The position numbers were made by a program, and so were the translations under genes. The notes below the pieces were generated by a model that was given only the letters and a program-made list of their open reading frames with translations, did no database searches and was not told the origin of the DNA. Positions 1 to 64,000 of a stretch of 64,000 nucleotides of DNA are shown in pieces. Positions within the stretch are counted from its first letter, which is position 1. Every line of letters begins with the position of its first letter. This DNA comes from Platerodrilus igneus (lineage: Eukaryota > Arthropoda > Insecta > Coleoptera > Lycidae). The stretch lies in the NCBI GenBank assembly GCA_036346225.1, contig JARFIW010000500.1, forward strand, positions 682,001 to 746,000. The letters run 5' to 3'.

Positions 1-177
1 CCACAGCATTATTTCTGTTGAGCTAGTCAGGCAAGAAAAAAATTAGGTAGTAATTTTATATTTCCTATTGCATTGTTCGTTGTACCTGAGTCGGAGGCAA
101 AATATAGCGGCGCTCCTCATAGACGTACTACAGCATTATTAGCGATGTCCAACGAGAGACCGTATTACGTATTATAG

Positions 178-178
<1 letters not shown>

Positions 179-213
<35 letters not shown>
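179..213. repeat. (TA)n microsatellite
   Basis: This is an uninterrupted TA dinucleotide run that grades into TATG/TACA at its right edge and abuts the palindromic outer end of the foldback that follows. Confidence 0.95.
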
Positions 214-221
<8 letters not shown>

Positions 222-235
222 ATATACATACATAT

Positions 236-524
236 ACATGTTTATTATACTATATATAGTATAATAAACATGTAATTTTTTTCCTTGGAATGTAGTCCAA
301 ATAAAACCACAGATTAAAATTTACTGTTTAATCAACAACCTAACGTTTCGGTACATTTTTGCACCTTAACAGTAGTTAAAATCTATATTGTGTGTTTTGT
401 TAACTACTGTTAAGGTGCAAAAATGTACCGAAACGTTAGGTTGTTGATTAAAAGTAATTTTTTAATCTGTCGTTTTATTTGGACTACATATCAAGGAAAA
501 AAATTACATGTTTATTATACTATA
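236..524. repeat. Foldback (inverted repeat) with hammerhead-like motifs
   Basis: Two arms of about 125 bp (254-379 and 400-524) are near-perfect reverse complements around a 20-bp spacer. The outer left end is itself a perfect palindrome (236-273). Each arm holds a motif that folds like hammerhead stem II: GGTGCA, an AAAA loop, TGTACC, then GAAACG (right arm 414-435). The expected CTGATGA core is CTGTTAA here and stem I does not pair well, so self-cleavage is doubtful. Penelope-like elements carry hammerheads in their terminal repeats, so two decayed PLE termini joined tail to tail is one explanation. A MITE is another. Confidence 0.7.
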
Positions 525-550
525 AGTCTGACCAGTCCATTATTTGATCA

Positions 551-552
<2 letters not shown>

Positions 553-591
<39 letters not shown>
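553..591. repeat. (AT)n microsatellite
   Basis: This is a run of about 20 AT dinucleotides just right of the foldback. The (TA)n tract at 179-213 flanks the other side, so the foldback sits between two AT microsatellites. Confidence 0.95.
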
Positions 592-592
<1 letters not shown>

Positions 593-595
<3 letters not shown>

Positions 596-1690
596 TCGCG
601 AGGTCATTCAACGCCAAATTCTATGAAAAAAATCCACCCAAAGAGCAGAAAAATGGAAAAAAGTAAAATTTCCCTATAATTAATTTTCTCACCCTGTAAG
701 CACGTCTAAACATATTCCACTAGCACAGAAAATAAAATTCCTGTGTAAAATAACACTCCTTTAGGACACATATAGTATTGTTATACCATTTAAGAAAAAA
801 CATAATCTTAAAGAATACTTTAGTATTCGTTCATTAATCTGTATGTGAATAATTTTTCTTCTAAACACTGAAAGTTGTATTGCATTTATTGAAGAATTAA
901 AAGATGGTCAAACGAATATAAAATGTAAATACAAAATCTATTCATTTCGGCCGTGTAAATAATTATTCTATACTTTGTAATAACAAGTTTTCATTGCGTT
1001 TACCGTAAAACGCGTTTAAAAACTATCAATATTACACATTTAGAAAATAAAGCATATTTTCTATGTGTAGATTCTTAAAAAACACCCACTTTAAAAGTAC
1101 CAAATAACGTTGATGTCTATCATTAATAGACGGAATACGTCAATTCACATCTATCATCTTTAAGGACATTAAATAAATTTCAGCGTCAAATTTTTATTAT
1201 TTAAAACAAAAGAAATGCATTCATTCTCGTTAAAAAATACCACTCTGAGTTTTAAATAAAACGTATCTTCCTTTCAAAGAAATTAGTTTCGAATTATTCT
1301 AGAAGGTTCGAGCCTTTGCGTTATTTAATAAAAGAATACGTAATTTTTATGAAAAATGTTCAAAAACCTATTAAATAAACTAATTATTCTGTATAAATGC
1401 TACAATTCAAGGAAGCGCTACTATCAGGAAAACCATAAATAAAATATATAACGCGCTTAATAGCTCTAAGAGAGAGATATCGACGTCTAGAATACAATGC
1501 ATCAACAAAGAATTGAAGACGTGTTACGATAGCGATAAATTATACCAAACGTACTTAATTAGCTTGTTAAAACGCGAGCTCAGAATAATTATTACATCAT
1601 CCGTGACTAATCTTCGGGAACGTGATCTAGAATAGAATGCTTAAAAAATGACGTATTTAGAATTTTAGTATATAAGACGGAAATGAATTA
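593..1690. other. AT-rich sequence without recognisable features
   Basis: I see no sustained reading frame, repeat family or structured motif here. The composition matches the AT-rich background of the window. Confidence 0.5.
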
Positions 1691-1695
1691 GAACG

Positions 1696-1998
1696 GGGAG
1701 GAAGTATTAGCAAAGGATTACAGAGTGCCAAATAAACCTACCTATATTAAAGCAGTTATAAATCGAATCATGAGCAAATGTGTATTTATTAGAAATTCCG
1801 GAACTACAGGTAACATGGAAACGTCATTTTAATCAGTTGCCTAAATGCAAACAATTTGTTACCAGTAGTTTGAAGGATATACCTGATGTTCCTTGTAGTT
1901 CTGATATGACTCCCACTGATGATATTGTAAATGTAAATAATAATGGTAGTTATGCGAGTTTATGCCCTATTAAAAAACCCGAGCGCTTAAAATATTAG
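1696..1998 (+). pseudogene. 3' end of pol (integrase C-terminus), mag-like Ty3/gypsy fragment
   Basis: The reading frame starts at about 1696 with a stretch typical of the region after the integrase core in mag-like elements. After a one-base frame change at an A-run near 1776-1778 it continues to the stop at 1996-1998. The segment VTWKRHFNQL lines up with ITWRRHIDQL of the intact mag-like element at 10.4-15.0 kb. The end, KKPERLKY, resembles the basic pol C-termini of this clade. A polypurine tract and an LTR-like segment follow directly, as expected for the 3' end of an LTR element. Everything upstream in pol and gag is missing, so this is a 5'-truncated relic. Clade assignment rests on motif resemblance only. 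Confidence 0.6.
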
Positions 1999-2046
1999 TA
2001 CAATAAATTAGAATTGTGTCTATGAAGGTACAATCTGTATGTTAAG

Positions 2047-2254
2047 AAATTAGGGTGTGGGTATGTAATGTATTGCATTATAACATGTTTATATTGTTTA
2101 AATATAGAATATTAAGGAATGAACCTTGAGCTATCACATATGGATATTGATATTGATATTGATATTGATATCTATTGCTTCAAGGTAACATATGTTATAA
2201 ACACTTTTGTATTGACTCTTAAATAAACAACTTCAGCGATTATGATATATTACA
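2047..2254 (+). mobile_element. Polypurine tract plus 3' LTR of the mag-like fragment
   Basis: A purine-rich tract (2047-2061) is followed by a 191-bp segment (2064-2254) that begins TGTAATG and ends ATATTACA, the TG...CA pattern of an LTR. It contains a short GATATT tandem repeat (about 2143-2172) that folds back with its surroundings. It directly follows the pol tail. No second LTR is present to confirm the borders, so the right end is an estimate. Confidence 0.55.
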
Positions 2255-3480
2255 GTATGCAATACAAGATTTTGGTTATTATAATTACACCACACGTAAG
2301 GAAAACCTTTATCTCTACTGTTATTGGATATCTACAAAACATATGTTCTGGCTGTTATTCGAAGGACAGAATTTGCTCGCTGTCGTATTAGGATAAAAAA
2401 CTGGTTCAGGACCTATGGTATATTTCTTAGAATGAAATCTTTTGATATGTGCTGGCATTGGGGTAAGTTTCAGTTTTGTACTGACTTCTATATTGGAATT
2501 ATTTGCAACGTATGCTAATTCACAAATTATCGAACCTCTACAAACTACATATTAGTGTAATTATGCAACATATAATTTGTTGTTACCAAATTAATAATTT
2601 AAAGATTTCAAAAATTTTTAACATGTGTATGTTTTTAATGTAAAATCAGCTGTTGTCACCTTGATGTACCTGTTCGAATAACGCGAGTTACATATCCCCC
2701 AAATCAAATATATGTATAATTAAATGGAATTATTGAATCTTAAGTTAACTTGCACATTGGATAATTCAAGGATAGATAATAAAAGGTCAATAGAAGTCAG
2801 ACAGAAGACATAAGAACAGATGTGAACACATTTTATTCCAGACGCAACGTGACACATCAGATGCAGGACACAGTAGGTTATAAACCCGCAATTATTAGAA
2901 TTAAGATTGTTACTTTGTATTGTATAGATGAATAAAGAAATAAGCAAGCATCAGCTCTGCAATTCCCACAAGCAATGTGAGGGGCAGGGACATGCTACGT
3001 TTATTTTGAACATCCCGTACATTTTTTCTGTTAATAAGAAATACGCGGCTTTAATTCAACGAAGCTTTCAATGAAAAACACATAAGAATCAATTATTAGT
3101 TACCTAGAACCAGTTATCGCCTGTTTAATTTTAGCATAAACTTTACGTTGAGGATTCTTAGGAGTATTTATTATTAATTAGGCTCTAGGATGTAACAATA
3201 GAAATCGAATTTATACAAATAGATAAATGAATTAACACGTGAATGGGTTATTTTAATTTACTGAATTAATTTTTGTTTTTAAAACCAAAGGGAGAGCCCA
3301 AAGAGGTCAGTCAGTCTTAAGCCCCACAACTTTAGCATTGTTGATTGATCAGGCTACTCGCCATAAATTAGTTTATTTAAAATTAATTTCAACTTAGAAT
3401 ATTTTTTATACAGTAATTGTAAATTAAAATTCAATTTGTAATTTCTGTGTAAATAAATTTGTTAGAAGAGTTTTTGGAAG
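2255..3480. other. AT-rich sequence without recognisable features
   Basis: Only short shadow ORFs are present. I recognise no domain, repeat or RNA structure. Confidence 0.5.
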
Positions 3481-4670
3481 AAGACTTTTTAAAAAGGCAG
3501 CTTGCAAAGGCCAAAACCTAACTCGCGTTAAAATTTTATTATTGGTATCGATACGACGTAGTTTTGTTTCAGACTCTAGAATACATTAAATGTGTTGAAT
3601 AATTGTAGTTAATAGCTTATTTATGAACACACGTGTTTTATAAAACACATGTGATCTTCAACAGATATGTAGGTGAACCTACATATGAAAAATTTTGTGT
3701 TTGATTGATATAGATCACTAATGAGTATTGCTAGAATGAATTTTAAATAACAAATATTTGTAAGAAACCTTGGATTGCTGAATTTAAAGTCTTGTATTTT
3801 ATTGTAAATATCTTTAGCTGAATTTTTTGACAATACACGAAATTTAAGTTACCGTCAGAGTTGTTCTTTAAGGTTCATTATTATAAGAAAAATTTTGAAG
3901 AACCTTATAAGTATGAAAGTGTCGTAGATGATCACATGTTATCTGTTTAATGTGATCAGACCTCATTTAAGTTTGGTTAAATAATCAATTTTTATATTTA
4001 GATGAAGAACGACAAATTGTCGCCTTATTTTTGATTAATAAATTATTATTCTTTACAGCTTTGAACCCAAAAACGGATCATCGGGTCTGTTCTTTTCCGT
4101 TGGGGTTAAGGTTGATAAAACATTCGGGTTTCTGCGTTTTCCCGGGACTAGTTTTAGTAGTATAAACGCCGTGGCGCCCTTAAAATTTATCATTTGCTAT
4201 ACCAAAACAAAATCGGTCTTCGACCCATTTTCATGCTAGAACGCTGGACTGACCTCCAGAGTTAGCCGTTTTGACTTACAGGGAGTTTTTCTTTTTACTA
4301 TTAGCCGATTGTCATCTATCCTTACCCTGGGCTATTTTCATATTTAGAAAATCCCAGTGTACTTCAGGGACGTTAAGTATTATAGTATTACCTATGGCAA
4401 TGGTTTACCTAAATTTTGTTTCATCTTCTCCTAATAAACTTTTGAGCACCCTAAAGTGGGGCCAGTTATGTTACACTAGTGGGAAACAGTTATTTAGTAA
4501 TATTGGCTCTCAATGGGGCTACAGTATATTAAAAAATAAGTAAAACTTTAGCTTTCACAATGTGGGGCGTCTATAAGTTACACTCGCGACTCTAGTGTGA
4601 CATTATACGTTACACTGGCACCCATGTGGGAATTTATAAGTAACACTGGCGCCCAACGTAAGGCTGCCAT
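3480..4670 (+). repeat. Degenerate LTR-like locus with PBS-like tandem array, copy 1
   Basis: From about 4468 to 4660 the sequence repeats a degenerate unit of 30-110 bp. Each unit has a TTACACTGG-type junction (near 4470, 4579, 4610, 4640) followed by a sequence close to TGGCGCCCAACGT and then a G-rich stretch. TGGCGCCCAACG is the classic gypsy-type primer binding site, and TTACAC matches the LTR/PBS border of the element at 45.6 kb. Upstream sequence shares short blocks in the same order with 35.3-36.3 kb (a TGTGATCA block, a CTTTCTTACAG-like block, a GGCGCC block), so both may be decayed LTRs of one family. No coding region survives beside it. Confidence 0.4.
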
Positions 4671-5158
4671 AAATAACAAGGCATGGCGTAGTGAACAGAA
4701 AATGAACAAATTGGGAAAGTCTACCGCAGACAGTGAAAACTGTCCATAATGAATTGTTTGACACACAATATCCTAGGAAGATATCTTCCAACTACTCGAA
4801 TCGATGCTAAAAAAAAGTAACAGAGCGTAACTAATAGGAACCGTTAAACTAACTTATTATTTAAAAAAATAAGTTTATCTTTAATTCTTTCTGACACTAA
4901 TCAATTACTAACTTTGAACAGTTTGAATTCTTAGACTTCTTAGTGTGCAATTTCCATGTTACTGAGTATATAAAGCATTGTTTATATGCAAAATGAGCAA
5001 TCTTCAAAGTTCTTTTTTCTGGAGAGAAGGGAATCAGACAATAATCTCTTGCGATACTGCTGTTGACAGATAGAAAAGTTAAAAGTATTCTAAGTAACAT
5101 TAAAAAGCAGAATTAACTGATCAGATTAACATCATAATATATAAATTACAATTCAAAA
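4671..5158. other. AT-rich sequence without recognisable features
   Basis: I see no repeat or coding signal in this stretch. Confidence 0.45.
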
Positions 5159-5159
5159 G

Positions 5160-5835
5160 AGTGAATAGGCAAAATTGAAATACCTTATCTCGGCAGGCTA
5201 ACACAAAAGCTGCCCAGCCGTAACTGATAAAATTGATTTACACAAATTTCTATCCCATCAACTCGACACTTGACGTGTAATCAGCAATCTAACTTTAACG
5301 GAAGGTGCTAAATTAAAAGAACAATTCCATCTTAAAAAATGTGTTCGCAAATCGATCAATCCATCAAACTTGGAAATTTAATGTTAATGAGAGTTCTGTC
5401 TTGTTATTTTTGTTTTTTGAGAATTTTAATCAACCGACGGATACAACGACTCTATAACATATAATAATACAAATGCACTTCATTGTTTTACGAATACAAA
5501 AAGATGAAAGTAGTATTGTCAGTACGCCACGTTTACTGAAGTCTGAAAGCTTTGACGGAAAGCTTACTACCACTTTCCTTATCATGTTGCGTTAATTTAT
5601 GAGGGTGCGCAACTGTGCTCATAAAGGTTAAATTACACGCAGAATTAAGTAAGATCAAATTTGCAAGTCAATGCCTAGAGATTTTCATAGTTAGCTTGAG
5701 ATTTATTGGTAAGATTAGTAAATTCAAAACCTTAAAACGGGTATAATTTAGAAGACTATTTGCATGTCTGTTTTATGTCTATCTTCCAGATTGCTAGACC
5801 CTTTAGAACTGTCAAGCAATTTCGCATTGTGAAAT
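5160..5835 (+). repeat. Unidentified ~700-bp dispersed repeat, copy 1
   Basis: This segment aligns along its length, in the same orientation, with 9568-10265 and 43752-44545. Shared blocks in the same order include ACACAAAAGC, ACTTGACATCTG or its variants, CCACTTTCC followed by TATCATATTG, AAGATCAAATTTGCAAGTCAA, and AACTGTCAAGCAATTT at the right end. It has no reading frame. The three copies are diverged, by eye roughly a quarter to a third of positions, so the family is old. It could be a non-autonomous DNA element or an LTR. I found no convincing terminal repeats. Confidence 0.6.
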
Positions 5836-6619
5836 ACAACATCATGCAAGTTTCAGCCTTGTTTTAGGCAAGTTCTTATAATATGACCGAAACTTTTCTG
5901 AATTAAAATTCTTGGAAAGGAGTAGTTGTGTTTCACGTTTGTTTGCAATATTTTGGCTTTGATTTCAATTCCATAAACCGATTTACTCAGTTTTTTGAAA
6001 TAAGTACCTGTAACGGCAAATGTTTTTGCGTTTCTTTACAGGTTATATGCTAGAAAATATGCTGTAGCATTGTGGAACCCGGTCGGATGATTAAAAAGTA
6101 TAAGAGAATTCAAAACCCAACTAATTGTACGATTAATCACAACTGATATATGACGCAGCGCGTTGCACCAATAAAATAAAATACTGTTCTGCGTTCGTCA
6201 GCGCAGATTCTTTCACATTTGAGAAAGTAGATCCAGTAGGTTGTTACGATATTCTTCATTGATCGTCTTACTCCTTTCAGGTAATCAGTGAAACAAACAG
6301 TACCTGCATTCCTAGTTTCCGCTTTCATGACTGAACTTCCTTGTAAAAAAAAAACAATTTCTTGATTTTTTACACTAGCTCACGTTGAATTGTTGAATGT
6401 CATTTATACCCAGCAACAAAATGTTTTTTGTTCTAATTATGCAAGCAACTGAGTTAACACGTAGATATTCAAAGAAACAGCTTTTCATTCATTCAGTAAA
6501 TATTTTGCAATATATCATGATGGTTGTTCGTTGTGGGAAAGAGGAAGGGAGGGGGTACGGAGGGTGGGAGGAAAAGAGGTAGGGAGAGAGAGAAAGAGAG
6601 AGAAGATAAAATTCAAGAC
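5836..6619. other. Non-coding sequence with a purine-rich tract
   Basis: The only clear feature is a GGGA/GAGA-rich tract at about 6539-6606. I recognise no gene here. Confidence 0.5.
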
Positions 6620-7092
6620 GTTTATGTCCTAAGGTAGATCATCAAGAGCCAACGATAAAACATCGAAGATAATCTGTCAAATGCATGTCCGGTGCATAAA
6701 CGGATTAAAAAATTTAAGTTTCATAGACGCGCTCAATGTCATTGCACAGCATGTACCTCCTAATGATCGTAGTGCAGGCAACTTTCTGCTGGCTTGGAAG
6801 GGGAAGTTTTAGCTTGTATGGAAATACGTTAGACACATCTGGAGGTCATGGAATCGTAGCGACGTCTGTGGCAGAGAGGTTAAACATGCCAAACGCTGAA
6901 TGGTAAAATGTCGTTACCCTTAGTAGGGGAAGCTACAACGGCACGATTGCGATCTAGGCTGGTAGCCTCGTTCAATCTAATTAAGACTCACTAACAAGAC
7001 CTTTGCGAAAGCCTCAGACCGACAAAGTCATAATGGGCGACTGAGACGCAAAATATCTGACCCACCAGGTAAAGACTGACTGAATCAGGAAC

Positions 7093-7720
7093 GGTGATTT
7101 GGTACTTGGAATGTCAGGGGAGCGTACGGTAAAGAGTATGAAATCATACATGATATAAAAGAAAAGCGCATGGATGTGCTGCGTGTGAGTAAAACGAAGC
7201 GGAAAAGGAAAGATGTTGTTGAATTAGATAACGACATGTTAGGTTTGTGGTCTGGAGTAAAAAACATCAAGTTCGGGTCGAAAGGTGTTGGGTTAATTGT
7301 GAATGGGCAAGCGAAAGCGTGCATGAAACAATGAGAATTGGTGTCTCTCCGCATCTTGTGGGTTAGAAAGGAAGTGGGCTTCACAAAGAGCAGTTTTGGC
7401 AGAAGTTGGAAAATGTATTAGACAAACGCGAAAGGATTGACCGTGTGGTTCTATTAGACGATACAAATAGTTGGGTTGGAGTACACATGAGGTAGGTTCG
7501 TTTAGTACTCCAAGAATGAACGAAAATGTAGAATTGTTAGTGAGTATATGTATGGAAAGAGAACTGTTTGTATCCAACACATGGTATAAGCATAAGGACA
7601 TATACAAGTACACGTGGCAAAGAGGAAATGCAAGCAGCATAATTGATGTGGTTGTATTTGATGAAAATGTAAGGGAACTGGTAAAAGGCAACGAGAGAAA
7701 TGAGAGGATCTGAGTGTGGG
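7093..7720 (+). pseudogene. LINE endonuclease domain (decayed)
   Basis: The translation opens with WYLEC/TWNVRGAYGKEYEI-like sequence, where TWNVRG is the conserved N-terminal motif of apurinic/apyrimidinic-like endonucleases in LINEs. It continues through KRMDVLRVSKTKRKRK and FGSKGVGLIVN, which correspond to the ETK and GxGLI motifs that follow. Farther on, SICMERELFVSNTWYKHKDIY (within 7530-7610) resembles the stretch before the catalytic D and N residues, and TWQRGNASSIIDVVV resembles the TWRSPDGRTRSQIDYI-type motif. The usual catalytic glutamate in the ETK motif is serine here (VSKTK), and stop codons interrupt the frame near 7332 and 7411, so the enzyme is dead. Confidence 0.6.
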
Positions 7721-8099
7721 ATCGATCATTTTCTGGTTTTGTCCAGAATTGATTTTAGCCGAAACTGGGTGTGGAGAAAAAACAGAATATGAGACAATCA
7801 AAAGTGAGAGTAGAAAGCTTGTTGGAAGAGTCAACTTAAACAGAGTACGCTACTGTGTTAAACAGGGAGTTGTATACTGCAAACAGGGCAAATGCTCCAA
7901 AGTCTGAATATGGGAAAAAGCGGCACTGTTTGAAGAACAGTGTGATGAAATGTGCTTTGGAAGTATGTGGAACGACAATGATTGGTACATGTAATAAAAA
8001 TACACGACGCAGTGATGAGGTTAAAAAGGTCGTCGTGAAAAAGAAAGTGGCGTACTGGAGAATCATTGCAGAAAAAGATGTAACTTCAGGAAGTATATA

Positions 8100-8825
8100 A
8101 GGAGAAAAGGCAATATGCGAAAGAAGGTTAAGGCAAGCAAAGAGGTGAAAAAATGCGGAGTGATTTTAAAGAGAATAAAAACTTGTTTTGGAAATGGGTA
8201 ATGAAGACAAGAAAGGTTGGAAATAAGCGTGTGAATGGCGTTGCCAACAGAAGAAATGAAATTGTTTGGAACGAAGCTAGTGTGAAAAACTGTTGGGAAG
8301 TGTATTTTAAGACGCTGTATGGTAGTTGTAAGAAGGATACAGAAGACTTTGTGGACAATGAAAGGAGCAGTAATATACTAGTCGAAAACGTTGATAATAC
8401 TATGAAGTTCGAATACAGAGTAGATGAAGTATGGACGGCGGTGAAAACTGAAGAATGGCAAAGCGGCGGGTGTGGATGGAACAACAAGTGAAATGTTTAA
8501 TTATGGGCCCGCGGTGCTGATTAAATGTTTGTGCAAACCGATACAGATGCGTATAAAACAAGCAAAGGTGCTTGAAGATTGGAAGAGTGCGATCAGTATC
8601 CCTTTACACAATGGCAAAGGCAGCAAGTATGAACGAAAAAAATCGTGGATAGGTCTGTTGAGTGTACAAGGTAAAGCATATGGAAAATTGTGATCGAAAG
8701 AGTTCGCAAGAAAACGTAGATCAAAATATGGAACGTTCAATGTGGTTTTATGCCTGGAGGAAGATGTGCGGATCAAATGTTCGCAAAAATACACATAGTT
8801 ACCAAAATAAAACATTTTTCTAGAA
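8100..8825 (+). pseudogene. LINE reverse transcriptase N-terminal part (truncated)
   Basis: Two reading-frame pieces (8153-8491 and 8472-8693) carry the region upstream of the RT active site. GNKRVNGVANRRN corresponds to the linker before the RT, and VDGTTSEMFNYG is the conserved KAAGxDG(I/T)xxEM motif. EDWKSAISIPLHNGKGS is the PxxWKxAxIxPLxKGKG motif, and WIGLLSVQGKAYGKL matches the YRPISLLSxxxKxxxK motif. CGFMPGGRCADQMF then appears in another frame near 8745. The element is cut off before the FADD box. The two pieces overlap in different frames near 8480, so at least one indel separates them. Confidence 0.65.
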
Positions 8826-8944
8826 TTTAGATTGTCCATTTTCATCTACGCGTATCCAGGATACCTCTCAAAAAGATAGTATTACAACACAGAACAGTAC
8901 ACAGTACACAGTTACAGAGCGCCAGCTCGGAGAAAATCAGTCTC

Positions 8945-9245
8945 CGTTGCGAGCGCTGTAACTTCTTTTATGTTTTGTTTTTGTTCTAATTCTTTTGGTA
9001 TTGTATTCCTGGGTATGTGGTTGACAATTGACAGGCCAAATTTTTAAATGTGTCTGCTTGGCAGTCACAATATTGTTCCTCGCAGAAGAAAGCATTATTA
9101 AAAAATAATAAAACGACAATATTTTGGCTGCTAATGGTATTTTCAAAAATTCAGCCTGTCCATTCCCATTTACACACGCACAGTACCAATACAAAAGAAT
9201 TAGCACAATAAACAATATACAAAAAAAGTTACAACGCCCGTTCAG
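8945..9245. repeat. Foldback MITE
   Basis: Arms of about 145 bp (8945-9090 and 9105-9245) are imperfect reverse complements, outermost GCGCTGTAACTT against AAGTTACAACGCCC. The left end adjoins a second small palindrome (8920-8963, GTTACAGAGCGC against GCGAGCGCTGTAAC). There is no coding capacity. This architecture fits a non-autonomous foldback or MITE-type DNA element. No target duplication could be fixed by eye. Confidence 0.65.
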
Positions 9246-9567
9246 AAGACATTCTAAATTATAAGTTAATGATTGCGCCATACTGTCCTAGCCCATGAGT
9301 TAATATTAAACTATGTATTTAATTTTGTAGGTTACAATTTGAACTGAAGGACTCAATTTTCTTTTTAGATGATTAAGTGTAGGACATTGGTGTAATCGTT
9401 ACTATAATATCCCTTACGTGAAGTTGATAAATTGTAATTTTCTTTACGTGTGTGCTATTACCCCGCTCTTCTTCCTCTTAACAAATTAAAAATTAGAGCA
9501 ACCTAAATCACATTTAAAAACCGACTTGAATTAATTGCTCTGGTTGCTACTGAATACATTTCCAATT

Positions 9568-10265
9568 CAATAGAGAATGAGTACACAAAATTCTACTTCC
9601 ATATTTCAGCTGATACACACAAAAGCAGTTGTAAGCTGTTAACAAGGATTTAAGTAAATCCCAACACTATGATGATGGCAACCATTCCCATCAGCTTAAT
9701 ACTTGACATCTGTAATCGATAATCCAAATTTAACAAAAGGTGGCAAAATGAAAAGTATTTGTGAGGACAATTCAATTCAGAAAGATATGTTCTTTTATTG
9801 AACATTTCATCAAAATTGAAATTTTAATATCAGCAGTACTTCTTTTGTTATTTTCGGTATTAAAAATATTTATTTATCAATAGAAGCAACAACTGACCGT
9901 TGTGCCACAATAGAAATATACTTTCAATATTGAAGGAAAATAAAAAGATCCAAAGCATTGTCAGTAGGAGATCAGTATGCTTTTATGTTTAGTTCTTAAA
10001 GCTTGAGACACAACATCTACTTCCACTTTCCCTATCATATTGAGTTAATTTATACGGGTACGCAATGTTAAGGAAGAAGAATATACAGAGAAAATTTGTA
10101 AGATCAAATTTACAAGTCAAAGTGTGTTCATTTTCATAATTAGCTCGAAAATGCGATAACAAATCAAAATCCTTAAACGTTCATAATTTACAGGACTATG
10201 TTCACGTCCGTTACGTGTCTGCTTCTCAAACTTGTAAATAAATTCCTCTGGAACTGTCAAGCAAT
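9568..10265 (+). repeat. Unidentified ~700-bp dispersed repeat, copy 2
   Basis: This copy aligns in the same order with those at 5160 and 43752. It starts with TACTTCCATATTTCAGCTG, which is also present in copy 3, and ends at GGAACTGTCAAGCAATTT. The giant foldback element begins 8 bp beyond, so that element landed next to or inside the repeat. Confidence 0.65.
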
Positions 10266-10372
10266 TTAAAGTTCAAACCAGGTCTATTAAGCTGTCTGAG
10301 CCAAATTATCAGAATACATCAAAATATATATATATAGGAATTATTTGCTAATTATTTGCTTTTTTTGCTGAT

Positions 10373-10610
10373 TGTAACGTCTTAGGTGGGGTTATTGCTT
10401 ATTAGGGGTGTAGGCTTTTAATGATACACGAGTAACATTAGTAATGTAATATGTAATTAAGAGGCCACACGCCGTGCGCTCTTATTGACATATTAAATAC
10501 GACTGACTTTTAGCAATAGCCAGGCGTGTGGCCTGATAACCACCTGCTATATTATTTATACATAATAGATAATGTAAACAAATGCGTACATTTTGTTTAG
10601 ATATATCACA
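10373..10610 (-). repeat. 3' LTR of the mag-like element
   Basis: This 238-bp repeat begins TGTAACGTC and ends ATATATCACA as written on the plus strand. By eye it is identical to 14767-15004. It is the downstream LTR because the coding strand is minus. Confidence 0.95.
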
Positions 10611-10620
10611 TTTTCCTCTA
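10611..10620 (-). promoter_or_regulatory. Polypurine tract (plus-strand DNA primer)
   Basis: On the minus strand TAGAGGAAAA directly precedes the 3' LTR, the position and composition of the primer for second-strand synthesis. Confidence 0.7.
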
Positions 10621-10930
10621 CAAAATTTTTTAACAATATAAACCTATTGTAAAATAAGAAAACAATTCAAAAAATATCTAAATTATAACTTAACCATATT
10701 ATAATCCCGCAAAATATTTGAATTATAACTTAACAATATATAATCCCGCAAAAATATAAAAAACCAAAATCAACTTATACGTCAAACCGCTTAACCGGTT
10801 TCCTAATCCTATCAGGGTATCGTCTAGCAATGGGAGAACTTTCCATGGAACTATCAGTATTTAATTTACCAGGTTTAACATTTATAACGTCAGGTGATCG
10901 CTTGACCGGCACGATAGGGGAGGTTGAATT

Positions 10931-13167
10931 TCACCTGACTACTACTGTTGGGTGAATATCTCCAGCCACTTCCGGTAAGGAGGAGACTTCAGAACCAATA
11001 TCCGTGGAAGGTTCCATGCCTTCACTTTCTGAGTTAGTAAGAGGTGCATCGATAGCTACTAGCTGATCGATGTGCCGTCTCCACGTAATACCCGAACTTA
11101 GCTTGACTACATACATAGTAGGGCTAATTTGTTTCACGATAATTCCGTCTATCCATTTATTTTTTGATCTGTTATCCCTAACAAGTACAGGTTGATTTAT
11201 AAATAAAACACGAGTTTTGCTACCGCCTGTATACAATTTTTGTTTAGTCTGATTAGCTCTTACACTACCAGACAGGTTCGGTCTTAATAAATCTAACCGA
11301 GTTCTTAAAGAACGGTTGAACATTAATTTGGCGGGTGTTTCGTTGGTGGTTGCATGCACAGAATTCCGATAATCAAAAAGGATTCTGCTTAAAGCCACCG
11401 AAACGTCTATATTGTCTCGGAATGCACACTTTAATTTAGATTTTGCATATTTAACCGAGTTTTCGGCTTGCCCGTTTGACTGCGGGTGATACGGCGCCGA
11501 ACTCGTATGTTTAATGCCATTAGAATTAAAAAATGAATCTAATTCGGCTGAATTAAATGGAGGTCCGTTGTCGGTGTGAACCGACACGGGTAATCCAAAA
11601 CGTGCAAATAATTGTCTTAAAATATCGACTGCTTGTTTAGCCGACGTTGAAGATGTTTCGAAAACCTCTAACCACTTAGAGTGAGCATCCACGATAATTA
11701 GATACAATTTCCCTTTTAACGGTCCCAAATAATCTAAGTGCAACCTTTCCCATGGTTTACTTGGGTAATGCCAATGATGTAATTCGCTTTTCGCGGGGTT
11801 TGCTCGCTCTAACAAACATGACGAACAGTTTCTGATTAGGTTTTCGATATCGTCATCTATATTGGGCCACCAGACATACGATCTAGCAACCGACTTAGTT
11901 TTACATATGCCCAAATGACTGGCATGTAATTCATTTAATACGTAAGCTCGTAAACTACTAGGAACAATGACTTTGTATCCCCACATTAACACTCCTTGTT
12001 CCACTTTCTTTTGAAAAAAAGTTAACAACTCTCTGTCCTCTTTGGGTACAGAGCATGGCCATCCATGCATAACATAACCATAAATTTTGTTAAGCCGGAT
12101 GTCTTTTTGTGTTGCCCTGCGAACATCTTCGCACGTTATTGGAAATGAACTTTCTTTAACGCAATGTAAATAAGTTCCAAGCCACAATAACTCTGCGTCG
12201 CCTTCCACATGTTTAGTACTGAGTGGCATCCTTGACAATGCATCAGCACTATTTTTATCAGATTTGACATAATTAATATCAAAATCGTACCCTGATAAAA
12301 ACAAAGCGTATCTCTGCAGCCTGCTGGCTGCAAATACTGGCAACCCTCGCTTAGGTCCAAAAATACTGACCAATGGTTTGTGATCACTCCTGAGAGTGAA
12401 ATGACGCCCATATAAATATTGGTGGAATTTTTTTATTCCATAAACCACTGCCAATGCCTCTTTATCAATTTGAGAGTATTGTACTTCTGTGGGTGACAAA
12501 GTACGCGACCCAAAAGCAACTGGCCTCTCTATGCCCTCCGCCATAATACTAAGCACGCACCCTAAACCGGTACTACTCGCATCTACCGTAAGTATTGCTG
12601 GAACCTGGGGGTCGTAGTGTGCTAGTATTGGAGCACTAGTTAAGACTTGCTTTATTTTATTAAATGCCGTCATACAATCTTTGTTAAAGTCAAAAATCAC
12701 ATCCTTTTTTAACAGATTGTATAAAGGAAATAAAATAGTAGATAAGTTGGAAACAAATTTTGCGTAAAATCCTACTAAACCTATGAACGATTTAACTTCC
12801 GTTACGTTTTTTGGAACGGGCGCTTGCACAATAGCCTGCACCTTAGCTGGCGATGTGTGCAACCCCTCTTTATCAATTGTAAATCCCAAAAATTCTAATT
12901 GTGGTTTGAAAAACTCACATTTTTCTCGCTGAACCGTAAAACCCACTTTTCCGAGTCGTGTAAAAACTTCTTTTAATTTTTTAATGTGGAGGTCATTATC
13001 TGGAGCTGATAATAAAATGTCGTCTAAAAATACGATGACACCTGGTATTCCTTGTAAAGTTTGCTCGATTTGTCTTTGAAAAATACCAGGAGCTGACGAA
13101 ATACCATAAGGCATGCGCTTGTACGAAAACAAACCTTTATGAGTGCTTATCGTGCATAATTTAGAAC
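10931..13167 (-). CDS. pol: Partial pol: RT C-terminal half, RNase H, integrase
   Basis: One long open frame (733 codons from 13132, extendable upstream to about 13167) covers the second half of the reverse transcriptase, RNase H and the whole integrase. The RT part begins at THKGLFSYKRMPYGISSAPGI (residues 1-20) and has the VFLDDILL active-site box. RNase H includes LTVDASSTGLGCVLS and the DKEALAVVYG and RSDHKPL motifs. Integrase has an HxxxH...CxxC zinc finger (HASHLG, NCSSCLL), then catalytic D (LDYLGPL), D (HTDNGPPF) and E (NGQAENSV). The motif A aspartate of the RT and about 150 upstream residues are absent, so the polymerase cannot work. The integrase looks intact. Confidence 0.9.
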
Positions 13168-13832
13168 TTTCGTGAATACCTCAGGAAAATTTGTTATTAT
13201 TTCACTTATTTGTTTTTCCCGAATTGGCTTCTCATTATTATTCTTTTGTATTTTCGTAATATACAAGTTAGTTTTAAGAACATATGCAATGTTTAACGCT
13301 TGGATCCACTCACGGCCTAAGAGAGGATGAGATCCGTTTTAATGACATACAATTCGAGATTTTATTAATCCCATTATACTGGACTTCGACTAATATTTTG
13401 CCTAACGGTAAAATTTGCTCATTTGTATAGGAACTAAGTGAAATATCACTAGGTAACAATTTACAAAATGTAACTTCTCTTTATAAAATTATCACTAACA
13501 ACGCTAACCGATGCGCCAGTATCAATTTCAAAACATACTAACAATTTTTCTACCTTTACGCTAACTTTGAAAGGATCAACTCTATTAGTATTATTAGCTA
13601 TTTTACAAATAGGACTATCTTCCGTCAACTTAAACAAATTTGACACGTCATAAACGATGTCCTCATCCTGTGCCGGAACCACATGGTTCACAGTTTCTAC
13701 ATAATTATGCGATTTTCGTGATTTGCTGAAATCTCTAAGTGCACCACCACCACCACTACCAGCTTTATCAAATGAATTGTTGCACTTACCCAAACGAGAT
13801 CGACATACCTTGGCTAGATGATTTTTTTCCAC
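13168..13832 (-). pseudogene. pro: Aspartic protease and spacer of the mag-like element, frame-broken
   Basis: The frame ending at 13461 carries FEIDTGASVSVVSD, the protease active-site motif (D-T-G-A). The frame breaks near 13475, and the C-terminal half continues in other frames. These include HPLLGREWIQALNI, the conserved GRDWL-type block between protease and RT, near 13310-13330, and PEVFTKVLN near 13170-13190. Immediately after that the sequence jumps to the middle of the RT, which marks an internal deletion at about 13165. Breaks elsewhere are single bases at short homopolymers, so some may be assembly errors. The RT deletion is not of that kind. Confidence 0.75.
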
Positions 13833-13835
13833 AAA

Positions 13836-14579
13836 ATGGCACTTACTACCTCTGAACCGACACTCTTTTTAAAATGGCCTAACTGCCCACAGCAATTACA
13901 CTGCACTTTTGTGTGGTATCACTGGTATCCTTTGGTTGCCTTGAAAATGCGTAGCACTTCTCCAATTTGATGTTGTGGGAGGTTCGTTTAACCCCGCCCC
14001 GCGAACCCGAGGGTGTGCTACCATTTTATGCATTCTGCCACCATTATTACCTCCGATTGCTAACGAAGCTGCATTTTTTTCTGCTGCTTCAATCGAAGAC
14101 ACAATCGCCACCGCCTTATCGAAAGTAAGATCTACTTCCCCTAACAGCCGTTGCTTCGTTGAATCACTTCGAAATCCACTTACTAACCGATCCCGTAAGT
14201 AATCTTTAAGATTAGCTCCGAATTCACAATGTGTAGATAATTTTTTTAAATTCGCGACATACTGTGCAACTGTTTCATTTTCTAATTGATTCCTCACACT
14301 AAATTTATAGCGTTCCGCGATAAACGAAGGTTTGGGATACAGGTGGTCTTTAATTATTTTATTTAATTGTTCGTAAGTTTTCGTAGACGGTTTATCTGGT
14401 GTACATAAGTCACGTAAAAGGTTAAAAGTTTTAACACCCACGACCGTAAGAAGTGTGCAAACTTTTTTACTTTCCGTAATGTTATTGCAAATTAAGAATA
14501 ACTCAAAACGTTCGATGTAAGAATCCCACGATTCTTCATTCGCATCGAATTCGTTTACACTACCAATAATTCCAGACAT
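13836..14579 (-). CDS. gag: gag of the mag-like element with CCHC zinc knuckle
   Basis: The ORF starts at ATG 14579 (MSGIIGSVNEFDANEESWDS) and runs 227 codons through a retrotransposon-gag domain (for example YIERFELFLICN, KVCTLLTVVG). It stops at 13896 because of a one-base frame break in a T-run (13907-13910, plus-strand view). In the next frame the nucleocapsid knuckle CNCCGQLGHFKKEC (C-x2-C-x4-H-x4-C) follows at once, with a second T-run break at 13866-13870. Gag packages the RNA and forms the particle. The start is chosen because it is the first ATG after the leader and lies about 190 bp from the PBS. Confidence 0.8.
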
Positions 14580-14753
14580 TTTAAGCCTTAATCACCGAAA
14601 TCGCTTCAATAACAATGCTTTTTCTAATTTCTAAACCAGCTTTTACGTTCTACAATAATGTAAAGATAAACAACATAGCACGCGGCGTTAACAAACCCGG
14701 CGCAAACAAAATTACCCTCACTACCGTGTTTTTGAACGTAAAATTATTCCAAT

Positions 14754-14766
14754 ATCCTCGTCGCCA
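14754..14766 (-). promoter_or_regulatory. Primer binding site, complementary to tRNA-Ser 3' end
   Basis: Read on the minus strand directly after the 5' LTR the sequence is TGGCGACGAGGAT. Its complement ATCCTCGTCGCCA matches the 3' end plus CCA of insect tRNA-Ser(GCU) as I recall it. tRNA-Ser priming is a known feature of mag-type elements. Confidence 0.75.
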
Positions 14767-15004
14767 TGTAACGTCTTAGGTGGGGTTATTGCTTATTAGG
14801 GGTGTAGGCTTTTAATGATACACGAGTAACATTAGTAATGTAATATGTAATTAAGAGGCCACACGCCGTGCGCTCTTATTGACATATTAAATACGACTGA
14901 CTTTTAGCAATAGCCAGGCGTGTGGCCTGATAACCACCTGCTATATTATTTATACATAATAGATAATGTAAACAAATGCGTACATTTTGTTTAGATATAT
15001 CACA
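14767..15004 (-). repeat. 5' LTR of the mag-like element
   Basis: This 238-bp copy is the upstream LTR on the minus strand. It has the same length as the other copy and I read it as identical. The TSD CTGAT follows at 15005-15009. Confidence 0.95.
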
Positions 15005-15269
15005 CTGATAAAACCAATTTTTTTGCTATATCTGTAAAAAAAGTTACAAGTGGCTAGATAGCAGAATATTAAACTATCTAGCCAACTAAAAAAAATACCT
15101 ACACAAAATAAAATAAAAAAATTAACAATATATAAATTTTTGCTATTTTTTTGCTACCATTTGCAAAAGAAAAAAATCAAATTTTCAAATAATAAAATAA
15201 ATATCAATATCTACAAGAGTAAAGTACATTAAAGAAATTAATTGTTGGGCATGATTAAAGAATACCTAC

Positions 15270-15388
15270 TTCAGCCTAAGTGGTGAAGAGAATATCCTCT
15301 GAAGTGTTTCAGAACAACAGCTTTTTTTTTTTTTTTTTAATTACAATTTTGTGGTTAAGGGTTTTTATTTAATTTAATTTAATTTAAT
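15270..15388 (+). repeat. PLE 3'-end fragment lacking the hammerhead
   Basis: The sequence from TTCAGCCTAAGTGG through the T-run and on to GTGGTTAAGGG matches the 3' end of copy B. About 70 bp containing the hammerhead are deleted, with the junction near 15350. It ends in AATTT repeats that run into copy A's reversed end. Confidence 0.75.
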
Positions 15389-15445
15389 TTATATATTTAA
15401 ATAAAATTAAATAAAAACCCTTAACCACAAAAAATATTTAAATTA

Positions 15446-15486
15446 CTAAATACGTATTTCGACCACTATGTGGCCATCATCAGTAG
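15446..15486 (-). ncRNA. Hammerhead ribozyme (type I, minimal) in PLE copy A 3' terminal repeat
   Basis: On the minus strand the motif reads CTA-CTGATGA-TGGCCAC-ATA-GTGGTC-GAAA-TACGTAT-T-TAG. It is the same as the plus-strand copy at 20475-20515, where the pairing is described. All conserved core positions are present. Confidence 0.85.
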
Positions 15487-15900
15487 AAAACCTGTAATTA
15501 AAAAAAAAAAAAAGCTGTTGTTCTGAAACACTTCAGAGAATATTCTCCTCACCACTTAGGCTGAAGTGAACCTTCCCAACCTATAATTTACTATATTGTT
15601 GCTTTAAACACTATCGAGGATATTCTCCTCACCCGCAGGCTGGTGTTCTCAACAACAAACAAGTGAATTGTGACATTATAACTTAAATCTACTTAATTTA
15701 TACTAATTCTAAACCTACTGAAGCGGAACCAGTTTAATCTTGCTTTCTCATTGGTTGTTAACCAATAGGAAAGCAAAGCAGATGACTCTATTGGCCCTTT
15801 ATCGGTGTTTAAGAGGGTCCTTTATGTTTAACAATTTTAATTGATTCATAGGCATTTAAGGAGGAAAACGTTGGTACCGCTTTTAACAATTTAACATTTT

Positions 15901-16335
15901 CTAGTTTAACGGGTGGCTGGTTTCAAATATATGTTTGGCGACCTGAGACCTTTCATATTTACCATATTTGAAGTGAGCAATGTGTTCTTTAAATCTTGTT
16001 GTTATATTCCTCTTGGTCTGACCAATATATTTTTGAAAACACCCTGGCCCTGCACAACTAATTTCATAAATCCCCGACTTTTGCAATTTTTCCCCCTTGT
16101 CTTTTGGATTACTTAGCAAATCTTTAATTTTATTAGTATTAGTGAAAGCAATTTTGAAATTACACTGTTTGAATATTTTATCAAGACCCTTTGTGGTTTT
16201 GTGAAACGGAAGTTTAACATATTTAACATTATCGTTAGAGGTGGTTGATTGCAAAGTCGTTGATTTACGGATGTTTATCCTATTTTTACACTTTCTAAAA
16301 ATATTATCTATAATATCAGAAGAGAAACAAACCAT
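15901..16335 (-). pseudogene. PLE copy A: GIY-YIG endonuclease domain
   Basis: This is the C-terminal endonuclease of a Penelope-like polyprotein, which nicks the target DNA. SGIYEISCAGPGCFQKYIGQ contains the paired GIY and YIG motifs with the cysteine-rich insertion usual for PLEs. Then come the catalytic arginine (TTRFKEH) and a downstream glutamate (HIFETSH). The ORF ends early at 15901 because a G-run of three (15911-15913) replaces the run of four C in copy B (20046-20049), where the frame continues another 47 codons. Upstream it is disconnected from the RT by other frame breaks. Confidence 0.85.
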
Positions 16336-17551
16336 TGTAATTCGCTATTTGTTTAATAAGAGCAAATTCCTTATTAAATCTGTTTTTATTTAAAGGGAAA
16401 TTCAATAATCTATTAATTAAAAGTTAAATGAAGCCAACTTATGTTGTAGGCTATGATTAGAGGAAGACAAAATAAAGCGATTTACATTGGTTTCTTTTCT
16501 ATAAATGTCAAATTCTAATTTATTACCATTTCTAATTACTAATGTATCTAAAAAGGGTAATTGTCCATTATTCTCTAGTTCATACGTAAATTTTATGCTT
16601 TGAAATTTTGAATTCATTTCTTTAAGAAAATCATCAACATTTGATTTAGAAGTGTCAAAAACTGCAAAATATCATCCACGTACCTTAACCATATTCTTGG
16701 GAAGTATTTGGAGTTTTCTTTTAACTCGGTTTCAAAACGAGACATAAATAAATTTGCTATGAAAGGTGATAAGCTATTTCCATTGCTGTGCCTTCATGTT
16801 GTTCGTACAACTTGTTGTTGAATTGAAAACAGTTCTGGGACATGCAATGCGAAACAAGCTTGATATAGTCCTCAACTTTATCATCATCAATATCACTATC
16901 TATAAGAACATCCTTTAAATATGTTAAAGTACGTGGTATTGGAACACTAGGGAATAATAAACTGACATCAAATGAAATTAAGATTTCGTTCCCTTCTAAT
17001 GTGATATTTTTAATTTTATTAATGAACTGTAAAGAGTTTTGTACAGACAAACTATTAAACTTTAAATTCTTAAATTCATTTGACAGCCATCGTGATAAAT
17101 AGTAAGTCGGTGAGTTGATACCTGAAACTATTGGTCTCATCGATTTATTATTTTGTGAATCTTTGGTAAACAGTAAAGTTTTGGCATTTCAGGATTTGAA
17201 ATTGTTAATTTTAATTTTAGTGTGGGCGAAATTAGGTTTGTACATTCTTTCAAACAGACTGTGTTGATTTAATCATTTTATTTAAAGGAACTTCATTTTT
17301 ACGTTTTTTGACTATTGGTCTGTAAGGACCTCAGACAGCAAAGTCTCTACTCTATCAACATAGTCTTGTTTATCCAGAATAACCAACCTATTCCCTTATC
17401 AGCCTTTAAATAATAACAATTCTTTTGTCGTAAATCTTTAATAATCAGATGATCTTTCCTTGTTTGTTCTGAGACATTCCTTGCGCAAGTGCGTAAGTTG
17501 TTCGAAAGTTGAATTTTGCACGCGTTTCTAATAAAGTTTTTGAATTGTCAT
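16336..17551 (-). pseudogene. PLE copy A: reverse transcriptase (frame-broken)
   Basis: The region is colinear with the intact RT frame of copy B. Recognisable pieces are MRPIVSGINSPTYYLSRWLS and SFDVSLLFPSVPIPRTL (frame 16757-17140, motif A aspartate present), RYVDDI (near 16670-16690) and LPFLDTLVIRNGNKLEFDIYRK (frame 16417-16617). Breaks against copy B are single-base shortenings of homopolymers at 16780-16781, 17151-17154 and near 17265. No large deletion is visible. Confidence 0.8.
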
Positions 17552-18178
17552 CTAATTTTGAAATGGATTTTCAATGCCAGCAATAATGTCTTCCAAAGGA
17601 GTTTTCAAATGATCTACTCCAAATTTTAGGCCTCGATCAAGAAAAGTCAACTCTTCATTATTAAAGATTTTCGACGATTCGTTAACAACTATTGACTCTA
17701 ATTGAGGTGAAGTAATTTCCAGTTTTTTAGGAGGTACATTGACATTGTGTTTCTTTAAAAGAAACTTCAACTTAGTGTTTTGACTATTAATTTTGTCTAA
17801 CAATTTATGATTGTTGACTTCAAAAACAAATCTCTGGAAATTATTCCATTCCTGAAAACTGGACTCGGATAAATTGCACGTTAGTGCTAGGTGCGATTTA
17901 TACGTTTCCAGTTCCAATCTACTAAGCTTACTGTACAGATATTTTATTTCCAAATTAAGCCACTTATCTTTTGCAAAATTGATTATTGCGTTACTACGTT
18001 TACAATTACTGCTGATTTTTACGTTAATGAAATTTGGAAAAACTTTGTGGGCTTTACAACTTTTTAGAAATCGAATATCTGCTTTTACAAAACTAATTTT
18101 AAGAGCTAAGCTCCGATACCTATTAAGTTCCGAAGACCGGGAAGTCATAGTTAATAATCTATAGGAACACTGTGGCAC
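17552..18178 (-). CDS. PLE copy A: N-terminal region of the polyprotein
   Basis: An open frame of 208 codons begins about 20 bp inside the upstream terminal repeat (MPQCSYRLLTM) and covers the N-terminal region that precedes the RT in PLEs. It includes the stretch EELTFLDRGLKFGVDHLKTP that also opens copy B. Charged, helix-rich sequence such as KYLYSKLSRLELETYKSHLA is typical here. The frame ends at 17552 in a break just before the RT. Only copy A retains this part. Its function in PLEs is not well established. Confidence 0.75.
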   Translation of the reverse strand: MPQCSYRLLTMTSRSSELNRYRSLALKISFVKADIRFLKSCKAHKVFPNFINVKISSNCKRSNAIINFAKDKWLNLEIKYLYSKLSRLELETYKSHLALTCNLSESSFQEWNNFQRFVFEVNNHKLLDKINSQNTKLKFLLKKHNVNVPPKKLEITSPQLESIVVNESSKIFNNEELTFLDRGLKFGVDHLKTPLEDIIAGIENPFQN

Positions 18179-18230
18179 GATTTAAATAAAATTAAATAAA
18201 AACCCTTAACCACAAAAAATATTTAAATTA

Positions 18231-18271
18231 CTAAATACGTATTTCGACCACTATGTGGCCATCATCAGTAG
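18231..18271 (-). ncRNA. Hammerhead ribozyme in PLE copy A upstream terminal repeat
   Basis: This has the same minus-strand core as 15446-15486: CTGATGA, a six-pair stem II closed by ATA, then GAAA. It lies upstream of copy A's coding region, so copy A is flanked by two direct hammerhead-bearing terminal repeats, the standard PLE arrangement. Relative to copy B it is antisense. Confidence 0.85.
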
Positions 18272-18298
18272 AAAACCTGTAATTAAAAAAAAAAAAAA

Positions 18299-19310
18299 AA
18301 ATGAAGAGTTGACTTTTCTTGATCGAGGCCTAAAATTTGGAGTAGATCATTTGAAAACTCCTTTGGAAGACATTATTGCTGGCATTGAAAAATCCATTTC
18401 AAAATTAGATGACAATTCAAAAAACTTTATTAGAAACGCGTGCAAAATTCAACTTTCGAACAACTTACGCACTTGCGCAAGGAATGTCTCAGAACAAACA
18501 AGGAAAGATCATCTGATTATTAAAGATTTACGACAAAAGAATTGTTATTATTTAAAGGCTGATAAGGAGAATAGGTTGGTTATTCTGGATAAACAAGACT
18601 ATGTTGATAGAGTAGAGACTTTGCTGTCTGAGGGTCCTTACAGACCAATAGTCAAAAAACGTAAAAATGAAGTTCCTTTAAATAAAATGATTAAATCAAC
18701 ACAGTCTGTTTTGAAAGAATGTCCAAACCTAATTTCGCCCACACTAAAATTAAAATTAACAATTTCAAATCCTGAAATGCCAAAACTTTACTGTTTACCA
18801 AAGATTCACAAAAATAATAAATCGATGAGACCAATAGTTTCAGGTATCAACTCACCGACTTACTATTTATCACGATGGCTGTCAAATGAATTTAAGAATT
18901 TAAAGTTTAATAGTTTGTCTGTACAAAACTCTTTAGAGTTCATTAATAAAATTAAAAATATCACATTAGAAGAGAACGTAATCTTAATTTCATTTGAAGT
19001 CAGTTCATTATTCCCTAGTGTTCCAATACCACGTACTTTAACATATTTAAAGGATGTTCTTATAGATAGTGATATTGATGATGATAAAGTTGAAGACTAT
19101 ATCAAGCTTGTTTCGCATTGCATGTCCCAGAACTGTTTTCAATTCAACAACAAGTTGTACGAACAACATGAAGGCACAGCAATGGGAAATAGCTTATCAC
19201 CTTTCATAGCAAATTTATTTATGTCTCGTTTTGAAACCGAGTTAAAAGAAAACTCCAAATACTTCCCAAGAATATGGTTAAGGTACGTGGATGATATTTT
19301 GCAGTTTTGA
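18299..19310 (+). CDS. PLE copy B: reverse transcriptase (5'-truncated)
   Basis: The frame opens inside the polyprotein (NEELTFLDRGLKFGVDHLK) right after an A-run that joins copy A's terminal repeat, so it has no native start. It then runs intact for about 340 codons through the telomerase-related RT: KADKENRLVILDKQDYVDRV, LYCLPKIHKNNKSMRPIVSG, motif A (SFEVSSLFPSVPIPRTL), GTAMGNSLSPFIANLFMSRF and motif C (WLRYVDDILQF). Motif A has SFEVS where copy A has SFDVS, so the first catalytic aspartate is lost in this copy. It breaks right after motif C at a T-run (19305-19308) that is one base shorter than in copy A. Confidence 0.9.
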
Positions 19311-19704
19311 CACTTCTAAATCAAATGTTGATGATTTTCTTAAAGAAATGAATTCAAAATTTCAAAGCATAAAATTTACGTATGAACTAGAGAATAATGG
19401 ACAATTACCCTTTTAGATACATTAGTAATTAGAAATGGTAATAAATTAGAATTTGACATTTATAGAAAAGAAACCAATGTAAATCGCTTTATTTTGTCTT
19501 CCTCTAATCATAGCATACAACATAAGTTGGCTTCATTTAACTTTTAATTAATAGATTATTGAATTTCCTTTAAATAAAAACAGATTTAATAAGGAATTTG
19601 CTCTTATTAAACAAATAGCGAATTACAATGGTTTCTCTTCTGATATTATAAATAATATTTTTAGAAAGTGTAAAAATAGGATAAACATCCGTAAATCAAC
19701 GACT
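19311..19704 (+). pseudogene. PLE copy B: RT thumb and linker region, frame-broken
   Basis: Pieces homologous to copy A (YELENNGQ, LVIRNGNKLEFDIYRKETN, FALIKQIANYNGFSSDII) are present in shifting frames. One break is a T-run at 19411-19414, four bases here and five in copy A. Nothing large is missing between the RT and the endonuclease. Confidence 0.75.
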
Positions 19705-20214
19705 TTGCAATCAACCACCTCTAACGATAATGTTAAATATGTTAAACTTCCGTTTCACAAAACCACAAAGGGTCTTGATAAAATATTCAAACAGTGTAAT
19801 TTCAAAATTGCTTTCACTAATACTAATAAAATTAAAGATTTGCTAGGTAATCCAAAAGACAAGGGGGAAAAATTGCAAAAGTCGGGGATTTATGAAATTA
19901 GTTGTGCAGGGCCAGGGTGTTTTCAAAAATATATTGGTCAGACCAAGAGGAATATAACAACAAGATTTAAAGAACACATTGCTCACTTCAAATATGATAA
20001 ATATGAAAGGTCTCAGGTCGCCAAACATATATTTGAAACCAGCCACCCCGTTAAACTAGAAAATGTTAAATTGTTAAAAGCGGTACCAACGTTTTCCTCC
20101 TTAAATGCCTATGAATCAATTAAAATTGTTAAACATAAAGGACCCCTCTTAAACACCGATAAAGGGCCAATAGAGTCATCTGCTTTGCTTTCCCTATTGG
20201 TCAACAACCAATGA
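19705..20214 (+). CDS. PLE copy B: GIY-YIG endonuclease domain (complete)
   Basis: The frame carries SGIYEISCAGPGCFQKYIGQ (GIY...YIG), the arginine in TTRFKEHIAHF and the HIFETSHP motif. Unlike copy A it continues to the natural C-terminus (ESSALLSLLVNNQ). About 260 bp downstream is the 3' terminal repeat with the hammerhead. The true ORF must extend upstream into the RT, so the start at 19705 is only the first codon of the surviving frame. Confidence 0.88.
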   Translation: MQSTTSNDNVKYVKLPFHKTTKGLDKIFKQCNFKIAFTNTNKIKDLLGNPKDKGEKLQKSGIYEISCAGPGCFQKYIGQTKRNITTRFKEHIAHFKYDKYERSQVAKHIFETSHPVKLENVKLLKAVPTFSSLNAYESIKIVKHKGPLLNTDKGPIESSALLSLLVNNQ

Positions 20215-20474
20215 GAAAGCAAGATTAAACTGGTTCCGCTTCAGTAGGTTTAGAATTAGTATAAATTAAGTAGATTTAAGTTATAATGTCACAACTCACT
20301 TGTTTGTTGTTGAGAACACCAGCCTGCGGGTGAGGAGAATATCTTCGATAGTGTTTAAAGCAACAATATAGTAAATTATAGGTTGGGAAGGTTCACTTCA
20401 GCCTAAGTGGTGAGGAGAATATCCTCTGAAGTGTTTCAGAACAACAGCTTTTTTTTTTTTTAATTACAGGTTTT

Positions 20475-20515
20475 CTACTGATGATGGCCACATAGTGGTC
20501 GAAATACGTATTTAG
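20475..20515 (+). ncRNA. Hammerhead ribozyme in PLE copy B 3' terminal repeat
   Basis: Core positions are visible. CTGATGA lies at 20478-20484. Stem II is GGCCAC (20486-20491) with GTGGTC (20495-20500), six pairs closed by an ATA loop. GAAA is at 20501-20504. Stem III is ATAC/GTAT (20504-20511) without a loop, which is usual for PLE hammerheads thought to act as dimers. Stem I is CTA (20475-20477) with TAG (20513-20515). The cleavage site would be after T20512. Hammerheads in PLE terminal repeats are established. Activity of this one is inferred. Confidence 0.88.
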
Positions 20516-20566
20516 TAATTTAAATATTTTTTGTGGTTAAGGGATTTTATTTAATTTTATTTAAAT

Positions 20567-21110
20567 ATATAAATTTTTTTGCTATTTTTTGGCTACCATT
20601 TGCAAAAGAAAAAAAATCAAATTTTCAAATAATAAAATAAATATCAATATATACAAGAGTAAAGTACATTAAAGAAATTAATTGCTGGCATGACTAAAGA
20701 ATACCTACGTTTAATGAATTATTTACTCCTAAAATATGCAACTCCCAAATTATCAGAACACATCAAAATATATATAAGAATTATTTGCTAATTATTTGCT
20801 TTTTTTTGCTGATAAAACCAACTTTTGCTATATCTGTGAAAAAGTTACAAGTGGCTAGATAGCTTAATAAAAGCTATCTAGCCAACTAAAAACAAATACC
20901 TACACAAAATAAAATTAAAAACTAACAATGTATAAATTTTTTGCTACCATTTGCAAAAGAAAAAATCAAATGTTCAAATAATAAAATAAATATCAATAAC
21001 TACAAGAGTAAAGCACATTAAAGAAATTAATTGCAGGTATGACTAAAAGATACCTACGTTTTACGAATTATTTACTCTTAAAATATGCAACTCCCGAATT
21101 TTTTGTTCGC
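20567..21110 (-). repeat. Left arm subrepeats of the foldback element
   Basis: Subrepeats read in the reverse orientation of the right arm. They include a GTGGCTAGATAGC...GCTATCTAGCCA hairpin (about 20853-20886), a CAAGAGTAAAG block and the AGAATACCTACG block. The same units occur at 15010-15269 left of the PLE block, and their outer tip is at 10280-10372. Confidence 0.8.
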
Positions 21111-21330
21111 GAAATTAAATGTTCAAACGATAATAATGGCCTTTTGTCGTTCTTTATATTAATTTCGTGAGCAAAAAACTCTGGATTTACATAATTTAAC
21201 AGCAAATAAATCAAGCTACATGATTATGAAATTATGATAGAAGGAATTAATTTTTTAAAAGCACTTTACTTTTGTAGTCTCAGGCCAACTTATATTATTA
21301 TTATCGTTTGAACATCTAATTTAATGAGCA
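21111..21330. repeat. Centre (loop) of the foldback element
   Basis: The centre is marked by inner inverted segments: TGTTCGCGAAATTAAATG and TCAAACGATAATAA at 21114-21145 match the complement of TTATTATCGTTTGAACATC near 21297-21320. About 130 bp between them appear unique. No coding sequence is present. Confidence 0.7.
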
Positions 21331-24162
21331 AAAAATTCGAGAGCTGCATATCTAAAGAGCAAATAACTCAAAAACATTGCAAATGCGATAGTCGTGGCAG
21401 CAATTAATTTCTTTATTGTACTTTACTCTTGTAGATGGATATCAATATTTATTTCATTATTCGAGAAAATAGATTTTTTTGTTTGAAAATGGTAGTAAGA
21501 AAATAGCAAATTATGTATGAATTGTTAATTTTTTTATTTTATTTTGTGTAGGTATTTTTTTTTAGTTGGTTAGATAGCTTATATTAAGCTATATAGCCAC
21601 TTGTAACTTTTTCACAGATATAGTAGAACAATTGGTTTTATCAGCAAAAAAAGCAAATAATTAGCAAATAATTCCTATATATATTTTAATGTGTTCTGAT
21701 AATTTGGATCAGACAGCTTAATAGACTTCTACTTGTAACTTTTTCACAGATATAGCAAAAAAATTGGTTTGATCAGCAAAAAAAGCAAATAATTAGCAAA
21801 TAATTCCTATTATATATTTTAATGTGTTCTGATAATTTGGATCAGACAGCTTAATAGACCTCCACTTGTAACTTTTTCACAGATATAGCAAAAAAAAATT
21901 GGTTTGATCAGCAAAAAAATCAAATAATTAGCAAATAATTCCTATATATATATATTTTGATGTGTTCTGATAATTTGGATCAGACAGCTTAATAGACTTC
22001 TACTTGTAACTTTTTCACAGATATAGCAAAAAAATTGGTTTGATCAGCAAAAAAAGCAAATAATTAGCAAATAATTCCTATTATATATTTTTATGTGTTC
22101 TGATAATTTGGGAGTTGCATATTTTAAGAGTAAATAATTCATTAAACGTAGGTATTCTCTAGTCACGCCAGCAATTAATTTCTTTAATGTACTTTACTCT
22201 TGTAGAGATTGATATTTATTTTATTATTTGAAAATATGATTTTTTTTCTTTTGCAATGGTAGCAAAAAATAGTAAAAATTTTATATATTGTTATTTTTTT
22301 AATTTTATTTTGTGTAGGTATTTTTTGTTAGTTGACTATATAGCTTATATTAAGCTATCTAGCCACTTGTCACTTTTTCACAGATATAGCAAAAAAATTG
22401 GTTTTATCAGCAAAAAAAGAAAATAATTAGCAAATAATTCCTATATATATATATTTTGATGTGTTCTGATAATTTGGATCAGACAGCTTAATAGACTTCT
22501 ACTTGTAACTTTTTCACAGATATAGCAAAAAAATTGGTTTGATCAGCAAAAAAAGCAAATAATTAGCAAATAATTCCTATTATATATTTTTATGTGTTCT
22601 GATAATTTGGGAGTTGCATATTTTAAGAGTAAATAATTCATTAAACGTAGGTATTCTCTAGTCACGCCAGCAATTAATTTCTTTAATGTACTTTACTCTT
22701 GTAGAGATTGATATTTATTTTATTATTTGAAAATATGATTTTTTTTCTTTTGCAATGGTAGCAAAAAATAGTAAAAATTTTATATATTGTTATTTTTTTA
22801 ATTTTATTTTGTGTAGGTATTTTTTGTTAGTTGACTATATAGCTTATATTAAGCTATCTAGCCACTTGTAACTTTTTCACAGATATAGCAAAAAAATTGG
22901 TTTGATCAGCAAAAAAAGCAAATAATTAGCAAATAATTCCTATTATATATTTTTATGTGTTCTGATAATTTGGGAGTTGCATATTTTAAGAGTAAATAAT
23001 TCATTAAACGTAGGTATTCGCTAGTCACGCCAGCAATTAATTTCTTTAATGTACTTTACTCTTGTAGAGATTGATATTTATTTTATTATTTGAAAATATG
23101 ATTTTTTTTCTTTTGCAATGGTAGCAAAAAATAGTAAAAATTTTATATATTGTTATTTTTTTAATTTTATTTTGTGTAGGTATTTTTTGTTAGTTGACTA
23201 TATAGCTTATATTAAGCTATCTAGCCACTTGTCACTTTTTCACAGATATAGCAAAAAAATTGGTTTTATCAGCAAAAAAAGAAAATAATTAGCAAATAAT
23301 TCCTATATATATATATTTTGATGTGTTCTGATAATTTGGATCAGACAGCTTAATAGACTTCTACTTGTAACTTTTTCACAGATATAGCAAAAAAATTGGT
23401 TTGATCAGCAAAAAAAGCAAATAATTAGCAAATAATTCCTATTATATATTTTTATGTGTTCTGATAATTTGGGAGTTGCATATTTTAAGAGTAAATAATT
23501 CATTAAACGTAGGTATTCTCTAGTCACGCCAGCAATTAATTTCTTTAATGTACTTTACTCTTGTAGAGATTGATATTTATTTTATTATTTGAAAATATGA
23601 TTTTTTTTCCTTTGCAATGGTAGCAAAAAATAGTAAAAAATTTATATATTGTTATTTTTTTAATTTTATTTTGTGTAGGTATTTTTTGTTAGTTGACTAG
23701 ATAGCTTATATTAAGCTATCTAGCCACTTGTCACTTTTTCACAGATATAGCAAAAAAATTGGTTTGATCAGCAAAACAAAGCAAATAATTAGCAAATAAT
23801 TCCAATATATATTTTTATGTGTTCTGATAATTTGGGAGTTGCATATTTTAAGAGTAAGTAATTCATAAAACGTAGGTATTCTTTAGTCATGCCAGCAATT
23901 AATTTCTTTAATGTACTTTACTCTTGTAGATATTGATATTTATTTTATTATTTGAAAATTTTATTTTTTTTCTTTGGCAAATGGTAGCTAAAAAATAGCA
24001 AATAATTTATATTGTTAATTTTTTTATTTTATTTTGGGTATATATATTTTTTTTAGTTGGCTAGATAGTTTAATATTAAGCTATCTAGCCACTTGTAACG
24101 TTTTTACAGATATAGCAAAAATTGGTTTTATCAACAAAAAAGGAAATAATTAGCAAATAATT

Positions 24163-24221
<59 letters not shown>

Positions 24222-24264
24222 TTGATGTATTCTGATAATTTGGCTCAGACAGCTTAATAGACCT
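21331..24264 (+). repeat. Right arm of the foldback element with an 862-bp higher-order repeat
   Basis: The marker TGATAATTTGGGAGTTGCAT occurs at 22101, 22600, 22963, 23462 and 23825, with spacings 499, 363, 499 and 363. Units of 363 bp and 499 bp (363 plus a 136-bp short module) thus alternate as an 862-bp higher-order repeat. Three or more tandem short modules with a CAGACAGCTTAATAGAC block precede it (21690-22090). Repeats are near-identical, for example CTCTAG against CGCTAG at one position. Each long unit holds a hairpin around ATAGCTTATATTAAGCTAT. Confidence 0.9.
24169..24218. repeat. (TA)n microsatellite inside the foldback terminus
   Basis: This is a TA run of about 25 units within the terminal subrepeat. 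Shorter TA runs sit at the same place in the other units, for example 10325-10336. Confidence 0.95.
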
Positions 24265-24419
24265 CTTCAAACCGTTTAGATATGATCAACTATAAAATGT
24301 AGGTGTTAGACAGCAAAAAAAACTTTGTGATGAAAATACTTGTTTTTATTTTAACTTACACCCGGCGCATTCCGAACTTTTTACTTAAGTACTAAGATGT
24401 TTCCTTATGAAGACAGTAC

Positions 24420-24612
24420 ATGGGAGTATGTATGCACGTGTGTGTGGAATTGTATGTACGCATGCGTTGTGTGTGTGTATACAAATACATACATAAGTGT
24501 GCGTATCAATATGTTCGTGTATATATGTGTGAGTGTGCATGTGTGTGTGTGCTTGTGCATGTACGTGTGAGTGTGAGGGTAAGTGTGCATGTGTTTATGA
24601 ATATTAGTGTGC
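24420..24612. repeat. GT-rich simple repeat
   Basis: A long interrupted GTGT/GTAT/GCGT tract lies just before the LINE endonuclease fragment. ORFs across it are artefacts of the repeat. Confidence 0.85.
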
Positions 24613-24628
24613 GTGTGAGAGAAAAAAT

Positions 24629-25570
24629 GCTTAAAATTGGAACGTGGAACATACAGAGTTTGTGGGAAACCAGAAAGTAAAAGAATTTGAAATTATAAAT
24701 GCTTAAGATGCAACGAAATTTGATACGATTTAGCGAAATCTGTGATCGAGGGAAGATGATCAACAGATTATACAGCCATCCACTCAAGTTGAGATATGCT
24801 CATACATACCATGAATGATACAAAAAGAGTAGAAACTTTTCAACGGGTTGGTAATAAAATGATGGAAATCTGACAGTGCAACGCCAACAGACACAGTGCT
24901 AGTACAGATATACATGTCCACCTCAGATCAAGATGCTTAACAAATTGAAAGGCCGTGTAATCAAATTGAAGACATTAGAAAAGGAGAAAGATTGCTAGTT
25001 GTATGAGATTTTAATGCAACCGTAGGTCAAATTAGAAATGGAAATGTAGATGAGTATTGTTTAAGAAGTGATGAGCTAATAGATTATATCAGAAATAAAT
25101 TGGTTGTGGCTGATACAATGTTAAAAATCACGACTGCAAAAATCAAGAAAAAGATTGTAAAATTTACCCCGATGCAGATATACTGATACGATTTAATAAT
25201 AGCAAAAAGTTTTCTAAAATTAAAGAAAAAAGCAGGGTAAAGATTTGCACAAATTTGATACAGATAAACTAATGGCAATAAGATCAGAGATGAATGTAAA
25301 ATAAGGTAGATGGTACAGTGACTCAGGTAAGATTCCTTAAGGAAATAACAATAGAGAAAGTACAATATATTAGAAATTAAAAGAAATATAGCTAGGAAAG
25401 AATGGGTAACTCAAAAAGTCTTATGTCTAGTAGAAAGAAGACGTAAATATAAAAGTGGTATGTAACTGATGGAAGTAGAAAAAATATAGTAAATTTAATA
25501 ATATGCTAAACAGTGTATAGGCAGGGTAAATTACAGTGCGTGCAGAGTAATACGAATCGGTATATACAAA
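24629..25570 (+). pseudogene. RTE-like LINE fragment: endonuclease domain
   Basis: The fragment opens with MLKIGTWNIQSLWETRK, the start of a LINE apurinic-type endonuclease. Later pieces in changing frames match the same domain: VQVYMSTSDQD (product-side motif YMPTSD), NQIEDI...KGERLLVV.DFNATVGQ (the catalytic GDFNA motif with the G replaced by a stop), and DELIDYIRNKLVVADTMLK. Many stop codons show long decay. The fragment ends near 25570 with sequence upstream of the RT (ERRRKYKSG). The family appears to be the one at 55.3-57.8 kb, which preserves the RT part. The GT-rich tract directly upstream may be a 5' end or an unrelated microsatellite. Confidence 0.65.
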
Positions 25571-27230
25571 AAATATCAATATATGAGCAAATAAAATTTT
25601 TTTATTTTTTTTAATTAAATTTTTATCCAGTTTAACATTTTAAAATAACAATTAAAGGCATTGCTAATTGAGTGTAATCCTGATTTTGCTAAAAAGTACA
25701 AGCTGTATTTTTAGAGTTCATAAAAAAAATGGACATGCGATGTTTCTGCGTAACCTTAACCAAAATGCAAGCAGCCGCAAAAGCAAACTTTAACATCTAA
25801 CAACTGATAGTTGTTGGCCAAAGAAATAATGAACTATATAATACTTTGCTACGTGCATTGACGTAGTCTAGAAAAAAAAAACCAAAAAAAAAAGAAAAGG
25901 ACCGGGCGCAATCGGCGAGTGGGCCGGGGATTATACCTACAACAAAAATTAAGGGAGGCCTGAAATAAAGAAAAGAAAATTACACACACTCATTAATACT
26001 CTAAACACAACATATCAACAAAGGAAACCTATAATTAAACACTATATGTACACACAATAAATAATTACACACTAAATCTAAAAAAAAATATCAACCAAAA
26101 GAACAAATCATTTTCTTTTTTTAAATGGTGAACTGCCGGTTTTAGGTTACTCCCTAGATTGTGTTTCAACAAAAAAAAAAGAAATTAAGCGAAATTAGCC
26201 CTCTAAAACCAACAGCTCTAAATCAGCATGGTAAATCTAAAACTAAGTATATACATCTAATGGCAACAACATTTTCAAACGTGCCAGCAAGCCTTCAAAT
26301 CATTTTCACTTTAATAAGTTGTACACTCTTAGTTATTTAAAGCAAATAGTAATGCATTTATATAGTGTCAATAAATCTCAAACTAATTCACTAATTGTCG
26401 TCTAAACGGATTAAATTTAGGAATACATGAGCTTAAACCGAAAATCCCAACCGATATGGTCGCAATCGTAAATGATGGAGAAAGAAAACACTCACCCTCG
26501 AAGTTGCTGACGTCGGGGTCTAGTCACTAGCTGGTCCACGGCAACAAGTAGGTCGGCCTACACCCAGAAAGAAAGCACTTGGCCTCCCATTACAGCAAGG
26601 GAAGACCATTCATCGTAGCTTGAAGGCCACCGGAAGAAGCACGTCGTATTGCGTGCGCGAAATTTTTATAACGAAAAACTGAAACAACCAAACATTCCTA
26701 CACGTGTCTCCGTTGTGTAGATTGGAAAGCAAATAAAATCAAATTCGTTCAGCCAGTGACCAGAGTTCAAATAAGAAGCAATTATCGGATACTTGAAACA
26801 CGTTGTCGACTATCTGAGTATAGCGTAAACTTTACGTTAGGGAATTCCGGGAAGTAGAATTTATTCTTAATTAGCGGAAGTATTTACCAAGTAAAATATA
26901 CAGGATATTTAATTTATCGAATAAAGTTTCGTTTTAGAAGCAAAGTGGATTGTAGTTGAAAATTATTAGCCAGCGTATTTCTTTTTAATTAGGAATCGAC
27001 GAGTTTATTTAACCGTAAATTACATACACGGATAATTAATTAGCAAAGGCTTCGAGTTGAAAATTATTGTAAATAAGACAACCAATTATTGCCAAAAATG
27101 AACGTAACAACTTGATATTCTTCTTCTGCAAATACCATATATTTTTTGTCTTCAATTGTTTTTTATTTTATAGAAAATTTTCCAAAGGATATGCTACTTC
27201 CGATGGAAACATTATGTTTCAATTTGAATG
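25571..27230. other. AT-rich sequence with A-rich tracts; one possible minus-strand exon
   Basis: A-rich tracts occur at 25868-25895 and 26086-26180. A GC-richer patch at about 26500-26665 ends, on the minus strand, with a strong splice-donor-like site (CGAGG then GTGAGTG, near 26500-26510). Its reading frames are short, so if it is an exon it would be a non-coding first exon. Otherwise I see nothing. Confidence 0.3.
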
Positions 27231-27263
27231 TGTGTTGATAGGTTCATTAATAAACTGCAAAAC

Positions 27264-27865
27264 TTAAATCAAACCCCTTTTTTTGTTATTGCAAATAAAT
27301 TGAGATAATGTACTAATATTGAACTGTATCTTTTCATTTCTAGGTATACTTTTGAAACCTGGTTCTTCAGATATGCAGTTGCTTTTGTAAAACTTAGGAT
27401 ACAAATTTTTGAAATTTATTATGTCACTTGCTTTTGCAAAGAATTTCCTAGACACACTTCTGGATACAACCATTTCAGGTATTTGGTGAGAGGTTGAAAT
27501 TCTGTCGCATTTTCTCATTTTTCTCTTCACCACTGCACAGTTCCTATCACATGGAAGGAACGTGTATCCTCTCACTGCGGAATAGTGAATGATTTTAGAA
27601 AATCCGGAACTGTCTGTTAATGTAAAAAGTATGCGAATTAGCATATGATGCTTATTTTTCCCCCAATGTCATTAAATAAATCAATTTCTTTTATATTGTT
27701 CGAAACGTCCTTTAAATAATCCAGAGAATTTGAACAAATCTCATTAGTCGCTTTTTTCCTAACTTCGTCATAGTGATGAACAAACATTCTAGTAGTATTC
27801 TCCTTATTATGGTGAATACAAAACACCGAAGCTGTCAATTGCTGAAAACAAAAAAACAAGTTCAA
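27264..27865 (-). pseudogene. Transposase-like relic of an insect DDE/RNase H-fold repeat family
   Basis: Two overlapping frames form one relic. The upstream frame (27638-27865) has VFCIHHNKENTTRMFVHHYDE, KATNEICSNSLDYLKD and LFNDIGGK. I associate these with repeat-encoded proteins of the type YNLTIH...WHEAxAxRGxxEVxSC...YSDxCxGQN. The downstream frame (27264-27644) has GYTFLPCDRNCAVVKRKMRK, matching the HTYLPCDRDFxxIExxK motif of the same proteins. In this copy the SD of the putative catalytic motif reads ND and the QN is lost. A frame change at about 27640 separates the parts. Recognition is from memory of the motif pattern only. The family has no settled name that I know of. Confidence 0.45.
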
Positions 27866-27869
27866 ACAT

Positions 27870-29035
27870 TTTGCAAGAATAGTGACGTATACCTACCCAC
27901 TTATCATTGGTGGCATATCTTGCGCATGACTAAATTTATTGTTGAGCAACAACCGCACATGCACAGGACTTAGTTGTTTCTACTGATTACTTGTTGATCA
28001 TTGGTTGGTACAAGGCGAAATAAGGATATAAACCGTTTACCAGTATGCATAACAGATGTAAATACATGAATAAACTTGTTTTTTGCAATAATCCCATTTC
28101 AGCCAAAAATGGGCATGTGTTGTTTCTGCATATGCCGGTTCAATTATAAAAAAATAAGAATCTGCAATAAATAATGCTGACCAAACGTAGTTCATCAAAA
28201 AGTTTGGTAACTTCTGCAAAAAAATTATTAATAGACATGCAGCAATAAGGATTAAGCGAGCATAAATTAGTTAATGCAAATTATAAGGGTAGGTGGGAAA
28301 GGAGTACAGACACCTTTTATTTAATCGAACAGGAATAGGTTAGTATGAAAAAATTAAGTAAAATACAAAAACTGGAAGCAAAATATGAAGTACCAACAAG
28401 GAAATTTCAAAAGATACAACTAATAGTCATAGGACTGCGCATGCTCTCAGTAGGATAATTACATATGGAGGTTAGAATGCATATAATACTATAATGAACG
28501 CGCCAAAGATTTAAAAAGAACGATGGGTAAATGGATTGAGTGACAGTTACATGGGAACACTTAAAGTATAGAGAAGCTATAAATCGACAACATTCTAAAT
28601 TGCTTCTAGTATTTTCTTGTCCCTATTGGCGACTTACATAAATCGTGAAATCGTGATATAAATTATTAGAGCTACGGGTTGAAATAAATACGCTTATGTC
28701 TGTATAAATTAAAATCAAACGGTAAGTTAATTAGAATGAAATAAATTAATAGTGCTTCGAGCATTAATTGTAGTGTACCGTTTTAAAAAATTAGTACAGT
28801 ATACATTGATAGCAATAAACTTGTAATAATCGTCATTAATGCAATCGACAGCGTTATATCAGACTGTAGCAGTAATTAAAAAATATATAGAACACTCTGA
28901 AAATCACGCCTATTTACTAAACCGACCTCATATCTGCTTAGCGATAAGAACGGATGATTTATAGGTATAGTATTACAATCATATTTGTCTAGCATAAGAA
29001 AAATGATTAACAAGTATCGTAATGTAATAGGTTTG
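27870..29035. other. AT-rich sequence without recognisable features
   Basis: Short ORFs here show no family motifs. Nothing structured was seen. Confidence 0.45.
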
Positions 29036-29086
29036 ATGACGTACATTCTAGAGGTTTTGCCGATTTAACTAGAATAAAGATTATTC

Positions 29087-29094
29087 TATATAAG
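29087..29094 (+). promoter_or_regulatory. TATA box candidate of a possible 5' LTR remnant
   Basis: TATATAAG is followed after about 25 bp by a GC-richer start-site region (GCGTTAGCTTC). It lies just upstream of the element's coding part. A TGTAATAG run at about 29021 could be the LTR start. There is no matching 3' LTR to prove it. Confidence 0.4.
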
Positions 29095-29323
29095 CGCGAT
29101 TCCGTTGCGTTAGCTTCTTTGTTTTCTGAAAGACTTCAAGTCAGGCGTACAAAAATAGGAGAAAAGAGCACGGAAAAAATGATTGGACAGGTTCTTCGTG
29201 ACCAACGACCAAAGAGGAACGGACCAAAACACTGGAATAGTAGAGAATATAGGCATATCTAGTGACAGTGCAAGCAACCCAAGAACAAAACAAGCAAAAC
29301 CGGTGAACTAGAGGGAGCCGAGG

Positions 29324-29660
29324 ATGAGAGACAAAAGTCAACCTGCACGGGTTCTATTCCGGAAGACATCATTCACATTGCCTGAACTAGGTGTGGACTC
29401 AGTATTTACATATATGGACAGTAATAACGGTACGATAATTAGGTTTCTAGTTGATACTGGCGCCACTAAGACAATTGCTAACCCTGCCGTAGTACGTAAC
29501 CATGGCAAAGTGTGACGGCACGTTTTCGGGCAGTGGCCTGCGAAGACATTCGGACGCACGGAGTTTTCAACGTACAGATAGGGATTGGTAGCAAAATATT
29601 CGACCATGAAGTGTAGTAGCGGACATCACTAAAGAAGCTATACTGGGACTGGATATCTTG
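29324..29660 (+). pseudogene. pro: Retroviral-type aspartic protease
   Basis: The first frame carries FLVDTGATKTIANPAVV, the D-T-G-A active site with its usual hydrophobic flank. It stops at 29513-29515 after HGKV. The second half continues in another frame, with VQIGIGSKIF near 29574 and LGLDILKKYGYRLDIKEGAL near 29643-29700. The latter is the conserved LGxDxL motif near the protease C-terminus. The protease would release the polyprotein parts. Because gag is absent, the frame begins without a natural start. Confidence 0.75.
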
Positions 29661-30124
29661 AAAAAGTACGGGTATCGTTTGGACATAAAAGAGGGTGCTC
29701 TGAAAGTGGGGAACGAAGATGAACCGTTTTGTGAGGCAAGCGACGGATCTGCACAGGTTTGTTTGATGGATGACGTTTTTCTACAGGGAAGGACAGAAAT
29801 CGTAGTGGTGAGGCAATTGAATGGTGCACACCAGAAGAGTTTTATGCGTGCGATCACACTGGTCTGTGATGAGTCTCGGAAAGGACATACTCTTGGGAAC
29901 AGGGTTAACAAAAGTGTTATACATTGTGTCCGTTAGGATCCTAAACAGCAATAAGTATGACATCGCACTGAAACAGAGTGTCACAGTGCTGTAGTGCTCT
30001 TGTTAGTTCACGTAGCGGGGAGTACCAGCATCGTTAAGGAACCGCCAACCAGTAAGTGCTGTTCAAAATTATTGAACCAATTAATAAAACCAAGCCAGAA
30101 TTTCGAACAACCACAGTTGACTGA

Positions 30125-30898
30125 ACTTAAAAAACCTAAACTGACGATACTCAGATGTATTTGCTATTCATGGCAATCAAGCACAAAATCGATACCGAGG
30201 ATGCCCGACCAATAAGACAACAGCCTAGAAGAATACCATTGGCCAAGCGTGAAGCCGAGAGAATGGTTGACGGAATGGAGGGACAGGGTGTGATAATGCT
30301 CCGACAAAAAAACGGGTCAACAAGATTTTGTGTTGACCATCGCCGGTTGAATGGCGTGACGACAAAACAACATTTACCCATTACCGTCGATTGAAAAGAG
30401 GGTACTGGCAAAGAATGATGAAAGATTGCTTTTGTAATTGGCACTGGCCTATAGCAGTGATGCCATTTGGATTTTTCAATGCTCCTGACACGTTTCAGCG
30501 TTTAAGGGATAATATTATAAGTGAACTGTCATGGAAAACATTCCTCGTGTATTTGGATGACGTGATCGTGGTGATTGGGAAGACATTTAAGGAACGTTTA
30601 ACCGAATTGGAGAAAATGTTTATAAGATTGCGAGGAACCAATCCGAAGTCGAGCCCAAAGAAGTGCCATCTGCTTGACGAAGAGGTAAAATACCTGGCGC
30701 ATGTAGTTTCACGAAATGGATTTGGACCAGACCCAAAAGAAGTTAGGGCAGTGCAAGAGTGGCCGATAGTCAAAGACAAATATCAACTATGCAAAGTTCT
30801 TGGATTATACACATATTATAGAAGCTTTGTTCATGGATTTGCAAATATTGCCAAGCCATTCACTAAATTAACAGAAAGAGGGCGTGATTATGTATGAG
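30125..30898 (+). pseudogene. pol: Reverse transcriptase (deleted core)
   Basis: The frame at 30155-30394 shows KIDTEDARPIRQQPRRIPLA, the start of the RT, and GSTRFCVDHRRLNGVT, the conserved RxCVDYRxLN motif. Then about 60 residues, including the motif A aspartate (DLxSGY), are missing at about 30394. The frame at 30391-30897 resumes at MPFGFFNAPDTFQRL and has the active-site box FLVYLDDVIVV, then EKMFIRLRGTNPKSSPKKCH and VSRNGFGPDP. This RT cannot work. The deletion is larger than a homopolymer error and is a real lesion. Confidence 0.8.
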
Positions 30899-31160
30899 AC
30901 GAGAGTTGTCAAAATGCGTTCCAATACCTAAGACATTTATTGACGGCTGCTCCGATCATAAGTTATCCTCGGTAGAAAAACAAATTCATATTACAGACGG
31001 ACGCTAGTAATGTTGTCATTGGAAGTGTGTTGTCCCAGATACAGAACGGACAAGAAAAAGTAATTGGTTATTTCAGCAAGGTGCTATCGAAACCGGAAAA
31101 AGCTATTGCATTAGGAGAAAAGAAGTATTGACTGTAGTGAAATCAATACAGCACTTTTGA
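30899..31160 (+). pseudogene. RNase H domain (truncated)
   Basis: QNAFQYLRHLLTAAPIISYP leads into LQTDASNVVIGSVLSQ, the first catalytic aspartate of the domain. YFSKVLSKPEK and a corrupted KEYLTVVKSI-type motif (31120-31150) follow. The domain stops near QHF and jumps to sequence before the integrase zinc finger, so its C-terminal half is deleted. Confidence 0.7.
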
Positions 31161-32060
31161 AAGTCGTATTGGGCACAGTGGGGTTGCTTGAAGTTAGAAA
31201 ACGGGATCTTGGTGCGATCCCTATAAAAGAAGGATGGATCTGTCAGTACGCTTCAGATGGTGATTACCAAGAATCGGGTGTCCGAGGTTATAGGACATCT
31301 ATATAATGGGACGTCAGGAGGAAACTTCGGCGTCAAGAAAATTCTAGAAAAAGTTAAAAGATTTTACTGGGTATGTTGAAGGAAGGCGTCGGGGAATGAT
31401 GCAGGAAATGTCAGTTATGTGCGCCGTTGGGCAACCAAAGAGCGCTCGTGAGGCAATACAACGCAGGACGCCCGTTTGAAAGTGGCAATTGATATCGCAG
31501 GCCTATTCCACGAAACTGACTCTAGAAATAAATACATTTTGGTGGCCATAGACTACTTTACAAAATGGACTGAGGCGTATGCCATACCCAAGCATAAAGC
31601 ACCAACGCATTGGTCAAAGAATTTTTCTACTGTTTTAGAATACCTTTGGGGCTGCACGCTGACCCAAGGAAAATTTTGTATTGACGCTATTTCAAAAAGT
31701 TTGCCGACTACTGGGAATGATACCGTTGTATCCTCAATCGGATAGTGGAACGGATGAACCGCACTCTCAATCGGATGGTATAGAGGAACGCATGAACCGC
31801 ACCTTGGGAAAGTATTTCTCTAATGTGGTTTCTGAAGATTAAAGGGTCTGGGACCAATACACACCTATTTTTATTGGTCTACCAATCTGAAGTTCACGAG
31901 AGTACTAAACTGACATCTGCATGTGCTATGCTGGGGCACGAAATACGTTTACCATGTGACTTTGAGTTCGGTATGATAGAGAGGACGTTGTAGGCGAAAG
32001 TTATGTTGAGAAACTCAAACGAAGAATGCATGGCATCCATGAAGATGTAAAAAGAATATT
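31161..32060 (+). pseudogene. Integrase: zinc finger and catalytic core (decayed)
   Basis: The zinc-binding HHCC region is visible as GHLYNGTSGGNFGVKKILEK followed by CQLC-type residues in several frames (31290-31420). The core begins VAIDIAGLFHETDSRNKYIL (31476 on, first catalytic D), then DYFTKWTEAYAIPKHKAP. The second catalytic motif (TDQGxNF) is damaged (LTQGKFCIDAI, near 31660). The third lies in SIG.WNG.TALSIGWYRGTHEPHLGK-type sequence (31735-31810), which contains a local duplication of about 30 bp. EVHESTKLTSACAMLGHEIRL (31887-31950) is the end of the core. Integrase inserts the cDNA. This copy is dead. Confidence 0.7.
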
Positions 32061-32522
32061 CACATTGCGAGCGACCGGATGAATACCGCGTATGATTGTA
32101 CAATCCCAGGCGGACGCGTGGATTGTCGTCAAAGTTACAAAGACAATATGATTGTCTCTACGAAGTACTGAAACGAATCAGCGATGTAGTATATAGGATT
32201 CGGAAGTTCCTAAAAGGCAGGACAATAGTAGTGCACATTAACAGAGCGGCATCTTACGAGAGTGACGATTACAGCAATGCCGGAGGACATGATAATGTGA
32301 GGCGAATAGGCAGCCAGGTAGATGAATCAAGGTCTGGTCCAAATAATGAATGGTTTATGTTTGTGTACATCGGTACCGGCAAGTCGAGGTTTGGGATTAT
32401 CGGAAAAGGCAACAGGGATCTATTTGATGTACTGTCGAAATACTCTCTTGCACATTGTGTAGCAGCGGATCTCGATATGACTCGAAGTATCGCTACGATG
32501 TTTGAAAAGCAAATTTTGGTAG
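32061..32522 (+). pseudogene. Integrase C-terminus fused to macrodomain, first half
   Basis: One uninterrupted frame (32096-32527) holds both parts. Residues 2-55 are the integrase tail: YNPRRTRGLSSKLQRQ, then VVYRIRKFLKGRTIVVHINR. After a linker of about 40 residues, residues 97-140 read GIIGKGNRDLFDVLSKYSLA and then HCVAADLDM...IATMFEK. This follows the ADP-ribose-binding macrodomain pattern of the TARG1/OARD1 type (KGDLF...SLAHCxxxDxxMGxGIAxxFKxxFG). Macrodomains bind or remove ADP-ribose. A retroelement could use one against host ADP-ribosylation, but that is inference. The glycine-rich MGxGIA loop is MTRSIA here, so this copy would not bind well. The domain resumes at 32851 beyond a SINE. 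Confidence 0.75.
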
Positions 32523-32534
32523 TCTGAACTAGCT
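32523..32534 (+). repeat. Target site duplication of the SINE (left copy)
   Basis: TCTGAACTAGCT is repeated as TCTGGACTAGCT at 32839-32850, 12 bp with one mismatch. It fixes both ends of the SINE. Confidence 0.8.
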
Positions 32535-32838
32535 GGCGTCGCCGTGGATCAATGTAGTAAGCGTAAGACTACGGATCCCAAGGTCCTGGGTTTAAATCCC
32601 GTCACGGCCGACTGCTTAAAAAATGGCAAGTGAGCATTTTTCACAAAAATTACGCCCTCATTCGGATGAGAGGTTAAATGGAGGTCCCGTGTGTGAGTGT
32701 TGTCACGCACGTTAAAGATCCCTACCTTGCCTGGAACGACAAGGGTTCGGCAAAATTCCAAATTTCCAGGCAACAAAAAATTCGCCTCCTGGCCAATGTA
32801 GTACCTTCGGGTGGAGCATTGGAAATGTAAATGAACGG
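32535..32838 (+). mobile_element. tRNA-derived SINE inserted in the macrodomain
   Basis: This 304-bp insertion has a tRNA-like head. TGGATCAATGTAGTAAGCG resembles an A box, and GGGTTTAAATCCCG is a B box in a stem-loop. The ends GCCGTGG and CACGGCC pair like an acceptor stem. The body follows without coding capacity (32610-32838). It is bounded by an almost perfect 12-bp target duplication, which indicates LINE-driven insertion. RNA polymerase III transcription from the internal boxes is expected. Confidence 0.75.
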
Positions 32839-32850
32839 TCTGGACTAGCT

Positions 32851-33233
32851 TCACCAAAAACAACCAGACGTGGTAAAACCATACACCTTAGAGATGGACG
32901 TTCTCGCATTTACTATCTAGTGAACAAAGCAATTTGTCCTCTGATAAACCTAGTTACCAAATACCGAAACCCATTGGGGACAGTAGTGCATCTCAAGGAC
33001 CAGATGATGGAGTTTGGCGACAAGAAGTTGGCCATACCAAAAACTGGTCGTGGGCTCGATAGATTGGATCGGTAGGTAGTACGAAACATGCAGAATGTAT
33101 ACTATTCCAGAAGACCGAGGTCCAAATCTTGGCTCGTAGCTTTACAGAAAATTCAAGAAAGGTTAGTAAAAGGTGAGTTCGAGTTTAGCAAGAACAATGA
33201 GACAACCCCAACCCTAATATTAGATAAATAATA
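32851..33233 (+). pseudogene. Macrodomain, second half, and C-terminal tail
   Basis: The frame resumes with QKQPDVVKTIHLRDGRSRIY, then YLVNKAI, LGTVVHLKDQMM and KLAIPKTGRGLDRLDR. These match the second half of TARG1/OARD1-type macrodomains (RYIYYLxTK...LxxMK...LxxPRIGCGLDxLxWxxV). The aspartate of the GLD motif, which is catalytic in human TARG1, is present. An in-frame stop follows at 33073-33075, where the family has WE. VVRNMQNVYYSRRPRSK and about 30 more residues continue to a stop near 33233. The two halves together have the length of a complete macrodomain, so the SINE is the only large interruption. Confidence 0.75.
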
Positions 33234-33339
33234 CAGTAAAGACCCCTATTGTAAAATTTTAAGAAGTTAATCGTGCTTTGATCACTAAGTGGAAATCACA
33301 TGTAGCGAAACTTTAAGAAATCATCAATGAGGTTCAGGA

Positions 33340-34115
33340 ACCCTTCCGAGAATACTCTCTTCACAGCATAGGCTGAAGAAAGCCTTTTCAACAAACAATT
33401 AATTAATCGTCATCGCAAGTTTGTGATCTACACAGTACAAAGTGAATTATACCTCTATACTAAGATCGTTCACTTTATACTATTTCTAGAACTGCTGGAA
33501 TCAATGGAGAAAGTAAATCATGTGAAGCTACAGGTCCCTATCAGTATTTAAAAGAGGCCCTTTTTGTTTAATCATTTCAATTGATTTATGAGCATTTTCA
33601 AACCTTATGATTGGTACAGCTTTTTCAGTTTGACATTTTTTACTTTAACGAAATGGCTAGTTTCAAGAATGTAATTGGTGACTTGAGATCTTTCATATTT
33701 TAGCATATTTCAAATGTGCAATGTGTTTTTTAAAGCTAGTTGTTATGTTCCATTTAATCTGGTTTATGTATTTGTTAAAATATCCTGTTCTCGAACAATT
33801 AATCTTATAAAATTCCTTACATTTCAAACTTGTCCAACAAATCTCTATTCTTACTTGTAATGGTCAAAGCAATTTTAAAATTTAGCTGTTCAAGGATCTA
33901 ATTAAGAGTTAATAGTTTTATAAAAACTTAATATAATTAAGATTACCGTTAGTTGTTGCAAGATCGCTTTCACGGATGCGATTTTTATTTTTACATTTTA
34001 TGAGAACTTCGTCGTTAATAATAGTAAAGAACCATTATAATTCACTATTTCTTTACTATGCGCAAGTTTCCAATTAAACTTGTTTTAATTTAAAAAAAAA
34101 TTAATCTATTAACTA
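33340..34115 (-). pseudogene. Old PLE copy: endonuclease region and 3' end
   Basis: Blocks line up in order with PLE copy A at 15540-16420. They include CGAGAATA.TCTCTTCAC near 33349, the CAGTATTTAAAAGAGG block near 33541, AAAATGTCAAACTG near 33632, the CATTGCACATTTG block near 33720 and the CACGGATGCG block near 33972. Many substitutions and small indels destroy the frame. Orientation is minus, so its RT should lie at higher coordinates. A matching RT scrap is found at 37990-38115, so the two may be one element split by about 3.9 kb of later insertions. Confidence 0.7.
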
Positions 34116-34118
34116 CAG

Positions 34119-34244
34119 TATATTATTCGACGAACGAGTTACGATACCCATTACTCATTCGGAATGTTGGCGCCGCGAACCCGTTAGAGTGAGTGGCGTA
34201 ATCCGAATAAGTAATGGCCATAACTCGCGAGTGGAATACTATAC
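34119..34244. repeat. Short imperfect inverted repeat
   Basis: Arms of about 43 bp (34119-34163 and 34202-34244) pair as ACCCATTACTCATTCGGA against TCCGAATAAGTAATGG. A GC-rich centre (GGCGCCGCG) separates them. It begins exactly where the PLE relic stops, so it may be part of the insertion that split the relic. Confidence 0.6.
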
Positions 34245-34490
34245 CTTTCCCACGACAATAAAAAACTTCACCGCCAAATATTTTCTAAATGTTTAAACTA
34301 ATATCACAAACACAGACAAGTAAACATTTATTTGTCAAAGTATAACACGCCTACATCACATAATACGAAAGTGAAGGTTTGTGCTGATTGGTCAGAGGTG
34401 ATGGATTATGATCATAACCCACGACGTGGATGTTCTCGACTGGTTAAAGGTGTTTGATTATGGATTCATATGCACCCACTTGTAACAATT

Positions 34491-34685
34491 TTATTTTTGG
34501 GTTGATAAATCCCTTGATTAAAAGTGCGAAAATAATAAAACCCTTTTATTAAATAATGTCGTAATACGTTTAACAAGTAAAATAATACATTAAAACAGCA
34601 TCTTGATTTGTTAGTCTATTTGGGTTGGATGTCGGTGTATTCCACAGCCAGTCGCAGGCGCGTTTAGGTGTGACAACCTCCCCCC
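34491..34685 (-). mobile_element. LTR-like segment with polypurine tract
   Basis: On the minus strand a purine tract AAAGGGGGGAGGT (about 34673-34685) is followed by TGTCACACC and, about 180 bp later, by AATTGTTACA. That is the polypurine tract/TG...CA arrangement of a 3' LTR. No partner LTR or pol sequence was recognised beside it, so it would be a fragment. Confidence 0.4.
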
Positions 34686-35300
34686 TTTGATCCTCCGATT
34701 GTCCGAGCGAGCATGATAATCGCTCGGCCATACGTAGAAGAAGTAGCAAGATGTATGAAAGGACGATGGCCAGTAATCTGCGTATCAATTTTAATGAGTG
34801 AGCACATTTTCTGAATAGCGGTTGGTAAAGTATAAACGTTATTATCTTATTTAATTTGGAAAATTTGTTTAGCGCGACGAGAGATTAGGCGACGAGAGAT
34901 TAGGCGACGAGAAACATCACTACAATCTACGATGCACTTAGAATTTTGAAAACTATAATCGACTTTAAGAAATCCACTTCATATTACGACGTGTACGGTG
35001 TACTTGGAAGATGGAAAGTTGATCTAATTTATAGAGGATCGTTTGTTACACCGAGTAAAGATGCTACTTTGGTAGAATATAGGCAGTAAATTTCGCATGG
35101 TATAACAAGTACCTAATCAAGGCTAGGAATGCAGTTTTGTTTGGTTCGTAGTAGTTCTAAGAAATTCTTTTGTGTTTCACTTTAGAAACACGCTATTTTG
35201 TTCCGATGTGTAGCAGTACGAATTTGCTATTTGCTTCAACTATTGCTAAGCTGGATTTCCCAGTATCAAACTTGAAATTCACTCAATTGATTTTGTGTTA
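34686..35300. other. Unassigned sequence
   Basis: A small palindrome (GAGCG...CGCTC, about 34706-34727) and a tandem GGCGACGAGAGATTA duplication (34873-34905) are visible. I see no gene. Confidence 0.4.
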
Positions 35301-36290
35301 CTTACGTCACTTGTTTGTTTGGAATATGCTGCTGACACACGTATCCTTGAAAGCAAATGCTTAGCACTGCGTTACTACCACTTTTGAAAACAAGAATATT
35401 TTTGTGATCATTTTCATTTTAAGCTAAAATTAGTGCTTTCACTTAAAGAGAAAAATTTGTATATTAACTTTTGTAATGTAATCGACCTAAACAGATCTGA
35501 ATGGGTTAGAATATCTTTGTGTAACAAGTTACACCTTGTTGTAATATATTTTGATCATGAATAAGATTGATAAACCTTACTTTAAACTTACAAAGTAATT
35601 CAAGTAATTATTTAATTTTGTTGCATTGAAGTTTATTTAAAAAAGAAGAGAATCTTTTTAGTAAATTATTAGTCCAAGCTTAAAATTTTTTATTTTGATC
35701 AAATGTGATCAAACCTAATCACCGGAAATTAGTATCTTTAAGAGTTGAATTTTGATGCCAACCTTACATAGAAAATATCTTTTTAATATTTCTTTAGGTA
35801 TGTTTGCGGGACACAAACAGTGTTCCAATTTTCTATTGATCTAATTATTATACTTTCTTACAGGAACAGCGTCTTATTCTGTTAAGACAGGTTTTTGTCA
35901 GCGAAGGCGATCTTTTTTTCTTTGGGTCTCCACGTCCGCCCTTAGAAATATGCCATGCCATTAACGTGAATCAGTCCGGACTTGGTGGCGCCTATTTGTT
36001 TTAGTTTGAGTATGACCCACCAACAGATTTCGACTTCCCCCCCCCATTTCTCATAGCCCTACCCAAGGAATAGACCCCTAGTTATGTCGGAAGACTTCGT
36101 TACACTTGCTCATAACGTGAGGCCAGCTATATATAAGAAAAATTAGTTTCACTGGCTTCCAATAAACGTAGGGCAGGTGCCTCAAAAAACAATATTCGTT
36201 TCACTGGTGCCGGCAACGTCTAGGCACTTTGAAAAAATACGTTACACTGAGCCCAGTTAGAAAAAACCGTTGCACACTAGCACTTCCTCT
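35300..36290 (+). repeat. Degenerate LTR-like locus with PBS-like tandem array, copy 2
   Basis: Four to five degenerate units of 40-50 bp at 36100-36290 each begin with (T)T(A/T)CACTGG or TTACACT (36100, 36149, 36200, 36242) and continue to an AACGT.GGGC-like block and an AAGAAAAA stretch. Upstream blocks shared with the 3.5-4.7 kb locus occur in the same order and orientation. It may be an old LTR with a duplicated LTR/PBS border. A plain minisatellite is the alternative. Confidence 0.4.
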
Positions 36291-37985
36291 CTTAGGTTTT
36301 CAATTCATCAAGTTTAAAAGTCGCTAACTACGTGTAGTTCTAATTGTTTAAATCTATTCTAAAATAACATTATTTCAGAATTTTTGTGAACAAATAGGCA
36401 TAAAATAATTTTTAAATGTACTTAGGGTTAATGGTCTAGAGATATTTCTATAACAAAATGCACACAAAAAACAAAAATAGTAAAATTAATTATAAGTTAA
36501 TTCTTAATGCATCTAATCTCTATGGCTAAATATCAGAATTAATTGCAATTGAACTCGCAATGTCCAAACCTTATATTCCTAATAATATAACACTACACAT
36601 TGAGCAATACTTTACAAATGCCATAACCATAAATACCGCCCAAAATACACATCTAATTCTACAAAAAATTAACTTATAATTTCATCTGAAAGTCACCATG
36701 AAGTCCATTTAAGACAAGTGATATTATTTCATGCTTTCGGGCTTTTGAATTCCAAACTAATTTGCTGGGAAACAAATCGTTCCAATCTCCTTGAGTTTAT
36801 AGGTTATATCGAAAACCCGCGGTCAATCACGTGGACCTTTATTTATTATTTCATAATCAACAAGGTGTTTACAGCAAACCAAACCTTTATTTTTGTGATT
36901 AACCCCACATCTGTTTCTGTTAATAATTACCAAGTAATTAAATTCTTTAATTCAAGTGGCTGTCTAGCGATGTCATTGTCCCGACTTTTGCCATTAATAT
37001 ACCTAACACGTGCAAGATGCCTGACTATCATGATTTCTTTTTGCTAACCTCGCGAGAAACATTTTGGGTTCTTGGAAGTGTCTTTTTAAAAATTTTTCTT
37101 CAAAAATCACAACTATCAAAATTAATTTTATTATTTCAATTACCAACAGACTTGTTTTATTCACAAACGACTTGAACACATATTCTTTAAGTACAAGTTA
37201 AACTGAATTAAAACAATATAAGTTACTAATTGATTAATAATTAATGGTGAGTAGCTGAATTCTAGTAATGTGAATGTTATGAGATTCGAAGAGTGGATGA
37301 GCTTCATACACTTAACATGAAGCCTCCGGTCTTACATCGTTCTGTGGGAAATTGCACAAATTGCTTTCCTGCTGTTTCTTGATAAATCATACAATGTCTG
37401 TATTTCTAAGTAATTATAAATAAGTCTGCTCAGTAGCAGTGCATTGTTCTTTATCCTATTGTATCAACTTGCGCCTATATTACAAAGTAGTCCCGCATTC
37501 TATTATAGTATGAACTTCGTTGACATTTATTACATTACATTCGTTTATACAATGTATCATTCTGTATCTAAGGCATAATGATAAAGTTTTATTTTAAATA
37601 GATATTAATATAGGGGATATATAACTCGCGTAACTGTGATATAAATGAATACATTGTCCTGCATAATCATATCTGGCTCGCAATTTAGTCTCGTGGGTTT
37701 CATTAACTCATCGTTTATTTGGTTGTATGTAAAACTTGATTTTTATTGCGTCTTGCATACATTGTAACCAATTATTTATAATTAGGTTGATGGATTGCTA
37801 AATGGAATATTTTCAATTAACAATACACAAAACCTTAGTATTTTATGAGAAATGTGTTGAAATCTGTTTTCCGTTTTAGTGGTTTTTCAAATAATTATTG
37901 AATCTGAATTTCATTGTAAATATGTTATACAGAAATACAACAATACTTTTGTGATATCTAAGTTTATGATCTTTACATTTTTGCA
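36291..37985. other. AT-rich sequence without recognisable features
   Basis: No family motif or repeat was recognised. Short ORFs are judged to be chance. Confidence 0.45.
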
Positions 37986-37989
37986 TTTA

Positions 37990-38115
37990 CCATTAGTTGC
38001 GGAAGTGTCAGAATCGGCAAAAATTTCACTTTTGGCAATATTGTTATTCTTTTTTTAACTTAATTTCAAACTGTGATAAAAACAAATTAGCCATGAAGGA
38101 TGAACAGTTGCAATA
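37990..38115 (-). pseudogene. Old PLE copy: reverse transcriptase scrap
   Basis: On the minus strand 38060-38110 reads SSFMANLFLSQFEIKL, matching SPFIANLFMSRFETELK just before the RT active site of the PLE in this window. The adjacent GAAGTGTCAGAATCGGCAAAA (37999-38019) matches the stretch after the YVDD box. It may be continuous with the relic at 33.3-34.1 kb. Confidence 0.6.
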
Positions 38116-38874
38116 AAATCTTATAACTTATTAGTGGGGTTTTCAATGAACGTATTTTTGATTTCATAATAAATTTTATTGCAGATCATAATCGATTTTA
38201 TTCAAGATAAAGATTGTGGAATCCTTGTTATTTTTTAAGCAATTTCAGATATTAGAAAAATAATACAGTATCAAAAAATGTATCCTAATATGTTAGAAAT
38301 AAATGGTATCTGATAGTTAAACATATAGAACGGTTAATTGAGACCATGGCTGGAGTGGCTCCCCTGGACATCGGAACAATTAATCGCCTAGAAATTCTTT
38401 AAAATATTATAAAAACACATTACAAACATATTCAAGTTTCATAACCACTTACTAGATAGACCTGCTGGAAATGGTCGTTAAATATACTTATTATTATGGT
38501 TCGTCTTAGAGAAAGGAATTGACAAACCAAAACAATAAATTCATATAAATACCGATAACTGACCATACACCATACATTAGATCGCCCTAGAAGCTGTAAA
38601 TTTGTGTTCCGGGGTTTTGTTGTATGCACTTCTTAGAAAGCACTTGCTCAATCTCGCAATTACAGTCAGGTCGGTTTCATTTGAGTTGCTCGATAATCGC
38701 GTATTTGTGCAGTAAGTGTCCGTGTCGGTTTAGGTTTCGGTAACGCTGAAATGTATCTTTGTGTATATACATTTTAAGAGTACGGTTACGAGATCAGTTT
38801 TATACCTACCAAGTTATAAAACTAATTTTACTTGTGATTTCTAGAAATTATTTAGTGTCAGTATTACTACGACA

Positions 38875-41800
38875 ATGCCTAACGACAAAACCACTAAATG
38901 AAAAGGCGGCGCTGAGCGCATAAGAAACAAAAAACGTAAGATAATGGAACAAGAAGCCTCAAAATGTGTTAAATTAAGTGAATTTTTGACTTGATCAGAA
39001 ACATAAGAGCCAATACTAACACACTCTATTTTTAATTAGCAACCTCGTGTGATGGAGCCGCCTCCCAGTACATCGTCTTCCACGTCTACGGATATTCAGG
39101 TACTACAACATAAAGTACAAAAGGCTCTTCTTCATCTGAAAGTACTGAACTATAGAAAGTACAAATAACAGAATCAAATGACTTTCATGCCCTAATAGAG
39201 TCCGCTTTTAACTTATTTGTAAGACCAAAACCTAACGAAGTAAATTTATTTTTCAAAGTCATTCCTATAGAGCTATACAACGACAACAAATTTACGTTTT
39301 TAACACGGAAGGTGTTCTTTCGTAAAAATAACAGTAATCGTACTTAGCTTACTATTAACTTAAAACTCGTTAAAATTGTATTGTACAGTTTGTTTGGCTT
39401 TTGCTAAAATAACAGACAAAATTACATTTTTAGAAAGCATAAGTGATTGGAAACATGTTCATCAACATATAAATGAACATTAAAAAGTAAAAATATCAAA
39501 CTGCTGCAGATTCGTTCTTTCTTAAAATTCAGGACAAAACTATTGCTGACGCATTATTTACAAAACAAATTATTTTTCAACATTCCCAAGTGAATAAGAA
39601 CCGCTTATTTATGGAACGCATTATTAACACAGTAAGGTTTATTCGGAAAGAGTGGTTTAAGTTTTAAAGGAATCCAATTTGAAGCAGTCTCTATTTTAGA
39701 AGATTCATGTTTGGATCATGGAAATTTTGTAGAATTAATACCTATTACTAATCAGCAAGTACGACGTCATATTACATGAGCATTTAGCTGTAGCAATTGC
39801 TGCCAGAAAAGCAGCCAATGACAAGTCTGAACAAAAGTACTTGGCGGTATCTCAAAATATCGAAAAGAAAAATAATTAGACAATGTCAAGGCAGAGGAAA
39901 ATTGTTAGCTTTCTTGTCAAAGATCACTGTCAACCTCGTTACTAAAACAGTATCTTCTTGTATGAAAACATTAATAGCCAGTGAACTAAGAGAAGCAGCA
40001 CAAATAGGTACTACACAAGATATTTCGGTAAAAGATCAGTTACGTTTTGAACGGTGAAACTAAGGAAAGGCTCTTAGGAATGGTCACAGTTAGCGACTCT
40101 ACAGGAAAAGAATTAATTAATTTGTTAACAAAAATTCCAATGTACAACAACTTAGACATAACTAAAAGCATTGGCAATTCTACTGATGGTGATACTAACA
40201 CGAAAGGGGAACATAATGGCTTTGCCGCGTGTTTACAGAAAAATCTCCAAACCAAGTGCAGGAGTGGTGCTATGCTAATATTATAAATTTAGTATTGGGT
40301 CATATAGTAGAAACCACGAAAGAAGTCCTCTACGTCATAGGTTCATAACTCAATTCAAAACATACGTTTAAGATTATTTAAAAGCTTAACTCATATATAT
40401 ATCATAAAGACAGTAATACAATTTGTACGTGTTTTAAATAAAGACATACGTGAACACGTTCATCTGGGAAAACGACAGAGACAAGTATATGTCCGTATGT
40501 TTTGAACTTTATACCTAACAGGCGAACCTCTGGTAAAATTATGGTCAACTAGACAAAAATGTTAATTTTTCCGTAAAGCAAGGTTGCTAAAGTTATCGTA
40601 CCGAGAAAGATTTCAATACAGCTGCCGTAAATAGTTTATATTACAGTTTTTGTGCGTTTTTATTCAGATCAATATATGTAACTCAATTTATGAAAATATG
40701 TTTTATTTTAACTGAGTTCATTGAACTCGTAAAACAAGAGGACGCTAATTTAAAAATAGTTAAAGGTACTACCTCTATGAAAATAAAATATTATTGGCAA
40801 CCATGCTTTAATACGGTGTGTATATGCGCGAAGCTTGACGGAAACTTCCGAATCGGAATATTTATTGGGCATTAAAATTTTCAACTTAATTCATACGAAT
40901 ACAAACGATGACGCAGACGACTTCTTTCCTGGTTTCAACTATACCACAAAATCTGCTATTCCTTCAGCATCTTTTTTTTGTATAATCAATCCTTTGGCAG
41001 TATTGTTTAAAAAGTACTATTTAACGAGATGTAAATAAATAAAAAAAGAATTTAGGAAACCTTCAGGCAAAACTCGTTGATGGGCAAAACATACGGTCAT
41101 TAATCGGGTTTTGGTACATTTTTGAATCCTAATAAGGTTTCACTTTATGCGGATGTTATTTTGTCCCTTCTTGAAGTTAAAAACACGGAAAACTTTAATA
41201 TAGACGTAAGAACCAAGGCTAAAAAATTGAGATAATCTTTACAAAAATTTAAAACAATTATGTTATCCCAAATATATTTAAGAATGTTTAATATAACTAA
41301 TACATTATCAACATAGTTACAAACCAGCGGATTTGATCTTCTAAAAGCACAGCAGCTTGTGGACTCTACACTTCTTCAATTAAAACGAATACAAAAAGGC
41401 GTTGAATGAGTAAAAATCTGCATTAGATTCATTTGTAAACTGGGCAACAGGTGAACTTCATGCGGAGGGTGCCGATGAAACAATTTGTATAGACCACACA
41501 TTTTCTAATAAGAGGGGTTAGAAAAGTGAAACACATGCCTGGAGAATATTCGGATGACAATCCAGTTAATGATAGTGTTTATAAATTTACTACAGATGTA
41601 CATAATGTTATTTTAGACGAATCGTTTTTAAAAAATAGATGTTGTACCTAGATTTAAATTTTTTGTTGCCTTCAAATTTTACTAATTTTATAAAAGATGA
41701 TTTGCCTTAACAGGCACTGAAAACATCAAGTTAAAAGTTAACACCATTCAATAAAGATGCAACAAAAGAAAGACAATGTGAAGACTTAATAAATTTTGCG

Positions 41801-42236
41801 AATAGTTGGAACAATTTAAAAAAACTATTGTTGAAGAATATGAACAGTATAATCAAATTGAAAATGATGAACAAAAAAAGGAAGATACTGGAAATTTAAA
41901 AACTCCAAAATTTACAAAACTTGTGAGAAGTGCGCGGTATGCTGTTACAGCGTGCCTATAAAGTACAACTTATATAGTAAAACGTACAGTATATTAACAT
42001 TGGCTTACCAGTATCTGTTGATATTACCCACAACACAAGTAGCTTGTGAAAGGTGTTTTTTAATTTTAAAATTTGTTAAAACCAGACTAAAGAGTACACT
42101 TAGTGATACGAATCTAGAAGCATTTTTGTTAATGACAGTTGAAAAAGACATGTTAAATAACTTAAATACTGAAAAAATAATTGACAAGATCTCAGAGGAT
42201 AGTTATTCACTGAAAAGAGAATTATCATATTGTTAA
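38875..42236 (+). pseudogene. hAT-superfamily transposase (ZMYM1-like), decayed
   Basis: ATG at 38875 opens MPNDKTTK, then GGAERIRNKKRKIMEQEASK, which resembles the start of ZMYM1/KIAA1586-like hAT proteins. A TTF-type zinc finger region follows at about 39180-39480 (FHALIESAFNLFVRPKPNE, DWKHVHQHINEH), then the DUF4371-like part (LHEHLAVAIAARKAANDKSE at 39765-39830; KITVNLVTKTVSSCMKTLIA). The catalytic-domain start is in GMVTVSDSTGKELINLLTK and IGNSTDGDTNTKGEHNGF (40081-40225). The hAT C-terminal dimerisation domain closes it at 41952-42236. Stops and frame changes are scattered throughout. No terminal inverted repeats or 8-bp duplication were found by eye. The transposase could once have moved hAT-type elements with 8-bp duplications. 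Confidence 0.75.
41952..42236 (+). pseudogene. hAT C-terminal dimerisation domain
   Basis: The open frame ends the transposase: AYQYLLILPTTQVACERCFL, then ILKFVKTRLKSTLSDTNLEA and FLLMTVEKDMLNN. The pattern C-E-R-x-F-S-x-x-K-x-x-K-x-x-x-R-x-x-L is the conserved dimerisation motif of hAT transposases. It is the best preserved part of the element and carries the natural stop. Confidence 0.8.
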
Positions 42237-42654
42237 AATTTAGGTGAGTTTTCGTTACTTGCATTTTTTTTTATTCTGTCAAAAATTTTTGAAGCTAAAG
42301 CTAGTTCTTTAACGTATACTAATATTTTCCTAAAGTCACACAGACACCGGAAATAACCAGCTCTAAATTTATCGAGAAAAATAATTATCACCTACTAAAA
42401 GCCTTAAGGTCCTCAAAATATTAACAATTAAATTTTTTTACAAATTTTTAATTTACTTATGGATTTTCTTGTCAACGTTGCTTCAAATAGCTCGTATTTA
42501 ATATATTTGTTCCTTAGCTAACGGAAATAGTTGTTTAAGACCATCAAAATATTTTTTTTCGGTAACTAGTGTCAAATACGAAAAATATTCTACTTATCTC
42601 TATTAAAAATCGTTTCAAAAATCTTAGCTTCAACTTTGATCAGTTACCATGAAA

Positions 42655-42945
42655 AAAAAGTTTTACACCAAACTGGCAAATAATCTTAAAAACTATCCCA
42701 TTCATTGTGATTTAGAAATTGTGTTAATATTCCTTTGTTACCTCGCCTTTCTATTGATTGTTATTTTAGAATCATAATTTAACCAACACGGATAACAATT
42801 AAAAACCTACAATTTTAAGTGAATTCTAAAATAACTATCCATTAAAAGGCGAGATAACAAGGAAGTATAATGCCTTTTCTAAATTATCATAAAATATAGA
42901 TTAGTCTATAAGATTATTTGTCAGTTTGGTGTAGAACATCTTTTT
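42655..42945. repeat. Foldback MITE
   Basis: Arms of about 115 bp (42655-42775 and 42825-42945) are imperfect complements, for example TACACCAAACTGGCAAATA against TATTTGTCAGTTTGGTGTA, and TTATTTTAGAAT against ATTCTAAAATAA at the inner ends. There is no coding capacity. It lies 400 bp beyond the hAT relic but shares no recognised terminus with it. Confidence 0.7.
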
Positions 42946-43130
42946 AATGACAGCTGATCAAAATTAAACCTAAGGTTTTGTGAAAAAAGTTTCAATAGAA
43001 ATTTTTTGTATTTTACACTAACCACCGAATAAAAATTACTACCGTATTCTTAAACCATTTCAATTGGCTGAGAAACTATGTATAATATAAGGAATTATCT
43101 GCAGCAATTCCAACAAGAGAACATAAAAGA

Positions 43131-43322
43131 ATGGAGATCATTCACAAAAAATTTAAAACTGCAAATACCTTAAATCAATTTGCAATTATCCAATATGTAT
43201 ATTTAGTAGTTGGCTCTAATCGTAGTTTTGAGCGTCGCTTCCTGTCTATATCTGACATAAGTCAAAAAAACTTGACACTGTCACATATGATTGACAAAAT
43301 GCCGGACGTAATTGAAAGTTAA
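43131..43322 (+). pseudogene. Possible second hAT-like C-terminal fragment
   Basis: The ORF reads VVGSNRSFERRFLSISDIS then KNLTLSHMIDKM. The spacing of SxERxFSxxxxIxxxxxxxLSxxxxxKM loosely follows the hAT dimerisation motif. Resemblance is weak and it may be chance. Confidence 0.25.
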
Positions 43323-43379
43323 GTCGATGTATGGTTGTGTACATGATTTAGATTTGTATAATTTTTCAATTGTCGTCGC

Positions 43380-43455
43380 CCGTCTCGGTGGCGTAATTGG
43401 AAAACGCATTAGCCGCGAAAGCCCAAGACACAGATTCGAATCCTGTTCGGGACAT
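43380..43455 (+). ncRNA. tRNA-like sequence (SINE head or tRNA pseudogene)
   Basis: CGGTGGCGTAATTGGAAAACGC resembles a tRNA D-arm/A box, and ACAGATTCGAATCCTGT a T-arm with loop TTCGAAT (one mismatched pair). The flanks CCCG and CGGG pair partly like an acceptor stem. The anticodon arm is not convincing, so this is more likely a tRNA-derived SINE than a working tRNA. Confidence 0.5.
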
Positions 43456-43751
43456 TATGTTTTTCTATATTAAAAATGGCCTGAAATTAGTATCATCCAG
43501 TTCATGATTTGGGGATTTTTTTTAACTAGAATAAAAAGCACATATGCCAAGCATCATTTTTTATAAGTGAAATATATTTATTAGCATAAAATCCACCTAT
43601 GATACCAGAATACAAAGCTTTTATTATTAAGCGAAATGTAGAACGACAATTCTAGCAAAACAATGCAAAATCAGAACATTCTAGGTCACATTCCCGAAAC
43701 AAATTTGTATTAATTGATATCTGGTTACTACCATAATGTATAATTTCCAAT

Positions 43752-44545
43752 ATAATAGGGTAAATGAGTGTAGGAAATTGTACTTCCATATTTCAGCTGC
43801 CAAACACAAAAGCTGCCGTAAGCTGTTAACTGAACAAAGGATTTATACAAATTCCAACCCGATCTTAAAAGCACTTACGGACGAAGGCGAATATTCCTAT
43901 AACCTTCATACTTGACATCTGAAATCAATAATTTAACTTTAATAGAAGATGGCCAAATTACAAGAACTATTTGTAACCAATTCTTCTAGAAAGATATATG
44001 TTCGTTAATTCAGCATTCCATCAAGATTGGAATTATAATATTGTCGTTTTCGGATATTGGAGAACTATTTATAACTATTTCTGTCTAGATAGATAAAACG
44101 TTCGTAGATTGATCATTCCATAAAGATTAAAATTCTAGTATTGCTATTTTCGGATATTCGAAAGTTTTATCCGTTATACAACATCAAATCACTTCTTTGT
44201 TTGAGGAAGACAAGAGCACAAAGTAACGTTGTCACTAAAATGGACATGGCATGCTTCATTATTTGAGTTTTAAAGCTTCAGAAATTATATTTACGACCAC
44301 TATCATATTGCGCCCGACTTAATGACGGTGCGTATGTGGCGTCATAAAGATTAAATAACAGACAGAATTGGCAAGATCAGATTTGCAAGTCAAAGTGTAT
44401 TTTCGTAGTTAGCTCGGAAATTCGTTAACTACTAGTAGCAAATTCAAACCCTTGAAACATACAATTTATAGGGGTATTTGCATAACTGTTTTTCAAACTT
44501 ATAAATCCCCGTATAGCACTGTTCAGAATTATCAAGTTACGAGGT
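43752..44545 (+). repeat. Unidentified ~700-bp dispersed repeat, copy 3
   Basis: This is colinear with the copies at 5160 and 9568: TACTTCCATATTTCAGCTG, then ACACAAAAGCTGCCGTAAGCT, CTTGACATCTG, GGCAAGATCAGATTTGCAAG. It has an internal duplication absent from the others. The CATTCCATCAAGATTGGAAT block (44023) recurs as CATTCCATAAAGATTAAAAT at 44116. That explains its greater length. Confidence 0.65.
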
Positions 44546-45636
44546 GACATAGTAACGTCAAACTAATATCAATCAATTTCTTATGATTTAAAGGTATTAG
44601 AATGGGTTTTAATGCGATACAACAAAATGGTATTCCTTTGTTATGCCTAATTGATAGTGCGGCTACCGATGCACGTGAGCAAGAAACAAACAAGTAATAA
44701 CAATAAAACTTTTATTTTGTAATATCGAAAAACTGAAATTAAATTGAATTTTAAATAGGTACCTAAACAAGTTGAAGTCGACCTTCTAAGTTGTTGTGAG
44801 TTGAGTCTTATCTAACAAAAAGTAATTTTATTTTCTTTGTTAGATACTGTAGTATTTATGAAGTGCTTCTGGTTCATTCAACCACTCAGTGGATAAGTCA
44901 AACTTGACCAGTTTTGGAAATTTCTTATTGAGACTGGTGTTTTTAGTTCGGGTGCCATTTTGGTTGTTTTAAAAGCAATTATTGAAGGAAATAGTAACGT
45001 AAAATTTGACATTAATTTTACTTGTGCTTCGAAAGTCTTCGTTTGTAACGCAGAAAAGACAATTAAGAAGTTGAGTTTGAAACTTGAAATAAATTCGATG
45101 AATTGCAAGTTCATTGTCTAATTCTTGTAATGTTTCCTTTTGAGATGAAGCTGTCTTTCGACCACTTTTGCAGTGTTGATGTCATTCCATCTTGGCTCTC
45201 GTTAACGGCTACCCTAAACCATTCATTATCCTATAGTTTCCTACATTCCAAGCTTTGTCTGGTACTTTGGCACTTTCTAACGGATATATTGTTTTCTTTC
45301 CCTTTCTTTCTCTTTTTGGCCCTGTTCAGTTTTCTAATATGAGTTTCTGCTCGCACTGTTGTTGTATTGCTACACAGCATATAAATACACACACACACCA
45401 TACACACACATGCGCACGTATGCTCAACCATTACTCCGCTGTTTCGTTTTATTTTGTTTTCTTCCCGGATCACGTATCTATTCTTTCTTAAACTCCTAAT
45501 ATCCATTTCCTTTTCCTTTGACTGGTTTTACTTGCTGTCAGTCTTCACGTTCACTTAGTTTAATTTTCTACAATCTTCCAGTGGTAATTAATTACTAAAC
45601 CTTTTTTTCTTTCTTTTTGTCTGGGAAACTACAACG
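44546..45636. other. Non-coding flank of the Ty3 element
   Basis: A CA-rich tract lies at 45384-45412. The segment 45125-45275 resembles 53722-53870 on the other side of the LTR element (GCAGTGTTGATRYCATT, CCTATAGTTTCCTACATTCC, AGCTTTGTCTGGTACTTTGG), a direct repeat of unknown family. I see no recognisable gene. Confidence 0.5.
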
Positions 45637-47114
45637 TGTAACATACTGTTTTAATACGCTCTAATTAGTTCTATGATTTCTAAAAATAGTTATTTTCTAG
45701 TTTAATTTTAGCATTCTAATTATTAGAATGAAGGTCTGGTAACATAAATATGTCTGTAATTGTAACGGTTGCAAGACTACCCAAGTAGCGTCCTAGCGAA
45801 GTTTCCAGGAAGGTCTAATCCAAGAGTTAATCAATTTTTCTAAAGGCACTTTACTTCAAAGGCACTACACATGTCAGATTAGTTGCTATGTATGATTAGA
45901 TGTCAAACATGTTTTAGGATCCTATTTATGTCAGGGTGGTCGGAAGCAATTTTTCAATTAGCGGAGTACTCAACTAAAATTAGTTCCGAGATCTACTTGT
46001 GTGGCTATCTTAGGGCAATTGGCAGTTTAATTATTCTTAAAGATTTACGACCGGCGTATCCTAAGCCGAGTATGAGAGCCAAAAAAGGGGTTATTTTTCA
46101 ATTAACTTAAATGTATATAAGGATGCCAGCCGATGGTAATCGGGGTTGTTTATTTCCAGACGCGTTGTAGTCTAAAGCTCGCGGACTTGCAAGATTGAGT
46201 AAGTGTTTTATTTCTCTGAATTCAAGTGCGTGCCGTTATGTTCAAAGTTAGTTTATTTCTCTGAGTAAGTAATTATTATATATGGTATTACTATGAACTC
46301 AAGGCTGTGTTATGCATCATAAGTCATTTGTTTGTTTAAATACAATATCTGTCGACTTTCATAGCATACAACTTCGGGTTAAAGCCCCGTTCCAGTAATT
46401 TAATCCCGTTAGGTTATTGTTAAAGACCGCATCTTTTGAAGGGTTTCTTATTTTATTGTGTTTCGACCTTGTCCGAGGCTTGTAATAACTAAGCCACGAA
46501 TTCCGTTACTGTACTATTTGACCCGTGTGAAGGTCATGTTTTTCCTGTCATTGATGACCCCCGTGATTAAAGGAAGGTCGTTTCAGTATGCAAGTTAAGT
46601 AGACTGCGGTAGCGTTAATTAATTATATGTATTGGGGTGTTTGCACCCAGAACTGTTGTTAATATTCATAAAATAAGGACTTTAGAACTGTTTAGTTAAG
46701 TTGTGTTTGTGCTAGCCGGAGACTTTATAAGATTTGCCCATGTGAAGTGAAGTATTTTCTGTCCTGCAATCTTGGGTCATCGCCACGAACAAAGTGCGAC
46801 GAGAGCTATTACCGCGATCGGTCCATGGGCCGTTTAATTCCCATGGTGGCGCCCTATTGTAAATAATGTTAATTACTGTATAATTTTGTATGCATATGTA
46901 ATTAGGTTAAGTTAGTTAGTAGCCCGTTTAATAAAACAATTGGAATTTTGTCTTAGTGTGTTGTTGTTTAATGAACCTCCCCTTCTCACCGACTGCAGCA
47001 GCTTCCGAGGCAATGTCCCGAAACGTGAGGGTACTATAGTGTTAGAGGTCCTTCCCATTTATTATTTATTGTTAATTGGATACCCTCACGCGGTAGGTAA
47101 ATATTTAAATTACA
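45637..47114 (+). repeat. 5' LTR of the Ty3 element
   Basis: Begins TGTAACATACTG and ends AAATTACA. It contains a TATA box (46113-46120) and an AATAAAA signal near 46930, so U3, R and U5 can be placed roughly. Confidence 0.95.
46113..46120 (+). promoter_or_regulatory. TATA box in the 5' LTR
   Basis: GTATATAAGG is followed by a GC-richer start region (GCCAGCCGATGG) about 10-30 bp downstream. It is preserved at the same place in the 3' LTR (about 52479). Confidence 0.7.
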
Positions 47115-47115
47115 C

Positions 47116-47131
47116 TGGCGCATTAACGTGG
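47116..47131 (+). promoter_or_regulatory. Primer binding site
   Basis: TGGCGCATTAACGTGG starts one base after the LTR end. Its first six bases match the usual gypsy-type PBS (TGGCGCCCAACG...), the rest only partly. I cannot name the tRNA with confidence. Confidence 0.6.
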
Positions 47132-47257
47132 TTAAAAATCTTAAATATGGTAAACAACACACGGACAAAGTTTTAGATTGTTTTATTTCTATAGTACTAT
47201 TAAGATTTGAGCAGAATTAACAGTTTAATATTAGTGATTTAGGAACAGGTTTCGCTA

Positions 47258-48652
47258 TTGTTGGCATTTACCTTTTATTTAGTCATGTATGTGGTGGAAG
47301 CTTTAAGAAGTGACGAACTGAGTCACGAGCTTTCAATTAGGAACGTTGAACCAACAAAGTTAAGTGTGTTAGAAAAACGAAAAGTTTTGCGTTCAAAACT
47401 CATTGTTGAGAAAGTCGACAGTAATGTTTTTTCTAAGTATGAAAAAATTGAAATCGTTCAAAAGGACAAAATTGAATTATTGAAACTTAAGATTTTTGAA
47501 TTAGAAAACAGTTTAAATTCTTTTACCATTCTTCCTAAAAGGAAAGAATATATTAAACTTAACACGAGATTAATGCATGTAACACAGAGACTAAATTATG
47601 TCAATTTCGATATTGAATTTTTAGAGGTACACAAAGAACTGCATTCTAAGTGCATTAGAGCTTTTGAGATTTTAGAACAGGTAAACGGGGAAAATGAGAT
47701 TAACGATAACCCTTCTTATTGTTCGGCTAGTGGTAATAAAGATCCTACAATAACACCAACAGCAGAGGTTTCATGCCCTGGAGCATCAACGGTTTCTTCC
47801 ATTAACACCCCATCGGTTTCGATTTCTAGTAATGATTTAGGTACTCTAATGAAGTCCTTGAATAAATCAACGACATCAGTCCCGATCCACAAGTGGGGAT
47901 TACAATTTTCGGGTGAATCTGATTCTATATCGGTTTTAGATTTTATTCAACGCGTCAAGGAACTGCAAGTTGCAAGAAAAGTTTCGTCAGATGACCTTTT
48001 CGAAGGGGCTATTGATCTTTTCACCAGTTCAGCATTGGATTGGTATAGAGCAACGCGATGTACAGTAAATTCATGGGATCAATTAATTTCTAAATTAAAA
48101 CAAGATTTTCTTTCAGCCGATTATGCAGAGAATCTTTTAATGTTAATTAAATCCAGACGGCAAGGCGCCGAGGAATCACCTACCATTTATATTTCAAAGA
48201 TGGTAAACTTATTTTCTCAATTAGAAGATTCCATTCCAGTCCGGGAACAAATAAAAATTATTAAAAGAAATTTACAGACTTTTTATGCCACGCAACTGGC
48301 GTTAGTTGAAGTGACTGACATTTCCCATTTGATTTCTCGTTGTAAGGTTTTAGAAGACATTAAGCCTCCAAATTTTATTAAACACGAACATTCTGATTCT
48401 GCCAACGTACCAGTTATCTTAGAACGTCAAGTTCGACAGAGTTCATTTTCTAATAATAATTTACCTTGGTCCGGCGTGTCGAATTATTTTAAAAACACCG
48501 CAAAATTTTCGACTATTTGTTTCAACTGTAAAAGACGGGGTCACTCGTTTCATACTTGTCCGGAGAAACGCGGAATATTTTGTTATTCTTGTGGGCAGCG
48601 GGAAGTTACGTCCACAAACTGTCCAAACTGCTCAAATAATTCAAAAAACTAA
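47258..48652 (+). CDS. gag: Gag polyprotein with zinc knuckle
   Basis: An intact frame of 464 codons encodes the structural protein. Residues 1-150 are rich in charged heptads (coiled-coil-like). Residues 205-385 are a retrotransposon-gag capsid domain (HKWGLQFSGESDSISVLDF, ALDWYRATR, WDQLISKLKQDFL). The C-terminus has a nucleocapsid knuckle CFNCKRRGHSFHTC (C-x2-C-x4-H-x4-C) and a second, histidine-less CYSCG...CPNC motif often seen in this group. The annotated start at 47258 is a TTG. The first ATG is 47286, 28 bases on and in another frame position to be checked. The gag stop overlaps the frameshift signal into pol. Confidence 0.9.
   Translation: MLAFTFYLVMYVVEALRSDELSHELSIRNVEPTKLSVLEKRKVLRSKLIVEKVDSNVFSKYEKIEIVQKDKIELLKLKIFELENSLNSFTILPKRKEYIKLNTRLMHVTQRLNYVNFDIEFLEVHKELHSKCIRAFEILEQVNGENEINDNPSYCSASGNKDPTITPTAEVSCPGASTVSSINTPSVSISSNDLGTLMKSLNKSTTSVPIHKWGLQFSGESDSISVLDFIQRVKELQVARKVSSDDLFEGAIDLFTSSALDWYRATRCTVNSWDQLISKLKQDFLSADYAENLLMLIKSRRQGAEESPTIYISKMVNLFSQLEDSIPVREQIKIIKRNLQTFYATQLALVEVTDISHLISRCKVLEDIKPPNFIKHEHSDSANVPVILERQVRQSSFSNNNLPWSGVSNYFKNTAKFSTICFNCKRRGHSFHTCPEKRGIFCYSCGQREVTSTNCPNCSNNSKN
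48643..48652 (+). promoter_or_regulatory. -1 ribosomal frameshift site A_AAA_AAC
   Basis: The heptamer AAAAAAC (48643-48649) lies in the gag frame exactly as A AAA AAC and is followed at once by the gag stop TAA (48650-48652). This is the canonical slippery sequence for gag-pol synthesis. The -1 frame stays open for about 45 codons and joins the protease frame if one T-run break (48779-48783) is ignored. Confidence 0.8.
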
Positions 48653-48783
48653 GGACAGGAAAGCGCGTAGTCAGCCGTTGCTTTTCCTCGTTTAATAATA
48701 TTGCTGCTGACAAAAAGACGTGGTCGGAGTGGTTAGTAAAAGTTAAAAATTTTTGTAAAGCATCTAAGGTTTTTCAAATTTTT

Positions 48784-49436
48784 ATAAAGTAAAAGACGAT
48801 ACAAGACCTTATATTAATATCGAGTTATTTAAGGAAACTTATACCGCACTGTTGGATTCCGGGGCGAATACCTCTATTTTAGACAGACATGGTCTGTGTT
48901 TATTGGATAAATATAAGTTAGAATTAATTAAAAATGTAAAGACGTCTATATTAACAACCGCAGATGGCACTTCACAATCAATTTTAGGTTCAATTAATTT
49001 GCCCTTGACTATAAACGGGGTTACTCGGTCTTTAAATGTTTTAGTTTCCGACTCAATAGAGTGTACCCTAACGTTAGGGATTGATTTTTGTCAATTATTT
49101 GAATTGAAAGTAGATTTTTCAAAAAATGAATTTTATGCTCATTCTGCGGAAACGAATAAATTAAATTTCATTAAAGTTATGGCCGATTTAAATGAAAACC
49201 AGAAATTTGAATTAAACAATGTTATTTCTTTATTTCAATCCCTGGATCGTCCTACCTTAGGCCGAACCACTAAAATTTCACATCATATTACAACGGAAGA
49301 CGTTGAACCAATTAAACAAAGGTATTACCCATTATCACCGGCGATGCTGGAACATGCTAATAAAGAAATTGATGCGATGCTTGAACAAGGCATTATTAGC
49401 CCAAGCAATAGCCCGTGGAACTCCCCATGCTGTTAG
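48784..49436 (+). pseudogene. pro: Aspartic protease and start of RT
   Basis: The frame enters through KDDTRPYINIELFKETY, reaches the active site LLDSGANTSILD, and ends the protease with TLGIDFCQLF. Then the connection to RT follows: HHITTEDVEPIKQRYYPLSP and EQGIISPSNSPWNSP, the conserved start of the Ty3/gypsy RT. The frame breaks at a C-run (49423-49426) and again at an A-run (49442-49446). The protease itself looks intact. Its natural start is the -1 frameshift from gag, not a codon of its own. Confidence 0.85.
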
Positions 49437-50600
49437 TAAAGAAAAAGCAAAAGGTGAATTTCGTGTATGTTTTGACGCTAAACGATTAAATTCAATTACA
49501 AAAAAAGACGCGTATCCCATTCCGTTTGTAAATGACATTCTTGATAGATTACGCAATGCGAAATATCTCAGTTCAATCGATTTAAAAAAAGCCTTCTGGC
49601 AATTGCCCTTGAGTGACGAAAGCAAGGAAAAACAGCCTTTACTGTCCCAAGGCGCGGATTATTTCAATATAATGTAATGCCGATGGGTTTGGCCAATGCT
49701 CCAGGCACATTACAGAGGCTCATGGACTCTATTTTTGATTTTCATTATCCCAATCGGTATTTGTTTATTTAGATGATATAATTATTATTTCAAGCACATT
49801 TAAAGAGCATATTAGAATTCTGAACGAAGTGTATGAGAAGTTGAAAGGCGCTAATTTAACTATTAACATTTCAAAATGTGAGTTTTGTAAACCAGAGTTA
49901 CAATATCTGGGATATATTGTGAATAAAGATGGTCTCCGAACTGACCCAGCAAAAATTGACGCAATTGTAAATTTTCCTCAACCCAAGACAGCCACTGAAA
50001 TAAAACGTTTCACCGGTATGTGCTCTTGGTATAGGCGTTTTGTTTTGGATTTTGCCACAATTATAGCACCTATCAATGATTTATTAAAGGGAAAGAAAAA
50101 ATCGCAAGCGATTAAATGGACGGACGAGGCTCTTATTTTGTTTGAAAAAATTAAAGATGTTCTTACAAAGGCTCCTGTTTTAAGGAGTCCTGATTTTTCA
50201 AAAGTTTTTTCTTTACAATGTGACGCCTCAAATTACGGCGTTGGTTGTGTTTTAACTCAGGAGAAGGAGACGAAAACATGTAATTGCTTATGCTTCTCGC
50301 AGTTTAAATTCAGCGGAGAAAAATTATTCAGTCACAGAACGGGAACTTTTGGCGGTGTGTTTTGCTATTCAAAAATTCCGACCATATATTGAAGGAACTC
50401 GTTTTAAGGTCATTACGGACCATCATTCTTTAATTTGGCTCCACAACTTAAAAGATCCTGCGGGACGTTTAGCTAGATGGAGTGTGAAACTCCAACAATT
50501 TGATTTCGAAGTTATCCACAGGAAGGGTAAATTTAATGTGGTACCAGATACATTATCCGAGCTCCTAGTGAAGCCTATGCTATTGATTCTTTAAATTTTT
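49437..50600 (+). pseudogene. pol: Reverse transcriptase and RNase H (frame-broken)
   Basis: RT motifs are all present across several frames: FRVCFDAKRLN, SSIDLKKAFWQLPL (motif A), MPMGLANAPGTLQRL and YLDDIIII (active-site box, in the frame opened after 49757). Then come SKCEFCKPELQYLGYIV and CSWYRRFV (49829-50392). RNase H follows with LQCDASNYGVGCVLTQ, the TERELLAVCFAIQKF motif, VITDHHSLIWLHNL and the end motif DTLSE. Breaks lie at the A-run 49628-49632, GG 49756-49757, A-run 50273-50276 and CC 50557-50558. No motif is missing, so the enzyme would be complete if the breaks are not real. Confidence 0.85.
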
Positions 50601-51439
50601 CTTTAGACGAGGTCGAGGATTGGTACAAAAACATGTTAAATAATATTAAGGAAAAGCCAGATCTATATCCCGATTGGAGAGTAGAAAATGATAAAATGTA
50701 TAAGTTTATTCCGAATAATTTGAATATCAAAGCCAATTTAATTGAGTGGAAATTAGTAGTGCCGAAATCATGCCGTGCACAAATTTTAAAAGAATGCCAT
50801 GATGATCCAGTTTCGGCCCATTTGGGTGTATTTAAAACATATACAAAAATCAAAGAGCTCTATTACTGGCCCAAAATGCGGTCATATATTTCTAAATACA
50901 TTAGTAAATGTGTTACGTGCTGTCAAAGCAAATCCAGCACGTTCAACCATTATGGTTTTATGGGCAACGAGAAAAAAGTTTCATTTCCGTTTCAATGTTT
51001 GTCGATTGATTTAATGGGGCCCTTTCCGCGCTCGAAATTGGGGAATACTTACCTTTTAGTTGTAACTGACTGGTTTACAAAATTCACTTTATTGCATCCC
51101 ATGCGCAACGCTTCAACAAAACAAATTTGTAATTACCTGGAAAATTTTGTATTTTTGGTATATGGGGTACCTCAAATTTGTATGATAGATAATGGCCCTC
51201 AATTTAAAAGTAATTTATTTTCCAATCTCATGACAAATTATAAAATACCTTCGGTTTGGTTTAACGCCAGCTACCATCATCAAGTTAATTATGTAGAACG
51301 CGTTAACAAGGTAATTGGAGCTGCCATTCGCAGTTACATTCAAGATTCTCAGAAGAATTGGGACGTTAATATTCACAAAATTGCCCATGCGCTTCGTAAT
51401 GCTGTTCATGAATCCACAAAATATTCCCCAACATTTTAG
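50601..51439 (+). CDS. Integrase: zinc finger and catalytic core
   Basis: The frame (268 codons from 50633) has the HHCC zinc finger (HDDPVSAHLG...CVTCCQ), then the core with the three catalytic acidic residues: D in CLSIDLMGPFPRS, D in CMIDNGPQFKSN, E in NYVERVNKVIG. ALRNAVHESTKYSPTF is the conserved end of the core, where the frame breaks at a T-run (51434-51437). The HHQVNYVER stretch replaces the usual HPQxNxVER. Integrase joins cDNA ends to the host chromosome. The 4-bp duplication fits its product. Confidence 0.88.
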
Positions 51440-51840
51440 CTTTTGGACGCACGGTTCCTCTGACCGGGGAATTCTATAATAAATTAAAGGATTTAAATCC
51501 AGAGGATCTAGCAATTGATACTCGAGAACAATTGGTTCAAGACCTCAATGAATTATCGCCCATCTTTAAAGAAGTTCAGAAAAACATACATTTGGCGTAT
51601 GAACGTAATACGCACTCTTACAATTTAAGGCGCAGACCATTAAATTTCAAAGTAGGGGATTTAGTGTGGAAGCGCAATTTTATATTATCAGATGCTTCTA
51701 AACATTTCAATAAAAAATTAGCCCCGAAGTTCCTAGAAGCAAAGGTGATGGAAGTTTTAGGTTCTACCACTTATAGACTATCTTCTATGGACGGAAAACC
51801 GCTAGGGGTGTTCCAGGTCCAAGACCTAAAACCTCACTAA
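51440..51840 (+). CDS. Integrase C-terminal domain
   Basis: The open frame to the natural stop at 51838-51840 carries NLRRRPLNFKVGDLVWKRNF, the conserved FKVGDLVW block. Then PKFLEAKVMEVLGSTTYRLS, in the position of the GPY/F module, ends with FQVQDLKPH. This domain binds DNA and sets target preference in related elements. No chromodomain, envelope or other extra domain follows. The polypurine tract is about 150 bp downstream. Confidence 0.85.
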
Positions 51841-51990
51841 TATTTTATTTTTCCAATTTTTTATTTTTTCCTTCCGCCAATTTTCTGAAAAGACTCAGTT
51901 GGCTTAAACATAATTGCGGTTGGATGTGTTAATTTCTACATTTATTTTATTTCAATTTGCTTGAAATTCCTAAGAGCAATTTCAATTTTT

Positions 51991-52002
51991 CGAGGGGGGC
52001 TG
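51991..52002 (+). promoter_or_regulatory. Polypurine tract
   Basis: CGAGGGGGGCTG directly precedes the 3' LTR. Its G-run is the expected RNase H-resistant primer. Confidence 0.75.
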
Positions 52003-53480
52003 TGTAACATACTGTTTTAATACGCTCTAATTAGTTCTATGATTTCTAAAAATAGTTATTTTCTAGTTTAATTTTAGCATTCTAATTATTAGAATGAAGG
52101 TCTGGTAACATAAATATGTCTGTAATTGTAATGGTTGCAAGACTACCCAAGTAGCGTCCTAGCGAAGTTTCCAGGAAGGTCTAATCCAAGAGTTAATCAA
52201 TTTTTCTAAAGGCACTTTACTTCAAAGGCACTACACATGTCAGATTAGTTGCTATCTATGATTAGATGTCAATCATGTTTTAGGATCCTATTTATGTCAT
52301 GGTGGTCGGAAGCAATTTTTCAATTAGCGGAGTACTCAACTAAAATTAGTTCCGAGATCTACTTGTGTGGCTATCTTAGGGCAATTGGCAGTTTAATTAT
52401 TCTTAAAGATTTACGACCGGCGTATCCTAAGCCGAGTATGAGAGCCAAGAAAGGGGTTATTTTTCAATTAACTTAAATGTATATAAGGATGCCAGCCGAT
52501 GGTAATCGGGGTTGTTTATTTCCAGACGCGTTGTAGTCTAAAGCTCGCGGACTTGCAAGATTGAGTAAGTGTTTTATTTCTCTGAATTCAAGTGCGTGCC
52601 GTTATGTTCAAAGTTAGTTTATTTCTCTGAGTAAGTAATTATTATATATGGTATTACTATGAACTCAAGGCTGTGTTATGCATCATAAGTCATTTGTTTG
52701 TTTAAATACAATATCTGTCGACTTTCATAGCATACAACTTCGGGTTAAAGCCCCGTTCCAGTAATTTAATCCCGTTAGGTTATTGTTAAAGACCGCATCT
52801 TTTGAAGGGTTTCTTATTTTATTGTGTTTCGACGTTGTCCGAGGCTTGTAATAACTAAGCCACGAATTCCGTTACTGTACTATTTGACCCGTGTGAAGGT
52901 CATGTTTTTCCTGTCATTGATGACCCCCGTGATTAAAGGAAGGTCGTTTCAGTATGCAAGTTAAGTAGACTGCGGTAGCGTTAATTAATTATATGTATTG
53001 GGGTGTTTGCACCCAGAACTGTTGTTAATATTCATAAAATAAGGACTTTAGAATTGTTTAGTTAAGTTGCGTTTGTGCTAGCCGGAGACTTTATAAGATT
53101 TGCCCCTGTGAAGTGAAGTATTTTCTGTCCTGCAATCTTGGGTCATCGCCACGAACAAAGTGCGACGAGAGCTATTACCGCGATCGGTCCATGGGCCGTT
53201 TAATTCCCATGGTGGCGCCCTATTGTAAATAATGTTAATTACTGTATAATTTTGTATGCATATGTAATTAGGTTAAGTTAGTTAGTAGCCCGTTTAATAA
53301 AACAATTGGAATTTTGTCTTAGTGTGTTGTTGTTTAATGAACCTCCCCTTCTCACCGACTGCAGCAGCTTGCGAGGCAATGTCCCGAAACGTGAGGGTAC
53401 TATAGTGTTAGAGGTCCTTCCCATTTATTATTTATTGTTAATTGGATACCCTCACGCGGTAGGTAAATATTTAAATTACA
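52003..53480 (+). repeat. 3' LTR of the Ty3 element
   Basis: It has the same 1,478-bp length as the 5' LTR. Differences seen are substitutions only, for example CAAAAAAGGGG against CAAGAAAGGGG, and GCTTCCGAGG against GCTTGCGAGG. Confidence 0.95.
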
Positions 53481-53484
53481 AACG

Positions 53485-54115
53485 TAGTCGAGTATTCGGT
53501 CTAATAGGTATTCTTTTCTTCGATTGTTCGTTGAGACGATTCTTTGTTACCTACCACAGCTTGAAGTACTTTTTTTTCTAGCTCTTTTGACGTTCCGTAG
53601 TATATTTTGAAGCTTGATAGTTATCGGCTCGTTTTGACTTTTACTACTGGTTGTCTTCCCAGTTTCGTTTTTTACTTTTTGGTTTTTTGCAGGAAACCAC
53701 TTCCTTTTTTGAGTTTGAAAACTGTAATGTTTCTTTCTGAGATGCAACCGTCCTCTAACGACTTTTGCAGTGTTGATACCATTTCATCTTCGCCCCCGTT
53801 GATGGTTACCCTATACCTATACTATTCCTATAGTTTCCTACATTCCTAGCTTTGTCTGGTACTTTGGGTCTTCACAATAAATACAGGTTTGACTGGAAAA
53901 TGGGTTATGAATAGAATAACGACCGTACTGCTGGAGTTAAACATCCAAAGCAAAAAGGGATAGATTCGTTAAAACAATAACAGTTAAAAGCTGGAACATG
54001 CCACAAAAGTGAATTAGGAAAAAATCTTAGCAAAACAAGAGATCAGATATTTCGTTTGGTCCATAATCGCCTTAAAGTATACATCACCAAACTGCAAAAC
54101 AATCTAAATATTTGT
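53485..54115. other. Right flank of the Ty3 element
   Basis: It includes the partner (53722-53870) of the direct repeat at 45125-45275. A minus-strand ORF (53547-53747) is basic and lysine-rich but shows no known motif. Confidence 0.45.
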
Positions 54116-54119
54116 AGGT

Positions 54120-54830
54120 TAACAATTTAAATATTAGAGCGTACAGAGACACAGATTGGACGCAACACACAACAAAGAAATATTTTAAATGTACTCGGTA
54201 TGCCAATGTAATTGGTGCCAATGTGATGGTGTTGGCTGAAAGTAACATTAGCATCAGTCAAATTAAATTGATTATATATTTTTTTGTCTTTCATATTTGA
54301 GATTTAAATTATTGGACGCATATGGGCTCGTATAGATGCAACAAAACGGCGCAAAGAAATTTTGAAAGCAATTATTTCAACTAATGTCTGAGCATGATAC
54401 ACTAACCTAGTTAATCTATTTACAATTTCTTGGTCTTTGTTATTGGAGAATTAAATTTTAGGCACCTGACTAATGAGAGCGTGTTCTAGATGCAACAAAT
54501 CATGAAACTGAAATTTTAAGAGCCTTGATGGGTCAAAGTTCTTGATGTTGAATGAGCGTAAAAATGTTTCAACCAAATTAAATTGATCATATATTTTTCT
54601 GTTTTTGATGCTACTGATTTCAATCTTTGGATACAGGTGGGCGTAAATGGATGCAACGAAAGGGCCAAAAGGTATTTTAAAAAACTTATTACTTAATTGG
54701 CTACTGGGAGTGAAGACAAAATGAACTCAAATTGGTTTGGAACTTCTTCGTTTTTTCTTAGAGATTTAAACTTTTGGGCGCATAGGCAGTATTTTGGGCG
54801 TAACCAAACTGTAAATTTTATACCTTATTT
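54120..54830. repeat. Degenerate tandem repeat, period about 160 bp
   Basis: The block (A/G)GATGCAAC or GGACGCAAC recurs near 54161, 54336, 54491, 54652 and, weaker, near 54815 (GCGTAACC). Spacings are about 175, 155, 161 and 163. Each unit also carries a TTAAATTGAT(T/C)ATATATTTTT-like block or its remnant. It is an old satellite-like array with strong divergence between units. Confidence 0.6.
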
Positions 54831-55335
54831 TTAACTAGCTTAAATCGCAACGTAAAGTTAGCAACCACTCGTAAAACTTTTCTGTTCTTAACATTACAAC
54901 AAAATCCAATTGATTTTAAAATGTGCGCCGTAGTTTTCGACGCTGATTACACACACCTAACAAAAATGAAGATGCCAGTAACACTTATCATAGTTGTTTA
55001 GTTCCTCATAAAAAAAGTTCCGTATTTATAAATACCAAAAATTGAAAAATAAAGAGAGTGTTAACTTCGCGTTCCAGCAAAACACATTTGCTTTTACAGG
55101 ACAACAAATATATGTAAAGTCTATGTTGTATTGAGCGTTCTTATTAGTCCTAGAGTATTTCGATAATAATGAATCATTACAGACCAAAATTCCAACAATT
55201 AACAAATTTTTACTATTTTAAATACTTAACGCCAGCACGTCAATTAGCAAAGGTGGGTTCTACTAACGACTTTCTACACTTAATGGTAGTTCTGACTCGT
55301 TCTACTCGAGTTCTAAGCTATTCAATAAACCTTAA
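54831..55335. other. AT-rich sequence without recognisable features
   Basis: I see no motif or repeat here. Confidence 0.4.
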
Positions 55336-55339
55336 TTTA

Positions 55340-57025
55340 ATAGAGAAGTTGCGAAAACACAAAAATAGACCAGACGAAGCAGGAAAAGAGATACGAAGCC
55401 ACTAAATGAGAAATTGTTCGCAAATGCAAAGCTAAAGAACGGATTGATGAAAAGTGCAAAAAGGTACAAACTAAGATGGTAATAGGAAAGACAGGCGAAA
55501 CATACAAATTAATTAGAATGAATTTTATGGATATAAAACCTTATAGCAAAAACATAAGGGGCGTGGAAAGAGACATCATAGTAGAAAATGTAGGAAAAGT
55601 GGATAGATGGCAAAAATATATGGGGAATTTATATACAGACAGGAACTAAAAGCACTAGAACAGGAAACAGATGTTGTAAAGAGTAACTTGGGATATTCAA
55701 TAGTTAGAGATGAGTTTAAATTAGCATTAAAGGGTCTAAAAACTAATAAGCTGCTGGACAAGCAATAACAGAATGCCTCTTCCAACTTGTAACTTATATG
55801 TACGAAACAGACGAGATACTCAAAGATTTCAAACGTAACATCATAGTAACTATACCAAAAAAAAAGAGGCGCGGATAAAATTGACAGCACACGTGTCGAT
55901 AATATTAACTGGAATTGTACAAAGATGGATGGAAAATCGGACTGAAGAAATACTAGAAGAACATCAATTTTGGTTTAGTGAACGAAGGGAACACGAGAGG
56001 TTATTTTAGCTCTGAGAGTGATGATGGAAAAAACAATAGAAAAAGGGAAACAGGGTGTATATAAGGTTTGTAAATCTGGAAAAAGCATTCGACAATGTAA
56101 AATGGAAAAATTTTTTCGAAATACTCAAAAAAATACGAATGCGTTATATGGATAGGCGGATAATACATCGCTTATAGAAAGAGCAAAAAGTTGTAATATA
56201 ATTAGAGCAGAAACGCAGATAGTAATTATATTAGGAAAGGGATGAGACAGGGATATGCCATTTCTCCGTTCATTTTTAATTTGTACATCGAAGAGGCAAT
56301 AAATACTGTCAAATGCAGAAAGACATTTGGAATTATTATGCATGGACAAACGATTGATATACTCAGATTTGCAGATGATGAGGCGGTATTAGCATCTAGT
56401 AAGGAAGAGTTCGAAACAGTTATTAATGAAATGGAAACAATACTAACAGAAAGCTACGGTATGTAAAGGAGGAGAAAATAAGTCAAAACCAGAATACAAA
56501 CAGGAAACGAGAACTTGCAAGAGGTTAATGATTTCTGATACCTAGAAAGTCAAATAAAGCAAAATGGGAAAAGTGCAAATCATAGAAGCCAGGAAAAGGT
56601 TGCTGAAAACATATGTATGGAGCACAGCACAGTGCGGACGTGAAACGTGGATAGTAGGAGAAGCGAACAGAAAAAAACAGAAGCCTTTGAAATATGGCGA
56701 TACACACGTATGATGAATATATCTTGGACAGACAAAATTAAGAACTACGAGGTTCTAGAAATGGTAAGTGATGAAAGAAATATGTAGAAAACAGTAATAG
56801 GAGATTGAATGATAGGACACATTACTAAGGCATGAGGGAATAGTGAGGAATATATTAGAAGCACAGAAAGAAAAAACAAGAAGTAGAGGTAAACTTAGAT
56901 TAGACTGAAACTATTGCACACAGATGGTGAAAGATATAGGTTTTACGAATTTCAAAGAAAATTATAGGTTAGCTCACAATAGAAACCAATGGAGACGCGT
57001 CCAACCAATTCCTAATGATGAAAAA
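55340..57025 (+). mobile_element. RTE-like LINE fragment: reverse transcriptase to 3' end
   Basis: The fragment starts in the linker before the RT (GKVDRWQKYMGNLYTDRN near 55596-55650), passes through decayed RT motifs and ends with the conserved C-terminus (LAHNRNQWRRVQPIPND, near 56968-57019). The C-terminal region contains RKRLLKTYVWSTAQCGRET-like and IRSRGKLRLD-like pieces, typical of arthropod endonuclease-reverse transcriptases of this kind. Frames shift often. It appears to be the same family as 24.6-25.6 kb. Confidence 0.7.
56242..56466 (+). pseudogene. LINE reverse transcriptase active-site region
   Basis: This is the best preserved frame: MRQGYAISPFIFNLYIEEAI is the conserved G(V/M)RQGCxLSPxLFNxY block. 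Then DILRFADDEAVLASSKEEFE holds the FADD active site. EMETILTESYGM follows, the start of the helix before the KINxxKTK motif. The usual cysteine in RQGC is tyrosine here. The frame is closed by a stop at 56464-56466. Confidence 0.8.
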
Positions 57026-57289
57026 AGCAATTGTATTTCAACCTTAGGATTATCGTAAACAACTACAGGTGTAGGTTTTGCAATATTTTCAACAAATGTT
57101 GATTGTGCGAAAGTAACGACTGGAAAACTATTGATTCGGCAAGTGTCTAAGTAGTAAGGGATCTTGGTAGGCGTCAGATTGCTTAACTTCCTCGCGTACT
57201 ATTGTTGAAATAGAGTACATTTCTGGAAAACAATAGAAGGTAAAAGGCGCAAAAGAAAAAAAATTAGCACAAGACCATGCTGTATTTAC

Positions 57290-57768
57290 CAAGAAAAAGG
57301 AGCTGCCATGTTCAAAGACAACAAACATAGAAACAAGGAAAAGATTGCTGAAAGCAAATGTGTGGAGTACAGAGCACTGTACGACTCTGAAATGTAGGCA
57401 GTAAGAGAACCGGACAGGAAAAATACAGAATATTCGATGTGGTGCTGCAGACGTATAATGAAGGTATCATGGATAGGCAAAGTTAAGAACAAGAAGTACT
57501 AGAAATGGTAGGCGCAGAAAGAAATATGTGGAAAATAGTAAAAAATGAGAGAGATGGGATGATAGGTCACACACTAAGGCACAAGGGGATAGCTCGGCAT
57601 ATATTAGAAGCAAAGAAGGAGAAATGAGATGTAGGGGTAGACCTAGATTAGACTATCGCACATAGATAGTGAAAAATGTGGGCTGTAAGAATTTCAGGGA
57701 AATGTGTAAGTTAGCTCAAAATAGAAAATAATGGAGGTGCGCGTCCAACCGATGATGATATGATGATG
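57290..57768 (+). mobile_element. Second RTE-like LINE 3' tail
   Basis: A second, colinear copy of the C-terminal region begins with ETRKRLLKANVWSTEHCTTL-type sequence and ends LAQNRKWRCASNR-like in broken frames. It finishes in a GATGATGATATGATGATG tract. Simple-repeat 3' ends are typical of RTE-type LINEs. About 265 bp separate it from the first fragment, so it is an independent 5'-truncated insertion or a local duplication. Confidence 0.65.
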
Positions 57769-57769
57769 C

Positions 57770-60020
57770 AATTATTTTCAATTAAATAATTTTTTTCACC
57801 GCTAGCACGACACACCGTAAAACTGTCGTGATTGTAACTTTCTCTCCTTCCTTGGGTAGAAGAAACCAAGACTACAACTGAAAGTTAAGCTTTGTTCCGT
57901 AACCGTTCACTATTTACAATTCCCCTTGTATGTATTATAAAATACTCCTGCATACCTAATCGATTTCTATATATTATCCCTACCTACATAAAACTAACCA
58001 AAAACAAGGAACAGATAACAGACGAGAGTGCTCGAGCAACCTTCAAGCAATCAACATGCGTCCTTCGGTATGCCGTGCATCTGATCGCATTAAAAGGCAT
58101 AATCAGTGAATAAATGTTACATTGAAGTGCGTGAAAAAGTGAACATTGAAGTAACAGACAATTCATCATCAAGTGTAAGCCGTTCGCCACTTCAAACAAC
58201 AAGAATATAGTCGAAACTACACCACATGTTAAATCAAGGTTAGTTATCCTATCATTTATACTACAAAACAATCTGTTATAATTATTATCTGATTATCCAT
58301 TATTTTGCTGGTCATTTAGACTGTTAACCTTTCATTCAATCATCATACACAAGTCAACACCAAGCCTAGCTTGTTTTCAAATACGCATGCTACAACTTGG
58401 TATTTCATATTTATACTTTTCAACCCCTAAACAACAACGCGTGTTTTCAAATACGCACGTGCCAGCTTTGTTAAAACGTACAAATTTTTCTTAATTAATA
58501 TGTGAATAATTAATCTTCTATTACCACGTTCGTGAATGTGACTGACCAATAACTGTCACGGATAATTTATTAAAGGTCAAAATGCTACAAATTTAGACTT
58601 CAAAATTTTCCGGTAATTATCTGCCCACAAAAAAATATTACAGAATTAAGAACTTATTCTAGCTTAATAACATACAAATATTTTTTATCAGTTACAAAAA
58701 AAGAAATCAAATAGCGCGTATTCAACTCGTAATTAATGGTACTAAATACTTTACATTCTATTTTATATTGACGTTAAATTCCAGTTTATCAGTGTGTTCA
58801 TATTATTTTAAATCTTCGTTTGGAATGTTAATTTTCAAAGTGCATCTTCTATTTTTAATTAGTTAGCTTTAAGGTAGCTTTTGTATCGAAGAATGTTCAA
58901 TCTTCATTGTATTTTACAAAGCAGATGATATTTCATCAAAACGCTTGCAAGTGTGCATGTTATTTGGCTGTGATTGAAATATTTACTTAACGATAGATAT
59001 TATTTTGTGAAGAATTGCGAATTAATTAAATCTTACATTTCGATCCCGTAAATTAAAATGAATTTTACATATTGCTTGGTAACGAATCTCGAATTAATGA
59101 ATGAATACCACCAATAAACTCACGGCTTATATATAAAATTTTAACTCACCTGGATGATGTAATATTAACAAGAATGGCACGCTTTATGGTCTAATTAGTG
59201 TTAAACTGCCGGGACCGATTTGATTTATGTTCATAGTAAGGCGTACCGTTTACCTTCTTCTAAGTTTGACCGTTGCGTCGCATTTTATCTTACAGTAACC
59301 CGAAACGCTATAAAAATAATTCTTATTTATTTCATTGCTGTTTAATGCTCGCGCTCTTAAAATCGAACATTCATCGGTTCAATGGCTTTTAAAAACATTT
59401 CTTAATAATGAATGACGTATTATGTTTACTAATCAGAAATTCTTGAGTCTTTAGTTAAAACTTTTAAAATATACACCCACGGGATAATTATTAAAGTGCA
59501 CGTTTGCTTTTTATATGGTTGATTGGTAAACTAATAAAGTTACAGATTTCAGTAATTAAAGCTTCAATTGCTTGCCAATGCAAAAAGATTAGCATCTTAA
59601 TAATTGTCCAAAAAAAGATTAGTATTTAAGGTAAATAAAGCGAATATTTTATGCACGAAGGTGTATTTTATAATAAATGAAAATGAATGGATTTATATCT
59701 TAAAGATTGAAACTAATTTTTTACGGTATCTCTCGACAATTAATGTGCACTAGGTTTAAAGTTTCATATGCGTTATATGATCTTGCCACTAATGTAATAA
59801 ATGGAAATCCAATCGCGTAATTAACAAGAGCTTTGTTTATAAATGCCATAGCTTTGTATTTTATTTCACTATTAATGAAAACTCATTTTTATTAAGTGAG
59901 CTTTTATTTACATACACGGAAAACAATCTAGTACTTTAAAAGTATATGCAATGAAATTTGTTTCATACACGGAAAAATAATTAACTGGCTTTGTATTTAT
60001 CTCTTAAATGATTATTTATA
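57770..60020. other. AT-rich sequence without recognisable features
   Basis: A GTGAGT donor-like site on the minus strand near 59147 was noted but no exon could be supported. No repeats or domains were recognised. Confidence 0.45.
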
Positions 60021-60021
60021 T

Positions 60022-60622
60022 ACCCGGGAAGTGTGTTTTGTTTTGCATTTTAATAGCTTTGTATTTACAATACGCTTATATTTATACATGGTAGCTCCAT
60101 TAATATTTGAAAATTTCAATTTTTGTTTCTTTCTATTTGGGTGAGTGTTATTTATAGAATTTGGTTTTCTACGACCTCTCATGACTTCTTTATCACATCA
60201 ATATATATACATGCATAATAATCCAATATTCAAGAAAAATACAGAGAAATCTAGAATGTTAGTCATCAAACCTTTCGGTTACAACTCCATTGCATTACGG
60301 CATTATATGAATTATTCTTTCTTATCGCTACACAGGTATAATTATACTATGATTGTATTGTGATACCTGTGAATCATTTTTTCTTACGCTAGACAGATTT
60401 AAGGCCACATTAGTAAAAACCGAATAAGCGTACATACACGGAAACTGTGTTTTGCTTTGCATTTTAATAGCTCTGTATTCACAATACGCTTATATTTATA
60501 CATGGTAGATCCATTAATATTTGGAAATTTCAATTTTTTTGGTTTCTTTTAATTTGGGCGAGTTTTAATTATAGAATTTGGTTTTCCACTACCCCTCGTT
60601 ACCTCTTTATCACATCATATAA

Positions 60623-60631
<9 letters not shown>
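60022..60631. repeat. Duplicated ~190-bp segment (direct repeat)
   Basis: 60022-60211 and 60434-60631 align closely in the same orientation: TGTGTTTTG(T/C)TTTGCATTTT, then ACAATACGCTTATATTTATA and TTATCACATCA. They are separated by about 220 bp. The second copy ends at a TA microsatellite. A third partial block (ACACGGAAA...) occurs near 59936 and 59968, so this may be a decayed tandem array. Confidence 0.75.
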
Positions 60632-60657
<26 letters not shown>

Positions 60658-60660
60658 TAT
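60622..60660. repeat. (TA)n microsatellite
   Basis: This is a TA run of about 18 units adjoining the right copy of the 190-bp duplication. Confidence 0.9.
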
Positions 60661-61500
60661 ATATATTACTCATATTTAGACCAGGGTAGAAAATTAAATA
60701 ATCACATCAAATAATTTTAATCACCGTGTATAATGAATATTATTAGAAAATACGCGTTATTAAAACCGTGAAGCATAAAAATTTATTAGTTTCAGTAAAA
60801 ATAAGAGATTTAAATCATGGACAAGACGCTTTATATCAAAAGAAACAGTATTAACAAGCTCTACGTAAGAAACAAATGGAAATTACGTGCAAAATGTATA
60901 TTAATTAACCCTACTTTAAGTAACCGGTAGTAAAACAAAGTGTACACATAATAATTAATATTTAACTTGTATTCGCTAAAAATGAAAGGATAGAAGTCAA
61001 TTTTAATTGAAGTTAATTGAATCGTTAGTAACAGATAATATCTATAGAAACTTGTAAAAACACAATAAAATGCAAATCCTAGAAGTGTTACTTAGAAGTA
61101 GGATGTTTGAACACACCTGCGTATTTTAAAAGGCAATTTCAGTTTAATTTGTTTAGATAAACATGTCGATTCTAAGGATATTGGAAACGGTCAGATGCTT
61201 TAGCACGAAATACAAAACAGGGTTTATTTAAAAAGCTCATTCGGCGAAAATTGTGTAGATAACAAATGGTTTCAAAGAATCTTGAAGAAACCGTGGCTTA
61301 ATATTCACGAGAAGGTGCGATACGGGGTTATTAAACCCAGATAGTCCACATGGACTGGAAAATAATCGATAATAAAGAATATCAATTTGCACCAATACGA
61401 ACAGGTTAGAAAAGGAAAGAGAAAATGCGTCAAGCAAAGACACATATAGTAAAAGGCGTGATTTAAGCAACGTCACGAGGGTCACAATTGGTTGAAAATA
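60661..61500. other. AT-rich sequence without recognisable features
   Basis: I see nothing I can support as a gene or repeat. Confidence 0.4.
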
Positions 61501-61704
61501 GGATGCAAATATCAGAGGTAGAAACAACAATTTCTGTACAAAATTAATTAGTTTTTCTCGGACATGTTTGCGTGCCGTGTGAGAATTTCTGAGATTTAAA
61601 TGGGGCGAGTGAAAATTTGTAAAACCGACGCGCGAGCGACCGACTGGGAACATGGCATGAATTCTTTAGAATTCCGTTTTGGGACAGACCGACAGAGGCT
61701 TTTG

Positions 61705-61714
61705 CTATATATAC
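61705..61714 (+). promoter_or_regulatory. TATA box candidate, possibly of a 5' LTR
   Basis: CTATATATACC lies in a GC-richer patch (61560-61760) with a CTCTTAGAC start-site candidate about 28 bp downstream. The gag and PBS of a Ty3 element follow at 62.8-63 kb in the same direction, so this may be the LTR promoter. The other LTR lies outside the window. Confidence 0.35.
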
Positions 61715-62831
61715 CGAGGTGAATATAAACAAGCTCTCTTAGACTTTTGACTATTCGATGCGTTAAAAGCTCTTACATCCGCGACTTGATTCAAGACGTT
61801 AAACAGTGCATTTTAGTTTGATTAAATAATTTAAAATTTTGCTCGTATATTTTAGTGATTCAAAATAGTTTGTTATTTACGTGCTAACATGAATGTACTT
61901 CAGTGCACTTAGATACAAGGTAATAAAATTTAGTATCACTGTACCAATTAGCAAAATTTACAACGACAAATGTATACACAAAAGTAGGCAGTTTTGGCGT
62001 ATATTGGTGAAAGACGCATGAATTTCTCTGCTATTTTTCGGGGGTGTTAATAATTAAATGGTTCAAATACGTGTCTGGATCCATGAAACAAGGGTCAGAT
62101 AAACACAGATGAGTTCCGGAAAGGCCCAGAAACGACTTTGAATGGATGGTGATGGAGAAAATTTAAAAGCGTAGAGAATCAGAAGCCGTAAATATAATCC
62201 TGGTGAATGGTGTGATTAACTAAAGAAACGATACTTTGAAGCTACGAGGACAGTAACCTTCAGGTAAATTATACTATTTTGTTTGACATTTTGGTGTGTG
62301 TTGAATAACTTTATAATTGATTTACTTTAAATGGACATTAGTGAAATTGTACTAACCATAAAATTTTAATTTTAAGATGAAATTTGCTTGTTTAAGTAGA
62401 AAGGGGTATTTAGTATTGATGTTCTGAATTATGATGAAACTTTGGGTATGTCTTTGAGCTCAATTAGACGAACCTGGTTAATTAACGTAAAGGGGTGGAA
62501 GATGCTCCCTTTATACTAAGACTCCGGTCTGCTTATATTGTTATATTAATTAGTAGGCATCCAACAAGGACTTTAATTCTGGATGCACGTTAAAGTGATA
62601 ATAAAATTAATCTTGAAATTCTTTTTAAAACTGAATTTTATGCTGAAATTTAATTTGAAAATTTAATGTATTCTGAATATTGATGTAAATAGAGGTAACG
62701 TTGATGTTTGTAATAGGAATGTGTTTGTTTTTTATGTATGAGGATGAAAGCTATCTAGAGGAGCAGCCGAGGCGATGTTTTTTTTTTAAAGGGCCAGTTC
62801 CCGCATTCAAAGGAGCATTTCACAGCAAATT

Positions 62832-62850
62832 TGGCGACCCAAAAGTGAGG
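62832..62850 (+). promoter_or_regulatory. Primer binding site candidate of the right-end Ty3 element
   Basis: TGGCGACCCAAAAGTGAGG is followed by GCTCGAA, the layout seen after the 5' LTR in many insect Ty3 elements. An LTR would end shortly upstream (TTTCACA at 62818-62824). Confidence 0.5.
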
Positions 62851-62964
62851 CTCGAATTCCAGATAGTGTTTAACTATTCCAGGAAACTGGCGATCTGAGA
62901 GAGAGAGTTTCTGTGTGTGTATAAATTTAAGAGTATTTTGAGTGTGTGTGAGTGAGTAGAACGT

Positions 62965-63414
62965 ATGCAGAGAAAGGAGTGGTTAAGGAGTCAAGGAGTG
63001 GAAATTGGAAGTGACGATAGTGCATTGTGTGGGAAAAATTCGAAAATGGAAGAAGCTGGAGGCAGTAGAGATCAGTCGAGGACGGAATCAGGGGATCAAG
63101 GAAACGAGATGATAATGAGGATGCTTGAAAGAATGAATGAGACGTTAAGTGGGGTTAGAGAGGACTCAAATCGAAAATTTGAGCAAATGAGTGAAGAATC
63201 GAACAGGAAGTTAGAGGAGATTAGTCAGAAAATAGATAAGACGAATCAGGAAGTTTCAGAATTTAAAAATAGTCTTACCGTAAAGATGGGGGAAGTTGAA
63301 AATAGGGTTGATAAAAATGAGCGTGATATTACAGGTCTTCGACAGGAAATGGGACATTTAAGGTCCGAAGTGCGCATTTTTTGTGAAGAAGAGATTAATA
63401 TAAAAAATGACTGA
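62965..63414 (+). CDS. gag: Gag N-terminal region with coiled coil (right-end Ty3 element)
   Basis: The frame opens at ATG 62965 (MQRKEWLRSQGVEIGSDDSA). Residues 50-140 form a long charged heptad pattern (MLERMNETLSGVREDSNRKF, SEESNRKLEEISQKIDKT, VENRVDKNERDITGLRQEM) that looks like a coiled coil. It is closed by a stop right after an A-run (63404-63409), where the next frame begins and continues the same helix-rich region. The start is the first ATG after the PBS. N-terminal coiled coils are common in Gag of this kind of element and would serve multimerisation. Confidence 0.75.
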   Translation: MQRKEWLRSQGVEIGSDDSALCGKNSKMEEAGGSRDQSRTESGDQGNEMIMRMLERMNETLSGVREDSNRKFEQMSEESNRKLEEISQKIDKTNQEVSEFKNSLTVKMGEVENRVDKNERDITGLRQEMGHLRSEVRIFCEEEINIKND

Positions 63415-64000
63415 AGTAACGGACTCATGTAGGGATCAGTTAGGCAGGGTAGAACGCGAAGTTAGTAGTATCAAATACAACATGTCAAATTTAACGGGGG
63501 ATGGTCCCAGATTTTCTACAGGTGGAGTATCATTGGACCAACACATGAAATTTTATGGCGATAACAGGGTAAATCCACAAATTTTTATTAATAGTGTAAG
63601 AAATCTAGTGGGAAATTTATTTGACGAACAGACTAAACTAAATACGATAAAGGCTTTATTAAAGGACAATGCGGAAGCGTGGTACAATTTAGTAGGACAG
63701 GACATAGACACGTATCAAGACTTTGAAAACAAATTTTTAAAGCACTACTGGAGTGACCACAGACAAGACCAGGTACGAGACGACTTAATCACAGGAAATT
63801 TAAGGGAGAATTTTCAGGAAGTAGGAGCAATATGCTATACGCAAGTATAGCATAGCAAAGCAACTGAACCCACCACTGACGGACCGACAAATTATTAAGT
63901 ATTTATCACGACACTTCGAGGTAGACATAAGACAGCACGTAGCACTACAGAACATAGTGGACAGAGAAATGTTTTTGGAATACCTGCAGAGGTACGACGA
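63407..64000 (+). CDS. gag: Gag capsid region (right-end Ty3 element, cut by window end)
   Basis: After the A-run break, the frame runs TDSCRDQLGRVEREVSSIKY and then into a retrotransposon-gag domain: LDQHMKFYGDNRVNPQIFIN, KALLKDNAEAWYNLV, YQDFENKFLKHYWSDHRQ. It breaks again near 63835 beside a TATAGCATAG repeat. The third frame carries IAKQLNPPLTDRQIIKYLSR and RHVALQNIV-like sequence to the end of the window. Zinc knuckle and pol would lie beyond 64000. It is a different family from the element at 45.6 kb. Confidence 0.8.

What the first reader, a model, noticed from the sequence alone, without database searches (positions are those of the whole stretch)
32096..33233. Ty3/gypsy element with a TARG1-type macrodomain fused to the integrase C-terminus
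A single open frame (32096-32527) runs from the integrase tail (YNPRRTRGLSSKLQRQ) into KGNRDLFDVLSKYSLAHCV, the start of an ADP-ribose-binding macrodomain. The second half (SRIYYLVNK, AIPKTGRGLDRLDR) lies beyond a SINE. Ty3/gypsy elements are known to gain chromodomains, dUTPases or envelopes. I do not know of a described macrodomain capture. A macrodomain could reverse host ADP-ribosylation at the integration site or in an antiviral response, as viral macrodomains do.
Basis: partly seen in the sequence, partly recalled or inferred. Interest (0 to 1): 0.9.

Follow-up and report, generated by a model that had tools for sequence, protein, structure and literature searches.

The report
Jumping gene with captured ADP-ribose domain
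The window holds a broken copy of a very abundant virus-like jumping gene whose integration protein carries a captured animal enzyme domain of the kind that removes ADP-ribose tags, followed by a zinc finger, which may help it deal with host DNA-damage or defence signals.

Summary
Of 2,752 stop-to-stop segments of the window, the two reported frames are the two best TARG1-profile matches (E 2e-9, 2e-6; next 0.4), in order, split by a SINE with a 12-base duplication. In the window's 2.7-Gb genome, 147 of 150 scored copies (window copy included) align from the integrase tail into the macrodomain; a 30-base macrodomain pattern occurs 3,148 times (control 0). In 17 of 20 copies fetched for long open frames, the integrase runs unbroken into a full TARG1 domain and a CCCH finger before the 3' LTR. 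Of 20 copies picked by RT, 19 carry both; one ends with its contig. LTRs of four copies are 98.5-99.8% identical. Macrodomain pN/pS is 0.22, integrase core 0.19. The model matches TARG1 (TM 0.95); Lys84 and Asp125 are kept in 50 and 49 of 51 young copies. The window copy is dead. Function (ADP-ribose removal at integration or against a host block) is inferred. My searches found macro-domain genes in fish retroviruses, but no such Ty3/gypsy element in print.

The parts
28913..29108 (+). probable remnant of the 5' LTR (older subfamily)
   Evidence: 81-83% identical to stretches lying 3' of the macrodomain in related copies L049 and L051; LTR nature inferred
29312..29512 (+). aspartyl protease fragment
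   Evidence: Pfam gag-asp_proteas E 3e-4, below its cut-off
29616..30310 (+). pol N-terminal part before RT, broken
   Evidence: tblastn with L056 residues 1-249, E 2e-23
30299..30705 (+). reverse transcriptase, broken frames
   Evidence: Pfam RVT_1 E 4e-11; tblastn E 7e-32
30706..31211 (+). RNase H, broken
   Evidence: tblastn 61% over 132 aa, E 2e-51
31263..31373 (+). integrase H2C2 zinc-binding domain remnant
   Evidence: tblastn E 3e-12
31424..31737 (+). integrase catalytic core (rve), broken
   Evidence: tblastn E 6e-17; Pfam rve E 0.0023, below its cut-off
31742..32266 (+). integrase C-terminal part with p58 C-terminal domain
   Evidence: tblastn E 1e-18 and 4e-20; Pfam Integrase_p58_C E 8e-9
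32396..32512 (+). macrodomain, N-terminal piece (TARG1 type), in one frame with the integrase tail
   Evidence: profile E 2e-9, model 16-54; tblastn E 1e-13
32523..32850 (.). SINE insertion with 12-base target-site duplications at 32523-32534 and 32839-32850
   Evidence: read from the sequence; absent at this site in L049, L051, L052, L054, L055; an 86% copy lies elsewhere in L055
32863..33069 (+). macrodomain, middle piece, holding the TARG1 Lys84 and Asp125 positions
   Evidence: profile E 2e-6, model 66-131
33099..33152 (+). macrodomain, C-terminal strand in another frame
   Evidence: resembles the homologous stretch of L052, compared by eye; DNA alignments of L049 and L052 reach 33132

Best explanation
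SHOWN: the window holds an old, broken copy of a high-copy Ty3/gypsy LTR retrotransposon family whose pol polyprotein ends integrase - p58 C-terminal domain - TARG1-type macrodomain - CCCH zinc finger, directly before the polypurine tract and 3' LTR. In the copies sampled the macrodomain is a regular part of the element and evolves under constraint. INFERRED: the domain was captured from an arthropod TARG1-like gene. It works as an ADP-ribosyl hydrolase delivered with the integrase, removing ADP-ribose from acidic residues (or nucleic-acid ends) laid down by host PARPs at the integration site or on the incoming complex. The CCCH finger holds the module on element RNA or other nucleic acid. My odds: structure and constraint about 0.97; hydrolase activity about 0.75; action at integration or against a PARP-type block about 0.5.
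For: Recurrence: by my reading of the list, 147 of 150 scored genome copies (window copy included) align from the integrase tail to residue 125 or beyond, inside the macrodomain. The macrodomain pattern has 3,148 matches, reversed-pattern control 0. Integrity: 17 of 20 copies chosen for long open frames have the whole domain (164-180 bits) in one frame with the integrase from H2C2 on, and 17 of 17 have the CCCH motif; Pfam on L056 gives RVT_1, RNase H, H2C2, rve, p58_C, Macro, CCCH in that order. RT-picked sample: 20 of the 150 RT hits, 19 with macrodomain and tail, 1 cut by its contig end. Inside the LTRs: 4 of 4 copies tested have 522-527-base TG..CA LTRs, 98.5-99.8% identical, with 4-base duplications. 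Constraint: uncorrected pN/pS macro 0.22 (bootstrap 0.18-0.27), CCCH 0.19, H2C2+rve 0.19, linker 0.44. Active site: Lys84 kept in 50 and Asp125 in 49 of 51 young copies; PMC7050489 (passages) describes Lys84 and residue 125 as the catalytic pair (it writes Glu125; the mammalian sequence has Asp there). Fold: AlphaFold2 model, macrodomain pLDDT about 90, best PDB match the TARG1-ADP-ribose complex 4j5s, TM 0.95 by target. Host link: in Drosophila without PARP-1, of 8 significant mobile elements 5 rose and 3 fell, and of 10 more that rose without reaching significance 9 are gypsy superfamily (PMC7712786, passages).
Against: No activity was measured. The Macro match in Pfam is borderline: 21.8, 16.6 and 22.0 bits in L056, L059 and L067 against a cut-off of 22; the CCCH matches are below their Pfam cut-offs. 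The 17 copies in the constraint test were picked for open frames, which favours young copies (the linker at 0.44 in the same copies is the inner control). Of the other sampled copies, several have the macrodomain split between frames (3 of 20; more), which I take partly for assembly error, unproven. In the older subfamily the Lys84 position reads Asn in 3 of 5 readable copies (L049, L051, L055). The PARP-1 data are mixed and, as the authors say, may be indirect. The model was built with TARG1 sequences in its alignment, so the fold match is not independent.
Confidence: 0.6

Rival explanations
1. Reader, not eraser: the macrodomain steers the integrase to ADP-ribosylated chromatin or DNA breaks, as chromodomains are thought to steer other Ty3 integrases to marked histones (recalled); hydrolysis is incidental.
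For: Same position as a chromodomain at the integrase C-terminus; P0123 carries both a chromodomain (362-407) and a TARG1 macrodomain (410-563). In the older subfamily 3 of 5 readable copies have Asn at Lys84, which would fit binding without turnover.
Against: Lys84 and Asp125 are kept in 50 and 49 of 51 young copies and in P0123, P0124 and P0135; a pure reader would not need the pair.
Confidence: 0.2
2. Cytoplasmic counter-defence: the module strips ADP-ribose from element RNA or particle proteins put there by a host defence, as viral macrodomains do, unrelated to integration.
For: Viral macrodomains counter host ADP-ribosylation (PMC7232374, start of abstract in a search listing). TARG1 also acts on nucleic-acid ends (PMC7050489, passages). 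The CCCH finger suggests RNA contact.
Against: Fusion to the integrase tail suggests a role with the integration complex. An ADP-ribosylation defence against retrotransposons was not looked for beyond the paper searches.
Confidence: 0.17
3. Chance: an element inserted next to a host TARG1 fragment, or a composition artefact.
For: Pfam Macro does not hit the window halves, and two separate non-element TARG1-like frames exist in the genome (L114, L115).
Against: The same join recurs in many copies, inside the LTRs, in frame and under constraint.
Confidence: 0.01

Closest known systems
TARG1 / OARD1 / C6orf130 (ALC1-like macrodomain class)
   Same: Fold (TM 0.95 to 4j5s), 34-48% identity to the 27 animal TARG1s compared, Lys84 and Asp125 kept in 50 and 49 of 51 young copies
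   Different: Encoded at the C-terminus of a retrotransposon pol with a CCCH finger after it, not a free protein
Chromodomain-bearing Ty3/gypsy elements (chromoviruses)
   Same: Captured domain at the integrase C-terminus, same place in the polyprotein (recalled; P0123 shows a chromodomain there)
   Different: No chromodomain match in L056, L059 or L067; the added domain is an ADP-ribose hydrolase fold plus CCCH
Fish endogenous retroviruses with macro-domain ORFs (Basta et al. 2009, known to me only through one passage of PMC4977317)
   Same: A retroelement that acquired a macro-domain gene
   Different: There described as additional open reading frames in fish retroviruses; here fused in frame to the Ty3 integrase and followed by CCCH. 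The macrodomain class of the fish genes was not checked
P0124, P0123, P0135 (database proteins without names)
   Same: Ty3-type pol domains with a TARG1 macrodomain; P0124 has it after the integrase, RT-RNase H 56% identical to L056
   Different: None of the three has the CCCH motif; P0135 has the macrodomain at the N-terminus (36-175); P0123 has it after a chromodomain
Macrodomains of positive-strand RNA viruses
   Same: Works like: a genetic parasite carrying an ADP-ribose hydrolase fold
   Different: MacroD-type according to PMC7050489 (passages); here TARG1 type

Membership tests
Ty3/gypsy LTR retrotransposon (Metaviridae) | pol order PR-RT-RH-INT | tested here: met
   RVT_1, RNase H, H2C2, rve in order in L056; tblastn map of the window copy. 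Protease only as a fragment below Pfam's cut-off in the window copy, not seen in L056's frame
Ty3/gypsy LTR retrotransposon (Metaviridae) | LTRs with TG..CA ends and target-site duplication | tested here: met
   4 of 4 copies tested, 522-527 bases, 98.5-99.8% identical, 4-base duplications, one of them in AT repeats
Ty3/gypsy LTR retrotransposon (Metaviridae) | gag with capsid or zinc knuckle | tested here: met
   zf-CCHC E 6e-6 in L102; Ty3_capsid only weak (E 0.025) in L103
TARG1 macrodomain | sequence and fold of the domain | tested here: met
   E 4e-49 to 4e-54 to the TARG1 profile in 17 copies; TM 0.95 to 4j5s; Pfam Macro borderline
TARG1 macrodomain | Lys84 and Asp125 catalytic pair | tested here: met
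   50 and 49 of 51 young copies (one not readable at each site, one Asn at 125); mixed in the older subfamily
TARG1 macrodomain | hydrolysis of ADP-ribosyl-Glu/Asp | not testable with these tools
   needs a biochemical assay
CCCH zinc finger | C-x7-C-x5-C-x3-H | tested here: met
   17 of 17 full copies; Pfam zf_CCCH_4 E 2e-4 in L056 but below its cut-off
Chromovirus | integrase-linked chromodomain | tested here: not met
   no Chromo match in L056, L059, L067
Errantivirus-type element | env ORF between pol and 3' LTR | tested here: not met
   the 3' LTR starts about 40 bases after my anchor at the end of the CCCH finger in the 4 copies tested, leaving no room

The most novel reading that the evidence does not exclude
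Ty3/gypsy elements have repeatedly captured TARG1-type ADP-ribose hydrolases (after the integrase with a CCCH finger; after the integrase without one; after a chromodomain; at the N-terminus before the protease) as a retrotransposon counterpart of viral macrodomains, which would mean that host ADP-ribosylation restricts LTR retrotransposons, or guards their integration sites, strongly enough to be countered by an enzyme carried with the integrase.
Probability: 0.4. Interest if true: 0.9.

Novelty: new variant of a known kind. Interest (0 to 1): 0.8.

Why it matters
It gives a concrete, testable link between ADP-ribosylation signalling and LTR retrotransposition: a recently moved family with thousands of copies keeps a catalytic-looking ADP-ribose hydrolase domain on its integrase under constraint about as strong as that on the integrase core. 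If the enzyme works, either integration sites or incoming complexes are ADP-ribosylated by the host, or ADP-ribosylation is a block that the element must remove. It also widens the list of domains captured at the Ty3 integrase C-terminus.

Tried and rejected
Pfam Macro, PHROGs and NCBIfam on the window halves: no useful match. Protein search with the window frame: 12 candidates, none at E 1. Viral-contig scans with the RT piece, the second macrodomain half and human OARD1: nothing confirmed; a scan with alignment A1 gave 47 loci, none with an RT, integrase or p58 match at E 1e-3. Phage tblastn: first half, 4 Lactobacillus phage records at E 0.2-0.5; second half, none.

One origin of all Ty3 macrodomains: the tree (26 rows, C-terminal half only, four young copies standing for the element, bootstrap not settled) does not group P0123, P0124 and P0135 (2 changes; 0% of 200 bootstrap trees with 1), but its firmly supported branches do not rule one origin out. 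P0124 is close in RT (56%), so a shared capture with later divergence stays possible. A programmed frameshift inside the macrodomain: considered because several copies share small length differences; I think assembly error in runs of one base likelier, without proof. Uniform loss of Lys84 in the older subfamily: suggested, weakened.

Naming the host: not done.

Papers: ten searches. 'macro domain' + 'LTR retrotransposon' gave 2 papers (PMC4977317, passage read; PMC5434184, listing only), 'macrodomain' + 'LTR retrotransposon' gave 3 (listing only; on histones or LSH by title). Passages were read in PMC4977317, PMC7050489 and PMC7712786; a term search inside PMC12062965 found none of the terms; everything else is search listings with starts of abstracts. 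Other searches listed only 10-20 of larger totals. Subscription papers are not covered.

Full report
Observation. The frame 32096-32527 (+) runs from the integrase tail (Integrase_p58_C, Pfam E 8e-9) into a TARG1-like stretch. Profiles of TARG1 domains run over all 2,752 six-frame stop-to-stop segments of the window put this frame and 32716-33075 first and second, at consecutive model positions (E 2.1e-9 and 2.3e-6, third segment 0.39; with 12 animal TARG1s alone 3.6e-6 and 8.7e-5, third 0.31). Pfam Macro hits neither half and single PDB comparisons are weak, though TARG1 is the best hit of both. Between the halves lies a SINE with a 12-base duplication; five related copies (L049, L051, L052, L054, L055) pass the site without it. 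A third piece, the last strand of the domain, sits in another frame at about 33099-33152. The window copy has many stops and frame breaks and is dead.

Is the domain part of the element? The window lies in a 2.7-Gb genome. The frame finds 10,499 first-look candidates there, of which 150 were scored, the window copy among them; by my reading of the list all 150 begin within the integrase tail (residue 37 or earlier) and 147 reach residue 125 or beyond, inside the macrodomain. A 30-base pattern from the young macrodomain with up to two mismatches occurs 3,148 times, the reversed control 0 times; fragments count too. I fetched 20 copies listed with long open frames; 17 carry the full domain in one frame with the integrase and 3 carry it split between frames. 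To avoid choosing copies by the domain, I took 20 of the 150 hits of the RT piece by hand down the list: 19 have the domain and the following tail, many of them split by frame breaks, and the twentieth (L085) ends with its contig. L076-L079, also RT hits, reach only 1.5 kb past RT and cannot be judged. Contrast inside the window: another Ty3-type element at 45636-53480, with 1,479-base LTRs 99.3% identical, has RT and integrase but no macrodomain or CCCH tail, and pol remnants at 13153-11303 (-) have none nearby.

Anatomy. In L056 the pol frame holds RVT_1 (250-409), RNase H (473-601), H2C2 (725-782), rve (800-896), p58_C (1043-1074), Macro (1143-1241; 21.8 bits, cut-off 22) and a CCCH finger (1268-1296; below its cut-offs). 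The TARG1 profile places the whole domain at 1115-1260. All 17 full copies have C-x7-C-x5-C-x3-H, and an older copy, L052, keeps a decayed version. All 17 frames include H2C2 and rve; only 3 include the whole RT (pair counts). The polypurine tract lies inside the coding tail, and the 3' LTR begins about 40 bases after my anchor at the end of the finger. In the four copies tested, all from the long-frame set, LTRs are 522-527 bases, TG..CA, 98.5-99.8% identical, with 4-base duplications, which I read as recent movement. A gag-like frame with a CCHC knuckle lies upstream of the L056 copy.

Age and subfamilies. The window copy belongs to an older subfamily: its frame is 58-69% identical to its nearest relatives L049-L055, all with stops, and 46-49% identical to the 20 young copies fetched. 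The macrodomains of the 17 full young copies are 89-99% identical to each other. Both subfamilies have the domain at the same place, so the fusion predates their split.

Constraint and active site. Uncorrected Nei-Gojobori pN/pS over 136 pairs of 17 copies: macrodomain 0.22 (bootstrap 0.18-0.27), H2C2+rve 0.19, integrase C-terminal part 0.16, linker between p58_C and macrodomain 0.44; CCCH 0.19 over 120 pairs; RT 0.13 from 3 pairs only. The copies were picked for open frames, so the linker in the same copies is the control. Lys84 and Asp125 positions of TARG1 are kept in 50 and 49 of 51 young copies; one copy is unreadable at each site and one has Asn at 125. In the older subfamily, Lys84 reads Lys in L052, L054 and the window and Asn in L049, L051 and L055; all are broken copies, so this says little. 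The AlphaFold2 model of the L056 domain has pLDDT near 90 over the domain and low confidence over the tail, and its best PDB match is the TARG1-ADP-ribose complex, TM 0.95 by target length; TARG1 sequences were in the alignment.

Origin and relatives. Of 17 long proteins that matched a padded Mytilus TARG1 query (of 440 candidates), three have Ty3-type pol domains: P0124 with the TARG1 domain after the integrase, P0123 with it after a chromodomain, P0135 with it at the N-terminus. Their organisms are not named. L056 is 56% identical to P0124 in RT-RNase H and 40% to P0135. None of the three has the CCCH motif. In a tree of the C-terminal half, four young copies form one clade (100/99) inside a group (93/98) with proteins of Ceutorhynchus and Dendroctonus, P0133, P0135 and two non-element frames of this genome (L114, L115), while P0124 and P0123 lie outside. 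I read this as capture from an arthropod TARG1-like gene, probably more than one capture in Ty3 elements as a whole, but support is modest.

How it most likely works. Shown: architecture, copy number, high LTR identity, constraint, conserved active-site residues. From the literature: TARG1 removes ADP-ribose from acidic residues, acts on nucleic-acid ends, and uses Lys84 with residue 125 (PMC7050489, passages; it writes Glu125 where the mammalian sequence has Asp). In Drosophila without PARP-1, of 8 significant mobile elements 5 rose and 3 fell (3 of the 8 are gypsy superfamily), and of 10 more that rose without reaching significance 9 are gypsy superfamily; the authors note that the effect may be indirect (PMC7712786, passages). 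Inferred: the domain rides with the integrase and takes ADP-ribose off proteins or nucleic acid at the break made by integration, or off the incoming complex, with the CCCH finger giving nucleic-acid contact. I give about 0.5 to this, 0.2 to a reader role, and 0.17 to a purely cytoplasmic counter-defence.

Novelty. Captured domains at the Ty3 integrase C-terminus (recalled) and macro-domain genes in fish retroviruses (one passage of PMC4977317) are known. An in-frame integrase-TARG1-CCCH pol was not found in my ten paper searches, which cover only openly licensed papers. I therefore file it as a new variant of a known kind.

Mended on re-checking, without change of odds: the identity range to TARG1s (34-48%), the Drosophila PARP-1 counts, the borderline Pfam scores, and that P0124's organism is unknown.

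Noticed in passing
45636-53480: A second Ty3-type element with 1,479-base LTRs 99.3% identical, without macrodomain or CCCH tail.
   Followed up: partly
15386-17662 and 18297-20575: Inverted 2.28-kb arms, 98.5% identical, about 0.6 kb apart; stretches of them resemble 33499-34115, just past the end of the element, at 68%.
   Followed up: no
20561-24181: Block of repeated units, roughly 82-98% alike, with related pieces near 10300 and 15000.
   Followed up: no
11303-13153 (-): Further Ty3-type pol remnants (RT, RNase H, integrase) on the minus strand.
   Followed up: no
43382-43454 (+): tRNA, the only Rfam match of the window at gathering score.
   Followed up: no
P0123 residues 690-766: Weak Rhabdovirus glycoprotein fusion-domain match (19.3 bits, cut-off 22) behind the chromodomain and macrodomain: possibly an env-bearing Ty3 element.
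   Followed up: no
P0125, P0126, P0130, P0131: TARG1-type macrodomains together with DNA-ligase Pfam accessions (names of the accessions recalled; P0131, Tigriopus, is called DNA ligase in its record and also lists PF00645).
   Followed up: no
P0136: RNase HII, a TARG1-like macrodomain and a 2OG-Fe(II) oxygenase domain in one protein.
   Followed up: no
L114, L115: Two non-element TARG1-like frames, 73% identical to each other over the half compared, with no RT, integrase or p58 match within their 3.3-kb loci; probably exons of host genes. A third place (C739:88815-89069, 51%) was not looked at.
   Followed up: partly
L001-L047: 47 viral-contig loci encode TARG1-like macrodomains with no RT or integrase match nearby; 24 of the 47 contigs are longer than 100 kb.
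   Followed up: no
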